Assembly (NCBI GenBank): GCA_012845835.1 | Contig: JABAKD010000005.1 | Location: 12,957,205 to 13,021,204, forward strand | Source of the DNA: Undaria pinnatifida | Taxonomy: Eukaryota > Sar > Phaeophyceae > Laminariales > Alariaceae | Direction: 5' to 3' | Length of the DNA stretch: 64,000 bases | In this document: positions 1-64,000 of the stretch, piece by piece | Numbering within the stretch: the first letter of the stretch is position 1 | How the letters are laid out: every line of letters begins with the position of its first letter | Notes under the pieces: generated by a model | Seen by the model: the letters and a program-made list of their open reading frames with translations, nothing else | The model's database searches: none | What the model was told of the DNA's origin: nothing | Program-made: the position numbers and the translations under genes

Positions 1-997
1 TAAAATTAGCGATGTCAGAAAATAATGGTAACTATATGATGGTGGTGACAAACAGTGCATGACCACACCTCGCCTGTTGTATTTGGCAATACGTATCTCT
101 TTCTTATAATTGGCGATGTCAGAAAATAATGGTAACTACAAATATTCTATAAAATATTCTAGCTTTCGATCCATGTACAACAACAAATTATGAAGATTTA
201 ACACGTTATTTACTACACTTAAACACTGGGTTGCATACTGCATCTAACATCAAACTTTCTAGAATAGTAAACATTACCAGGCAGATGATATAAAGAATGT
301 CTCCTTGCTACAATCGTCAGGTTTGTCCCCTTTAAATTTTTATAGTTTCCGCGCACATATTGAAATGTCCCGCCCCGCGCCCCCCCCCCTCCCCTCCCCC
401 TCTCCCGATCCCTCTTGTTTAACCCCCCCCCCCCCTCCCCCGATCCCTCCCCCCACCCCCCCCTTTCCGCCTAGTTTGTTCAAACGCCCCACTCACAATC
501 GAAATCGGCCAGAGTAATAAACACCTATACGCAGTTGATATCACGTCATTATGTTGCTGACCATCCATGACGTAGTTTTCATTCTTTCCCCCCACCCCCC
601 TCAAACCCCCCCTCCAACGCCCCCTCTTTTCCAACCACCCGCACGATCGCCTAGACCTAGCACCACGCGTATAACAAGCCCCTACATATCTTTGATCTCA
701 CAGCCGGAGTGTATTTGAATATTATTTGTGACCTAAACCTCCTAAAAATCTCCCCCTTCTCGCTCTCCCTTGCTCAAGCGCCACACCTAATATCGAAATC
801 CGCCAGATTAATAAACACTTCACGCACTGGATATCACCTCATTATCTTTCTAGAGCCATCCATGCCGCTGCTTTCCCCCCCCCCCCCCCCCGCCCCGAAC
901 GCCCCCTTCTTCCCCACCACCCGCACCATCGCCTAGACCTAGCACCACACGTATAACACACCCCTCACCTAAAACCCTTCCTTTCCCCCCGCCCCCT

Positions 998-1029
<32 letters not shown>

Positions 1030-1658
1030 CCCCGGCCCCCACCCCCCACCTCCCCAAAACCCCCCCACCCCATCCCACCCCCACCCCCTCGAACACTCCG
1101 CCCTCTCTCTACTCACTGATTATACGACTTACCCCAGGATATACATGATAAACTGATGCATTCTTTCCAAAACCGTCACATTTATCCCCTCAAAATAATA
1201 TATAGTTTCCACGCACAGATTGAGCTGCCCCACACGCCCCCCCCCCCGCCCCCAACCCCCCCCCCCCCCCCCCCCCCCAATAATAAACTGGTGCCAAAAC
1301 CGTCAGATTTATCCCCTTGAAAGGATTATAACTTACATGCACAAATTTCCCCCCCCTTCCCCCCCCCCCCCCCCCCCCTAAGATAAACTGGTGCATTTTT
1401 TTTCTTTTTTCCCCAAAATCGTCAGATTTATCCCCTTAAAAGGATTCATAGCTTCCACGTACAAATTGCCCGCCCGTCCGCCCCCCCCCCCCTCCAACCC
1501 CGCTCGCTTTTGATCAAAACCAGGCCCCCACGTCCTTCAAAACTCCGCCCCCCCCTCACCGGTTATTCGACTCACAGGATTCACTTGATAAACGGATACA
1601 TTTCCCTCCACAGCTGTCAGATTTTGTCCCCCTCAGAAACGGGTTTTATAGTTTCCGC
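1..1658. repeat. C-tract-rich dispersed and tandem repeat block
   Basis: No gene is seen here. Long C runs (up to about 25 C near 995-1025) alternate with a recurring unit of roughly 100 bp that reads 'ataaactggtgca ... cgtcagatttatcccctt ... agcttcc.cgcacaaat'. Copies lie near 300-370, 1149-1230, 1278-1350, 1380-1470 and 1585-1660, and again near 5845-5930. A second recurring segment, 'cgcctagacctagcaccacgcgtataa', occurs near 647, 933 and 5530. The Pro-rich and Gly-rich reading frames across the block are translations of the C runs, not proteins. Confidence 0.75.
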
Positions 1659-2427
1659 GCACAGACTGACTAACATCACCCTGTTGACCCTGATAGCTAC
1701 ACTGTAGTTGTAAGCGGAGTCGCCGGCCTATATCCTTAATGAGGACACACAACTCGTAATGCGCGCGATCGGAGTATCACACACAGCTTGCAAAGATGAG
1801 TTTCGACGAAATCTTCGATCTCACAGCTGGAGTGTATTTTCATTTTTTATAATACATCAGTACAGCTGCAGCAGTACGTACAGCAGTACACCTGGTACGC
1901 GGGGAGCAGTTAGTTGGTTGGTTCTTGAGGACCTTGCATGAAACAGGAAACAAACGGGGGGAGTTTCATTTTTCGACGATACTCGTCCATCTCGGGGAGT
2001 GATCGAGCCGTCATCCACCACCCACCTACCACCCATCCACCGACGGACCTACCCAGTATAGCAGCACAGCAATGCAACAGTACATAGAGCAATACACCTG
2101 ACAGGCGAGCAGCAGCCGATTCGTTGGTTGCAATGCTCTCGGGCTGCGCGGGATTTGGGGTCAAGCGAGCCGTTCCCGGGAGGGCGATTTCCACGCGCCC
2201 CCCTCGCCGAGGTGGGGCACCGACGCCCGATCTTCGCCGGCACGTCGTAGTGCTGCTGTGCGGATGGGACGTGGCGGCACCGCGAGGCCGCCGGAGGCAG
2301 AGTGGAGCTCGGGAGTCGCAGTTTTTTGGGGGCGGTTTTATAACCAAGATATTTTCAAGGATCCAGAAAAACGCCACTACCACGACGTTAGCGTATTGTA
2401 CAAAAAGGATAAGGATATGTGAGAACA

Positions 2428-2430
2428 ACG

Positions 2431-2491
<61 letters not shown>

Positions 2492-2492
2492 A
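2428..2492 (+). repeat. (CAA)n microsatellite
   Basis: About 20 uninterrupted CAA units preceded by 'ggataaggatatgtgagaac'. The same lead-in plus a shorter (CAA)n tract recurs at about 3303-3372. The two copies are a direct duplication, with the element at 2509-3302 inserted in the second one. Confidence 0.9.
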
Positions 2493-2508
2493 AACTACCA
2501 TGACGTTA

Positions 2509-3302
2509 GGGCCCGAATTAACGAGGAACTTTTCGATTTTTTTTTTATAGAATTTAATTTAATTTGCATCTGATTGGTCAAGAAATGAATCACCAAGCAG
2601 GCATTCTCAGAATTATTGCGAAAAATCAAATTCAACAAAGAAGTAAAAAAAGACTTTCTCGGTCGAATTTAGTCGAAAATCGAAATTGAATTTAGGGAGT
2701 TTGTCCACCTAGACATGGCTTGTTCTGCGTAACCGAAGCCGGCCACGCGAATTGGTGCCATGTCGTCGGCTGATTGAGAGGCGAGAAGCCAACATTGCGA
2801 GAGGTAGGACCACCGGAGCAGCCGCAGCGCGGCCTCCGAAGGTCCTTAGCACAGCGTAGACCGCTTGCGACGCTTCGAAAACAACCGAGACCGCCGCAAA
2901 CCCAGTTTTTCGTCGCCCTGCACCTCGAAAGTTACACGACCAACTACTACATGATGAACTCGCTCAGAAGTTCGACCGCTATATCCCCGTCGCTGCTGCC
3001 CGTGTCGGGCGGCGGGGTGGCGCCAGCCCATCCAAGAGACACCTAGAGCCATAGCCTCCAAGCCGCTGCCGGCCAAAAGAATCTGCGGCTAGCCGCGGCG
3101 CTCCGGGGAGGACGCGAGCCATCGCTCGCCTCTGTCGTTGCCCACCGTTGACCCTTTTGCGTTTTTTTATTTTTTTTATTTCCTAGAACGCACTGCGCCG
3201 TTCCTTGATAAAAACCAAAGTTGATGTTTTCGTGTATTTTTCATGAAATAAAAAAAAAAAAAACGAAATTCGATTCGGCAAGTTCCTCGTTAATTCGGGC
3301 CC
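2509..3302. mobile_element. Harbinger-like non-autonomous element, TTA target duplication
   Basis: The element has perfect 23-bp terminal inverted repeats that begin GGGCCCGAATTAACGAGGAA, at 2509-2531 and 3280-3302. It is flanked by the trinucleotide TTA on both sides (2506-2508 and 3303-3305). A 3-bp TTA/TWA duplication and a GGGCC-type terminus are hallmarks of the PIF/Harbinger superfamily. The 794-bp interior has no transposase that I recognise. The insertion sits in the second copy of a duplicated sequence, and the first copy (2370-2400, 'cgacgttagcgtattg') shows the empty site directly. Confidence 0.8.
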
Positions 3303-3672
3303 TTAGCGTATTGTACAATAAGGATAAGGATATGTGAGAACAACGACAACAACAACAACAACAACAACAACATACATATGGTCCGTGGTCTTGTTCCATC
3401 TTGCCTTATTATTAAAATAAAAAACACTCCAAAATTAACTCGCATAATCATGTCCGTGGTCACAGGACAGGCTCCAGTGAGTCACTCTATTATTACACTC
3501 CAGCTGTGAGATCGAATATTTTGTCGAAACTCATCTTTGCAAGCTGTGTGTGATACTCCGATCGCGCGTATTACGGGTTGTGTGTCCTCATTAAGGATAT
3601 AGGTCGGCGACTCCCCTTGCAACTACAGTGTAGCTATCGGGGGTCAACAGGGTGATGTTAGGCAGTCTGTGC

Positions 3673-5460
3673 TATGCTTTATATGACGGCGATGACGATA
3701 ACAAAACCTGTTCAAACCGTCACCATATTGGTCATAAATATAAGGATGTTTTTGTCATCAATATAAATATATACACGGTAATTAAGTTTATATCCAGCGT
3801 GGTAGTCTTGATATATCAGGAACCTCTCGCGAGCGAGTTTCTTTGAGGGTAGTGAGCGGCCTTGGCCCTTGCAGTGCAAGTCCACAGTGATGCATATACG
3901 GCAAGCCATGCATGCATGGGCGAGGGTTTTCTAGTCTACCATCAGCACTGCCATTGTTGGTGCTGGTGCTGCACAAGTTGAGCTGATGCTGCTGCTACAC
4001 CACGGTGAACTTATACATAAGTATCGTTTATTGATTAATATTAATATAAAAGGATTCTTATAACTCCGTCCAAGAAGAGGACAACATGTTTCAGTGCATT
4101 ACTAAAATCAAATTAATAATTGCCTGTTTGAGTGCACAGAAGCACACACACCAGGTGTCTCGAATACCAGTGCAGTCCAACGTCTGCTGTGCATGGCGAC
4201 CACTACTGCATCTTCTAGGAGCTAGCTTGGGAACGATCATCGCACTGTACCTTAAGGTAGTAGGCTTCTCCTGCTTGAGTGCTGCAAGGGAGCGAGCGAG
4301 CGAGTGTCGGGCAGCCCTGAAAGTAGACGGCCTTGTTGTTGCTGTCAAGCCAAAGGAGGTTTGCTCGAAGGCTCGAAAAAATGCGGCGGGATCAGACTTT
4401 GACCCGGTGGTCCGCGGTCCCCGGCCCGCCGCGGCGAAAATAAATATGGAACGTTTTTCTCCACTACTTGCACTGAGTATGTAAATTCCGCGTTGTCAAT
4501 TTCAAATTTTCATGTATTGAACGAACGCGGCGACGAAACACTACATGCATGTACCATGTACCCCCGTCACCATGGTACGTGTACGAGTAAACGGCCGTCC
4601 CTGCCTTTCAGAAGAGGAGTGCATGCGAGGTTCAGCCGTGTTCTGATGTCTTATCTGCACCATTATTGGTGCTTGCTGCTGCCTGTGCCGCCTGTCTGCA
4701 TGTGACTGTACACTCACTGCACACAGGACACAGACTATAATACTTATTCCCTCTCCGCTCAATCTGTAGGTAGATCTCGATCGTCGATCAAGAGATAAAC
4801 GTTGGCGCGTAAAGGTTGATCCGCGAGAGCGCAGGCCTTGCAAGGCCGACATGGCCGCCCTTCCAAAGAAGCGGAGAGTTCACCTGCTCGAAGCTGTTCA
4901 AGTGACATACTGTAGCTGGGCTGCTCTTCTGAAAGCACTGCTCACTACTACTAAAACTGTATTATTAATAGTAGATCTCGGCGGCATCACTGTGGCATAG
5001 TCTACACACACAAACACAATACCAGGTACATGCAAACACATAGACTAGATAGGCACAAACACAATATTTGCAAACGCATGCAAAACGGCCGCCGTTACGT
5101 GTTGCTATATCCTACCGGGCGGCTGTACGCCACAGCAGCTGCTTACGACTTTTACGGCATGGGAATGCACACGTCATGACGATGCTGGCCAGAACACCAG
5201 GGACTTGTAACACACCTGGTACACTGACTGTCAGACTGCTCTATACCACTTCCGGTTCCCCCCCCCCCCGCACCACCACCACCACACACACGCCTCCCCC
5301 GCCACCCCACCAACCCCCCCCCCACACGCACACAAAAACACACTCCCCTTTCCCCCGCCGCCCCACGTAAAATCAAAACATGCCAGAGTAATAGACACTA
5401 CCCGACAGGTGATATCACCTCTCTTTACCTTTCGAGCCATCCATGCGGTAGCTGCAATTA
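3673..5460. other. No recognised gene
   Basis: Unique-looking sequence without motifs I can name. A plus-strand reading frame at 4086-4484 (132 codons) has no recognisable family. A small frame at 4851-4997 begins with a good Kozak context and MAALPKKRRVHLLEAVQ, which includes a basic nuclear-signal-like stretch, but it stands alone. C-rich tracts resume at about 5250. Confidence 0.4.
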
Positions 5461-6130
5461 ATTTATCATATGGTCTTCAAGTTCAAATTCACTTCCCGCT
5501 CGCCCCCTCCTTCGCCGCCACCGCCACCTTCGCCTAGACCTAGCACCACGTGTACTATAAGCTCCTACAAAATTATGCGACCTAAAGCTGTTGGAAATCC
5601 CCCCGCCCCTTTCCCGAACACCTCAACGCGCTTCGCGCTTGGTGCAAGTAATGTTTGCCTGGTTGATGAAACCCCGACGCACTCCGCCCCGGCATAGTAG
5701 GGATGCAAGGGTCCATGGTGATACGACTACGGCCATGCACAAACTGAGCACCCCCCCCCCCGTTACTCCACCCCCCCCCCCGCCCCCCCTTGAAAACTCC
5801 GCCCTCCCCTCACCGGTTATACGACTCACAGGATAGTCTATATATATATGATAAATTGATGCGTTCCTTTCACAGCAGTCAGATTTTGTCTCCCTCAAAA
5901 ACGGGTTTTATAGTTTCCGCGCACAAATCGATGAACATCACCCTGTTGGCCCTGGTACGAGCTTTAGTGTAGTTTAAGGGGAGTCGTCGACCTATAGCCT
6001 TGATGAGGACACACGCACCCAGTAGTAATACGCGCGATCGGAGTATCACACACAGCTTGCAAAGATGAGTTGCGACGAAATCTTAATCCTTCGATCTCAC
6101 AACTGGAGTGTATTATTATTTTTTACAATA
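5461..6130 (+). repeat. Copies of the C-tract unit and the 1659-1835 arm
   Basis: Bases 5845-6112 repeat 1585-1850 in the same orientation: a gtcagattttgtc...gggttttatagtttccgcgcaca segment followed by the arm with 'agtatcacacacagcttgcaaagatgag'. Bases 5622-5740 are one copy of another dispersed family ('cgcttggtgca...cccgacgcactccg...tagtagggatgcaaggg') found again near 9262, 30300, 30600 and, inverted, 39370-39500. Confidence 0.7.
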
Positions 6131-7400
6131 TATCTGGTGGGAAAATGTCCCCCCATAGCGGCGAACAACGTAAGAAGAACGCAACGCAACACGCAACAAC
6201 GCAAACAGCGGGGTTGGTTGCTGTTACCAGAATAAAACTAGGTAATACCAAGCGTACGTAAGACGTGGTTACCGCCCATGTATAGCCGGAGCTCTACAAA
6301 CTATAGTTGACCAAAGCACATACAAAAACTTTCCCTCGCTCGGGTTTCCACTACCAGCGCCGACACTGACGACTCGGGACACAGCACTTCACACCTCGGG
6401 CAGATCACGATGATCTACAACTGTAGACCATCTACACATGCATGCAAAGTACTAATAGTGGTGAATCCTGTATCAACTATCTCACGTTATGGCATGAGAT
6501 GTTGTGCGCGGGGTCATCTATCTGTACAATATATAGAGATCGCGGATCGAATCCTGGAAATTGTTGACATTAATACTCACTCATAGATCGTGCAGATAGA
6601 TCGCTCGGCTCCCACACGGTAACATGATGAACTATATATAGACCGTACAGATATTCGCTTAAATAACTAAATAATAAAATGAAATAACCAGATACTGAGT
6701 AAGGTATTGGGGATCGGTGATCTATACAATAACTACCGGACGTTTGCAACGTTACGCACGAGGAGATGGATGCCAGTAAACTTAGCAAGAGTCCCATGTA
6801 TGCAGTTTTTGTTCCAGCAATTAGATCAGACAGACACACTCACTCCGACTTCACGCCACAGGGAGCCGACAACAATACCCGGACCGGTACAGTCGCTGTC
6901 TCGCGGTAGCGCGGTACAGTTTAAGACGGGAACCCAGCACATTAATCGAGTAGTAGCGCTGTGTAAATAACGTCACATTCTCGTTCTCCTACAGAGTACC
7001 TCGCCGATAACACTATTTCGGGATGGGATCTCGGGTCCCGCTTGGCGAATAATAGTGCGTGTGTTATTATCATTGTCCTCCGGCAAAACACAGCATGTAG
7101 CACTATAATGAGATACAACACTATGTTTTTACTGGTACACGTCATACTGCCCAGATTCGAGGCCAAACATGCATGCGCCGATTACGGCCAAGGGTAGCCT
7201 CCAAGCCCCCGCGTATAATAATTCTTGCTTGCGTGACACAGGTTGAAATCGGGGGTCGGATTATTATCCATGTTTTTCAGGTCGGGCGTGGTCGGTCTAA
7301 ACGGTCCAACAAAAAAAAACACCGTTCAACCATAAAACATTATTGGCGAACTCTGACCAGGAGGGGGGCTCGTATACTATTGTGTTGATCACCATGATGG
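6131..7400. other. No recognised gene
   Basis: Several short frames exist on both strands, but none has domain motifs, splice context or biased codon use that I can support. No repeats of note are seen either. Confidence 0.4.
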
Positions 7401-7402
7401 CA

Positions 7403-7433
7403 CTAACCCTAACCCTAACCCTAGCCCTAACCC
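7403..7433 (-). repeat. Interstitial telomere-type tract (TTAGGG)n
   Basis: About five CCCTAA units with one CCC(T)AG variant. Read on the minus strand this is TTAGGG, the telomere repeat of many stramenopiles. It is flanked by ordinary sequence, so it is interstitial rather than a chromosome end. A shorter match ('cagggttagggttagtg') sits at about 42215-42231 inside an exon. Confidence 0.85.
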
Positions 7434-7636
7434 ATATGATACGAAATATCGGTGGGACTGCCCCCTAGTGACGTCACTGGGGTGAAATGGTTGAAAAAAC
7501 ACAATAATGTGCATCACCGCGAGGAGGGGGTCCAGGAGGTATCACGACCAAGTTTGTTCTTTTATCTATCCATACAATGGCTGCATACAACCAGAACAAC
7601 CCCACCCGCTCGCGGACCAGAACTCATCTGGGGGGG

Positions 7637-7825
7637 GCTGCGGAAATATCTCCGACACGAAACGCGGCAAAATAATTAGAGGCCGACTACACGTCACCGA
7701 GCCCTATTCAAAGCTTGATGGTAAATCTTCTGCGGAAATATCTCCGAAACGAAACGTCGGCGAAATAAATTGAGGCCGACTCTACGTCACCGAGCCCTAT
7801 TTGAAGCTTGATAGTTAATCTTTGA
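7637..7825 (+). repeat. 92-bp tandem duplication
   Basis: The sequence 'ctgcggaaatatctccga...gaggccgact.cacgtcaccgagccctatt..aagcttgat' occurs twice head to tail with a period of about 92 bp and about 90% identity. No gene is visible in it. Confidence 0.75.
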
Positions 7826-8927
7826 GTGGGTTTTGGCCATGCCGCCTAACGTCAACCACCCGACCAGAACTCTTACCCCTATCCTTATGCTACGGGGTGC
7901 CCTGTGCTTGGATGCTGTGACTTGTGAAGGATCTAGGTTGAGTCGGCCGGCTTGGATGCTGTGCTTGGAAAGACATTCGGCCCGTGTCGGGAAGCTGTGG
8001 CTTGGAACGACTCTAGGTTGATTGAGCCGCATAAGATTCCCCCTCAGCCAACCAGAGTGCGGCGTAAATAGCTGCGAACCGTAGAGGGGTTTACTATCTG
8101 CCGTCAAATACTACCCACGTCACCGCTGCCGGCGAGTTTGTGCGCTGCCATTCGTTAGTGCAGTGCCTTGCCATGACAATAACCGCACTACAGTGGGAGC
8201 CCGCAATATGGCAGCATAGTGTTAATAGTAAGATACTCTGTAGCTCTGTGGGGTGGGGTTGGCGTGGCAAGCGATTGTCACCGCATTAAACTGGACCTCC
8301 GCACTAAAGGGTACCGCACTGTCGCGGGATCACGACTGCATACAATAAACACTTCGCAGATCGACGCCGCCGCCCTGCTTGCTGCCTAAAGGAGAGAAGG
8401 GCGATCGCTCATAATAAGCGTGTTGAGCACGCGCGACAGCACCAGCAACAAAGAAAACAAATGGAAAAAAACGCCGGTGCATACACGTCAAGGGGTGGGG
8501 GGGGGGGAGACCATACTATACCCCCTGCGCACCCCAAGCCAATTTGTCGACCCACGGCTGAATATCATACTTGTATTAAAAAATAATTAGATGAGTGTGG
8601 ATGCAGGTCTTATCCCCTACATGGTACCGCCTCATCGCTATAGCCCTGTCATCGCAGCTGACCCTCAGCAGTGAGCGTGGTTACGCCACACAAGCTACCT
8701 CTGTGTGTTCCCCGCATTAAAACCTGACCAAAGGCGTGTACTGGTTGCGGGATTATTGTACTGCTCCACAACTGGCGTCGTCAGCTGCACAATGAATATC
8801 TATTCTATCACCTTCAAGGAGGAAAGACAACACCAGAAAAAACCCGCTGGTGATACCTATGTTTGGGGCAGCAGCCAGTGGCCATCTACAACAAGTACTG
8901 TACGGGTGCCCCCCCCCTCGCCTAGGC
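7826..8927. other. No recognised gene
   Basis: Contains short internal repeats ('cttggatgctgtg' near 7905 and 7951) and a G run near 8495-8508. No coding or RNA feature is supported. The terminal exon of the Rieske-like gene starts at its right edge. Confidence 0.4.
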
Positions 8928-9067
8928 TCAGTCGACGCGGACCACGATAGCCCCCGTTGATAACTCTTGCGCCTGGTAGGGCGTGATGCTCTCTACATTG
9001 CTTTGGGACACTATCTTGGACACGAACGTCTGTGCCAGACCCTTCGGCTGCTCTCCAGCGATTGCAC
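8928..9067 (-). CDS. Rieske-like gene, terminal exon
   Basis: 140 nt: two bases completing a Gly codon, 45 codons and TGA. It is preceded by a pyrimidine-rich stretch and CCGCCGCAG. The peptide begins AIAGEQPKGLAQTFV and ends STGAIVVRVD. Its incoming phase (2 nt needed) matches exactly the single G left by the preceding exon, restoring the Gly of the FDMRTG box. The sense and composition resemble the C-terminal region of PSB33-like proteins. Confidence 0.7.
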
Positions 9068-12000
9068 CTGCGGCGGTCCGTTGAACAACGGCAGAGGATG
9101 AAAAACCGAAGACAAATAACACGGAACGGACTCCGAGAGGCAACAACCCCCGAGTTCACTTCGGAGTTACCGGTACAGCAGTAGTTCTAGCAGTCGCGAA
9201 AAAAGCGCCTCCCCGCCTCACACGTGGTTCTTATAAGGACGCAGCTCACCCTTCAAGCGACTCGCTGAATACCCCACCGCGCTTCGCGATTGGTGCACGA
9301 TATGTCTGCCTAATCAGTGAAAACCCGACGTGCTCCGTCCCGGCATTGTAGCGATGCGAGGATCTATGGTCTTAAGACTACGGCTAAGCACGAAATAAGT
9401 ACACCCTTCCCCCCCGTTAGACGACAAACGAGGATACAAAACAATAACGTAATACGCGACTCCAAGTGACGATAACTCAAGTGGCCTTTGAGTTAAAGCG
9501 TGAGAAGTTTGACGCAATAGTGGTCAAAACCAAAAGCCGCATTTCCCGCTGTGCCTAACACAGGCAGGCACATAACAATCCACGTTATCACACGGTCAGC
9601 GGTGGAAACGGAGGAGACCTTTTGGCAACAATTCGAACGGATCAGATCAGATCCCCATTTCAGGATCTAGATACTTCGGGTGAGCTACATTTCTGATGTA
9701 TATGACCTGCAAGATGGAGAACAAGTTTGCCGGATGGGGTCTGGACAACACAGCTCTTGCCGGGGGGATACGATTTTCGCAAAACGACTCACCATGTACG
9801 GCAAATACAATATCTAGGTGGTCTAGAGAGTGATCCGTTAGATGTGTGGGCATATGCTGCTAGGCCCAACACAGCAAGGCAACAGCAGCTCAGCTTCTTA
9901 CAGAGTTAGTGGCGTGGGAAAAAAAAGACAAGTTTCCGTTGCGGCCAACAGAGCGACCTAAAGTGTGCAGACGGGTAACCACTACATCGACAATGCTCTT
10001 GCGGTGGGTCCACATGCCCCATGAACCGCGGCGCCACAGCGAAGTTTTCCGCGGAGGCAGTTGCGTACAGCAGTGAGACGCCGGGTGAATGCGAAAACCG
10101 AACACTCCGTAGTGTACGGGACGCGCAAACTTCATTTATCATACGATTAGCGACAATTATTAGCCACAAGGAGGTATCAGATGTGTGTTGCGCCATGTTC
10201 CCGTACCGGGAAATACGCATAATAAGCATTACATACTGCCGTATCGGCAACAAACATTGGAAGAAGGCACTCCCGGTATACCGTCTCAGGGCTAATGCCT
10301 ACCAAAGAAACTCCAAAATATGCGATTGTGCCAACGAGAGTAAGGAATGCGGTATAGGAGAAGAGGGTTTCTACCTTAGCCTGCGTGACTTCGTTCAGTT
10401 CGCACGTTCAGCTCACACGTGAACCCCTTTGGAGTCCATATCATATCGCGTCCATCTTCCGCAAAAATAAGTTATTACCTACCGTCCCCTCAAAGAGTGC
10501 AAAAATCGTTCAACTAATTAATTACGTTACACCCCCCCCCCCCCCCCCCCAAATGAAACTACCGACCAAAAAAGCAGCAAATGCAAAACAATCAAGCGTC
10601 TTCTAAGGGGAATCGCCGATCGATATCCTTCATGAGGAAATGCATACCCCGTAACACGCGCGCTTGGAGTATCACACAACAGCTTGCAAAGACGACTTTC
10701 GACGAAGTCCTCGATCTCACAGCTGGAGTGTAACCGTAATTTTTAATAGCAATGATTACGTGTCTTGGATAAGAGCGTACGTCAGCACGAGTACAACCAT
10801 GTTGCGCGCGTGGCTGCCCCTTGCGCAGCAGCTCGGATACAACCCCGACCCCGAAAGTCGCGCGAGTACAGAAACATGGTACGGCAGAACTACACGCTCA
10901 AAATCCGACCGTAGAACAATGAACCTGCTATTGCCGCGGCAATACCCTTCGTTCGTTCGCATGCTTATCATCAGGCGAATTACTCGTATGAGGCGCAGAC
11001 TCGAAGGAATTGCATGTCGTCTCGTTCGATGTCCGTCGCTAGTGATAATGAGGACGATATTCTCAGGATAAGCCAATTGCCTCAAATTTAGCCAGTGGTT
11101 ACAAAAAACGATAAAAGCGCAAAAAAAAAAATAATGTTCTGATTTCGAAAATTTCCGATGTATGCTGTTGCCCGTGCACCCATTTTTTGTCGTGTTGGTT
11201 GTGTATATCCGCCGGAGACCTGGTAGTGCTTTCACTGCGGGCGATCGGTGGCAAAATCTTGAGTTAGTTGATCGACTTCACGTGACGGCTGTCGATACGC
11301 TTTAAATAAAAACAACTAAAACTCTAATAATAGTCGACGTGCTCCAGGGCGAATCCTTCACCTGTTCTCATGTCGAATATTGCCCCGCACAGGGGGCAGC
11401 CGATCCCGACGTCTGCCTCGGGGTCATCCTCAACCCCCTCTTTCACGTCCTCCGCCTTCCCTTCGCCCAGCAGCACCTTAACCCTGCCGTTAATCTGGCC
11501 AAAAACAGACAGAAACGGACAAAACAGAAAAATATATATACATTAAAAACGCCGCCCAAAATATACGAAAACACGAGAACAGCCGTCAAAAAACACAAAA
11601 GACATGAGAACAGCCGCCAATGAAATATATACGAGAACAGCTGCCCAAAGAACACAAAGGTGTGAAAAAGATAACTTGTAGGTCGCCGAACGCTCGTCAC
11701 GAGCCCCACAAGTGCAGCCCTGAAACCTACACCGTGGAATGATGCTACCGGCTGGAAAATGTTTCACCCCCAGCGACATTCAATGCACAGCGGGAAGCCA
11801 TAACCCATGGACCCTAAGCCTAAGCCCTCCTCATAGAAAGCCTGCTACCACGAAACCCCACTGGCAGCAAACCATGCTGGCAGAAAAGCCTGCTGATAAC
11901 GAACCCTGTTGATACTAGAGCCTGCTGACAGCAAACCCTGCTGATAGGAAAAAAGTCTGATGATAGCAAACCCTGCCGATGTAAGGAAAGCCTGCTCACA

Positions 12001-13408
12001 GCAAAACCCTGTATAAACTAAACTCCGCCGGTGCAAACACTGCTGATCCTAAACCCCGCTCATAGAAAGACCGCTACTAGTATTACTGAGCCCCGCCGAT
12101 AACAAAGCCTGCTAACGCTGTTGATGACCCTGTAATGCGACAGTCCCGCGGCGTGGAGGTTGGGAGGCGCACGCACGCTCCGTCGGTCGAGTGTCAAATG
12201 TGGAGCCAAATGCGGTGCAACCTGAGCCAAATACGGTGTAACCTAAACTAAATGCGGTGCAACCTGAGCCAAATGCGGCGAAACCTGAACTAAACATGAT
12301 GCAACCTGAGCTAATGAGCTTTAACCTAAGCTAAAAGCGGCGCAACCTAATCCAAGCGCGGTGCAACATGCAACCTAAACAAAATCCGGCGCAACCTAAG
12401 CCAGTAAGCTTCAACCTAAGCCAAACGCGGCGCAATCCGAGTCAAGAGCTGTGAAACCTGAACTAAACGCGGTGCAACCTGACCCAATGAACTTCAACCT
12501 GACACTCTCACCATGGGAAATTTACAACGGCCGCAGGCCTCGCTCACGGCGAAATATTTTCCGCCATGCGTGGCTAGAGTGAAGAACTTATCGTTGCCCT
12601 TGTACTTCCCCGATACCACCTGTTCGACGAGCGAACGGTCGATGGCGGCCGTCGGTTAATCTTTGCATTGTTGAAAAAACGAATGCACTCTAGCTTTACA
12701 TAGTTTGTACGCAACGCGTGGATGAAATTTGGCCATTGCAAAAAAGTTGCTTCTCTAGTTCCAAGTGTTCTTGCCGAAGAAAAAAAAATGCTGAGGGTCG
12801 TCGGTTAATAACCGCTGTCGCTTGGCCGCGACCTGGGTTACATTGGTCGCATAATGCGCTAATATATCCATCCTCATCGCCGTTGTCATCATGTGTATGT
12901 CTATCGCCAATAGCATCATCAGCGTCGACACCATCATGACCATCATCACCATCAACTTAACAATCATCATCATCATCATCATCATCATCGCCTTCATCAT
13001 CATCATCAGCATCAGCAGCATCAGCATCATCATCGTCGTCATCATCACCACCATCATCATCTCCACGTTCATAAATAACATCACCATCATCACCACCACC
13101 ACCGTCACCAGCAACACTGACGCAATCATCGTCACCACCACCATTATCACCAGAATCATCATTATCCCCGCTACCATCACCAGCACCCTCATAGTCACCA
13201 CCACCGGCATCAACAACATTCACACCATCATCATGATCACCGTCACTATCGCCACCATCATCCCCACCCCAGCAATAAAATGACAAAATTGACACCATCT
13301 TCACTACCACCCGCTATTGTCCCACACAACAAGCACGGAGGCGTTTCTTATTTTAGCGCAGCTCACCTTAACGGCTCCTGCCTCCATCTCCGGAGCCTTG
13401 TCAAGAAC
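8928..13408 (-). CDS. Rieske-like plastid protein (PSB33/TEF5 type), four exons, 5' end missing
   Basis: This is a spliced minus-strand model: exons 13408-13367, 12619-12512, 11476-11362 and 9067-8928 (stop). Every border is AG/GT and the phases agree (0-0, 0-0, 0-1, 1-stop), giving 135 codons. The product carries CGRCKFPM in exon 2 and GCPLCGAIFDMRTG in exon 3, the places where a Rieske protein has its two ligand boxes. The canonical Cys-x-His pairs are replaced by Cys-x-x-Cys pairs. That pattern, and the C-terminal exon after the second box, match the plant and algal PSB33/TEF5 family of thylakoid proteins that stabilise photosystem II-antenna contacts. Plastid location is inferred from the family. 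The start codon and targeting sequence should lie upstream of 13408 and were not found. Introns are 747, 1035 and 2294 bp and repeat-rich. Confidence 0.78.
9068..11361. repeat. Intron of the Rieske-like gene with dispersed repeats
   Basis: Holds one copy of the 'cgcgcttcgcg.ttggtgcacg...acccgacgtgctccg' repeat (9262-9400), a C run at 10530-10550 and one copy of the 1659-1835 arm (10608-10733). A plus-strand frame at 10021-10422 (133 codons) looks protein-like in places but matches nothing I recognise. Confidence 0.5.
11362..11476 (-). CDS. Rieske-like gene, exon with second Cys box
   Basis: 115 nt, 38 codons plus one base. Peptide starts VLLGEGKAEDVKEG, passes through an acidic linker and ends GCPLCGAIFDMRT. 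The acceptor is ...GGTTAAG and the donor is ACAG|GTGAAG. The C-P-L-C-G box followed by a Phe-Asp and an Arg-Thr-Gly turn is the second cluster-binding loop of the Rieske fold, with Cys where His normally sits. Confidence 0.85.
11500..12500. repeat. Three adjacent minisatellites inside an intron
   Basis: 11500-11660 has imperfect copies of 'acacgagaacagccg.c.aa'. 11840-12095 has about 20-bp units of the type 'aagcctgctgatagcaaaccctg'. 12200-12490 has about 21-bp units of the type 'gccaaatgcggtgcaacctga'. The last two fill most of the intron between the two Cys-box exons of the Rieske-like gene. Confidence 0.8.
12512..12619 (-). CDS. Rieske-like gene, exon with first Cys box
   Basis: 108 nt, 36 codons, phase 0 at both ends. 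Peptide VVSGKYKGNDKFF...THGGKYFAVSEACGRCKFPM. Donor ATG|GTGAGAG; acceptor GAACAG. The strand-turn-strand lead (KFFTLATHGGKYFAV) followed by a short loop with C-G-R-C is the first half of a Rieske-like fold. Confidence 0.85.
12890..13270 (+). repeat. (ATC)n-rich trinucleotide tract in an intron
   Basis: Imperfect CAT/CAC/ATC repeats over about 380 bp give long low-complexity frames on both strands (Ile/Thr-rich and Asp/Met/Val-rich). These are artefacts of the repeat. It lies in the intron between 12620 and 13366. Confidence 0.9.
13367..13408 (-). CDS. Rieske-like gene, 42-nt exon
   Basis: 14 codons, VLDKAPEMEAGAVK, between GAGTTTTCAG and AAG|GTGAGC. Phase 0 on both sides, so it joins directly to VVSGKYKG of the next exon. 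Short, so the call depends on the two good splice borders and the fit in phase. Confidence 0.6.
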
Positions 13409-14513
13409 CTGAAAACTCGCCCCCCGACACACACGAAAAACACGAGCGGGAAAACACCATCAACCAAGGCCGTCAATTTGGGGGTCTGATTCGAGATTCA
13501 GGTTCCTGCTTTTTCGATCCGAAAAAAGAATCCCTCTACTTGTGCAACCCGCTATCGCAAAATCAGACCGGATATTTTTGAACCGGGAATCTGAGAGCTC
13601 CTCGCGTGAGAAACGTGAGGGCTACTCTTGTGAGGGATTTTAGATCTCCTCATTTGACGGAGAGATCTGGTAGCTCCTCACGTTAATATACACAGGAAAC
13701 TGACACCAAACATCGGATTATCGCAAAGAAAAGTAGAAATATGATATCATCTGTTGGATCGAGAAGCTCTTCGAAACTCGTGTTTGCAAGCTGCGTGTGA
13801 CGCCTGCTACTCCTGCGTAGGGAAGTGACAAATGCGCCTCCGGGGGCCCTTCTGTTAACGACGCTCCCCGGGACACTGCGGCCTTATGCGCCCCATGAAA
13901 ACATTGAAAACATGCTGCCATGCGCAAACACAGCGACCTTAGGATACCAGAGTTGTCTACGCCATGTGCTGCCGCCGTGGTTATGTCGGCCATCGCTCCT
14001 CGAAGGCAGATAGAGGTGGCACTTTTGTCCAAAATATATTGTCTGGGTTTCGGGCCTTTTTGACCCAATATCGCCAATTTTGGTTTTGACATTTCTTTCG
14101 TTTTATAATTAAGCCATGATATTTTTCACCAGGTTTCACGGCGATTTTTATCAAAATCGGTGTTTTTTGGGTTAAGAGAGGTATAGAGGTCTTCAAGTGA
14201 GGAGCCCAAGACAAAAAAAAGGTGTACCTCTAACGTAGCGTGTGCCGTGCGGTAATCCGATCGCGCGTGTTAGCTGGGTGTGTATATAAATCGTAGCCCC
14301 CCTTGTATCCGACCGAACGGCTGACATTGTATACGCTCCCCCCTCGGCAGCTCCCCGGCCGGGTTGGTGCTCGGGCCTGCGGCTTCCCCAACACGGGCCA
14401 GGGCCCATGAGGAGGAGTGTGGCGCCGACCTTACTGGCGCACTGAACCAGCGCTTGGTGTCGAGCCGGCGGTGAAAGCCAGCCACACGGCAAAAACCAAA
14501 AAAAAGGGCTAAC
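13409..14513. other. No recognised gene; upstream part of the Rieske-like locus expected here or further left of transcription
   Basis: The missing 5' exons of the Rieske-like gene should lie at higher coordinates. I could not identify a presequence or a start with confidence. Bases 13745-13800 carry an inverted fragment of the dispersed arm repeat. Confidence 0.35.
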
Positions 14514-15812
14514 GACAGAAAGCGGTATACCGCAACCATTCCGCGCCACCGTGCGGTACAGCAGAATACAGCTAGATTTTCGGCCCCGATCCGCGACGCT
14601 AATTGGTCAACTCAGCCTCGTACCGGTTTCTGACACCAACCCCTTGCGATACATCGTACCGCGGCTTTTCAGCTCGGCTGTCACCGCTTTCTGACGTGAC
14701 CCATACCGCTTTCTGTCGGAAAATATCCCATGCGGACCGACTTTGCCCGAGGCTCTTCACGCCCCGCACCATTTCAAATTCCGACCGAATCCCAACCATG
14801 GGCACCGCGTCATGTAGACTGCATGGCTACAGGACTACATATAGAAGGCCATGTAGAAGACTACATGTAATCATATGCTCCCGACTACTTCAAGGTCCAC
14901 ATTTCAACAGTCGAAAAAGCCGTTGTTTCGTAGATGACCAGCAGTGTACGACTGCAGATCGCGCCATCACTTAAGGATACATAAATTTGCCCGAGACTCG
15001 GTTCTTCCTCTTCTTGTTTTTCAATGGGGCATATTTTGAGGTTTTAGTCTATCGGTAGTGTAATATAGGTTATTTTCCGGGCATCTCAAGTTTGCCCAAG
15101 TTATTAACTACCAAGTTGAAATGGTGGCGTCCTCTCCCTGCGTGGATTTCAACATAATGCGGTGTACGAACACGCAAGGCGGACGAGAGAGTGGTGTGTG
15201 TGTGCATCGTCGGGGTCGATGGCGCCATCGGTAGCGAGGGTTTCAACAGAATTTGGTGTACGAACGCGCAAGGCAGATGCGAGGTGGTGTATGTGTGGAT
15301 CAAGAGGGTCGTGCGCGTGTAGCGGGGCTGTCACTCCCCCTTTGTCCCTTTGTCCCACCCCTTTCTCCACCATTCATACATACATACGTGTACGTGGGGT
15401 GTGCGAGCTGTTTATGGTTGAGCACGGTTCGTGCTGTGTGCCGAAGGGGTATTGCAATGATTGCTCTGAAGGGATCCGACATATGACAGCGCGCAGTTCA
15501 ATGCATGCTACATGACGTGGCGTCCATGGTTGATATTCGGTCGGAATTTGGAAGGGTGCGGAGCGTGAAGAGCCTCGGGGCAAAGTCGGTCCGCATGGTA
15601 TATTTTCCGACAGAAAGCGGTATGGGTCACGTCAGAAAGTGGTGACGGCCGAGCTGAAAAGCCGTGGTACGATGTACCGCAAGGGGTTGGTGTCAAAATC
15701 CGGTACGAGGCTGAGTTGACCAACCAGCGTCGCGGATCGGGGTCAAAAACCTAGGTGTATTCAGCTGTACCGCACGGTGGCGTGGAATGGCTGCGGTATA
15801 CCGCTTCCTGTT
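14514..15812. mobile_element. Foldback-type element with ~304-bp inverted ends
   Basis: Bases 14514-14817 and 15509-15812 are reverse complements at roughly 85-90% identity. They start with ACAGAAAGCGGTATACCGC-like termini and end at the 'accatgg...catgta' boundary. The 690-bp middle contains two tandem copies of about 93 bp ('ttcaaca.aat..ggtgtacgaac.cgcaaggc', 15146-15238 and 15239-15323) and shows no transposase. It abuts the decayed LINE on its right. I found no clear target duplication. Confidence 0.7.
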
Positions 15813-16066
15813 GCCTTCCCAAAAAGAACTTGCGGGTTTGTTTAACGCTGTATTCTTGCCCGCGGAAGCTGCAGTGTCGTGTCACCTCTGCGGAAAGCGT
15901 GGGGCTCGAAGGTAACGGGAGAAGAGAGGCTCGAACTCACGTGAGTAACCACCAAAGCCGGGAAGGAAATGGACGCGTCGAGTCGGGACTGCTGCCCCCT
16001 TCACGTTAACATTTTGGCAAGAAGCGGGCTGAGCGAAGGAAGACGGAGAGAGGGAAACACTCTGTT

Positions 16067-17275
16067 TTGGAAAAACGAAGGGTGGAAGAAAGGAAATACG
16101 AGACTCGGAAGAAGAGGAAACGTATGAGGGATCGAAGGGCGGCTCGGAAACCAGGCGCAAATGCGAGGGCTAGGTCCAGAGCGGGGGAAGTCGTCGTGGG
16201 TACGTTCAACGTCAGCACACTCGTTGCTAACAGCACCGGAGGTAGAGGCCACGCCGAGGTGATCCCGAAGATTTGCGAGGATGTAGGCTGTGGCGCCATA
16301 GGACTGCCAGAGGTGAGGCGTCATGGACGACGTGTTTTTATGAAAGCGGGATGTGTTGTGTTTTGCTCGGGAGCAGACGGAGGCAAGCACGAGAAGAAGA
16401 GAAACTACGGGCTAGGGCTGGCTGTTAGAGAGTCTATCGTGGAAGGGATCGAAAAGGATGACTTCGCGGTCGAGTGCATCAGTGCTAGGTTGACGAAGGT
16501 TCGCATCCAACTCAAAGGGAAATCTAACGGTGTGTCTTTTGTTGTAGGCTATACTCCCACCCTCGACAAGAGCAGCAGCGATGAATATCATTTTTGGAAT
16601 TCAATTGACGAGGTGGTCAAGGGGGTACCCAGCAGGGTTCACCTCCTTGTCCTGATGGACGCGAACGCTCGTACCGGCATGCGAGGGATCAGGTGGGCCG
16701 ATCGTAAGGTGCTGGGTGCATACGGGCGTGATGACATGAAGGATAACGGACAAAACTGTTGCTCCACGCCACAGACAACAAACTCGCCCTCCTCAACACA
16801 TACCATGCCACACCCGCTCGTGGTACATCGTACACATTTCAAAGCCCAAACCGAGGGAAGGCCCGGTACAGACTCAAGTACATCCTGACACGGCAAGATG
16901 ATAGACGACTGGTACGAAACACCACTGAGCGGACCCCACCCAAGGAGAACGCCGAGCCGGACCACGATATCGTCTTTAGAAATAGCTGCCTCTTGAGCCG
17001 TGTTGAACCGAATCGACGAAAGCGAGCCAGCAAGAACCGGCGGGCAATTGATCTACCACGGTTGATGGCGGGCCCGGATCTCCGATCGGACCTCATAAAA
17101 GCGATAGCCACCACGCTCATCTCCCCGCTACACGGTACTAATACCTGTAGCGTTGATGACATGACTACAGTATTCACCCAGACCCTACTGTCGATTGCAG
17201 CCGACGTAGCGCCCCCTATCCGGCGCAAGCAAGTACCGAGGGGTTGGCGTGCGACCGAGGAAACGCAAGCGTAGT
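16067..17275 (+). pseudogene. LINE endonuclease domain (AP-endonuclease-like), frameshifted
   Basis: The frame from 16067 has GTFNVSTL and GLPEVRRHG (the N and catalytic E motifs), VVGYTPT, and LLVLMDANARTG (the D-x-N motif). It shifts near 16750 into a second frame (from 16759) with LLNTYHATP, YTFQSPN and KYILTRQ. The usual catalytic Asp of the IDYIL-type motif appears as Lys, and a stop follows at 17274. These marks, plus the frameshift, indicate an inactive endonuclease. A basic, coiled-coil-like leader (KRRVEERKYETRKKRKRMR) precedes the domain. Confidence 0.8.
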
Positions 17276-17350
17276 TGAACACGCGATGGCAGCCTAGGGA
17301 AGGCGAGAGGAAACGGATTCGTTCTGCTACAAACGATCGTAGTTTAGAAG

Positions 17351-18715
17351 ATGAGTATTCGTAGCAATCAGCTTAAACGTACGTGGGCGGAAGCCGTACG
17401 GAGGTTCTTCGAAGGATACCTCAGCCACCTCGAAGGGCGTATCCGAGAAGGTGATCAGTTTGACATCTACAAAAAGCTCAAGGGGGTGGATGTGGGAGGG
17501 AACGGGACGTTTATCCCGCAGAACATAAATAACGAGGAAGGTCGATTGTTGCGGGACAATGCCCCCATCCGAGAGCGTTGGTGAGGTGGCTTCATATAAT
17601 GCTTAACACCAAGTCGCCGACCCTCGATCCAACCATTGCGGGCGAGCTTATAAGGTGGCCCCCGTGCAGGCCACTGGACGGTGTCCCGCCTAGGTACGAA
17701 GTAGAACAAGCAATCCGTACCTTGGCGAACCGCAAGGCAGTCGGTCCCGATGGCCTCCCGGTCGAACTCATGTCTGGGCCGACGAAGGAGAACCGGACAC
17801 GTTCGGAAAGTTTCACGAGATCATTGTCGCCGTGTGGAGAGGAGGTGGAGTGCCACCACGATGGAATTATGCAACGATCAAGGTGGTGCACAAGAAGAAA
17901 TATCGGACGGCATGTGGCAAGCATCGTGGCATTTCTCTCGTGGCTCACGCCGGCAACGTTCTCCTCGACATCATTGCGGGTCGCCTTAGTGACTACTGCG
18001 AACGCGAGAACATTTTGCCGGAGGAACAATGTCGGTTTAGACCCCAGCGCTCGACGGTTGGCATGATGCTCCGTGGTATGGTCGTAGTACAAGGGGCGCG
18101 GAAGAAGGACAGCCCCTTGTACTTGCGCTTTATCGACCTTACCAAATCATATGACTCCGTCAACCGATCCCTTTTGTGGGTTGTCCTTTGCTCGTACAGA
18201 CGTGCCACCGAGAATGCTCGCGGTCATCCGCGAATCCCAAGATGGCATTAAAGCATGCGTGCGGTTGGATGATGAAGAGTGCTCGGATAAGTTCGACGTG
18301 GGGCAAGGTCTTCGGCGAGGGTGTGTGATCGCCCCACTGCTGTTCAACATGTTTTTCACGGCGGTACTGCGCTCGCTGATGAGGCCGCCATATAAATCAT
18401 GTTACAGCTACAAAAAAAGGACAAAGGGAAGAAGAAGAGCAACCAACGAGCGGGCAAAGTCGACGGGCGGGGTGGAAAGGAGGAGGAGGAGGGGGAGGAG
18501 GAGGCGCAGAGATTGCGGAGTATGCTGTACGCTGACGACGCTGGCATCTTATCGCAATCACACGGAGGGCTGGAGAGGATGACGGTGATAGTGACTGCGT
18601 GCTCGGCGTTCGAGCTTACGGTCTCTGAGGCCAAGGGGAACATAACGTGCCGGCAGGCAAAATATGGGGGGAAGGTGTCCTTCACATAACTGCAGCCGGC
18701 CAGGTGTACAAACAA
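17351..18715 (+). pseudogene. LINE reverse transcriptase, broken by several frameshifts
   Basis: Spread over frames starting at 17351, 17578, 17832, 18151 and 18399. Recognisable motifs in order: [52 protein letters not shown] (first catalytic Asp), [19 protein letters not shown] and [11 protein letters not shown] (YADD box). The order and wording match non-LTR retrotransposon RTs. At least four frame changes separate the motifs, so no functional protein can be made. Confidence 0.88.
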
Positions 18716-18733
18716 ACGATCGACTTTGTGTTT

Positions 18734-19160
18734 TGCGCGAAAAAATCAACAAACATGCCTTGCAGTACCTCCAACCGGTTCGTGCAAAATGCGGCGCAAT
18801 TTTTTTCTCGCCTCCGCTTGGAAAAGGCCTTACTAATATTGAATAATATGAAGACCTGTCACTGGTTGATACGAATTTTGCTCCTAGAGACAGCCCGAGG
18901 CCATTAAAAACAAAGCTGGCCATGTCACCCTCTTCCATTGGCCATGGGGTCAGCATGACACCGAATATTCACCCTTTGACTGGGTATTTGCGAGCGGCAT
19001 TCGCAGGGGAGAGAATTTTGTTTTTTGGTCCGTGGAAGATCAATGCTACGTTAGGGGGATCCCCTTTGGGGCGTCTTTTTGCATTTTGCCCGGAGTCACT
19101 CGCGCGGGTGACCCCGCTGTTCCTTCGCGGCCATAAGCTTTCGTTCTGCTTAAATTTGAC
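18734..19160. other. No gene; dispersed repeat segment
   Basis: Bases 19088-19145 ('cggagtcactcgcgcgggtga..ccgctgttccttcgcggccataagctttcgt') recur at about 54765-54825. The continuing sequence 19395-19500 recurs at 54845-54970. The MITE at 19161-19372 interrupts this repeat. Confidence 0.6.
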
Positions 19161-19372
19161 CAGGGCTTTCCACGGGTCTGGTTAGTTCTCGCGGGCCGGG
19201 TCGGGTCAGGGTGATCCGGCCCGAACTGACCCAACCCGTGAGACTTTCAAAGCCTCCTGGCCCGAACCGAACCGTCCCGTGAGACCTCCCGACCCAACCC
19301 GACTCGACCCGCGAGAGTCTAAAAACCTAATGACCCGGCCCGCGGGTCGGCTCATGACCCGTGAAAGCCCTG
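19161..19372. mobile_element. hAT-type MITE made of GACCCG/GGCCCG repeats
   Basis: Ends are CAGGGCTTTC(C)ACGGGTC and, inverted, GACCCGTGAAAGCCCTG. The flanking octamers are aatttgac (left) and aactttac (right), matching at 6 of 8 positions, as expected for an aged 8-bp hAT duplication. The interior is almost entirely imperfect 'cccgacccgac' and its complement, and can fold on itself. A related copy of the surrounding repeat without this insert is at 54760-54970. Confidence 0.72.
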
Positions 19373-20090
19373 AACTTTACGATGTGAAACCGCAATGCAA
19401 TAATTAGCTACGCTGCGCCAAGTACATCGCTTAACGTTTGTTCTTCAGTGAGGTACAGAGCCCATCGTGCGACTGGTTCAAGATCCCCTGGTAAAAAAGG
19501 GTGCACCCCCCCTATTTTGACCCAAATAAACGGCAGGCTATTCGGATCGACCAGCCAAAAAAGATTAAAAATTCTGAAAGAGTAAAACTACCGCGATACC
19601 CCTAACTACTTGGTTTTAGTGGAGGTTCACAGAGAACTTGTATGTGATTTATCTCCGAGCTGGAGATGATTTCAATACTGACATCATACAGACACCTCAC
19701 ACAGGCACAAACATGCCGTTGGGACGGCGTCGTTTTTTAGCAAATGAGTACAAATTCACGTTTTTATAGACGGAAAGGTGCGGAAAAACATGTTTTCCCT
19801 GTGGTTTCTGCCCCTTGCTCTTGTGACGTGCTTCAGTAGTGCCAAACTTAATGCCATGCCCTGCATTGGGATGTGCAGTATGCAGCAAAACAAACCCCGT
19901 TCGAATCGACGTAGTATCCATAGAGAAAAAGCGAACGGAAAATCGGCCCTTCAGTCACTTTTGGCGGGACCACGACAATCGATTTCGTGATGGGCAATTC
20001 GAAAAAAACAGAAAGAACCTTGAGAAAGGGCAAACGAAAAAAAAATGTCCAGGTGAACTTGGAGGCATATCTGCAGCGCACGGTGTAGAC
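19373..20090. other. No recognised gene; small signal-peptide-like frame
   Basis: A plus-strand frame at 19778-19990 (70 codons) includes MFSLWFLPLALVTCFSSA, which looks like a secretory signal, followed by a Cys- and Met-rich stretch. There is no splice or homology support, so I do not call it a gene. Confidence 0.3.
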
Positions 20091-20830
20091 ACGCGGCTCC
20101 CTGCTGCTGCTGCTCCTTCCGCGCTCAGGATGGGCAGAAGAAGAAATATGATGATAACGAACACAAGTTCCACGATACCAGCAGCAGCAGGCTTTGGAGC
20201 AGGGCTGGTTCATTGATACCTGGCACGAATCTGGACAGGATTGTAACGATCGTTTGGTTTTTGATATTTACGTATAAACGTTGTTTACATTTCCGGTAAA
20301 TATGATTTCTCGATACAAATGGTAGGTGATTTTATCTTCTGCCGCTCTGTAACTTCGCACGACAATCGTGTCGACCCGCACTTTGCTGCTGCTCCTGCTG
20401 GGGCGGAGCCATACTGATACCGAACACGACAAAATTCGTGACTCGTCGGTGGCATTTGCAGCAGCAGCAACAGGAGGCAGGGGCAGCATGGTTTGTAGAA
20501 GCGTTGGTTCATTGATACCTGGTATGATGCGAGTATGATACGAGTTCAAGTATTAATTGTGCATGTTTTGTCTGGTTTCTCGATACTAGGTAGGTGATTT
20601 CGTGTTTTTCCTCGACGCTATTTTGCACCATAAGAGTGTGTTGACCCGCGCGTTGCTGCTGCTGCGGTTGCTGCTGCTGCTGCACGGGCGGAAACACACA
20701 GATAACGAACAAGCTTCGCGCTTCGGCGGCCGCAGTTGCCGCAGCAGCAGCAGGCAGTGTAAGTAGGACTTGTAGCAGGGCTCGTTGACACCTGATATGA
20801 TACGAGTATGATACGAGTATGACACACGTG
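20090..20830. repeat. Three tandem ~270-bp units rich in GCTGCT/GCAGCA
   Basis: Each unit has a GCTGCTGCT run, a 'acgaacac/aagc..cg' middle, a GCAGCAGCA run and 'gttcattgatacctgg.a.gatacgagtatg'. Units sit near 20090-20230, 20310-20545 and 20578-20825. The paired GCT and GCA runs can form hairpins inside each unit. Confidence 0.75.
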
Positions 20831-21890
20831 TCTACACAGACCCAAGAAACGCCACCAAGTGGTCCTCCTCCCACTCATGCCAACTACCTACACCGAGAGG
20901 ACCCATGAAACAAGGAGTTGTCAACCCCGCAGTCACGGAGAGATGCAGAATGTGCAACACGCGGCCGAGGCGATGGCTGTGGATGGGAACGTTTTGTACC
21001 GCAGCAGCAGGATGAGCAGCATCAGCCGAGTCAGCAGAAGCAGCAGCCGCACCAAGATCAGCAAATCGACCTCCAACCAGAGGCCCGGTAGGGGCTGCAC
21101 TTGCGGGCTGTCAGCCATCGAGGCCGAGGGTCCACCAGTGAATCCCCCTCGCGCTCACGCGCTCATTTTTTCGCTGCTGCTCAAGCACTCGTCATGGTGT
21201 TCCAGGCGAGAACGATACCAGATTCACGTACTTCGCGTGCGCTGCTGCGCCCTTTTTCAGCGAGACGCTGCAGCTTATATTATTATCATATTATATGTGA
21301 GACCACACATGAATAGTTCTTTTTTGTGACGTGTCCATTGTTTCCCCAGCGCTGAATGGTAAAAAATTTCAACATTCATTTTCTTCAGCTAACGACCGCA
21401 GACTTTTTTTGGGACTTTTTTACGTCTAAAAATATTTCAGTCCCTAGCCTAACTGTGGCGTTGGTCTGAGCCAGCCTGTTAGGCGCCGCCAGTCATAACC
21501 GATTCGCCAGTCATGACCGATTTGGCCAGAAAGTGCTACAGCAGTTGTGATCCCTCTCTAGTGTCGGCATGTGCCGACCGGAAACACCGGCACCATATCG
21601 GCAACTCGCACTACTCTGCATACTGACTCTGCTCGTTGTTCTCATGTATGCCAAGCGATTTCACAGGCACTGCAGGGAGCAACCGGCACTACTCGACAGG
21701 CACTATAGAGGAACCACGACTGTTTCCCTACCGCAGCACACGTCAAAAGTCGACCAAGGCACCGCGTACCTGCAGCCACTTAGCGTCCGACGAAGACTTC
21801 GTAGGTTTGGAGGGGGCGTTCGCTGTTGCCGCTTTTTTTTTGCGGGCCTCGATGATTCGACGGGCTCTCCGGTTCTTTCCCGCCATCATG
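20831..21890. other. No recognised gene
   Basis: A Ser-rich plus frame (20859-21329) and frames at 21569-21910 and 21636-22067 show no domain that I recognise. The latter runs into the tandem repeats that follow. Confidence 0.35.
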
Positions 21891-21893
21891 GAA

Positions 21894-22740
21894 GTCTGGG
21901 ACGGCCTTGACCTCGCCCGGTGGCGTGTGTCGGGAAGTAATAACCCCCCCTGGCTTCGTGCGTCGCATCGCCTACGCAGGGGGCAGACGAGGGTTGCGGC
22001 TCTTTCAGACCAATGCGCGAGAAAACGAAAGCGCTGCGTTATTCCCCCAACATCCGCACCCTCGTAAGGGGCGAAAAAACACTAGGAATTAGAATAGGAC
22101 CGTTTCAGGTGTTGGAATAGGATTGAGCACCCCCCGTTCGTTTCAAGGGCGTTGTATAGTAGTCTGGGGCTGTCTCGATCCGACCCGATGGCCCGTGTCG
22201 GATAAAAAACGCCCTCGGCTTCGCGCATCACACCGCCTACATATGTTGTAAAAGACCGGGGGTTGCTGCTCCTTAGGAACATTTATATGGAAGAATCGGT
22301 TAATTGCCTATAAAGGCATAGGAGTAGTAACATGCAATTGTTCAAAGATGCATTAAAAAAGACAGCTCGAGTGTAATGAGCCAATTTAATTTGGGGGATT
22401 TTAGGGCAGTCTGGGATTGTCTCGACATCCAGTGGCGAGCGTCGCATCGCTTACGTTTGTTTCGGGCAGGCGAAGGTCGAGGCACGAAAATAAAAAACAG
22501 CGCAGCGCAGGTCGGATTCAACCGACTTCATTTTGAGTGTTGCATGAAAAAAGACAGCTCGGCCTTGATCTATCCCCTTTTTTGGTTTTGGGTGATGCCA
22601 TGGTAGTCTAGGGGTATCTCGACGCCCCCGGGTGGTGGCGTGTGTCGGGAAAGAGTAAGCCCCCCTCGCTTCATGCGTCGAATCGCCCATGTATATGTTT
22701 AGGCCAGACGAAGGTCGGTGCCGATTAGGATGTAACGTAA
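21894..22740 (+). repeat. Four imperfect tandem units of 195-266 bp
   Basis: Units starting near 21894, 22160, 22409 and 22603 share 'tctggg.ctgtctcgac..c....tggcg.gtgtcgg', 'gcatcgc.tac' and 'gcagacgaaggtcg'. They lead directly into the 60-80-bp satellite array. Confidence 0.7.
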
Positions 22741-22794
22741 CAAAAGAAGAAGGCGTGGCTTTTTTCGTCGTCACTGCACCTAGTTTTTGGTGAC

Positions 22795-24470
22795 AAAGGT
22801 GCTTGGAATCAGAGTGGAGTCACATTACAACGCGGTAACCCATTGAGACCCACACACAACTCTTTGGGGAAGATTACCTCGAAACAGAGCCGGATAAAAC
22901 CCCTTCGGAATAAAACCTACGTTTCGGGGGCAAAGTACTTGGCATTAGACAGGAGCATCAAGATAATATCTACACGCGATTCGGAGGCACACTACTTGGA
23001 AGTAGAGTCTAGTACTGGTCTCTTCAGAGCTACACCCATGTTTCGCGGACAACACTTGGCATCTCAGCGGAATACTTGGAGGTGCACACGTTTCGGAGGG
23101 CAAAACTACTTCTGGAAGTAGCGCTGAACAGTATCCTATTTAGACCTCCACCCACGTTTAGGGGGTAAACTACTTGGAACTAGAGCGGATTATGGATCCC
23201 TTCAGAACTGCACGCATGTTTCGGGGACAAACTACTTGGAACTAGAGTGGGACATCAGCCCCTTTAGCACCGCAGACCCACGTTTCGGGGGGAAATTATA
23301 AATACTTGGAAATATACCGGGATATATCAAAGTGTGCGCACGTTTCGGGGGCAAGTTATTAATACTTGGAATTAGACTCGAATATGTAGCACTGCGCGCA
23401 CAAATTCGGAGGCAACTTACTTGGTCCGGTTAGAAGTGCACCCATGTTTCGGGGACGAACTGCTAGGAATTATAACGGAAAAAAATGCTACGGGTTAGAG
23501 ATGCATATATATTTTTTTCTTTTCTTTTTCATCCTCCGACAGATGGGGAAAAAAAGTCAGAGATGCATCACTTTTTTTCTGGAGCTTCTCACTTAACCAA
23601 AAAAAAATATTTTGAGCAAAAACTGGAAGCGCAATCCGATGAACAAACCCGTGGCCCAGGCATACGCAACAGCCACGTTGCAAAAAAGAACGAGGCACAT
23701 TCCGACGATTTTGGGTTAACGTGTTCACTACTGGAAACCCTTCTTGGGAACAAACGTACTTGATGTTAGTATAGGGAGGGGTTCGGGAGCTATAAATGGG
23801 TTAAAGGAGCCTCGTCATCCAGAAAATGTTTTGGGTCACAAGGTAACCTCTATCGTAGCACGCATCTGAAAAAAAAAACAATATTAGCCCCTGCCCCTGT
23901 ACAAAATACTAGTCCCTTAGAGACGCACCCACGTTTCGGGGGCAGCCCCCTTGGAATTAGAGTAGGATATATTTAGAAGTACTTTTCGGGGACAAACTAC
24001 TTGGAGTTAGAGCGGAGTACTATTAATAGCCCCTTTAGAGCCACACCCAAGTTTCGGGCGCAAACAGTTTGGGATTAGTCTAATAAATAGTGTGGAAAAT
24101 TCAGCAGTGCGAACACGTTTCGGAGACAAAAAAGAACACTTGGAGTCAGAATGGGATTTAACCCCTTTAGAACTGCACGAACGTTTCGGGGACAAACTGC
24201 TTGGAATCGAACCGGCATATTTACAAGTGAACCCACGTTTCGGGCACAAAATTACTTGGAAATAGAGTGAAATGTTGGCTGCTTTAGGACCGGATCCACG
24301 TCTAGGGGGGAAGTCTACCTGGAATTGAGGTGGAAAAAATTAGTAGTGCTCACGTTTACTGGGCAAAACACTCGGAAAAAAAAGTGGAATATGAAGCAGT
24401 GCATCACACGTTTCGGGGGTAAACTACTTTGAAATAGAGTATGTCGTACGAGGCATGCTATTACGCCCTT
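22795..24470 (+). repeat. Satellite-like array, 60-80-bp units (family S1)
   Basis: About 20 diverged copies of 'cacccacgtttcgggg.caaactacttggaattagagtgggat....ccctttagaactg'. The core 'acttggaattag' also appears in the array at 43140-48640 and, inverted, near 63795-63935. The array is interrupted at about 23480-23770 by a segment related to 47430-47590, 49600-49700 and 54455-54660. Confidence 0.8.
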
Positions 24471-24844
24471 TTTTTTACCTGCACACGTTCTGGGGGCAAC
24501 TAAATCTGGAACTACCAGGTATTAATAGAGTCACGCTGTACCTGGTACTATATTGATCTTGCACTAGACTATACTGGCGCCGTACACTCCCGACGCTTTG
24601 CGTGAGACCGGCCCAACCTGGCGGCTTCCAGGTAGCTCCCGAATTTGGACACAGGAGATCACACAAGCAGGCGCGTCGCAGCAGCAAAGCTGCAGCCTCC
24701 TTTTTGGAACACACCGGCGGTACAGCCAGCGATACAGCAGCTGTACAGGTATGTCATACTCTGCCGATACGTATCGTACTGCATGGCCAAATCTCCTCAC
24801 TGTTACAATACATTTGCGATGTGGGTCTCTACCTTGAACAGTAG

Positions 24845-25123
24845 TTTGTGGCCACAGAGCTTGCATCTCTCTACGATAAGATTGAGGATGGAGAATTGGC
24901 ACGGACGCCGGTGTGCCGGATGTACATGGGTAGAACCAACACAGCAATGAAGCTTGCTGCTGGCCGTACTCGTTCTGAACACACGATGCGTCAGATTTTC
25001 GGCTACCCAGAACGAACAACCGACACACCAAGTTCTCGCGAAGTGACAGTTCCTCCTATCGTCTCCTCGTGCGCAATGCCCATTCCTGCAGCTGCCCTTC
25101 GAATGGTCGCTTACAACCCATGA
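24845..25123 (+). CDS. Unrecognised protein, possible terminal exon
   Basis: A 92-codon open stretch follows CTTGAACAGTAG (possible acceptor) and ends in TGA. The peptide includes ATELASLYDKIEDGELART, CRMYMGRTNTAMKLAAG and RSEHTMRQIFGY, and its composition is far more protein-like than neighbouring frames. An upstream piece (24645-24749) ending CTGTACAG|GTATGT could be another exon of it, but the phases do not fit directly. The M-Y-M-G-R-T-N segment faintly recalls GIY-YIG motifs. That is a guess. It overlaps, on the opposite strand, the region into which the presequence exon at 25300-25400 would be spliced. Confidence 0.33.
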   Translation, partial: FVATELASLYDKIEDGELARTPVCRMYMGRTNTAMKLAAGRTRSEHTMRQIFGYPERTTDTPSSREVTVPPIVSSCAMPIPAAALRMVAYNP

Positions 25124-25299
25124 ACTCAGTGAGCCCAGCGCATAGTCACCCAGTTTCTGTCTCCAACTCACAGCACCCACTACTGTCATGTCATTGTAGT
25201 GGATATCTGGTACGTCAGTAGCACGGTGAGTGTGTTCTCATCAGTACGATATGGATTTGATAATGTAAATTTCATGTTTCATGTTTCATGGTCACTCAC

Positions 25300-25400
25300 A
25301 TGTGGCGAAGGCCCGACGAACTGAGGACAAAGCCATCGGCCGATGGCTGCAGCAAGGCCACCACCACCAAGAAGGTCAGCGTAAGCGTGTTGTGGATCAT
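25300..25400 (-). CDS. First exon of a plastid-targeted protein (signal plus transit presequence)
   Basis: Starts at an ATG (25400-25398) with A at -3. The 33 codons read MIHNTLTLTFLVVVALLQPS then ADGFVLSSSGLRH, and end at CACAT|GTGAGTGA, a strong donor. A short polar start, a hydrophobic core, and cleavage at A-D-G|F followed by Ser and Arg form the bipartite presequence used by algae with complex plastids, where Phe follows the signal-peptidase site. The next exon is uncertain: 25163-25113 (ending GTT|GTAAGC) is phase-compatible but its acceptor is weak. The mature protein is not identified. Confidence 0.5.
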
Positions 25401-26030
25401 CCTGGTGCCTGTTGTGGCGTGACAACCTCTCCGTGTTACGAGCTTTAAATACGTCAAAAACAGCGAGTTACGCTAGGAGCGGAGTTGCACACCATGATTG
25501 CGCAGCATTTCCGGGGGCACTTGGATCACGAACCGTCACTGATTCCCCCGCATCAAGAGATCTTCTTTCCTTTCCTTTTTTGTTTGGCATTTTGGATCCA
25601 ATCAAACGGTCGTCATGCAATCATGTCGAAACCCTAATCCTAGCCGGCGTCCCCGACGGGGTACTCTAGGAGAACCTCGTCCCTACTCATGGATTCAAGT
25701 CTCACCGGGTGCATATTCGCAGTGCTCGTAGGGACTTTTTCTTTAGGTACGTACGCGGAAAGCGCGAGGACATCGTAAAAATCAATGAAAAAAAGCGACG
25801 GGCAAAAGGCCGCTGTTTATGGTACCCCGATCCAGGTTACAGATGTTCCTGACATTCGTCTCGCCGCCTAAAGATCAAGATGTCGACATGATATTTCCAA
25901 ACAGTGTGTATATGGTTCTCTAGACGCAGAAGCTGACAACAATGTTCAATTTATTGGCATTTTTTTGGGCGGGGGGGGGGGGTGGGGTTGAACGATTTCG
26001 AAAACCCGAAATAAATACACCCAAACCCCT
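25401..26030. other. No recognised gene
   Basis: Contains a short plus frame at 25689-25778 (MDSSLTGCIFAVLVGTFSLG) that is hydrophobic like a signal peptide but without other support, and a G run at 25971-25987. Confidence 0.3.
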
Positions 26031-26340
26031 CAGCGCCACAACACACTATCTACTGACCATGGCGATCTAGGTGCGCGAGGATCAAGCGGCCGCCGCTCGG
26101 TAAATGGCCCAGGGGGCTGCCGCATCTTCGCAAACTGCTGCTGCTGTGTTCTGTGTGTGTGCCCGCGGGGGCGTGGTTGCGAGACGCAGCGCCACAACAC
26201 ACTACAAGTACTGACCATGGCGATCAAGGTGCGCGAGGGTCAAGCGGGAGCTGCTCGCCAAATGGCCCAGGGGGCTGCCGCATCTTCGCGAGTTACTGCT
26301 GTGTTCTGTGTGTGTGTCCGCGAGTGCATAATTGCGGCCT
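26031..26340 (+). repeat. 156-bp tandem duplication
   Basis: The sequence from 'cagcgccacaacacacta' to 'gttctgtgtgtgtg.ccgcg' occurs at 26031-26186 and 26187-26340. The second copy has an open frame (MAIKVREGQAGAARQMA) where the first has a stop (ATCTAG), so it is probably not coding. Confidence 0.8.
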
Positions 26341-26374
26341 AACCTCGAGACAACATCTGGAGAAGAAATACCTT

Positions 26375-26401
26375 GTCCCGATCTCAGCCTGAGATCGGGA
26401 C
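26375..26401. other. Perfect 13-bp inverted repeat with 1-nt spacer
   Basis: GTCCCGATCTCAG, one C, then its exact reverse complement. Such a tight palindrome can extrude as a hairpin. I see no A/T tail or neighbouring gene end that would make it a terminator. Confidence 0.85.
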
Positions 26402-26758
26402 GAAACGCCCGTTTTTCGGTGGATTTTCCGATCCTGGAAATGATCGGAACCAACGTTCGTCTCCACATACATGAAGTGTATACAGATATTGCCTTTTTAG
26501 ACGAATCTTGCTGCGAGACCAAGATCTATGGCCTAGTATGAAGGTCGCCTCCTCCGGTGATGTCGGCCTTGTCTTGGTTTCGGCCGGGGTTGGCCGAGGC
26601 CGAGACTCGCTTGTTCTTTCGTGCATGTGGCAAGGAGGTGCCTTCACTAACCCCTCGCGAGGGGAGATGTTATAGAGTGAGATGAAGGAGCTTGGGTCGT
26701 TCTCGTAGAGGACCCTGGGCTCCCGGTTGCGTTCGAGTTTGGTATTGCCGAACGTCAA
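26384..26758 (-). CDS. Unrecognised coding-like frame
   Basis: 124 codons with G/C-rich third positions in the first half, including FGNTKLERNREPRVLYEND and SSFISLYNISPREG. It resembles neither the LINE nor the hAT proteins here. It may be part of an undetected retroelement or an exon with wrong borders. The 3' end runs through the 26375-26401 palindrome, which argues against the full frame being translated. Confidence 0.28.
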   Translation of the reverse strand: MTFGNTKLERNREPRVLYENDPSSFISLYNISPREGLVKAPPCHMHERTSESRPRPTPAETKTRPTSPEEATFILGHRSWSRSKIRLKRQYLYTLHVCGDERWFRSFPGSENPPKNGRFVPISG

Positions 26759-27014
26759 CCATTATGAAGAGCCATTCATTACTGATGGCAAATCTCATGG
26801 ACCGGGCGCGTCCTCATGGTTGGCGTTTGTGATCGGAGACTGACAGTATCTACGTACCCTGTCTTCCCAACACTTCTATCGTTTAATGCTTGGCACAGAC
26901 TATTTTATACAAATTTCGTTCGACAATGTTTGGATCGATAGCCAAATTTGCAAGCTGCGTGATACACCTGCCGCTCGTTTCTACAGATGCCTTAAATCCG
27001 ACTATTTTCTTGCG

Positions 27015-27360
27015 AGTCCACGGCACCAGAAACGAGCTTGGTCATCACTAAAACAGGGCTGCCTCGTGCTACGTACCTGTTACCCCCGGAAGCATGATGT
27101 AATGCGCGAGCATAGTACACATACCAGAGGACTTACAAAGGTAGATTGCCCCAGAGCAGTGAGTAGGTGCTTGCGAGGCCTTCATGGCACGAGAAACGAG
27201 CTTGTCCAACAATACTAAAAGACACAGGTTGGCATCGTGCTCCGTGCCGGTTCCCTTTCTGAAGCATGATATAACGCGCGCAAGCTATATACATACTTGA
27301 GGGGCTACAACTCGAGAACACCCGAGAGCCAAGTTGCTTGATAGGCCTCCATGGCACTAA
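27015..27360 (+). repeat. 166-bp tandem units
   Basis: 'ccatggcac.agaaacgagcttg' recurs at about 27015, 27181 and 27347, with 'gaagcatgat.taa.gcgcg' in each unit. An 'atttgcaagctgcgtgatac' fragment of the dispersed arm repeat precedes it (26948). Confidence 0.7.
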
Positions 27361-28407
27361 GACAGAAGCTTGATTTAACGACAAACAACAGATTTGCCTC
27401 GCACACTCAGGTGAACATGCGCGCACGGAATGCCTTCTTCTATTGGCAAACCAGCGCGGCCAACACAAATTTTGCCTGGTACCCACAGGTCAATCGCACA
27501 GACTGCGTCCCCCTCTCTCGGCGTGCAACATCAAATCGGTAGTTTCGTATCGTAGAATTTGCTTCTGTCGTAATGATCGTATGCGCAAAAAAAATAAGCG
27601 ACAAAGGAAGAAGTTGGCTTTAGCCAGAGCCTCCCGCCCGCCACGATCGTGTTTCTATGGATGTTCCTTGTACCGAATTTTTTTCCCTTCCTCATGTTTG
27701 CTTTCAATATTTACTTACGCTCTGCCCGCCATGGGCGCGGTAAAAAAAACAGCCCTTGCCCTTTGGCGAACAGAGGACAGATTTCTTCTCTACGCGCAAA
27801 AGACACATCAGATCTATATATATTCGCACGCGGTCTTGCTCGTAAAGCACCGTGTCTCACAGCGAAACGAGTTCATAGTATATACGGTCTACTAGTGACC
27901 ACCCGCTAACGTAGTAGTAGTAGCTGAGCCCACTATACAGCACGAGCACATGAATTCTACTAGTAAACCAAGTGTCAACATATTAGCATCTAACTCTGCA
28001 ATACAACACGACGATAGAGGATTCCACTAGGGACCAAGAGCCAACACAGTAGTACTAGCAGCTAGCAACTCTACTCCACGACAGGATGATATCTAAGAAG
28101 TGCCGCTCGATCATTTTTTACCTCGTCGAATACAAGTGAGCTTTGTGCGTTCGTCACGTAAGCCGGCAAGAACCTGGATTCGACAAATACCACATCTTTT
28201 CACTACACTCTGCGAAATTGACTCACACTAATTTGAAGTACATTGGCCCCATAAACGTGGGTGAAACTAGTTCTAAAGGGGTATAGAAGCTACGCCCAAG
28301 GGCAGCTTGCGTGAGGCGGGTGATTTACAGGCCTACCAACTTGAAAGTGACACGATACGTACTAAATGTTACAAGCAATAACAACAGATAAAACACCCAG
28401 AACAAAA
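27361..28407. other. No recognised gene
   Basis: Only short frames and weak internal repeats ('accaag.gccaacacagtagtact') around 27960-28070. Confidence 0.35.
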
Positions 28408-28583
28408 CAGTCCTCCTCACGGGTCAGCACCCGACCTGTGGTCCCGGTCAGGAGGTGTCCAATATCTCGCAGGTCGGGTCGGATCGGATCAGGAAGTGTT
28501 CGAACTATTTCGAGTCCGGTCGGATTGGGTCACCGTGACCTGACCCGACCTGCGAGGAATGACACGGCCCGTGAAATTCTCTG
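28408..28583. mobile_element. Probable GGTCGGG-rich hAT-type MITE
   Basis: Resembles 19161-19372: it starts CAG...TCACGGGTC, ends GGCCCGTGAaattctCTG, and is filled with 'gggtcggatcgg' and 'cctgacccgacc'. Ends are more decayed and no convincing 8-bp duplication is visible. Confidence 0.45.
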
Positions 28584-28631
28584 AAAAGCACAACTTAAGC
28601 GGGAGCACAGACTCCCAGCTCGCTGCACCCA

Positions 28632-28900
28632 CGTTGAAAACAGAACCAACTATAAAGAAAAAGTGACCACCGAAACTGAAGCACGAACAAGACCCACAGC
28701 ACGCAGCAAAAAAAAAGAAAAAACAAAGGCAAGCATACGAAAACACAATAACTCAAGATGAAACAATGGATACAGACCAACGGCACGCTACAATCAGTTT
28801 GAAAACAGAAAAAATATGCAAAAAAAGAGGACCTTTCAAGCTGAAGCACAGCACAGACCCACAGCACGCCTGCAAGCAGCTCGGGGACGGGAACGACAAA
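28632..28900 (+). repeat. 167-bp imperfect duplication
   Basis: 'gttgaaaacagaac..ctata..aaaaag....ctgaagcacg....gacccacagcacgc' at 28630 repeats at 28798. Confidence 0.6.
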
Positions 28901-29139
28901 CTTGTATGCAGCCTCCCAGGGGCCCATGCAAGCAGCCCGGATGGGTAGCGCGGACCAAACTTTAACTCTGCTTTGCTTCTTCCCCTTCCCACCTCTACAG
29001 TTGTGCAAGCATGTGTTACGATGAAGACACCCGCCGCCGCGTTCCACTAGAAACACTCTCTCAGAGTATGTAACGACTATACATAATGTATACCTGGTAT
29101 ATAACAGATGAATATATGGTACAATCGAATAGACCTCCC

Positions 29140-30160
29140 TCTCTATATCACACGTCCTCAACCTCCGCCTGCAATCCCTCCAATAACTTTCATATGGGGT
29201 CTATCCAATAACCTTCAACATCCATCTGGAGTGTCCCCATCCCTCCACTATGCTCCACCTCGAGTCCCTCCATCACCCTCCTACACTCTCTACGCGGAAT
29301 GCCTCCGCCACCCTTCACCTGGGGTCCCTAGTACACCGTAAATCACCCTGCATTACCCCCCATCTCAAGTCCCTCGATTCCCCTCCATTACCGTCCATCT
29401 GGAGTCTCTTCGTCACCCTCCTTCAATACCCATCACTCTTCACTTGGAATCACTCAATGCCCCCCTTCACCTCCGCTACTCTCCACCGGGAATCCCTCCA
29501 TCACTCTCCTTCAGCCTCCACATGGAGTCCATCACTCTCCTTCAGCCTCCACATGGAGTCCCTCGATCACCCTTAATAAACCTCCGCACGAAGTCCCTTC
29601 GTCACTCTCCACCTGAAGCCCCTCTCCATCTGATCTCCCTCTATCAATAGTACCTTCGATATGGAGTCCCTCCATCACCCTCTACCCGGAGTCCCGCCAC
29701 CACCCTCCATCTGGAGCCTGTCCAAAACCCTCCACGAGTCTCCGCTACTCTCTACGCGGAGTCCCTCCATCGCCCGCCAACACCATTTGCTTGGAGTCCT
29801 TCGATTACCCTCCACTCGGAGTCCTTCAATCGCCGTCTATCACACGACATCATCTCCGAGCTAGAGTCTCTTGACTACCCTCGATCCCGCTTCATCGACC
29901 TCCATCTGTAGTCTCCCCATCACCTTTCATCACCTTCCATCACCTTCCGCCAGCCCCCATCACCCCCCACCTAGAATCCATCAATCGTCATCCTTCAACC
30001 TCCATATGGAGTCCCTTCATCACTCTCCATCTGGAGTTCCTCCACCTGAAATCAATCCATGATGGTACCCTCCATATGGAATCCTTTCGTCACCCTCTAC
30101 CTGGAGTCCTTTCCCCACCTTCTGTTTGGAGTCTGTCCAAAACCCTCCATCAATATCCAT
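29140..30160 (+). repeat. Minisatellite of 'ctccatctggagtccctccatcaccct' type
   Basis: More than twenty imperfect units of 30-50 bp, many containing the palindrome CTCCA(T/C)(C/A)TGGAG. The Pro/Ser/His-rich frames across the block are repeat translations. Confidence 0.85.
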
Positions 30161-30169
30161 TACCCCCCA

Positions 30170-31240
30170 CGTGATGTAGGAAGGGTATTCCGTCTCGAAA
30201 GGGACGCAGGGTCACTCATTTGGTCTTACACGACTATGGCAAGCAGCCAACGAGTACCTCATCACTCCCCGATACCGAAATTCGCCTCACAAGCGGTTCT
30301 TGGTAGGATACAGCCCACCCTTCATGCGACTCGCCGAACACCTCAGGGCGATACGCGCATGGTGCGCGAGATGTCTGGCTGGTCGATGAAAACCCAACGT
30401 GCTCCGTCATGGCGTAGTAGGGATTCAAGGGTCTATCATCTAGCAGACTACAGCCGTGCATGATACGAGGACTACAATCCCTCGCCCCCTCTCTTCTAGG
30501 ACTAAGAACGGTGCTCCGACTCAAAAGGGACGCGTGGTTAATCATTGGCCTCACATGTCTAGGGTGAGAAACCAACCAGTACCGTCCCCGCCCCCCTCCC
30601 CCCTGGTGCACGCAACATCTTGGCGAAAAGACGACATGTGCCGCCGTGGCATTGTAGGGATGCTAGGATCTATGGCCTGGCAGACTACGGCCATGCATGC
30701 AAACAGCTACCCCTCCCCCTCCCTCATCTTCCCCCTCCCTCCCCCTCCCCCTAGTTCGTCGAATCGGTATTTCGTCTAGAGCGCCTTGGGCGGGGGTTGG
30801 GATTGGCCTCAGGTACGCGTCGCTTCCTCTTGCTGAGAGAGGGCCGAGCACCGTTCCGTGGGTTCGTCTCCCGGAAGCACGACAACAGAAAGGAGCACGT
30901 GTCCACAATGAAATCGTCTGCCTCCGAGGGATGAACCTGGCCGGAAATCAATCGGAATCAAAATGGGGCAGGGAGGGGGGCGGGGGGCATATTTATTTTG
31001 TTGCTGCCTAGGCCTTCAGACCATTGGTCACGCATCCCTTTCGAGATGGAGGAGGGACGGGCGGGGGATGCAATCGTTGTACTGCGTGGCCGTAGTCTGC
31101 CAGACCATAGACCCTCACCTCCCTACAATATCAAGACGAAACATGTCGGGCTTTCGCTGACAAGGCAAGGGGGTGCGTGCTCATTTGTTGGTGGCCTCAG
31201 TCATTTGACCATTGACCACGCATCCCTTTCGAGACGGACA
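30170..31240. repeat. Cluster of a dispersed repeat in both orientations
   Basis: 'cgtctcgaaagggacgc' appears near 30188 and 30520, and its reverse complement near 31028 and 31213, each accompanied by 'gtagggat.c.agg.tctatgg' and 'gactacggccatgca'. The same family occurs at 5622-5740, 9262-9400 and 39370-39700. A candidate exon (30751-30936) lies within this span. Confidence 0.7.
30751..30936 (-). CDS. Candidate 3' exon, possibly of the JAMM gene
   Basis: Follows a textbook acceptor (...CCGATTGATTTCCGGCCAG) and is open for 61 codons to TAG. Peptide VHPSEADDFIVDTCSFLLSC, then a basic SLSKRKRRVPE. It begins in phase 0, which fits the SANT-like exon at 36647-36576 and would read continuously. 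In that case the LINE/hAT nest at 31433-36050 would sit in the intron between them. The last part may be intron instead, since CGACGC|GTACCTG is a possible donor and a dispersed repeat begins near 30790. Unrelated gene fragment is the alternative. Confidence 0.38.
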   Translation of the reverse strand, partial: VHPSEADDFIVDTCSFLLSCFRETNPRNGARPSLSKRKRRVPEANPNPRPRRSRRNTDSTN

Positions 31241-31432
31241 ACCGTTCCTACTCCTAATGGAGACATCTCCAACATTTGGGCGCTCATTGCGCTTCTTCCA
31301 TATACTACATAGAAACTGTTTGCTTATCCTATCCCCGTGCTATTTCGCCGTCTTCGGCCACCATCTATCTCCTAGGACAGCGATCGTTTTCTCGCCAATC
31401 TCTAGTCTACCAAACTCTTCCATGTCACATAC

Positions 31433-33020
31433 GTCTAGCAGAGTTGAACGCACGATGGCAGGATAGGGAAGGCGCGAGGAAACGGGTCCGTTCTGCTCCA
31501 CGATCGTGGTCTACGGCAAGCCTTGAAGGCGACCATCAAACAGCTGAAAGACACGTGGGCGGAAGCTATTTAGAGGTTCTTCGAAGATTACGTTAGCAAA
31601 CTCGAAGGGCGTATCCGAGAAGGTGATCAATTTGGCTTCTACAAACACCTCAAGGGGTTGGATGTGGAAAGGAAGAGGACGTTTAACTCGCAGTACATCG
31701 AAAACGAGGAAGGTCGATTGCTGCAGGATAATGCCCTCATCCGCGAGAGGTGGGTTAGGTGGTTTCACAAACTGCTTAATACCAAGTCGCCGTTCCTTGA
31801 CCCGAGCATTGTGGACGAGCTTAAGCAGTGGCCCCTATGCAGACCACTGGACGATGTCCCGTCTAGGTACGAAGTAGAGGAGGCGATCGGTAGGTTGGCG
31901 AACCGAAATGCGGTAGGGCCCAATGGTCTTCCGGCCGAGCTCTTGAAGGTTTTGGCCGACGAAGGAGAATTGAACACCCTCGGAAACTTCCACGATATCA
32001 TCGTCGCTGTGTGCAGGGGAGGTGGCGTACCGCAACAATGGAAAGATGCAATGATAAAGGTGCTTCACAAGAAGAACGATCGGGCTGAGTGTGGCAATTA
32101 TCGTGGCATCTCCCTCGTGGCTCATGCCGGCAAAGTACTCCTCAAAGTCATCGCGGGTCGACCGAGTGACTATTGCGAACACGAGAACATTCTGCCGGAG
32201 GAACAGTGTGAGTTCAGACCCCAACGCTCGACGGTTGACATGATATTCGTAGTACGACGACTGCAGGAACTGGCGCAGAAGAAGGACACCCCCTTGTACA
32301 TGTGCTTTATCGACCTCACCAAAGCATACGACTCCGTCGACCGAAGCCTTTTGTGAGATTCCTTGCTCGTTTTGGCGTGCCTCCGAGAATCCTCGCCGTC
32401 ACCCGTCAATTCCACGACGGTATGCAAGCATGCGTGCGGCTGGATGATGGAGAGTGCTCAGATAAGTCCGACGTGGGGCAAGGTCTCAGGCAAGGATGCG
32501 TGCTCGCGCCACTGCTGTTCAACATGTTTTTCACGGCGGTACTGCGTGTGGCCGAGAAACGCTTCCTCGATGATGCAGCCGTCACGGACAGCATGGTGCA
32601 GCTCCAAGGAAAGGAGGAAGGCAAGAAGAAGGGCACTTCACGCACAAGCAAAGTCGACGGGCGGAGGGGGAAGGACGGGGAGGAGATGCAGAGATTGTGG
32701 GGTATGCTGTACGCGGACGATGCGGGCATCGTATCGCAATCATCAGAAGGGCTGGAGAGGATGATGACGGTGATCGTGACTGCGTGCTCGTCGTTCGGGC
32801 TTTCGGTCTCCGAGGCGAAAATAGAGATTATGTGCCTGCAAACCAAAGGTGGGGGGAAGGTGTCGTTCACAATCAATGCAGCCGGCCAGGTATACAAACA
32901 AAAAATGGAGGTTGTGTACTTGGGCGGGGCTATCACCGTAGACAGAGACCTTAGCATTGAAATAATGCGGCGTCTTCAGAGGGCCTGGGCGTGATTCCAG
33001 CGGTACAAGATGGAAATCTA
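31433..33020 (+). mobile_element. Second LINE, 5'-truncated, first segment (reverse transcriptase)
   Basis: Homology with the first LINE begins at about 31433, so this is a typical 5'-truncated copy. The RT reads [83 protein letters not shown] and [11 protein letters not shown]. Defects are few: a TAG at 31569, one frameshift near 32356 and a TGA at about 32993. It is much younger than the first copy. It is cut after the codons for YKMEI by the hAT element at 33021-35141 and resumes at 35142. Confidence 0.92.
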
Positions 33021-33079
33021 ATCACACCCTGTACCAATACAACTAAGAAATACAAATAATAGTTGCGTGTATTTGTCCA

Positions 33080-33320
33080 GGGCACGTGTTTGCCTCCGGA
33101 CAAACACTTGCGCAGGATTTCAAACGAGTATTTGCCTGCAGACAAATATTTGCGCAGGATTTCAAAAGAGTATTTGCCTGCAGACAAATAGTTGCGCAGG
33201 ATTTCAACAGAGTATTTGCCTGCAGACAAATACTTGCGCAGGATTTCAAAAGAGTATTTGCCTGCAGACAAATACTTGCGCAGGATTTCAAAAGAGTATT
33301 TGCCTGCAGACAAATACTTA
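33080..33320 (+). repeat. 42-bp repeat array A (about 6 units)
   Basis: Unit 'gagtatttgcctgcagaca' followed by 'aatatttgcgcaggatttcaaaa'. Each unit contains the near-perfect palindrome TATTTGCCTGCAGACAAATA centred on CTGCAG. Starts fall at about 33089, 33131, 33173, 33215, 33257 and 33299. Confidence 0.95.
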
Positions 33321-33461
33321 CCATTATAGTGGACAAAAAATAAGACCCCTCCCAATAAAAACTCACCCATATAGTACATTACAAGTACCAACAACGCAGC
33401 TTGCAAAAATGAGTATTGACCTGAAATTCGTCGAACTCACGGCCGACGTCCTTGAAATATT

Positions 33462-33652
33462 AAAAAAATTGCGCAGGATTTGAAAAGAGTATTTGATGCA
33501 GACAAATATTTGAGCAGGATTTGAAAAGAGTATATGCCTGCAGACAAATATTTGCGCAGGATTTGAAAAAAGTATTTGCCTGCAGACAAATAGTTGCGTA
33601 GGATTTCAGAACAGTATTTGTCTGCAGGCAAATATTTGCGCAGGTTCTCAAA
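33462..33652 (+). repeat. 42-bp repeat array B (about 4 units)
   Basis: Same unit and orientation as array A, more diverged. It lies immediately before the hAT C-terminal domain. Between arrays A and B, 33388-33455 carries a fragment of the dispersed arm repeat. Confidence 0.9.
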
Positions 33653-33660
33653 AGAACACC

Positions 33661-34023
33661 CTGACGGCCGAACTGAGCTGCGAGGATGTGCTCCTGTGGT
33701 GGAAGAGGTGGGTCGACTCGTGCCCGCTGTTGGCCAGGGTAGCACGCGTGATTTTCGGGGCTCCTGCGTCGGCGGCAGTGCTTGAGCGTGACTTCAGCGC
33801 TGCTGGGCGTATGATTACGTCCTCCAGGAGAACCATGGACAGCAAGTACGTGGAGATGATCCTGTTCCTGTACGGAAACCTGGACCTTATCCCTCAGGAC
33901 ATCTCCAAGCTGGCCGAAGCTGTTGCGCGACACAAGATCCCCGGGCGACTGGTGGTCCCTGTGGAAAGGCTGGAGGAGCTCGACGGCGCTTTTGCGCCGG
34001 AGGACCTCACCGCCGAGCAGTAG
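33661..34023 (+). pseudogene. hAT transposase C-terminal dimerisation domain
   Basis: The 120-codon stretch starts LTAELSCEDVLLWWKRWVDS and includes IFGAPASAAVLERDFSAAG and MITSSRRTMDSKYVEMILFL, ending in TAG. The order W-W-K, P-A-S, E-R-x-F-S-x-x-G, R-x-x-M is diagnostic of the hAT dimerisation domain. The zinc finger and the DDE catalytic core are absent upstream, where only 42-bp repeats are found, so this is a remnant of an internally deleted element. Confidence 0.9.
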
Positions 34024-34539
34024 GCATCGGGGGAGGAGGTGGACGTTGAAACAGCATGGGACAGCAGTAGTAGCTTCATGGCGATCAGGCCCGCAGCGAA
34101 AACGAGTAACAACATGTTGGTGGTGTATGCGATAAGAGTTGACACAATCTCTCGTGTGATGCGGAATGAGTGGGATGGTGGGGGGCTTGTGGCGTCGGCG
34201 TGTGTTGTGGTTTGTTTATTTTCGTCCCAGGTGGCTTCGACTATTGTAGACGGCAAAAGTAAGAGTCGAGGGGGATGGCATGGCTAACTCGTGCAAATAT
34301 TAAATATTACTGCCAGGTAGTACTTTTACTCCTATGATATGCCAATTCAATTTTCTCTCGGTTTGATATTATTTTTTTCCACCTCGATCCAAAAATATTT
34401 TAGATGCACGCTTCAGGGATTTGCGTCTGTATTTCCGAGACCAATCTCCCATCGCATGACGTACGGCTACGCTCTCCCTCCGACCCTCCCCGCAGTAGCT
34501 GTTTTTTTTTCGAAATAGTTGTCAGGACAAATACAAATA

Positions 34540-35112
34540 ATAGTTGCGCAGGATTTCAAACGAGTGTTTGCCTGCAGACAAATATTTGCGCAGGATTTCA
34601 AACGAGTATTTGCCTACAGACAAAATATTTGCGCAGGATTTCAAGAGAGTATTTGCCTGCAGACAAATATTTGCACAGGATTTCAACAGAGTATTTGCCT
34701 GCAGACAAGTAGTTGCGCAGGATTTCAAAAGAGTATTTGCCTGCAGACAAATATTTGCGCAGGATTTCAACAGAGTATTTGCCTGCAGACAAGTAGTTGC
34801 GCAGGATTTCAAAAGAGTATTTGCCTGCAGACAAATATTTGCGCAGGATTTCAACAGAGTATTTGCCTGCAGACAAATCCTGCAAGAGTATTTGCCTGCA
34901 GACAAATATTTGCGCAGGATTTCAAAAGAGTATTTGCTTGCAGACAAATATTTGCGCAGGATTTGAAAAGAGTATTTGCTTGCAGACAAATATTTGCGCA
35001 GGATGTGAAAAAAGTATTTGCCTGCGGACCAATATTTGCGCACGATTTGAAAAGAGTATTTGCCTGCAGACAAATAGTTGCGCAGGGTTTCATATTTGCC
35101 TGCCAGACAAAT
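34540..35112 (+). repeat. 42-bp repeat array C (about 13 units)
   Basis: Continuation of the same unit in the same orientation, with one shortened unit near 34880. Because 42 is a multiple of three, all frames stay open and give long 14-residue periodic frames on both strands. These are not proteins. Confidence 0.95.
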
Positions 35113-35141
35113 ACCAAATAAGGTATTTGTACAGGGTGTTT

Positions 35142-36050
35142 ATCTATGATCGTCCGGGTGTGCGCTTACGGTTGAAGGTGCGGTTGCTGAAAGCTGAGGT
35201 GGTCGAGACACTTTTTTACGGTTGCATGACGTGGAGCCCGAAGAAGCCTGACTATGACAAGCTACGACGGGATTACCACTCCATGCTCCTCCGATGCCTT
35301 GGATGGCGGAAACGGAAGCGCGACGACCACACCCTATCGTACGCCGACGCGCTTGCCAAGACAGCTTCCGAGAGCATAGAGGCGATAGTGCGCAAACGGA
35401 GGATATTGTTTGCGGGATTCGTAGCACGTATGGGGGAGGAGCGCCTGCCACAGAGGGTGATGTTTGGGGAGTTTGTTGGGGGTAAGGGCTACTCAGAGGG
35501 GCAAGAGAAAGACTGGATGGATCATGTGAAGGAGGATATGTCGGTCTTTGAAATGAAATTCGAAGAGTGGCGAAAGGCTGCTCAGAAGGCCGGCAGATGC
35601 TTTCGACGAGTAGAGAAGAGAGCCGAGTTGTTCATGCGGAATTGGCATGAAACGGAGAGACGCAAAGCTGCAGAGCGACGCGCAAAGGTTGCGGCAGCGC
35701 CATCCACCGTCGGCATCTCTAAGCGGCCGGAGGGGGGGCGGGGGGAAGGGGGGGAAGGGGGAAGGGGGAGGGGGGGGGCGGAGAGGAGGGGGGGGGGGAG
35801 GGAGGGAGGGGGCAAGGGCGAAAGGGGGGGGGGGAGGGGAAGGGGGGGCGTCATGCCCAAGAGACTGAAGTCTGGGTTTGGCCATCATCGTCTTGAAAGT
35901 TGTGGGCCTTCCAATGGCCGTCACAAGATAGCGTAAGACCGTCCTGACTTCTTCGCCATGTTGCGTCCTCTCCCCAGCGCCATTGATGATGCACTTGATA
36001 CCCTCTATGAACCCAATGCCGTCTTTAGTCAGTTTCTAGGGTCTACTAGT
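35142..36050 (+). mobile_element. Second LINE, 3' segment
   Basis: Resumes after the hAT insertion with YDRPGVRLRLKVRLLKAEVV, then FYGCMTWSPKKPDYDKLRRD, LLRCLGWRKRKRDD and RKRRILFAGFVARMGEERLP, the conserved C-terminal region of this RT family. Between 35735 and 35850 the coding sequence runs into a 115-bp G-rich stretch. The frame closes at 35936. The exact 3' end is unclear; a T-rich tract begins at 36056. Confidence 0.85.
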
Positions 36051-36055
36051 ATGAC

Positions 36056-36222
36056 ATTTTTTTTTCTTTTTTTCCTTTCCTTGCTTCCTCGTCTTGTCTT
36101 GTTTTTTCTTGCTTTTCTTGTCTTTTCTTTTCTTTCCTTTCCTTTTTCGTTTTTTTTTCGCTTTCTTCTCTTTTCTTGTCTTTCCTTTGTCTTCTTTTCT
36201 TTTCTTTGTTTCTTTTTTCCAA
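36056..36222 (+). repeat. Polypyrimidine (TTTTC-rich) tract
   Basis: About 165 bases almost free of purines on the plus strand. The basic Lys/Glu/Arg-rich frames on the minus strand are its translation. Confidence 0.9.
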
Positions 36223-36469
36223 TTGACTTGCGTCTGTCGTGGGAATGCGCAGTGATAGATACTACGTGCAATATATACGTGGTAGTCTTTCTTGGGTGGC
36301 ACGCGGTATAGTCGGTTTTTCTAGGCGCGAGTAGTGCGACATATGCACCAGTATGGACCTGGCACATCGTAGGCTGAATCCTGATTTCACTTATGTATAT
36401 TTCTGGTGGAGGCATGAATTGCGTCAGCTGTGATATATGCGTGTACCACCTTGGGTTTGTTTGTGTTTT

Positions 36470-36575
36470 TCCCTGGGGTATTTCTCAGCTCCAGAGTGAC
36501 TGGAGCCTGTCCTGTGACCACCACGAACTTGATTATGCGAGTGAATGTGAGAACAACAACAACAGCAACAACAAC
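36470..36575 (+). mobile_element. (CAA)n-tailed dispersed retroposon-like repeat
   Basis: Reads 'cctggggtattt.tcagctccagagtgactgga', then 'gcctgtcctgtgaccac', 'gaacttgattatgcgagt.aatgtgagaac' and (AAC)n. Other copies: 40960-41062 and 57285-57370 on plus, 3405-3480 on minus. A constant body with a variable (CAA)n end suggests a short retroposon. This copy ends exactly beside the SANT-like exon at 36576. Confidence 0.65.
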
Positions 36576-36647
36576 ATCTAATTTTATCATCTTCTCCTCT
36601 AACGCATCCCATTCCTCCTTGGACCAGGCAAGGGGGGGGCGGGTCAG
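36576..36647 (-). CDS. Candidate SANT/Myb-like exon of the JAMM gene
   Basis: Follows TTTATTAAACAG and reads LTRPPLAWSKEEWDALEEKM then IKLD (24 codons, phase 0 start, which fits the end of the 37305 exon). W-S-K-E-E-W-x-A-L-E-E is the first helix pattern of SANT/Myb domains, a domain MYSM1-type deubiquitinases also carry, although at their N-terminus. No canonical donor is visible: the exon runs straight into the (GTT)n complement of the retroposon tail, so GT of the repeat may serve as donor, or the exon is damaged. Confidence 0.45.
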
Positions 36648-39600
36648 CTGTTTAATAAAAATGACAGAAACCAGACGGGGGAAGGGGGTGGGAAAGAGAG
36701 CTACTCAAAGAAAACAAATTTCAGAACCGAATCGTTCTACGGTAGCCCCCCAACTTTTCTTTAACGAAACCGGCGTTTTTGAAGACAGCTCCCCGCCGTG
36801 TCTCCTGGAATACGGTGACCCTTGCCACCCCGAAGTCATCGTTCGATAGTCCTTCGCAAATAAGAACAATTTGCGAAGATAGTGTATCGTAGCATCCTTA
36901 TTCGTGTCGAGCAACCATAAAACGTTCGCTGAAGAACATCGCCGGTTTTTTGGGGGGCTATAGTATAATCAATCAAACAAGAGGGGGGGAGGCCGGGGGT
37001 CCTTCTATGTATGGCCTGATATTTTCTGAGTGGCGAATTCATGCCGCACAGCGAGCGGGGGGGGTGTTGGGTGTGCATGGAGTGCAGCTGGAAAAAAGAA
37101 ACGCTAACAAGACCTAGAACTGGACCAAGAAATACGAACAAGAACAAGAACTAGGACGATCATAACAACAAGAACAATCAGAGCAGTAACATGAACAAGA
37201 GTGAATAACAACAAGAGCAACAATCTTCCGCCAAGAACACGAGCACGAACGAAAAAAAAGAACAAGCACCACAACAATAACACTAATAGTAATATGTACC
37301 ATACCTCCATGTGGTCCACGGTTTGCGCCAGGGAGCGGGCGAGCTTTTCCAGGGAAGAGACGCCGGTCCTGTTCCCCCAGGACAGTGGCGCCCTCCCCGT
37401 TACCCTTGAGTAATACCTACGGGGCAGCCGAAACAGCTCACGTCAGGTAAGCAGGCAGGCAGACAGGCAGGCAGGAAGGCAGGCAGGTAGGCAGGCAGGC
37501 AGGCAGGCAGGCAGGTACGCAGGCAGGCACGCACGCAGGCGTGGGGGTCACGCACCATTCGTGTTCGATAGCCGAGTACAAAAATCGACCGACGAATTAG
37601 ATGTGGACGTGGCTATGAACGTAATCCCTAACAGGTATACAACCGTACCCGCTTGTGGGGGGGGGAAAGTGTTTTTTTGATTAGGGATGGAAAATGATTG
37701 CGGCAGCAAAAGGGTTACTGTAGACCTTTTTCTTTTCACGCTTGCTGCTACAGGGATAGCACTTTTTTTTTTTTTTTTTTTCCAGAACGACGGGTCGCCT
37801 TGACCCAAAATTGTCCGAATGTCATTCTTGTTGTGCAATGTGACAGATACAGCTTCTACTAGTCCCAAACTCGCCTGCTGAGGCTGACTAACGAGTTCAT
37901 CGCTCGGCCTATCTTCGGCCCGTAGCCGCCGATGCCTCCGTCCGCACCACCGCTGCCACCACCACTTCCTTCACGGTAGTGACGTTGGTGGAGGAAGTGG
38001 TGGTGGCAGCAGTGGTGCTGACGGAGGCATCGGTGGTTGTTGACTGCAGATGGGCCGAGCGATCGACTCGTCGGTCAGCCTCATAAGGTGAGGGTGGGAT
38101 GAACCACTGCAACATACCAGCAGCATTGGGTGTCGACATTTTTTTTCAGTGGATAATTTACTCAGAAAAAATTATTTGATTTTTGAGTACCCCGTCTGCC
38201 TGGGAAATATATGTTGTGGCGTATTGTTTCTTTTTCCCTCGCATACTACGCGTGTACAGAAAAAAGGCACACACACACACAAACACAAGGCAGACTGCTG
38301 TACCAGTTAGTTACAGCTGTCGCTATTCACCCTAAACTCACCGACCCAGGCTGACCAACGAGTCGATCACCCGGTCCATCTGCGGTCCGTAGCCGCCGAT
38401 CCTGTCCCTGGCACCGCTGCTTTTTCCACCCCATCCCCGTGGCGCCTCCCCTCCCTTGATCACCCCCAGAATTTCCTCGGAGAAGTTCAGCGGCGGGTCT
38501 CGTGCGATCCCGGCAATCGCCTCGAACACGAGACCGCGGCGCCTTACCCTTGCGCTTTCAGTAGAGGTAGTGGCCACCGGTGGAGCACCACCGACACATG
38601 GGATGCCACTTTTGCAGCGCCCGCCGCCACCACCGCCACCGGTACCGCCACCACCGCTACCGCGACCGCAACTGCTAGCCCTCTCACCACCGCCGACACC
38701 CCCACCACCACCACCCCCACCCTCGCCACCACCACCTCCGCTACCCTCATTGCTACCCCACCCATCGCCGCTCCCGCCCCCACCCCAACTATTCGCACCA
38801 CCACCCCCGGCGCTACCGGCGATAGGCGACTGTCCCCCCACATCACCGCCGTTTTCCCACGGCAGCGATTTGGGCAGTAACGCGACTGCCGCTCTCGCAG
38901 CAGCCACTGCCGCCGCCGCTGCAGCCGTCGCCTCGCAACCAGCTGCACGGTAACCCAGCCCCGAGAGCACACCCTCTCCTCCACGAACAACCCGCGGCAC
39001 CGACTTCTGCTTCACCACCACCGCCGCCTGGGGAGAGCCACTAAGGTGGCCACTGCCACTGCTGTGGTCACTGTCCTCGTCGTCAAAGCTGTCCGCCGTG
39101 AGATCGAATACCTCGACGTTGGTGATGGCACGTGTGGCCGGATCAATCGTTGGGAAAGGTGGTTGCGCCGTCTGCGGGCTTCCCGTAGCGGCCGGTCCAG
39201 GAGGGAGCGAAGGGGCCGCGGTAGCGATAGATCCTAACCCTCTGCCGTTGGGTGTTGTCGGGTCCAAAACTGTCGCGCCGGCAACGGAGAAAGCGGGAGG
39301 CGGGGAGGGGGGGGGGGGGGGGGGGGCTCTCGCTATCATGCGTGTCCGCAGTCATACAACCATAGACCCTTGCATGCATCCACATTGACGGGACGGAGAA
39401 CGTCGCGTTTTGTTTTTTCACCAACCAGGCATATATTATGTTGACACCAAGAGCGAAGCGCCGTGCGGTGTTCGGCAAGTGGCACGTAGGGTGGGCTGCA
39501 TCCTGCTTAGCACCGCTTGTGAGACAGAGACCGGCACCTTGTGCTTAATTTTTTCCGTATGGATGACAGCATCGCATTGTTCCACTTGTAGGCGGGGGAT

Positions 39601-42600
39601 GGGGGTAGGGGGGGGGGGGGGCATGTTTAGGGGAGGGGCGTACTCATTTGTTGCTTGCCTTGTGCATTTGACCGTTAACCACGCATCCCTTTCGAGACGG
39701 AGCACGCGATGGGGGGGGGGGGGGGGCAGTGAGATTGACACGCGACACGAACAAACTGACTGATGTTAACCCTTTTTTTACTTGAATATACTATACCGAA
39801 GAATAAAAGACGCGTTCTACGATAGAGGTGCACCAACCATTGTTGCTTTTTTCTGAGGTCCCTCAACTCGGAGAGCTTAAGACACGTCCCTCCTTAAAAA
39901 CTGATTTGGAGAAAAAAAAAAACTGCCGCCACATACCGGATGATAAATCCCATGGCCTAGTTTCGACACGACGAGAATCAGGGGGGGGGGGGGGGAATGG
40001 CCTATTTCCAACGATTCAGGGTTAAGAAGACCCGTCATTCAGGAACCGTTTCAGAGACAAAAATTGCTATCTCCATCGTAGCACCTATCCCTCATAAGGC
40101 GGTGGTGTGCAACATGACCGCCTTATTGAGGAAAGCCACCTTATTCAGTCCAGGTTATGAGTGCAATTACCTAGTAACAGTCGCGGCAAGCGATTTTTCC
40201 CGCCTTGTATCGGGATACCGCCTTATATCGGCATACCGCCTTACTGGGGGACTCCCACCATGTGCCATTTAATCAAGCGCCTAACGTAGGAAGAGTTTTA
40301 CAGCAGCAGCAATACGAGCACCGTCGTGCTGCCCGCGTGCCTTACAGACCCTTAACAAGGCATTTCGGACGTCCCCTACCCCACGAGCTGGTGTTGCTTC
40401 GGGTGGCCGTTGCTGTCATCATCGTATTGCCATTGTACGTCTGTTGCGATTTATCGGGCCCCCCAATTTATGGGATCCCTTCGGCAATATCCAAAACCCC
40501 GCTTATCATCCCCCCCTGAAATATCTGACCCCCCCCTAAAACGTACCTCCCCACCCAAAAATATCTGTCCCCCCCTGAAATATCTGATCCCCCCCTAAAA
40601 TATATGATCCTCCCCTGAAATATATCACCCCCCCCTCCCCCTCAAGGCTGAAATAGCCCCCTTGTATTCTTTACGTGTTGCTGTGGGGTTCTTAGTATTG
40701 CGCAGGGGACCCAATAAATCGGGGGGGGGTGATATATTCCGGTGGCTCATCATATATTTCAGACGGTGATATACTGAATCATGGGTGATGATGTAATCCC
40801 CTTGTGATACCTTTTTCTCAGGGCGATATAGCCCCCACTGTATCAGGGGGGGATCACATATTTCAATCCGCGATATACTGCATCACGGGGTGATACTTTC
40901 TTTTCCCTTTGAAACCCCGAAAGTAGGGCTGTGGTTTGGCTGACGCTGCTAGTATTCCCTGGGGTATTCTTCCACTCCAGAGCGACTGGACCCTGTCCTA
41001 TGACCACGGACTTGATTATGCGAGTTTATTGTGAGAGCAACAACCGCAACAACTACTACTATTAACTTGTACCACGAGAAGCCGATTCGTTACTAGCTGA
41101 ATAGCTACTATAATAACTTACATATGTTTGAGTCTGGTAATTTGGGGAGTTCTGCATCTTCGTATCTGACTGGCGCATTTCTGGCTCGATCAGTCTTATT
41201 TATTGATAAAACACTACAGAAATAAGTTTGTTTATGTTATATTACTTTGCTACCCAATTATAATATTAATATTAATATTATCTAATATAGTATAATACTA
41301 ATAGTATCTAATAACTAACAATAGTTGTGGAGTGCAGCCAACTTACAGCCTAAGCAAGCACTGGTAACACAGGAACACTAGTGAACGTGCCCCCCGCAAC
41401 CCAACTTGAACAAGAAAAGAGCACGCGCGCAAATTCCGTGGACCTATCAACGTCAAACCACCTGCTTTCATCAGACGAGCCCTCGTCCGCCTTCGCTCTT
41501 TATCCTTGCTCTTCGCCTCGTCCCTCAACTTATCCCTCCAGTTCTTCCGCTCCAAGCGGGCAGCAGCTACAGCCCCGTCCACGCCCGTCCCCATCCCCCC
41601 TGCCAACACGCCCGCCCTTGCTCTCCCCGCCCTTGCGCCTGCCCTTACCTCCCCCCCCACCGCACCTACGCTTGTCCCCGCTCCCAGAACCACCTCCACC
41701 CCCGCCCCCAGACCCCCCCTCCCCCGCTCCCCCCCTCCCCCAACCCACATTCGCCCCCGCCCGCACACCCCCCAGCCCCACGCCTCCATCCCCGAAACGC
41801 TCTCTAACGAACCCAGACCCGCTCGTTTCTCTTTCCTCTGGTGCCCAACAGCCCCTTCCCTCCACCTCTACTTCTATTTCCGCCCCCACGCCCACTCCTG
41901 CCACCCCCAATCCCACGTCTTCAATCCCACAAAGCTCTCTACCAAACCCAGACCCGTTCACGTCTGTCTCCCCCGGCGCCTGACGGCCGCTCCCCTCCAC
42001 CACTAAGTCCATCTCCACCACCGCTTCTCCCACCCGGCCATCCTCCGTGTTAGAAGGCCCCAATACCGCCGCCGCCTCCCCTCCTGCCCGTCCATCCTCG
42101 TTGCTAACAGATTTCAGCACCACCGCTCCTTCCACACGTTCATCGTTGGCGGCAGCAGATCCCACTAACGGTGACCCACCTTTGCCTGCAAGCTCGGAGG
42201 GAGGGGGGTCAGCGTCAGGGTTAGGGTTAGTGCGCGGTGGCGACCACCCTCGTACGGCTCCTCCTCCTTTCTCATTGCTTGACAAGAGCGAGCAGGTTGC
42301 GGCTCCTGTAGCTGTGGCCGGAGTTGACGGCATCGTTGCTGAAGGTGCTGCTAGTGGTGCTGCTGTTGTTGTTGCTGCGACCGGTGCTGCTGCGGCTGGT
42401 GCTGCTGCGGTTAGTGCTGCTTCTGCGGCTGGCGCGACTGTACCTTCTGATAAGTGTCCTGCTGTTTTCGCGGCTGCAACTATTGCTTTCGGCGACATTG
42501 ACTCGGCTGCTGCAGAGATCTTGCTCGTCGCTAGCGAAGCCTGCAGAAGCATGGGGCACGAGATGATCTCGCCGTGTGCGCTTATCCGTTCCGTCGCCTC

Positions 42601-45600
42601 GTTTCGGAAAAACCTAGGAATAGCCCAGTGGGAGAATACGGGAGGGGGTGACTACTTGACCGGCCGATCGGAAATTGCACCAGGGAATATCATGAGCTCG
42701 GTTTGTCACCTCTACAACGGTTGGACAACTGATAGAGGGCGAAAACGCGCTCGATACGATATATCGATAATTCGAAGTTCGACACTATATATCGAAAGAT
42801 ACGACATACCAGAATTCGATAGTACGATATATCGAAAATTTCGATACGATATCCCAAACGATATCCAACGCTGTTACTATCGATAGCAGAACATATCGGA
42901 CTCCGACTATTTCGTATTTCGACATGAATTATCGAAACTTTCGATACGATATCCACTTATCATTAATAGCCACACACATCGCCGAACTCTATGTTGAACT
43001 CCTTCAATTCGTAACTACTGTAGTGTGGCGTCATTTCGCCGTTGTATGTAGAAAGAAGACCACGTTATTGAGGACGAGTTGCATGAAATTAGAGTTGACG
43101 AATTTTGCTGTCGTAAAAAGGCCGCGCAATCGGGGGGGGGAGGGGAATACTTGGAAATAGTGTGCCTGGTACGTGCCATTTCTGCAGCCGTAAAAAAGTT
43201 ACAAAACACGTTTTGGGGAAGAATCTACTTGGAATTAGTGTGGGGTTACTTTTTCAAGTTGTGAAAGGTCACCTTATTGAGTGAAAATACTTTTAGTTCG
43301 TGTGGGGTAATTCGGCAGTCGTGAAGTGCCACGTAATGGGGCAAAAACTACTTGGACTTAGTGAGGGGTCATTCTCGCGGTTGTCAACAGCCACGTTATT
43401 TACGGCAACCTACTTGGAACGAGGGTGAGGTAAAACTGTATTCACAGTAAAATACCACGTTATTGGGATAAACTATTCGGAATATGTGTGGGGTCGTTTT
43501 TGCGGCCGTGAAATGCCACCTTATTGAGTAAAAACTACTATTAGTTAGTGAGGGGTCATTTTTTCAGCCGTAAAATGCCACGTTAAGGGGTAAAAACTAC
43601 TTAGATTCAGTGAGGGGTGTGGACAGTGGAGCACCAGAGAGTGTAGTGTTGTTGGTAAGACACGATAGTTGATCTTGGTGGTGATTGACTGTTGAGGATC
43701 TAATGTGGTGTGTGAACGTTATCTAGATCTGAAGACAACTACTGTGTGAGGAAGTAGACTAAAAATGTTGAACAACAAATGCTACTCGAGTTATTTCCTT
43801 CTAAACTCGTTTTTCCACCACATTCTCCCCCACTAAACCTGACATATTTCCCAGATTATGTCAGGAACCCCGATGAGGTACCCAGTATCCAATGCGACTT
43901 TTTCGGGATTGGAGTGACTTGCAATGATCCTATACATTGCTCTCATCGTTGTTTTTAAATGGTTGAGTTTTACAGGTTCTTGAACGTGAGAAAATCCCTT
44001 TTTTTTTTTTCTTTTTTTTTTTTCTGTGCCCTGTGCCTGGGAAAGACGGTGAGAATCGAACCAGCGACCTCACTGTTCATAATCTCACATCCTGTCTGCG
44101 ACGCCATTGTGAGGAAGTAGACTAAAAATGTTGAACAACAAATGCTACTCGAGTTATTTCCTTTTAAACTCGTTTTTCGAGACGAAATAGTACGTGCACG
44201 AGGAGTTTGCTGACTCGTAGTTGCTGGCGACCCGCTACCGCCGTGTTGCATGTCTGTACTGGTACGACGTGAGGCAACACTGCCATCATGACTGTGAGGT
44301 ACGTAACGTGGCGACGACATGTTCATACTCAAAGCAGTATCCGACGGAGCAAGAGAAGGAGTAGGCGACGAGGCAGCACTAGACGGTGAAACATCATTTT
44401 GTATCATCATGCTACTCGTTGCTTCTTGGTCAGATGCGCTACTCGGTTCATGTCGACGATAAAGCTCACGGCTCTCAACCCCAGCGACCGTTTTATCTGT
44501 AGGCTTAGTCGGGCTACCACGGGTACTCCCACCCGATGAACCAGGGTCAACCCCCTGAGAACGCCCGACAGCGTCGCGCGCCTGCGCACGCGCCGCCCTA
44601 CTTTGAGACCTCGTCCGAGGAACGCTAACGGACAGGTCTACCCCCTGCCGATGAGCATCCCTCCCCTTCCCCAAACTCTGCTTACCCATTTTGTTGGCAG
44701 AAGACATATTTTCCCGATGAACCTAGAAGGACACAGAACTGCTCGACGACGCCGCTGAAAGGGGATGGAGTCTAGCTGAGTCCTTCATTGATGCTGAAGT
44801 GTAAACTGGTTGCTGATGTTCGTGGTGTCGGTACAGTGGCTCAAGATCAAGGAAAAATTACTTTTATTAGTGTCTCTGCAGAAATGGTTGAGAGCAGGGA
44901 AGTGACGAGACTGATCCGATGTGGCTCGTTTTCCTTGCTCATTTTGCTCCAAATTGCTACATAACTCTTCCTATTTTCAACAACACAAAGCAGTACTTCA
45001 ACAGTACCTGTAGGAAAAACAGGCTCTCCTCAGATAACTGTTACTTAACGCCTACATAGACTACCTTCACTAGCAAAGACTCACTTCTTCTCAAGCTTCC
45101 CGTGACTCCTCTGTCCTTGCTCTGTCTAGCCTTGCTACTTTCGTCTCCAACTGACACTTGTCTTTCCTCTCTTTGAGATTATCCTATTTTCTCCGTGCAA
45201 TAACCCATGAAAATGTCACCAAACTACTGAGTTTTAGTGTACATTTTCCCGTTCGTTCCTCTCAGTTCATAATTAATCTCTTCCTGCCTTAATTCAGTAA
45301 AACCTGTCATTCCTCATGAACTAAATTCCGTCATAATACAACTGAACAAAGAGGATAGCCGGAATTCTTGCTCATGAAGAAATTGCATTTTCCCTAATCA
45401 AACATCCAATTATTCTAAATTGAAACCTTCTGTCTGCAGTCTCATCGCAAATGAACCTTTTTCTATACTAATTCCTAGTAAATTTCCAATCTCACCACAA
45501 CTGTAGTAGGGGTTTCTACTCATCCTCTTCTGGATTCTGATATAGGGATTCGGGGATGAAGTTAAGATCGCTTGCTTTCTTGTGTTCGGAGCTAATACAA

Positions 45601-48600
45601 CAACTTCTCTCTCCTTTTTTAGCACCTGAATGGTGCTGACCAGCCCCCCCTCAGGCCAAGGGGGGATACTTTCTGGTCAGTAGACCTTGCCTAGCTTAGG
45701 CGTGTCTACAATTATCGATAATTCAGGTTGAACACACCGACGTTGGTCAGGGATTTTTTCTGGGGGCATTGTGGACAGTGGAGCACCAGAGAGTGTAGTG
45801 TTGTTGGTAAGACACGATAGTTGATCTTGGTGGTGATTGACTGTTGAGGATCTAATGTGGTGTGTGAACGTTATCTAGATCTGAAGACAACTACTGTAGT
45901 AGGGGTTTCTACTTATCCTCTTCTGGATTCTGATGTAGGGATTCGGGGATGAAGTCAAGATCGCTTGCTTTCTTGTGTTCGGAGCTAATACAACAACTTC
46001 TCTCTCCTTTCTTAGCACCTGAATGGTGCTGACCAGCCCCCCCTCAGGCCAAGGGGGGATACTTTCTGGTCAGTAGACCTTGCCTAGCTTAGGCGTGTCT
46101 ACAGGGGGCATTCTTGCAGTCGTAAACGGCCGCGTTGTTTTGGGCACACTACTTTGAATGAGTGTGGGGTCGTTTTTGCAGTATTAATAGTACAAGTCCA
46201 CATTATTGGGACAAACTTTTCAAAATTAGTGTGGGGTCATTTTTGCAGCAGTGAAAGGCCACGCTATGGTGCAAAAACATCTGGGAAATAGAGAGGGGGC
46301 ATTGTTGTAGTCGCAAACTGCCACGTTGTTTAAACTACTTGGCATGCGTGCGGGGTCATTTTTGGGGTCGTAAAAGGCCACTCTTAGGGGAGAAAACTAG
46401 TTGGAATGAGTGGGGGGTCATTCTCGCAGGCGTGAAACGCCACCTTATTGAGTGAAACCTACCTTTAGTTACTGTAGGGGGTCATTTTGGCGGTCGTGAA
46501 ATGCCATGTCATGGGGTATAAGCTGCGTGGAAAGAGTGAGGGGGCATTGTTGTAGCGGTAAAAGGCCGCGATGTTTACGGCGAACCACTTGGAATGAGCG
46601 TGGGATCGTTTTCGCAGTCGAAAAATGCCACATTGTGGAGCAAAAACTACTTGAAATAGTGGGGGAAATGCCGCAATGTGGAGCAAAAACTACTTGAAAT
46701 AGTGGGGGCATTGTTGCAGTGGTAAAAGGCCAAGTTATTTACGGCAAACCACTTGGAACGACCGTGAGATCGTTTTTGCAGTCGAAAAATGCCGCGTTAT
46801 GGGGTGAAAGCTGCTTGGAATAAACGAGGCGACACCCTCGCAGGACTTTATAAAGGCCACGCTATTGGGAACACACGTGGACTTGAGGTGGGATTATTTT
46901 TGCAGTCGAACAAAACCACGCTTTCGAGGAAAAACTGCTTGGCATAACGTATTGGGGGGTCGTTTTCGCAGTCGTAGAAAGCTTCGGTTTTGGGGGAGAA
47001 ATATTTGGAAGTAGTGTAAGGTCATTTTGCAAGTCGTGTAAGGCCACTTTGTTGGGTAACAACTACTTGGAATCAGTGTGAGATCGCGCATGCAGTAAAA
47101 AGCCACATTAGTGGGGACAGATTACTCGGAAATAATATGGGGTCGTTTTTGCAGGTTTGAAGGCCACGCTATCGGGAACAAACTTGGAATTGGTGTGGGA
47201 TCATCTTTGCAGTCGAATAAAGCCAAGCTTTCCGGGAAAAGCTCGTGCTTGACATAAGGCAGTGAGGGGTCGTGTTCGCAGTCGTAGAAAGCCACGCTTT
47301 TGGGGAAACACTACATGGGGTTATTCTGGGTTCATTTGGGCAGTCGTGAAAGGCCAAGTTATTGGGTAAAAACTACTTGGAATCAGTGCGGGACACATAC
47401 TATGGAAGGGGTGCGTCATTTTCTTTCCGGGGTTCCTCCGTCGAGGAGCTCTATACCCGACCCTGGTACTGAATTTGAGAAAAATACAAGCGCCACCCGA
47501 TGAACATTCACTCCCACGGCCTAGGTATGCAGCAAAACATATTGAAAAACAAGGATGTGGAATTCCGACGACTTTGGGTTAACCCTTTTAGCACCGCAGT
47601 CCCGACGTGGGGACAAAACACTTGGAGTTAGACTACGATAGTTCTAGGAGTCGGAAACGCGTCGTAATGCCGAAACCGTTTCAGCCAAAGAGTGCTCCCA
47701 ATATTGTAGCGCGCGTCGTGGGGTTATGTATGCAGCAATACGCAACATGTGGTGGAGTGGAGAAAAACTACTTGTAGCAAGTGTAGGGTAATTCTTTCCG
47801 TTGTAAAAGGCCATAGCTTTTGGAATAAACTACTTGGAGTTGATGTGGGATATTTTTTTCGATTGAATAAAGCCGCGCTTTCGAGGAAAGAGCTACTTGG
47901 CGTTACGTAGTGAGGGGTCGTTTAGCAGTCGTAGCAAGCCACTTTTTTCGGTTAAAGCTACTTGGAATTTGTGTAGGGTCATTTTTGCAGTCGTGAAAGG
48001 CCACGTTATTGGGTGAACGAACACGTAAACACTACTCGGAATCACTGCGTGGGGGCATGAATGCAGTAATACGCAACATGTGGTGGAGTGGAGGCACACT
48101 TACTTGTAGTTAGTGTAGGGTCATTTTTTCAATCTTTAAAGGCTACATATTTTGGAATAAACTGCTTGGAATTGATGTGGGATACTTTTCGCAGTCGGAT
48201 AAAGCAACGCTTTCGGGGAAAAGCAACTTGACATGACGTAGTGAGGGATGGTTTTAGCAGTCGTAGAAACCGTGTTTTTGGGTAAAACTGCCTGGTACTT
48301 CGAGTTAGTATAAGATCATTTTCGCAGTTGTGGGTGAAACTGCTTGGAATCAGTGTGTGGGGTCATGCATGCAGGCCACATTAGTGGGTACGAACTACCT
48401 GTACTTTAGTGTAGTCATTTTTTCAGAGGTAAAAGGTCACAGCGTTTGGGGCCAGCTGCTTGGAATTGATGTGGGATATTTTTTGTAGCTGCAAACGGCC
48501 ACATTAGAGGGATAGGATTACTTGCATTAACGTAGTGAGGGGTCGTTTTCGCAGTCGTAGAAAGCCATGTTTTTGTAGATTAACCACGCGAAATTAGTGC

Positions 48601-51600
48601 GGGGTCACTTTGGCAGTCTTAAAGAAGGGGTTAAGAGGTAGTCGCGTGCTGCACAAGTACTTTTTTTTTCTCACCGGAATGTACTCGGGCTCTTCTCTCT
48701 TCCAACGATCAATCCCACCCAAGCTCCAGGCGAATCCGGCGAAGTCTCATCCGCCTTTTTGTGTGATATGTTTCGGCGCCCAGGTGTAATTGGCAAGGGG
48801 GTAACAGTTAAGCTATTATGCTATCACGTGCGAAACAAATTGAGCACACACTGAACAGCGCGCGCCCTGGCTACGAAACACGCACACCTGGTGTGCAAAT
48901 GAGACTTTTCACACCCCCACTCTGCTCCCAATCTGTTCGTTAGGAGCGTGGCCATGGCTGGGTGGGTAGATCGTCCGCTTCTGAGCATGCCACGCGTGGG
49001 TTCGAGTCCCAGCATGGTTGAATTCCTCCTGGGTTAAAAGGGGCCAAAAATATTATTGATTTCTCCAGTAGAACAGTCCTTTGCTAGGGGTTCGCCCCTG
49101 AGAGCAGTGGTAAGCTGTCGGGATTCGACGAACTTCAATAAATATACATCGAAAGCATATTTTTCGGGTTGTGCATAGAAGCCCTCCCCGTTGCGCTACT
49201 TCGGTCGCTGTGACGGAGTGGCATAGTGGATAGTGCTATAAAACCAACGCGCTCAGCACCCTGTTCCCACCCGGCCCTAAGCCCTCCAAATTGTCCTTTG
49301 GTGTATACCAATTCGCCGGCAGGGCCCACCAAGCCCCGTGGTCCCACACCGACCAGGGCCGCCAAAACCGAGGGTTTCCACCACACTGCCAAAGCAAAAA
49401 GTAATACTGTAAAAGTAGCTTTGCCTGGGTTAGGTGACCGATCGATAAATGAATGTTAGGGTCGGGGAAAGCTAATTGCGCACCGGGTGTGCAAGTATCA
49501 CTCTGCACACCCGTTAGTACACACCAGCATGGCGGTATGCAGGTGTTTTTTTAGTCTACTTTCCTAAGGAGGCATGCTTCCGTAGGGAGGCATCCTCTTT
49601 TTCTCAGGTTCCTCGCTTGAGAAGCTCTATATATTAATTACTCAACCACTGAGTTTGAGCCAAACACCGAATTTGAAAAAAAAAACGTACGCATAATCCG
49701 ATTAACAGTACCACGACTGGCTGTTCAGCTGATTGTTCGGCCCGTTCATTGGTTGGATAGTTTGGTGCTTGCTAGGAAATAAAATGACAAAACGTTAATG
49801 ATGTTCTGACACTGTTAGGTGAAGGATCCCCGACAGTCAGATTTTGTTCTGCCAAAAAAGCTACCCATATCGTAGGGCACGTCTAAGACTACTGCTTGTT
49901 GATCCTGCTGCTACTGCGACTGCTGCTACAGACGATGATGGTGCCAGTTGGTGGACATTCTCGGTTCGGTCCGCCAGAGCGTACACACGATCACACTGCT
50001 ACGTAGAACACGCGCGCACCTGGCAAATCCCGTGATTCTCCACATCGATCGGCGACGGAATATCGTTGAATTTGGGGTGGGAGTGGTACCACCCGACCAA
50101 CTGTTTCAGGGCAACCACGATCACGATAGCGACAACAGTAGCAGTATAAGTAAAAGCAGGGTCTGCAGCAGCAGCAGTAGTAGTAGTAGTAGTAGTAGCA
50201 GCAGCAGTAGCAGTAGCAGTAGTAGTAGCAGTAGCAGTAGCAGTAGCAGTAGCAGTAGCAGTAGCAATAGCAGTAGCAGTAGCAGTAGCAGTAGCAGTAG
50301 CAGCAGCAGTAGTAGCAGTAATAGTAGTAGCAGTAGCAGCAGTATTAGTACCAGCAGCAATAATAGTAGCAGCAGGAGGAGGAAGAGTAGGAGCAGTAGT
50401 AGTAACTGCAGCAGCAGTCGTAGTCGTCGTAGTCGTCGTAAGCATATATAAGACTCCGGGGTAATGAGTTAAGACGAAGCTAATTCCGGAGTGGTTAGAT
50501 TCAGTAAATGTCGTCTACACGTGGACCTTGTTTACAGACTCAATGTGACCTTTTGGATGAGACATGTCGCCGATTCATTCCAGATTCGTGAAAGACATAA
50601 TGGCGCAGGGTTCTCCGATCTTACACTTGAGTCTCATTTGTGAGGTCGATTTTCTCTTAGTACGGACGCCCTAAAATCCGGTACACCACTGTAGAACCAG
50701 AGAGATGGAGGCGTCGAGAGGGATAGGAAAAGGGGACGACCCCACCTGCAAGCCGGACCTCTTGATGGCCTGGCCAGCGTTGTGGAGCGACATGAAGTTG
50801 GCCTCCACCTCCGTTTTTCCCCTGTCCCCCTTAGAGCGTTCCTCCTCCAGGCAGGGTACCGCCGCCTATGCTCGCGCCCGAACAAAAAAAAAACGCAGCC
50901 GGGGTAAGGGGGACGGGGCCAGCGTGAGTGACCGCTCTGCACCGGCCGTTTTTCGTATCGACTTCATTTTTGCGGAGGTTCGTTCTTGTACAGAAACGGT
51001 CATAAAAAAAAAACACCACAACATTTGACACGGTTCGAAAAAAAAGCGAAACACGACAAAATATGTACCCCTGGCATTTAAACTACTTTAGTTCCTGTTC
51101 GGTACTCATCACTGACCTGGATATAGAGAACCCCTTGCTCCCGATCGTAACGTCCTGCTAGCACCCCGATCACTTCGGCACTGTCCATCATGTAGGAGTG
51201 GACATCCGCAACGAACTGCACGTTCGGGTGAACCTGCCATCATCATCGCCATCAGGGTGTTTGCGGGCTCGGTCTTTGCTTCGTCGTCGATTGATTGGTT
51301 GATTGGCCATTTGGTTAGTTGATTGGGTGGTCAACCCGTTGTCTCAGCCGTTTCACGATTGGCGGACTACTACAGGAGAAGGCAGGCTGAACGAGTCAAG
51401 GCTCTCATTGGTCTGAACGATTCAACTCTCCGATTCATCTGGGCCATTCGACACTGTGACGGGTTGACAAAATAACGGGGAAGTTACCGATTCGGTAGAC
51501 AAACGAACATCTAAACAAACGAGGCTACTATGCATACAGGTTCAAGAAGGTGGGTAGAAATGCTAGAGAGACGGAAGGTGTTTACGCGTTTAGGCCAACA

Positions 51601-54600
51601 ACGCGGGAAAAAAAATGCGGTGTGTAGGGCTGAAGCCAGATAGTTCAGTCATCACTACGTCGCCACGCCCATCAAAGAGAATCTCCCTACCCGGCCTACT
51701 CCGGGTCGTGGAACCTCACCTTCACCGCGAATGGCTGCTTCACGTGCTCGAAGTACCCGCCGACACCGCCGTACTCCTGTCAGGGCAACAGGCATAGGTG
51801 TGGCCTTCAAACTAGTGCTGGCATCTATTTAGGCACACCGGAGCGAAGCTTGCAAGTGTTGAGTGTTGAGTTGAAGCCGAACCCTTGATATTGAAGTCGG
51901 AATTTTGAGTTGAACTGGATTTACTTGTTGAATTTGGAGTTCCGATTTGATTTCAAGTTGATTTTTTAGTCCATTGTTTTTTTCAAGTGTGCACTGGGGC
52001 ACCCCTGAAAAATATAACGCGACACACCGCACCCCCATGAAGTCAAAACGAAAAACAAACCAGGGCGTTGTAGTCACAGGGCGAAGTATGAAAATGCCGG
52101 GCACATTTTTTAGATCTTAATTTTCACTGGCTTTTAGCAGTGTTGTAGCCTCCTCTCCTGCCTAGCGAAAAAGGCCTCTGCGGCGCGTCATTCTTTTTCT
52201 TTATGGGCGCCCCTTACTTTGCAGTTGAACTTGAAGTTGAAGAAATTAAGCTTCAATTTAGAGGTCATGTCGAAGTCAATATCGTCGGTGCTTGGCTTTC
52301 GATCTCCCGAAGTAACAAGATCTCACGCGGTTGGGGTGGCGTTTTGGTGTAGGCGACTACGTTCGAGATGCGATGACCGCAACATGTCGAATGACCCTCC
52401 CCGCTCGTCTACACACCCCGACGCACGTAGACATCGTCGTGGAAAAAAAAACAGCTAAACAGTTGACTTAGCATGTAACCTTGTTACTGCTTCATAAATT
52501 ACCGACACTAAAAATAATGCTAGCAGTTTGCTTCCCATAATTGCTTGAGAATGAACTACATTCAAATTCCAAGTAGGTGCTCAACAGCGTCGGTGAACTT
52601 GAAAAACAGGTTAATGGACTGCAAAGCGTGGGTAAAGTTGATAATCAGGCTTATTAGACTCAAGGGCGTGGGTGCAGGTCTACGAAGCCACTGGAAACAA
52701 CCCATTCACTGCAAAATCTAAGCAGCTTGTCTCCCAAAACGTGGACGTAGTTGAAAAAAAGAAGAAGTGGAAACATTTTGGGACCAATGATAAAAACGGT
52801 AAAACACATTGCGGCATTATCGCATCGCGTGAGTGTGCTGCAAACGAGCTTTCATGCTACCCACGTGTCATGAAACTCCCTGAATTTAGGGCCGACATCA
52901 AAGTATCCAACCCAAAAAATCGTAAGAGTGCTATAACCACGGAGTACTCAGTCTTTTTAACTTTTGGTGTTCCAGGTACTCGCCACTACTCAATCATCTC
53001 AGCTCCTGGTACTCTAGGTACCTACAAGTGCTCAAGTCATTTCAGCTCTTGGTACTGTAGGTACTGAGACATTCAAAATGAGCGGTACTCGCGACTTTTT
53101 CGCTGCGTATCACTGGCTGGCCAGTAGTCACGGTGTATGTGTGCGTTGTTGGTGCACAACAGGAGATCGAACCATGATAACATTTTCACGTCCACCGCAA
53201 CAATCAAACACACATCGTCGGACCCCACACCAGGTATACGAAGCATACAGCAGTAGCAAAAGCACTATCAATAGCTCATACATATAATTGCAAAGCCTAT
53301 GTTCCCCTTTTCGATTTGCTAAGCCCCCGGGACATCAGTCAATCGATTTCGAAGGGGAAGCTCGTATTGTATTTTGTGTACGGGTTCGTAGCCGCTTTAT
53401 GTTTATATTTGGCAGAAGTGCACCACATATCATGGGCCGAGGCCCCGGGCCAGGCCGCGAAAACGCGTGGGCCGTCTCATGAGCAGGCTGGACGTCGTCA
53501 TCGTAGCAGCAGCAGTGCACCACATATTATGGGTCCCGGCCCGAGCCGGCCCGTTACAACACGTGGTGGGCCGCCTCATGGACTGGGTAGAGCGGCCCAT
53601 AAAAAGCCCACATATCATCGGCCGCGGCCTGGACCTACCCATCAAATTCGAGTCGATGGGCCCCGACCCGGCCAGGCCCGGCCCATCGAATTTCCAGGTC
53701 CATCAATGTTTTCAAATTCTCCGCCCAGCCCGGCCCAGCACGGCCCATCACATTTTCAAAATTCTCGGCCCGGCCCGGCCCGGCCCAGACCATGTCAATT
53801 TTCAGATCGGCCAGGCCCGGCGCGGCCCGCACAATCGGGCTTTGACAAGCCCTGAAAAATGGTAGAGGAAAAAACTGCCGGGTACATTTTTTGTGGATTG
53901 GGTTGGCCTTGGGTAATGAATTTCGTCGGTTTCAATACTATTATTGTATACTTTCCTACCCAGCCAAATTTGGTATCTCGCAAGCACCCTGTTTGCGACT
54001 GTCGTCAAGTAGGGACGCACGCTACGGTAGAGGCTCACCAATCATTTTCTGAGAGGCCGTTCACTCGAGAGGGGGCTAGCTCTACACCTCGCCCAACACG
54101 AGGTCTAACGTAACAAGGGGAAGGGCAAACCCGCGAACAATCCCACGGCCAAGGTATTACACGAAAGACAATGGAAAACACAAATGTGGGTCCAACGGGT
54201 TCACTAGTTTGCCCTTTTGGGGCCCAAAAAATGCGATTAAAAAAAACGAGATGTATGTGCGGCCTTAGCGCCCGTCTAGTGTGAGCGCGCAGCAGGACGA
54301 GTAGTATCATGCTGTTGGTATAGCGTGTCGTGCAGCTCCTTGGGTTGCAATTATTATTAACGCAAACTAACCACTCCCAGAGCCTTCAGCTCGCCGTGCT
54401 ATTTTGTTGTCGGTGCGGTCATCGTCGACAAATGTTTCGTTCATCTTTACCTTTGAAGTCCCAAAAAGGGTTAAGGAGACCCGTCAGGCAGAACCTAGTT
54501 GACGAAAAAAAAGCCACCCCTGTCGTAGCAAGCTTTCAAATATTCTCTGAAAACGTTAGTGAGGTTTATTTAACGCCTTTAGGACTGGAAACCCTTCTTG

Positions 54601-57336
54601 GCGACAAACTTACTTGAATTTAGTATATGGAGGGATTTTGGAGCTCTAAAGGGGCTAAGGTTTAACCCGCCTCCCACAGCAAAAACAAGTCCGAGACCAA
54701 CGCAACAGAAGGGGGGTTATGTTCGTGTTATGTTGTTCTGGAGCCATTTTTAGCAGTGGCTCCGAGTCATTCGCGCGAGTAACAGCCCCCCTGTTCCTTG
54801 CGGTCATAGGCTTTCGTGCTGTATTCAATTTTCAATGTGAGTCCTCAATGGGATGGTTAGCTACGCTGCCTTAAACAAATCGCCCCACGTGGTTTTGTCG
54901 GCGAGGTACAGAGTCACCCACTCGAGTATGATAGCTCAGACCCGATATCGAAAAAGGGGGTACCCGCCCATCGCAGTCTTGATCTCGACGATTATCTGTC
55001 CCTAACTTGTCTGGCCCCAAATCGCGGGTCACGTCCTACGGTGTTACATGGTCGACTAGACACAAGCGGTGGGATTTTACCCTCAACTTTACTTCCAAAT
55101 ACAGGGGGCAGTCAGTACCCCGGTTTCAGAGCGCGAAATATAAGAGCATTCGGAACTCCAAGGGTGGCCACAACAATCGGCACGACCCCGTCGATACTAA
55201 CGTCTTCCGGTATATATTTCCCGCTGCAGGCAACAGCGGCGTGTACTTAGTTACCTGATGGAGAACTGCGCCCAACTTATTGGGGGAAAATCGCTTGGAA
55301 ATAGTGTGGGATGCGTTTATCAGTTTTAAAGGGGTAAGAGCGCTCGTTTCGGGTTTTTTCACAGGAGGCTCTTAAATTGGGGTATCCACTCAATTTTTTC
55401 GGTCCTGCAAACGTGGAAGCAAGTGTAACGGTCGGCGCTTACCTGCGGGGGGATCAGGGCTTTTTGGTTGTCAAGCCGTCCCGCGCCGAGCGTGTCTAGG
55501 ATATCATCCTGGTGCGTCTTTAGAGAGCTCCCCCAGCTCCCGATCGAGGTGCGGCAAGCGGTCCGACCCTGCGGCGGACACGGGAGGGGAATTTTTCTAA
55601 GGTTGTTTAGATTACGTCAGTTGTGAATGCGATCGTTCGAGTGGTTGATGCTCAACGTTACAAGCTGCGTGATACTTCGGCCGCGCGTTTTTACATATCC
55701 ATTCCTCTGTAAGGATTAGAGTCAGCGACTTTCCTGATACATATAATTTACAAGGGCTCCGCATGGGCGCCGGCATTCGCCGGCGCCCATGCTTCGGGTA
55801 GGGCAGGGCAGCACTTCGACAAGTTAAGGTGTAGCAGTCCGATTTGACATTCATCGAACTTTAAAGTAATGCCACGAGTTCAATACGAACATGAGAATAT
55901 GAAGGTCACAATTTGACAGAAAAAAAAGGCATATACAACAAAGAAGGCAAGGATAGGCGAAACACACTGTTGTCAAATACGCCGTCAAGTAAAAGTTGGC
56001 GTATGTCAAACAAAAATTCCAAAAAGAGTATTGAGAACCTGCTTCGCCTCTAGGCGAAACGACAGAAGACTTGGCATCAATGAGGAGACTGCACTGCTGT
56101 CCCCGTGGCAATGGAGGTTCGAAGTCGACAGGATGCAAAGCCGGTTTGCATCAGACGTCGACATGGGGCCGTGTCAGCCGGCGAGGTTTAGGAAGAAGAG
56201 CTGTGTTCATTATCTGAAGGCTGTCGCATTGATTGGTCTGCGTGGTCACGGGCGAGGAGGAAAAAGAATAAGAGGAGAGCGATTTCTCGTAGCGGCGGCG
56301 TTGTCTAAGATAGATGCGGGGGTGGCTTTGCTCGTACGGCAGGTTGGCGTAGCGCTTCTTTTCTGTTTTAACTCGGGAAGGCGGGATATGTGTATCTGCT
56401 GTCTTTGCTTCGCGGGTGCTTTGACGTTGTCGAAATCGGACGCGTCCCCTCAATAAATAATATCCGGAGTGCCTCTACCATGACGACTGCTGACAGTGCC
56501 GTGCGTATTTTCTACTTAGAAAATCAAAATACATATATACATTTTCAGGTAGCAGTATTTTTTTGTTTCGGACTATGCGCATAGCGGAAAAGGTCGATGT
56601 TTGGTATTTTACATTTCCGACTGAAAGCCTTGAGATAAAAAATAGGTGCAGACACTCTAGTATCTCCTTTCAGGATGTACTTCTACTGCACCAAAAATAA
56701 GAATTCTATCAATATTTTTTGCCTAGAGAGAAGAATGAACGCAAACAAATGAAAAGCTCCGGAAAAGGATAGGGGTGTGCTGCGTGTGGTAGTAATTATA
56801 TACCTTTGCAACATGTTTTTTTCTTCATGCCATTTATTATCCTCGCACCACTCTCGCGCTCCCTCCCAGTAGTAACTCAGATCCTGGGTCACATAGCGGG
56901 CCCTCCTCCCCCCTCCCCACTTCGGCACGTGCCTTCATTTTTATCGCGAGAAGAAGTCAGCATTTTCTTTCCTCGTCGACTCGCGTCGAGTTGTACCTAC
57001 CCACGCTGCTAGGCGCTCTCAGCAGTTGCTCCCTTCTTTTTTGTATTTTTGCAAGTAAAGTCAAATGTCATCATGGTGGGAATCGAACTCAAGGACAAAC
57101 AAAAGTTAGTAGTATTCAAGGGTAAAACCACTAGACCACCGCGGCGACCGGCTGACAATTGAATATAACAAAACAGGACAGTTGCATAGATATTACGTTC
57201 CCCGATATTGTATGATATTACGATGGTTGACGCCGCGATGCCCTGAGACGTGTTGACTGTGGTGTCAGTCAACATTATTTACTGATGATGGAGCCTGTCC
57301 TGTGACCACGGACTTGATTGTGCGAGTTAATGTGAG

Positions 57337-57368
<32 letters not shown>

Positions 57369-60300
57369 CTGCTGCTCTTGAAGCTCGGAATTCGAAAACT
57401 GCGTACCAGGTATATATCGTCGACCATTATTTCAGATTATTTACTGCTGTATTATCGATTGCTCGCGCACACGACATGTTTTCAAGAAGATTCCTATTGC
57501 TACTACTGCTGTAGATTGTTGCTGAGTCATCGATTAGTAAGCCATGCGTTGACCCGTTCTCGGAAAAAGAACTGCCCAGGAATCCAAAGTCCAAAATCGT
57601 CCCCGCGATTCTCGCATGTGTTTCTTACCTCCCGTACGTAGTACGCGTTCACGGCCAGGTGTAGGGGACGGATAAGGAAGGCGTTGGGCAGCGCCGTTCG
57701 AACAAAGTGATTTGACCGAGAAATCCTACAGCACTACCCACTGAGCTACTTAAATCACTTGACCCAGTAGCTCAGTGGGCAGTGCTACATATGTTAAACT
57801 ACCAAAATAACAATTCATAATGTCGTCAGCGCGCGCGCTTGAAAAAGGCAGATATGAAGTCGGTGAGCATCGAAGTCACGACACATAGCACTACCCACTG
57901 TCACCTGACTCAGTATCTCAGTGGATTATGCTAAAAATGCAACCAAATATGTTTTTGAGTTCGTTACTTAATTATCACCGACTTCGTAAGAGGGATTTCC
58001 GAAGCTATATCCCCTCTCCACGTACTACAGTTAGTAGTACTCAGGAGAACACGAACAGCTATTATTATAACCATTCATCATGTCCCCAGCGCGCACGCTC
58101 CTGAATACCAAATATGATCTGAGTGAGAATCGTACTCACTACACATCCTTCGTTGGTTACATAGCACTATACCCACTGAGCCGAAAGGCAACGACACACA
58201 GCAGCAGTGGTAGTAGCTACGATAGGGCAAGCGCTTCGAGGCCGCCATGAAAAAAGCGACGTCAGGAAGAAATTTTAGATTCCAATTTGGAAATTATGCC
58301 AATTTGGAAATGCTGTCCCTTGATTTTTTCGTCATATATATGCTCAGATCCAAGAATAGCTTGAGCGTATACCACCCGAAATACGAAACAAAGCGCACTT
58401 CTCGCTTGTCTCGCTCGGCGTCTATCCGCGTTCACGTCGAGGTGCGGAACGGATACGGCAGGGCGAGGGGCGGTGGAGCCGCCCCTGGAAGACCGCGCTC
58501 GAACGAAGCTATTTTACCGGGAATTCCGGTTCCGATAATCGCATACGAGTACTGAGGCCGAGACGAAAAAAAAACTCCTGACCGAATCCCCCCCCAAAAG
58601 AATGATTTTTATAATATACTGAAGTATTTATAGTGATGGCAATCAACAAAAAAATCAGTTACGGTGATTAAGCGATTACTTGCGAATACTCACAATCACC
58701 TGATTCAAGAAAAAATCAGTGACGGTGATTAAGCGATTACTTGCGAATACTCACAATCACCTAATTCAAGAACCGAGGCCGTACGTGGCGTGATGATTTG
58801 GTTATTTCAGCTGTATGTATGTTAGTGTGCCATACTAATCGCCATAACGTCAGGTGTGTGTGGATTTAAAAAAAGACATTCTGAACGCCATACAAAAAAT
58901 ACTTGACAGAGGCGTGTTTAGCAGTGCTGTCAAAAATGGTACCTGGTGCAATGTGCGTTTGAGTATTCCCATTCTACAATGCCCTACAACACAAAAAGAG
59001 CAAAGTCGTCATGATTGATCAATCACGCATTTAGACAAAATAGCCATTCATCCAATCAACTCAGTTTTCCTGGTTTATTTGCCAGCACAAGACCAAGAAA
59101 TCCTGGTGAGGTCGTGTTACAGCGACCAAAAACACTACCGCAAGGGAGTAATAGTGGGAGCGCACAGTACTATGTTATAAGGCTTAGGTTGGAATAAACT
59201 TTTTCAGACTTTCCCTGTGTTGAACTTGAAAATACTCTCCCCGGAATACCCAAGAAATGAAACGGCTTAGATAATTGACAGGTCCGCCCGTATATCCGGC
59301 CGACCTGCTATCCCGCCGTTTCAGGGGGGGAGAGTGTTATAAGGCTTAGGTTGGGTAAGCTATGGGTTAACCTTTTCAAGCGGTCAAACGGACTATTACC
59401 CCACTAATACCTTAAAAACTACGATTACAGCAGTATCATCTGCGCACGTGTTGAAGGCGCCCTTACGATGTAGTTCGGAAATACACCTGAGCAGGCCGGG
59501 CTACTTCGCGCGGCCAACACGGTAATCGTTACTTTTTTTCGACATCATTCCCCCCCTTCAAATCCCAAAGTTTTTCTTGAGCGTGTCCGTTTAACCCCTT
59601 GAGCGTAGACAGGTCGCACACGATGAAACAGGGCTAAGGCGCATAGTTGCCAGAAGATATTCAAACGCAACACGTACATATTAGAGCTCCCCTTGAGTGA
59701 GCAGACAGGGAGAGTCTCGAAGGAACAAAAGGCGGAGAAGTAATACACAAATTCCCAAAAAGACGGAGTTGTCCGCTATGCATTTCCCTCTACGAAAAAT
59801 CCAACCTACTATTGGAACTCCCTGATATAATCAACCGCAATCAAATCCGTGTCAAAATAAAATCTCAGTCAGCAAGTTGTAAGACAAACCACACGCACGC
59901 ACCTTTCCTTTTATCTGCTCCCATGAAAGCGAAGGCAGAGCACGTGACGGCGCCGCCAAGCCCTGCTCCACCTCCCCGCCCCCCACACCCCCTCCTCCGC
60001 TGTGTCCCCCCTCCACTTCCACCGACCCAACGACGGACGTTCCTCGCCTCCCCGACACGTCGTCACCCCCTATCCTTAGCCCACCAACAGGCAGCGTCCC
60101 CCCCGTTCCCGATATCACGCCCATCTTCGCCGACCGATTACCCCGTCGGATGACCGGCGTAGCCCTACCCCCACCCATCGCAGCTCCTCCTGGGGTAGAC
60201 GACGGGACGGCAGGGAATAGAGTCGGTGATGCGCAAGCGGGTGCCCCTTCCGACACGTGAGTGGCCGCGGACCCCGATAGCCCCCCTACACCAAACCCGC

Positions 60301-62392
60301 GGCCGACCGCTCGGCCTACAACACCGCCGCCGCCATCACTGCCGCCACCACCACTACTATCACCACCGCCACCCTCACCGTCGATAGCACCGTCACCACC
60401 GACACCATCGATATCGACATCCATCGCCCCGTCAGGCTGAAAGTCAAAGTACTCACGGTCCCAGACCATTGCCCCCATTATATCCGCGGTAGAAACTTTC
60501 GCCCCTCCACCAGGGCCACCCTGGTTGTGCGGGAGGTAGACCCACGGCGTGGGCGTCTCCGGGACGACGGCGTGGCAGGGAGGTTCCGGCTCCATCGACT
60601 TCTCGAAAGCCCCCAGCCGTTTTTCCTCTGGCGTCTTCACGGCAGCTGCCGGTTTCTTCTTCTTGGTAAACTTCTCACCCTTCACTTTATTTCCCGTCGC
60701 GTTCGTCTTCATGATTGCCTTGCGGACCACCGCCGCACCGCCGCCCCCACCCCGCGCCGCGCTGCCGCCCGCGCTAACATCCGCACGAACACCGCTTGGG
60801 CCGCCGCCATCAGCTCCAACGTTTGGGCTGTTTCCGCACGCGCCAATGCTTGGGCTGCCGCCCCCGACGCTTGGGCCGCTGCTCGCGCTTCTCCCCGCAC
60901 CAGCAGCTGGGATAGCCGTTGCGTTGGCAGCTTCGTTGAGGGTTCCGCAAGAGGTCGGGCTACAGGCCTTGCTAGCCCTCCGGATAGACGCCTTGCCAGC
61001 GTTCAGAGTAAGGCAAAGGCTAGCGCTTTGGCCGTCATCGGTGCTGTCCGATCCACCCGCGGTCTCAGTAACGCGGCGTACCACACCCACGCACTCAACG
61101 TCACCACCGCCGTCGCTGTTGTGGGGGGTGCTAGCTTCAGCGGGGGGCTTCTTCTTGCGAGAAGCGTCTTTCTTCCTGCGGGAAGCCGGGGAGGTCTTAC
61201 CAGCGGGGATACTGGCATTTTCGCCACCAGCTTCGGCACGGGTTTTCTTCTGGGAAGCGCCGGGTTTCTTCCTGGAAGCGGAGGAGGTTTTACCACCTGG
61301 GATGTCAACGCGTTTACGGCCGGGTTGCTTGAGGAGCCTGTCTGGTCCAGCCTGCACCTGACAAGCCTGATCTCGTTGCTTGGAAGGCGCGAAACCAACG
61401 TTCAATTTTCGCTTGCCCTTGCATCCCTTTGAGTTTTTCTTCTTCCTTCCAACCAAGGCACTTGCCGCCCCCGTGCTGCTTACTATCTCCATGGCGCTGT
61501 CGGCGCTGTTGGCGGCAGTGCTGATCCTGCTGCTGCTGCTGCTTCCGCTGCTGCTGCCGCTGGCATGCAGCGCACCAGCCCGGCCAGCAGCCATCTCAGC
61601 ACCAAACTGCGCCACCTCTCCCCCGGCACCAGCTTGAAGGCGACGGCGAGCTGAACGCCTTTTAGGCACAGCCACCTTCTGGCCTAATTTTGCCGCCGAT
61701 ATCCGTCTGCTATCCGCGAGCGGTTCGCCTACGACCTTGGTCGCCTGTATCTGAGCTGCTGGCGCCGGCGCTGGTGTTGCCACTGCTGCCGTCGCTGCCA
61801 CCACCACCACCGCCAACGCTGCTGCTGCTGCTTTAGCTACCGGTGCTTCCGCCGCCGCCGCTGCCGCTGCCACCGAAGCTGCCCGTATTTGTGGGGATGC
61901 CGCCCCCGCCGATGCTGCCGGTGCTACCGGTGCTACCGGTGCCCGTGCTGCTGCTATTGCTGCTGCTGCCGGCGCTGCTACTGCTGCTGTTGCTGCTGTC
62001 GGTGCTGCCGCTGCCGCTGCCGTTGCTAACGCTGCCACCGCCCTCGCCGCACGCTCTTCCGGGGATATTACCGCTGCCGGTGCTGCTAGTGCTGCCGCTG
62101 GTGCTGCTTCCCGTGATGCCCTCGCCGCCACCGCGAACGCCCGTGCCGCTGCCACCGCCGCCGACGGTGCTGCCGCTGCTACCGGTGCTGCTCCCGCTAC
62201 TGCTTCCGGTGCTGCCCCCGCCGCCGCTGCCGCAGGCCCTGCCGCTGCTGCTGCTGCCTCCGCCTCCGCCGCCAGCCAAACATCTTCCTCGACGTCTGAG
62301 TTCTCCACATCGGAGGGACCGGTCTCTATTTCGCTCTGCGGCCCGTCTCCGTACAGCATCGCCGCTATATCTGATGTAGATGCTTTGTCCAT
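36576..62392 (-). CDS. Spliced JAMM/MPN metalloprotease (deubiquitinase-like) gene, provisional model
   Basis: Minus-strand exons: 62392-59903, 51776-51720, 51233-51117, 50865-50746, 50100-50020, 48754-48675, 42613-41649, 41566-41462, 39269-38342, 37416-37305 and 36647-36576. Every junction is phase-compatible; the first ten exons give 1685 codons. The core is certain: it carries the MPN motif with the catalytic Glu (SAEVIGVLAGRYD), GWYHSHPKF and the S-x-x-D of the JAMM zinc site, which cuts ubiquitin isopeptide bonds in active family members. Before it lies an Ala/Ser/Lys-rich disordered region. After it come Ala/Gly-rich segments, a charged helix, a SUMO-interaction-like VFDLTADSFDDED and a SANT-like start. 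This composition suits a nuclear MYSM1/MPND-like protein. The outer exons could belong to neighbouring genes. Missing small exons are possible, above all in the 8.1-kb first intron. Confidence 0.5.
36648..37304. other. Intronic sequence with a hairpin
   Basis: A perfect 9-bp stem with 7-nt loop sits at 36853-36877 (TTCGCAAAT...ATTTGCGAA). 37090-37290 is an A-rich, 'aacaagaac'-type low-complexity stretch. No gene of its own is supported. Confidence 0.4.
37305..37416 (-). CDS. JAMM gene, downstream exon (helical segment)
   Basis: 112 nt after CTGCCCCGTAG, ending CATGGAG|GTATGG. One base completes an Arg codon begun by the previous exon, then 37 codons including APLSWGNRTGVSSLEKLARS and LAQTVDHME. 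Phase fit and helix-like composition support it; there is no family match. Confidence 0.45.
37440..37540 (+). repeat. (CAGG)n tetranucleotide repeat
   Basis: About 100 bp of 'ggcaggcaggcagg' with single-base variants. Intronic in the JAMM gene model. Confidence 0.92.
37874..38093. repeat. Imperfect palindrome made of two inverted copies of an exon end
   Basis: The left arm (37874-37974) and right arm (37982-38093) are reverse complements with a few-base centre. The left arm is a direct copy of 38342-38421, the 3' end of a predicted exon. Read on the minus strand it gives GGIGGYGPKIGRAMNSLVSL. Read on plus the right arm gives GGIGGC(stop)LQMGRAIDSSVSL. The functional exon has RIGGYGPQMDRVIDSLVSLG. 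The copies extend slightly past the donor site. Confidence 0.85.
38342..39269 (-). CDS. JAMM gene, large exon with SUMO-interaction-like motif
   Basis: 928 nt between a long pyrimidine tract ending GGCGCGACAG and CTGGGTCG|GTGAGTTT. Open for 308 codons. The peptide starts LDPTTPNGRGLGSIATAAPS and carries VFDLTADSFDDEDSD, a hydrophobic core plus acidic tail typical of SUMO-interaction motifs. A Gly/Ala-rich middle follows, and then the conserved-looking GLVFEAIAGIARDPPLNFSE and IGGYGPQMDRVIDSLVSLG. The apparent stop after this exon is the TGA inside the donor GTGAGT. Confidence 0.58.
39300..40440. repeat. Intron with G runs and dispersed repeat copies
   Basis: G runs at about 39306-39328, 39608-39622, 39712-39726 and 39980-39995. 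An inverted copy of the 'cgtgctccgtcccggc...' repeat lies at 39370-39500, and 'cgcatccctttcgagacgg' sits at 39683. Confidence 0.6.
40440..40910. repeat. Short tandem repeats, 'ccccccctgaaatatctgat' and its complement type
   Basis: About 20-bp units on 40500-40650, then oppositely oriented 'ggggtgatatatt' units on 40720-40910. The two halves could pair. Confidence 0.7.
40960..41062 (+). mobile_element. (CAA)n-tailed dispersed retroposon-like repeat
   Basis: Second plus-strand copy: 'ccctggggtattctt.cactccagagcgactgga', 'ccctgtcctatgaccacgga', 'cttgattatgcgagtt', 'gtgagagcaacaaccgcaacaac'. Intronic in the JAMM model. Confidence 0.65.
41063..41461. other. AT-rich intronic stretch
   Basis: Contains 'ttataatattaatattaat' simple sequence at 41260-41310. 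No gene seen. Confidence 0.5.
41462..41566 (-). CDS. JAMM gene, charged-helix exon
   Basis: 105 nt ending AAAGCAG|GTGGTT. Two bases, 34 codons, one base. Peptide ARLERKNWRDKLRDEAKSKD then KERRRTRARLMKA, a strongly basic, coiled-coil-like helix. The acceptor (GGGGCTGTAG) lacks a pyrimidine tract and implies an 82-bp G-rich intron (41567-41648), which is the weak point. Confidence 0.5.
41649..42613 (-). CDS. JAMM gene, exon following the MPN domain (Ala/Gly-rich)
   Basis: 965 nt. It starts after a good acceptor (TTCTCCCACTGGGCTATTCCTAG) and ends at GGAG|GTAAGG. The first codons read FFRNEATERISAHGEIISCP then MLLQASLATSKISAAAES, which joins in phase to the ...PSTFR end of 48675-48754. The joined STFRFF resembles the aromatic-rich strand (S.FRWF type) that ends MPN domains in this family. 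The rest is Ala-, then Gly-rich, with a two-copy motif of about 45 residues (each with W/RQAPE..ET...GSGF.RE). A telomere-like GGGTTAGGGTTAG lies inside at about 42219. Confidence 0.58.
42740..42960. repeat. CGATA-rich palindromic sequence
   Basis: Multiple 'cgatacgatatc', 'tatcgaaa.tttcga' and 'gatatatcga' motifs that pair with each other. Possibly a decayed foldback element. Intronic in the JAMM model. Confidence 0.6.
43140..43617 (+). repeat. Satellite-like array, ~70-bp units (family S2), left part
   Basis: Unit 'tacttggaattagtgtgggg' plus 'tcatttttgcagtcgtgaaaggccacgttattgggtaaaaac'. The array continues at 46104 after the LTR composite. It shares 'acttggaattag' with family S1. Confidence 0.85.
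43618..46103 (-). mobile_element. Composite LTR-type insertion interrupting the satellite
   Basis: Starts TGTGGACAG and ends GTGTCTACA. The satellite is continuous across it with GGGG duplicated at both borders. 45770-46103 looks like a complete 334-bp LTR: its first 129 bp recur at 43618-43746 and its last 208 bp at 45503-45710. On the minus strand a purine tract (GTGGGGGAGA at about 43819-43829) precedes a second short LTR-like sequence (43745-43818), which is repeated at 44106-44185. Ser-rich Gag-like frame at 43970-44707; no protease, integrase or RT. Probably a non-autonomous element with a nested or rearranged short one. Confidence 0.65.
43970..44707 (-). pseudogene. Ser/Arg-rich Gag-like frame in the LTR composite
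   Basis: 245 codons from MSSANKMGKQSLGKGRDAHR. The first 170 are rich in Ser, Arg, Thr and Pro with no zinc knuckle or capsid motif. From about 44190 down it reads into LTR-like sequence, a tRNA-like B-box segment (near 44060) and an oligo-A run, so the C-terminus is not genuine. Gag is inferred from position only. Confidence 0.4.
46104..48640 (+). repeat. Satellite-like array, ~70-bp units (family S2), main part
   Basis: About 35 diverged units of the same sequence as 43140-43617, with longer insertions near 47430-47600 and 47640-47760. With the composite element it fills most of the predicted 6.1-kb intron 42614-48674. Confidence 0.88.
48675..48754 (-). CDS. JAMM gene, exon with VGLIVG strand of the MPN domain
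   Basis: 80 nt after ACAAAAAG, ending TTCCG|GTGAGA. Reads ADETSPDSPGAWVGLIVGRE then KSPSTF. W-V-G-L-I-V-G and P-S-T-F-R correspond to the strands that follow the JAMM motif in MYSM1/MPND-like proteins. The acceptor choice (phase 0) is the simplest that fits but is not the only AG nearby. Confidence 0.7.
48950..49019 (+). mobile_element. tRNA-derived SINE head
   Basis: GGCCATG pairs with CATGGTT as a 7-bp acceptor-like stem (with two G-T pairs). There is an A box in TGGCTGGGTGGGTAGA and a B box GGGTTCGAGTCCC at normal spacing. The anticodon stem is poor and the T stem has a mismatch, so a SINE head is more likely than a functional tRNA. Intronic in the JAMM gene, antisense to it. Confidence 0.6.
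50020..50100 (-). CDS. JAMM gene, catalytic HSHP exon
   Basis: 81 nt, 27 codons, phase 0, after GCCCTGAAACAG and ending TGCCAG|GTGCGC. Peptide LVGWYHSHPKFNDIPSPIDV then ENHGICQ. It contains the full zinc site H-S-H-P, six residues, S-P-I-D, as in active JAMM proteases. The E-N-H-x-x-C-Q end aligns with the E-N-Q-x-x-Y-Q of relatives. Confidence 0.95.
50155..50440 (+). repeat. (AGT/AGC)n trinucleotide tract
   Basis: About 285 bp of agt and agc units in the intron 50101-50745. It produces poly-Ser, poly-Leu and Ala/Thr frames that are not genes. Confidence 0.95.
50746..50865 (-). CDS. JAMM gene, MPN exon between Glu and HSHP
   Basis: 120 nt, 40 codons, phase 0. Acceptor is a T10-containing pyrimidine tract ending GAGCATAG, and donor is TTGCAG|GTGGGG. 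Reads AAVPCLEEERSKGDRGKTEV then EANFMSLHNAGQAIKRSGLQ, the strand-loop-helix (A-x-P-C ... V-E ... A-x-x-A-I-x-R-x-G-L-Q) that leads into V-G-W-Y-H-S-H-P in this family. Confidence 0.92.
51117..51233 (-). CDS. JAMM gene, MPN exon with catalytic Glu
   Basis: 117 nt, 39 codons, phase 0, after GATGGCAG and before ATCCAG|GTCAGT. Reads VHPNVQFVADVHSYMMDSAE then VIGVLAGRYDREQGVLYIQ. The E-V-I-G Glu and the following L-A-G-R-Y-D turn are standard for MYSM1/MPND-like MPN domains. Confidence 0.93.
51720..51776 (-). CDS. JAMM gene, exon preceding the MPN core
   Basis: 57 nt, 19 codons, EYGGVGGYFEHVKQPFAVK, between TTGCCCTGACAG and AAG|GTGAGG. Phase 0 both sides, so F-A-V-K-V-H-P-N-V-Q-F reads on as the first MPN strand. 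Confidence 0.8.
51777..53410. other. Putative intron, low-complexity and unassigned frames
   Basis: 51850-52260 is rich in 'ttgaagttgaa' variants. A plus frame at 52672-53067 (131 codons, including KKKKWKHFGTNDKNGKTH) is unrecognised, and 'ggtact.taggtac' repeats occupy its end. Confidence 0.4.
53411..53854. mobile_element. GGCCCGGCCC-rich hAT-type MITE sequence, one clear end
   Basis: The right end reads GGGCTTTGACAAGCCCTG, the inverse of a CAGGGCTTGTCAAAGCCC hAT terminus. The body is 'ggcccggcccggcccag' in both senses. 53411-53620 has about 105-bp repeats with 'ccacatatcatgggcc'. The left terminus is not found. Confidence 0.5.
54455..54970 (+). repeat. Dispersed repeats shared with 19.1-19.5 kb and 23.5-23.8 kb
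   Basis: 54455-54660 resembles 23590-23810 ('ctggaaacccttcttgg..acaaacttactt'). 54765-54970 is the uninterrupted counterpart of the repeat that holds the MITE at 19161-19372. Confidence 0.6.
55007..55258 (+). CDS. Unassigned frame with faint AP2-like strand
   Basis: 83 codons to TGA. SRVTSYGVTWSTRHKRWDFT has the spacing of the first two strands of an AP2/ERF domain (S-x-Y-x-G-V-x-W-x-x-x-x-x-K-W). The downstream L-G-x-F/A-A-x-A-Y part is missing and no splice sites support it. Chance similarity is quite possible. Confidence 0.22.
   Translation: MSGPKSRVTSYGVTWSTRHKRWDFTLNFTSKYRGQSVPRFQSAKYKSIRNSKGGHNNRHDPVDTNVFRYIFPAAGNSGVYLVT
55761..55792. other. Perfect 14-bp GC-rich hairpin with ATTC loop
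   Basis: GCATGGGCGCCGGC, ATTC, then the exact reverse complement. No adjoining gene explains it. Confidence 0.9.
55793..57060. other. No recognised gene
   Basis: The plus frame 56031-56456 (141 codons) and its minus shadow show no domain. It forms part of the putative first intron of the JAMM gene. Confidence 0.4.
57073..57150 (-). mobile_element. tRNA-like SINE head with A-rich tail
   Basis: A box TGGTCTAGTGG (57138-57128) and B box GAGTTCGATTCCC (57090-57078), followed by 'gcaaaaatacaaaaaagaag'. The acceptor and T stems do not pair, so it is a SINE rather than a tRNA gene. Confidence 0.6.
57285..57370 (+). mobile_element. (CAA)n-tailed dispersed retroposon-like repeat
   Basis: 'gagcctgtcctgtgaccacg', 'gacttgattgtgcgagttaa', 'tgtgagaac' then twelve AAC units. 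Third plus-strand copy. Confidence 0.65.
57629..58560. mobile_element. Cluster of tRNA-derived SINE copies, two head to head
   Basis: 57730-57750 and 57766-57786 are inverted copies of AGTAGCTCAGTGGGTAGTGCT (an A box) with one mismatch. On the minus strand the first is followed at tRNA spacing by TTTGTTCGAACGG. Further copies: near 57880-57940, 58110-58190 (A box GGCTCAGTGGGTATAG, B box GAGTACGATTCTC) and 58440-58560. The 57629-57720 and 58440-58530 tails are homologous. Confidence 0.65.
58648..58770 (+). repeat. 61-bp tandem duplication
   Basis: 'aaaaatcagt.acggtgatta' through 'cacaatcacct.attcaag' twice, almost identical. Confidence 0.85.
59173..59360 (+). mobile_element. Possible LTR-retrotransposon remnant
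   Basis: TGTTATAAGGCTTAGGTTGG occurs at 59173 and 59335. The second is preceded by CAGGGGGGGAGAG, which looks like a polypurine tract next to a 3' LTR. Too little remains to define the LTR. Confidence 0.35.
59903..62392 (-). CDS. Putative first exon of the JAMM gene: Ala/Ser/Lys-rich disordered region
   Basis: 830 codons in phase 0 from ATG at 62392 (A at -3, G at +4; MDKASTSDIAAMLYGDGPQS) to GGAAAG|GTGCGT at 59903; the frame would otherwise close about 17 codons later. It has an acidic N-terminus (SDVENSDVEEDVW), about 170 residues dominated by Ala, Lys/Arg-rich repeats of the type G-G/P-K-T-S-x-A-S-R-K-K, and Gly-rich loops. It looks nuclear and disordered. An upstream ATG at 62473 is possible. 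Membership of the JAMM gene rests on phase fit, strand and position. A separate gene is the alternative. Confidence 0.52.
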
Positions 62393-62474
62393 TATGCTAG
62401 CGAGTCGTTTGGCATAGCTAGGTGTTTTTAGGAGAAGAAAAAGGTGGCATGATTGAACGTCGTAAGACAACAAA

Positions 62475-63215
62475 AATGGCGTAAATATGAGTTTTTAAGA
62501 GGATAGAAGTGACATGATTGGGCTTTTTGTTAGAGAACAAAAGCAGCACAATTGGACGATCTTAAGATAACAAAACCGGGTGATTGAGTGCTTTTTAAGA
62601 CAACAAAGGCACAATTGGGCGCCTTTAAGGGAACAAAAGTAACATCATTGGGCGTTTTCAATAGAACGAAAGCAGGAAGTTTGGGCTTCAGAGAACAAAA
62701 GCCGCATAGAAGAGAGTTTTTCAACTAAAACTTTTCACGACAACAAAAGTCGCATAGTTCGTTTTTTTAACTAAACAGAATAAAGGGAGTTTCTAAGCGA
62801 ACAAAATCGGCATTATTGGGTGTTTTCAAGAAAACAGGAGGTACGCAATTGGCGTTATTTTCGAGTATAGCGAGCATATTTGGACGGTTTAAAGAGAAGA
62901 AAAGCCGCATGATTGGGCGTTCTTAATAGAGTAAAGCACAATTGGCCATTTTGGGATAAAAAATGTAGCTTAATGGGGTTTCTTGAGAGAACAAATTTGC
63001 GCATTTGGGCGTTCTGAACAGAACAAAAATCGCATGATTGGGCTCACTATAGAGCGTTTTTTTAGAACAAAAGTAACATAATTGGATGTTTTTGAGAGAA
63101 CAAAAGTAGCATAATTGGGCGTTTCCAAGAAAACAAGAGAAACACAACGTGTTTATTTTCGAGCACAACTAGCATGATTGAGCGGGTTAAAAGATAACAA
63201 ATCAGGCATAATTTG
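62475..63215. repeat. Minisatellite of ~40-bp units upstream of the putative start codon
   Basis: About 17 diverged units 'agagaacaaaagtagcataa' plus 'ttgggcgtttttaag'. It resumes at 63546-63615 after the MITE. If 62392 is the true start, this array lies in the promoter region. Confidence 0.85.
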
Positions 63216-63217
63216 TA

Positions 63218-63543
63218 GAGCTGTGAGCCTGCAAAATCACACGACTATTAACTAATCGGTAGGTGCCGTTAGCCAACCAACTGAGTTTAGTTGGTAAAGT
63301 CGGCTGGCGAAGCCAGCTGTTGGCCAGCCGACATGGCGACTTAGTCATAGGAGCGAAGCGAGCCAAACCCCCCTCCGCCAGAGAAGGAACTGGCCTGAGA
63401 AGAAAAATTAACCCCGCGTTAAACACTCTTTCCTACAAGTATGGAAACCCAATAAGTCGCATAGTAGGCACCTCCGGGAAACGACGAACTATTAGTCCGA
63501 CCAATTACTAAATGGTGACTTCAGTCGTACCGACTCACAGCTC
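63218..63543. mobile_element. MITE with TA target duplication (Tc1/mariner-like)
   Basis: Inverted ends GAGCTGTGAG... with further imperfect pairing for about 50 bp, flanked by TA at 63216-63217 and 63544-63545. The interior has a perfect hairpin (gctggcgaagccagc) and 'cggctggc ... gccagccg'. No transposase. It interrupts the 62475-63615 minisatellite. Confidence 0.65.
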
Positions 63544-63779
63544 TAAGAACGGAACGTTTTCAGAAGAACCAAAAGTATCACAATTGCGTTTTCGTTCGAG
63601 CACAACGAGCATAAGAGGGGGGAACCCCCCGGTTGCATACGAATTTGTGTGCAATTTATGCAGCAAAAACGCATACCATAATAAAATAGGGGGGAAAAGC
63701 ATTTCCTTTTTGTTTGGTCGTCTAAAATCACGCCATACGGCTTGCATACGTTTATAGGTATATGAGCACCAGCCCTAAA

Positions 63780-64000
63780 ACCCCTCGCTATACTAATTCC
63801 AAGTATTTTTGTCCCCAAAACGGGTTTCCAGCTGGAAAGGCGTTAACCCCTTTAGAACCCCAAAATCCCTCCCTATACTAACTTCAAGTAAATTTGTCCC
63901 CAAAAACGGGTTTCCAGATGTAAAAGCGTTAAGTCTACAGGACCACTATCTGGGCCCCAACAGCTGTGCGGCGGAATCTGAACCTCTTTTGGAGCTTGGG
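63780..64000 (-). repeat. Two inverted units related to families S1 and 54.5 kb
   Basis: 'ctaa.t.caagta.ttttgtccccaaaa.cgggtttccag' occurs at 63797 and 63880, the reverse complement of the 'ctggaaaccc.....gacaaacttacttg' segment near 23740 and 54580. Confidence 0.65.

Follow-up and report, generated by a model that had tools for sequence, protein, structure and literature searches.

The minus strand of the Undaria pinnatifida window (the whole stretch of DNA analysed, 64 kb) most likely carries the catalytic core of a brown-algal gene for a MYSM1/MPND-group JAMM deubiquitinase; the gene is cut by introns and probably has more exons upstream. Judged by its sequence, the segment is a JAMM/MPN domain with zinc-site residues in an intron-cut gene.

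A JAMM/MPN domain divided among short exons

The zinc site of JAMM proteins follows the pattern Glu, His-x-His-x7-Ser-x2-Asp. Five minus-strand segments of the window, each bounded by AG and GT, join in phase to about 152 codons (Table 1), and the set E...HSH-x7-S-x2-D is intact in them, with SAEVIG in exon 2 and HSHPKFNDIPSPID in exon 4. The initial annotation had described five minus-strand exons with such borders, a joined peptide of 152 codons and a JAMM/MPN zinc site (Glu strand, GWYHSHPKF, S-P-I-D). All five segments are present as described, each preceded by AG and followed by GT, and the profile search of the joined peptide, which had been set beforehand as a test, was significant. The joined exons 1–5 match Pfam JAB with 47.2 bits (E = 2.2e-12; cut-off 22.5) over profile positions 5–113 of 117. 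Leaving out exon 1 gives 43.5 bits (E = 3.2e-11), and the gain from 43.5 to 47.2 bits supports the strand that had been expected before the core. The unspliced frame holding exon 4 reaches 19.9 bits (E = 6.6e-4), below the cut-off of 22.5. These Pfam searches covered the minus strand from 42600 to 60499 in full and nine single frames of the window. The NCBIfam search gave four matches, all below their own cut-offs, the best being haloarchaeal desampylase (8.8e-8). A pattern search for relatives in viral contigs returned 10 pattern matches, with no relative among them.

Table 1. Coding segments of the putative JAMM gene, numbered by position in the window
Feature	Position	Strand	Content	Phase and borders
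Exon 1	51776-51720	minus	EYGGVGGYFEHVKQPFAVK; strand ahead of domain core	phase 0; AG/GT borders
Exon 2	51233-51117	minus	catalytic-type Glu within SAEVIG, codon 51176-51174	
Exon 3	50865-50746	minus	spans between Glu and HxH	
Exon 4	50100-50020	minus	LVGWYHSHPKFNDIPSPIDVENHGICQ; HSH zinc ligands, Ser and Asp	
Exon 5 (tentative)	48754-48675	minus	ADETSPDSPGAWVGLIVGREKSPSTF; strand following zinc site; 26 codons and 2 bases	
Probable further upstream exon	55568-55443	minus	top homology-free candidate	phase 0 at both ends
Possible first coding exon	62392-59903	minus	ATG and 830 open codons, ending in SWEQIKGK	followed by GT donor

In the predicted protein, the two His and the Asp would bind one zinc ion and the Glu would activate water, and the protein would cut the isopeptide bond that links ubiquitin to lysine.

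The introns of the JAMM gene measure about 0.25 to 1.3 kb. The domain had been called hidden, which holds for a plain reading of frames but does not set it apart, as conserved chaperonin genes of the genome are split likewise. Short exons look normal for the Undaria pinnatifida genome, in which these chaperonin genes are similarly cut, and the intron-rich gene is ordinary, its one curious aspect being the reported lack in brown algae of the histone mark erased by MYSM1. Nor is it the only clearly conserved enzyme in the window, as had been stated, since Pfam also detects reverse transcriptase, at 45.1, 53.7 and 37.7 bits, as well as hAT transposase, at 54.4 bits. Scans of the 64-kb window for tRNAs and Rfam families gave no match.

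Exon 5 and the C-terminal part of the fold

The segment WVGLIVG in exon 5 is the sole match to an MPN-strand pattern on both strands of the window, the pattern having been devised with exon 5 known. None of the Pfam and displayed PDB alignments extends to this strand. The acceptor of exon 5 is poor (score -0.9) and its codon signal is weak, not above chance (p = 0.16), so that, of the strands expected before and after the zinc site, the one after it stays tentative. Searching 3' of exon 5 down to 40000 yielded no convincing exon; the top phase-compatible candidate, 42422-42272 (26.2), is a Ser/Thr/Asn low-complexity frame. The domain can thus not be called complete, as it was initially, with the C-terminal remainder of the MPN fold not found down to 40000.

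The lack of a convincing exon beyond exon 5 and the two weak signals of exon 5 would fit a decayed or truncated copy, in which the core was retained while the 3' part disappeared or gave way to repeats. The stretch ENHGICQ that follows the Asp points the same way, being without the Thr-Gln of the other compared families. We regard decay as having a low probability, however, as exons 1–4 are free of stops and keep every zinc-site residue, and the 3' exons may sit past a longer intron. The locus is also not seen as a spare duplicate, because no second copy of the kelp MYSM1/MPND-like protein was found among the 9 scored genome candidates. The core of a MYSM1/MPND-group gene remains our preferred reading.

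Placement among JAMM families

The domain was compared with human MYSM1, MPND, CSN5, BRCC36, RPN11 and AMSH, all as hand-entered sequences. Against these hand-entered sequences, local alignment gave Z values of 29.1, 25.0, 12.7, 12.6, 8.7 and 7.2, respectively; without the GWYHSHP block, the values for the same sequences were 16.4, 14.1, 4.2, 0.8, 0.0 and 0.9. A position nearer to MYSM1/MPND than to BRCC36, CSN5, RPN11 or AMSH is therefore supported relative to the hand-entered human sequences, and the MYSM1-like character proposed in the initial annotation is favoured within the same limit.

In the hand-entered human MYSM1, 45 of 129 aligned columns are identical to the kelp domain, and both share the zinc-site pattern, an FxVKV strand before the core, AEVIGxLxGRY, a PC turn and the spacing GWYHSHPxFxxxPSxxD. 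Unlike MYSM1, the kelp domain has the Thr-Gln after the Asp replaced, and the locus shows no detected SWIRM or Myb nearby and no C-terminal part. For the hand-entered MPND sequence, 38 of 104 aligned columns are identical. According to PMC9963953, MPND is ordered as acidic region, RAMA, acidic region and MPN, and RAMA sequences are poorly conserved. RAMA, in contrast, was not detected at the kelp locus, which is weak evidence because of this poor conservation.

The best phmmer matches in PDB were BRCC36 (E = 9.2e-6, query 23–125) and CSN5 (E = 4.3e-4, query 31–123), as would be expected if the gene were an ortholog of BRCC36 or of another standard JAMM subunit (CSN5, RPN11) outside the MYSM1/MPND group. 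However, a hand-entered MYSM1 fragment matched no MYSM1 catalytic chain in the searched PDB set, which indicates that such a chain was absent as a target. CSN5 and RPN11 share the JAMM fold and motif with the kelp domain, but with the HSHP block removed BRCC36 and RPN11 fall near chance and CSN5 is weak, while MYSM1/MPND stay strong (hand-entered sequences). Moreover, around the zinc site two other loci of the genome read RPN11-like (L002) and BRCC36-like (L012), the latter with VVGWYHSHPHITVLPSHV, the BRCC36 form as in the PDB alignments; this comparison of loci covered RPN11 and BRCC36. The kelp JAMM locus is not this BRCC36-like locus, and a BRCC36 ortholog was rejected on the separate L012 and the alignment Z values (hand-entered sequences). 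Overall, an ortholog of a standard subunit is very improbable, and membership of the MYSM1/MPND group is preferred.

Exon signals independent of homology

Codon weights were taken from 29 pieces with 1519 codons (26 chaperonin, 3 JAB), the remainder of 33 after 4 had been removed because they contained stops; one more JAB piece, L004, also has a stop and was not among the 33. The splice weights were generic and hand-set, and the null flanks include neighbouring exons. On the minus strand from 44801 to 59880, the four best non-overlapping candidates were the probable upstream exon (30.7), exon 3 (30.5), exon 1 (28.6) and exon 2 (19.4), compared with 19.1 for the best of 20 shuffles, which exon 2 barely exceeds, and 17.1 for the best on the plus strand. 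The ranking omits acceptors scoring below 2, which excludes the modelled acceptors of exons 2, 3 and 5. It prefers nearer acceptors for exon 2 (51215) and exon 3 (50844), because the modelled ones score 0.2 and 1.5. Exon 4 as modelled ranks 39th of 1675 overlapping candidates.

The codon signal is lowest in p for exon 3 (0.013), followed by exon 1 (0.026), exon 2 (0.043) and exon 4 (0.086). Per codon, exons 2, 4 and 5 score 0.20, -0.11 and -0.29 bits, where the 5% point of the training pieces is 0.23. Both the ranking and a dynamic-programming gene model pick exon 1, exon 3 and either some or most of exon 2. In the 29 test pieces this programme found 4145 of the 4557 in-frame bases, each piece being excluded from its own training, yet with pieces of the same gene remaining in. 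It probably overpredicts, because 13290 of 91557 bases were called exon, partly real neighbouring exons. Exons 4 and 5 gained no support from these tests and depend on homology and on their order.

That the joined peptide is a chance outcome of border choice, for which the borders picked by eye and the weak acceptors of exons 2, 3 and 5 might speak, has a negligible probability, since JAB is matched by the joined exons (E = 2.2e-12) and already by the unjoined frame (6.6e-4) and the homology-free ranking recovers exons 1–3, which excludes chance joining for the domain as a whole and leaves exon 5 tentative.

Candidate upstream exons

The top homology-free candidate, 55443-55568, was kept at all four intron costs of the dynamic programme (codon p = 0.054) and has no Pfam match; it probably belongs to the JAMM gene. 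Further upstream, the long open frame 59903-62392 encodes an Ala/Gly-rich product with basic stretches, scores 0.00 bits per codon, under the chaperonin range, and has no match in Pfam either. It is phase-compatible with the probable upstream exon, and its link to the JAMM exons is possible. If part of the gene, this long low-complexity N-terminus may guide the protein to chromatin.

Pfam gave no match of any kind at E up to 1 in the three minus frames of 51500-60499 and none in the long frame, and thus no SWIRM, Myb or RAMA, although intron-split domains could escape there; RAMA was also missing from the joined exons. A 44-base segment, 58983-58940 (GIVEWEYSNAHCT), was considered as the exon after 59903. 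Its acceptor is good (10.1), but it was rejected because the coding signal is absent (p = 0.44) and the phase to 55568 is broken.

Brown-algal chromatin context

MYSM1 erases the histone mark H2AK119ub, and animal MYSM1 and MPND are chromatin proteins. Our literature search combining JAMM or deubiquitinases with brown algae gave nothing on the subject among the matches listed. In PMC7784034, Ectocarpus is described as lacking core PRC1 and PRC2 proteins and as giving no signal with an H2AK119ub antibody, while the legend of its Fig. 1 still counts ubiquitylation among the histone marks found; PRC1 homologues are likewise given as absent in brown algae in PMC13076208. As PRC1 is reported missing and H2AK119ub undetected in Ectocarpus, any MYSM1/MPND-like enzyme of that alga would have to act on a different substrate.

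If brown algae truly lack the mark, the substrate of the kelp enzyme would probably not be H2AK119ub. It is conceivable, though rather doubtful, that brown algae have retained a chromatin JAMM deubiquitinase from the MYSM1/MPND group despite the loss of PRC1 and H2AK119ub, with the enzyme acting on another H2A/H2B site, a brown-algal H2A variant or a non-histone protein.

As a gene, the locus is one more eukaryotic JAMM enzyme, chiefly of use for annotation of the kelp genome. It would matter more if the MYSM1/MPND placement is true, for it would then be an eraser of the H2A-deubiquitinase group lacking its known writer, and what the enzyme deubiquitinates would become a directly testable question.

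Short exons encode a JAMM domain

The joined peptide of exons 1-5 matches Pfam JAB over profile positions 5-113 of 117, with a score of 47.2 bits (E 2.2e-12) against a curated cut-off of 22.5 bits. When exon 1 is left out, the match is 43.5 bits (E 3.2e-11), and the unspliced frame containing exon 4 scores 19.9 bits (E 6.6e-4, under the cut-off). Because the matches were obtained joined, without exon 1 and, below the cut-off, unspliced, we regard the JAMM domain proposed by the initial annotation as real. Its expectation that frame-based annotation would miss the domain also holds, since the unspliced match falls narrowly short of the curated threshold.

All five exons (minus strand, 51776-48675) are bordered by AG upstream and GT downstream. 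They are separated by introns of about 0.25, 0.5, 0.65 and 1.3 kb and total the 152 codons claimed. The joined peptide contains SAEVIG in exon 2 and GWYHSHPKFNDIPSPID in exon 4, and the claimed zinc-site residues are present without exception, in the order Glu / His-x-His-x7-Ser-x2-Asp of the JAMM zinc-site pattern. A long AGCAGT-type microsatellite inside the intron preceding exon 4 (50167-50418) keeps the frame open, and exon 4 is thereby buried in a Thr/Ala-rich frame of 171 codons.

Among solved structures, BRCC36 is the top sequence match (E 9.2e-6), and CSN5 is also matched (E 4.3e-4). This intron-rich algal gene carries a real, probably functional JAMM enzyme of a kind already known, and its assignment to the MYSM1/MPND type is probably right.

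Features of the JAMM gene region and other conserved or repeated sequences in the window
Feature	Position	Strand	Details
Exon 1	51776-51720	minus	19 whole codons; codon p 0.026; 0.51 bits per codon
Exon 2	51233-51117	minus	39 whole codons; codon p 0.043; 0.20 bits per codon
Exon 3	50865-50746	minus	40 whole codons; codon p 0.013; 0.55 bits per codon
Exon 4	50100-50020	minus	27 whole codons; codon p 0.086; -0.11 bits per codon
Exon 5 (tentative)	48754-48675	minus	26 codons + 2 bases; codon p 0.16; -0.29 bits per codon
Candidate exon	55568-55443	minus	top of exon ranking; both ends in phase 0; codon p 0.054
Candidate first exon	62392-59903	minus	ATG-initiated; 830 codons; ends in phase 0 at GT
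RVT_1, two overlapping frames	31574-32353 and 32239-32991	plus	Pfam, 45.1 and 53.7 bits
RVT_1, second match	17694-18248	plus	Pfam, 37.7 bits
hAT transposase C-terminal dimerisation region	33514-34020	plus	Pfam, 54.4 bits
Repeat array, period 62	46332-46447		within repeat zone 46000-48600
Repeat array, period 43	46623-46708		within repeat zone 46000-48600

Intron-rich genes in the genome

The chaperonin family PF00118 matches 57 pieces of the genome, and within clusters (e.g. contig C29, 12.909-12.922 Mb) their spacing is about 1 to 3 kb. Lengths in the training set of 29 pieces run from 32 to 87 residues (median 52); they are those of profile-bounded matches, not of exons, and the JAMM exons stand at the short end of the conserved-gene pieces. 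Division into short exons is routine for conserved genes of this genome, which makes the JAMM arrangement ordinary. The mean of 2-kb GC values across the window is ~50.5%.

Homology-free tests of the exons

Codon log-odds were derived from this genome's own profile-matched exon pieces: 33 were taken (30 from chaperonin and 3 from JAB genes) and 4 with stops were dropped, leaving 29 pieces and 1519 codons; the codon p values in the table are against stop-free flank stretches. With each training piece left out in turn, the median is 0.59 bits per codon and the 5% point 0.23; exons 2, 4 and 5 fall below this point and are thus weaker than a typical chaperonin piece.

Every acceptor-donor candidate on the minus strand of 44801-59880 was also scored. 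The best four non-overlapping candidates are 55568-55443 (30.7), exon 3 (30.5), exon 1 (28.6) and exon 2 (19.4), while the maximum is 19.1 in 20 dinucleotide-preserving shuffles and 17.1 on the plus strand, so exon 2 is barely above the shuffles. Nearer acceptors that keep the frame are favoured for exon 2 (51215) and exon 3 (50844). Exon 4 ranks 39/1675 among overlapping candidates, and exon 5, with an acceptor score of -0.9, did not qualify for the ranking. At each of four intron costs, a dynamic-programming model retained 55568-55443, the whole of exons 1 and 3 and, partly or mostly, exon 2; it picked exons 4 and 5 at none.

Extent of the domain and of the gene

A loose sequence pattern describing the MPN strand after the zinc site has WVGLIVG in exon 5 as its sole match on either strand of the window, though it counts less than a blind test because the pattern was written with that strand in mind. 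The domain had been called complete, which is an overstatement, since no convincing exon for the C-terminal rest of the fold was found between 48660 and 40000; the best phase-compatible candidate there (42422-42272, score 26.2) is a Ser/Thr/Asn low-complexity frame. Directly after exon 5, diverged repeats with recurring CGAAAACGACCCC-like wording (46000-48600, minus strand) occupy the place in which one might look for the remainder of the domain.

Upstream, we infer that 55568-55443 and 62392-59903 are part of the JAMM gene, and the phases of both are compatible with exon 1. Pfam gives no match for either of them, nor any SWIRM, Myb or RAMA domain in the minus frames of 51500-60499. The frame at 62392-59903 is Ala/Gly-rich with basic KKK stretches, and GC is 64% at 60-62 kb; its codon score is near zero, for which the Ala/Gly-rich make-up might be a cause. 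The region also contains an imperfect repeat stretch rich in GGGCCGGGCC (53400-53850) and a 61-base repeat in two copies with 96% matches (58649-58772).

Other conserved sequences

The JAMM domain is not, as had been claimed, the only conserved enzyme in the window: reverse-transcriptase matches and a hAT transposase end are also present. The overlapping RVT_1 frames (31574-32991, plus strand) are a retroelement, and the frame preceding the second RVT_1 match (16010-16885) is without a Pfam match at E 0.1. The hAT region is surrounded by repeats whose frames read like FACRQIFAQDFKRV, at about 33.0-35.1 kb. Elsewhere in the genome, L009 and L010, two candidate loci 12 kb apart on contig C1, match the JAMM peptide equally weakly (E 0.93) and are perhaps a duplication of something unrelated.

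Possible substrate in brown algae

MYSM1 removes monoubiquitin from H2AK119, according to the available part of PMC9963953. The accessible text of PMC7784034 describes Ectocarpus as being without PRC1 and PRC2 core proteins, with nothing detected by an H2AK119ub antibody, and three further brown algae as having RbAp48 alone of the core proteins; ubiquitylation is nonetheless among the histone marks found, per its Fig. 1 legend, and words starting with "deubiquit" number 0 in that text. That brown algae have lost PRC2 and are without PRC1 homologues is stated in the portion available of PMC13076208, where the sole "ubiquit"-initial word is "ubiquitous". H2A variants are reported for brown algae, and replication-coupled H2A is given as absent from brown seaweeds, in the available section of PMC12459048. 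With PRC1 homologues reported missing in brown algae and H2AK119ub undetected in Ectocarpus, a MYSM1/MPND-like enzyme in this lineage would then have another substrate than H2AK119ub.
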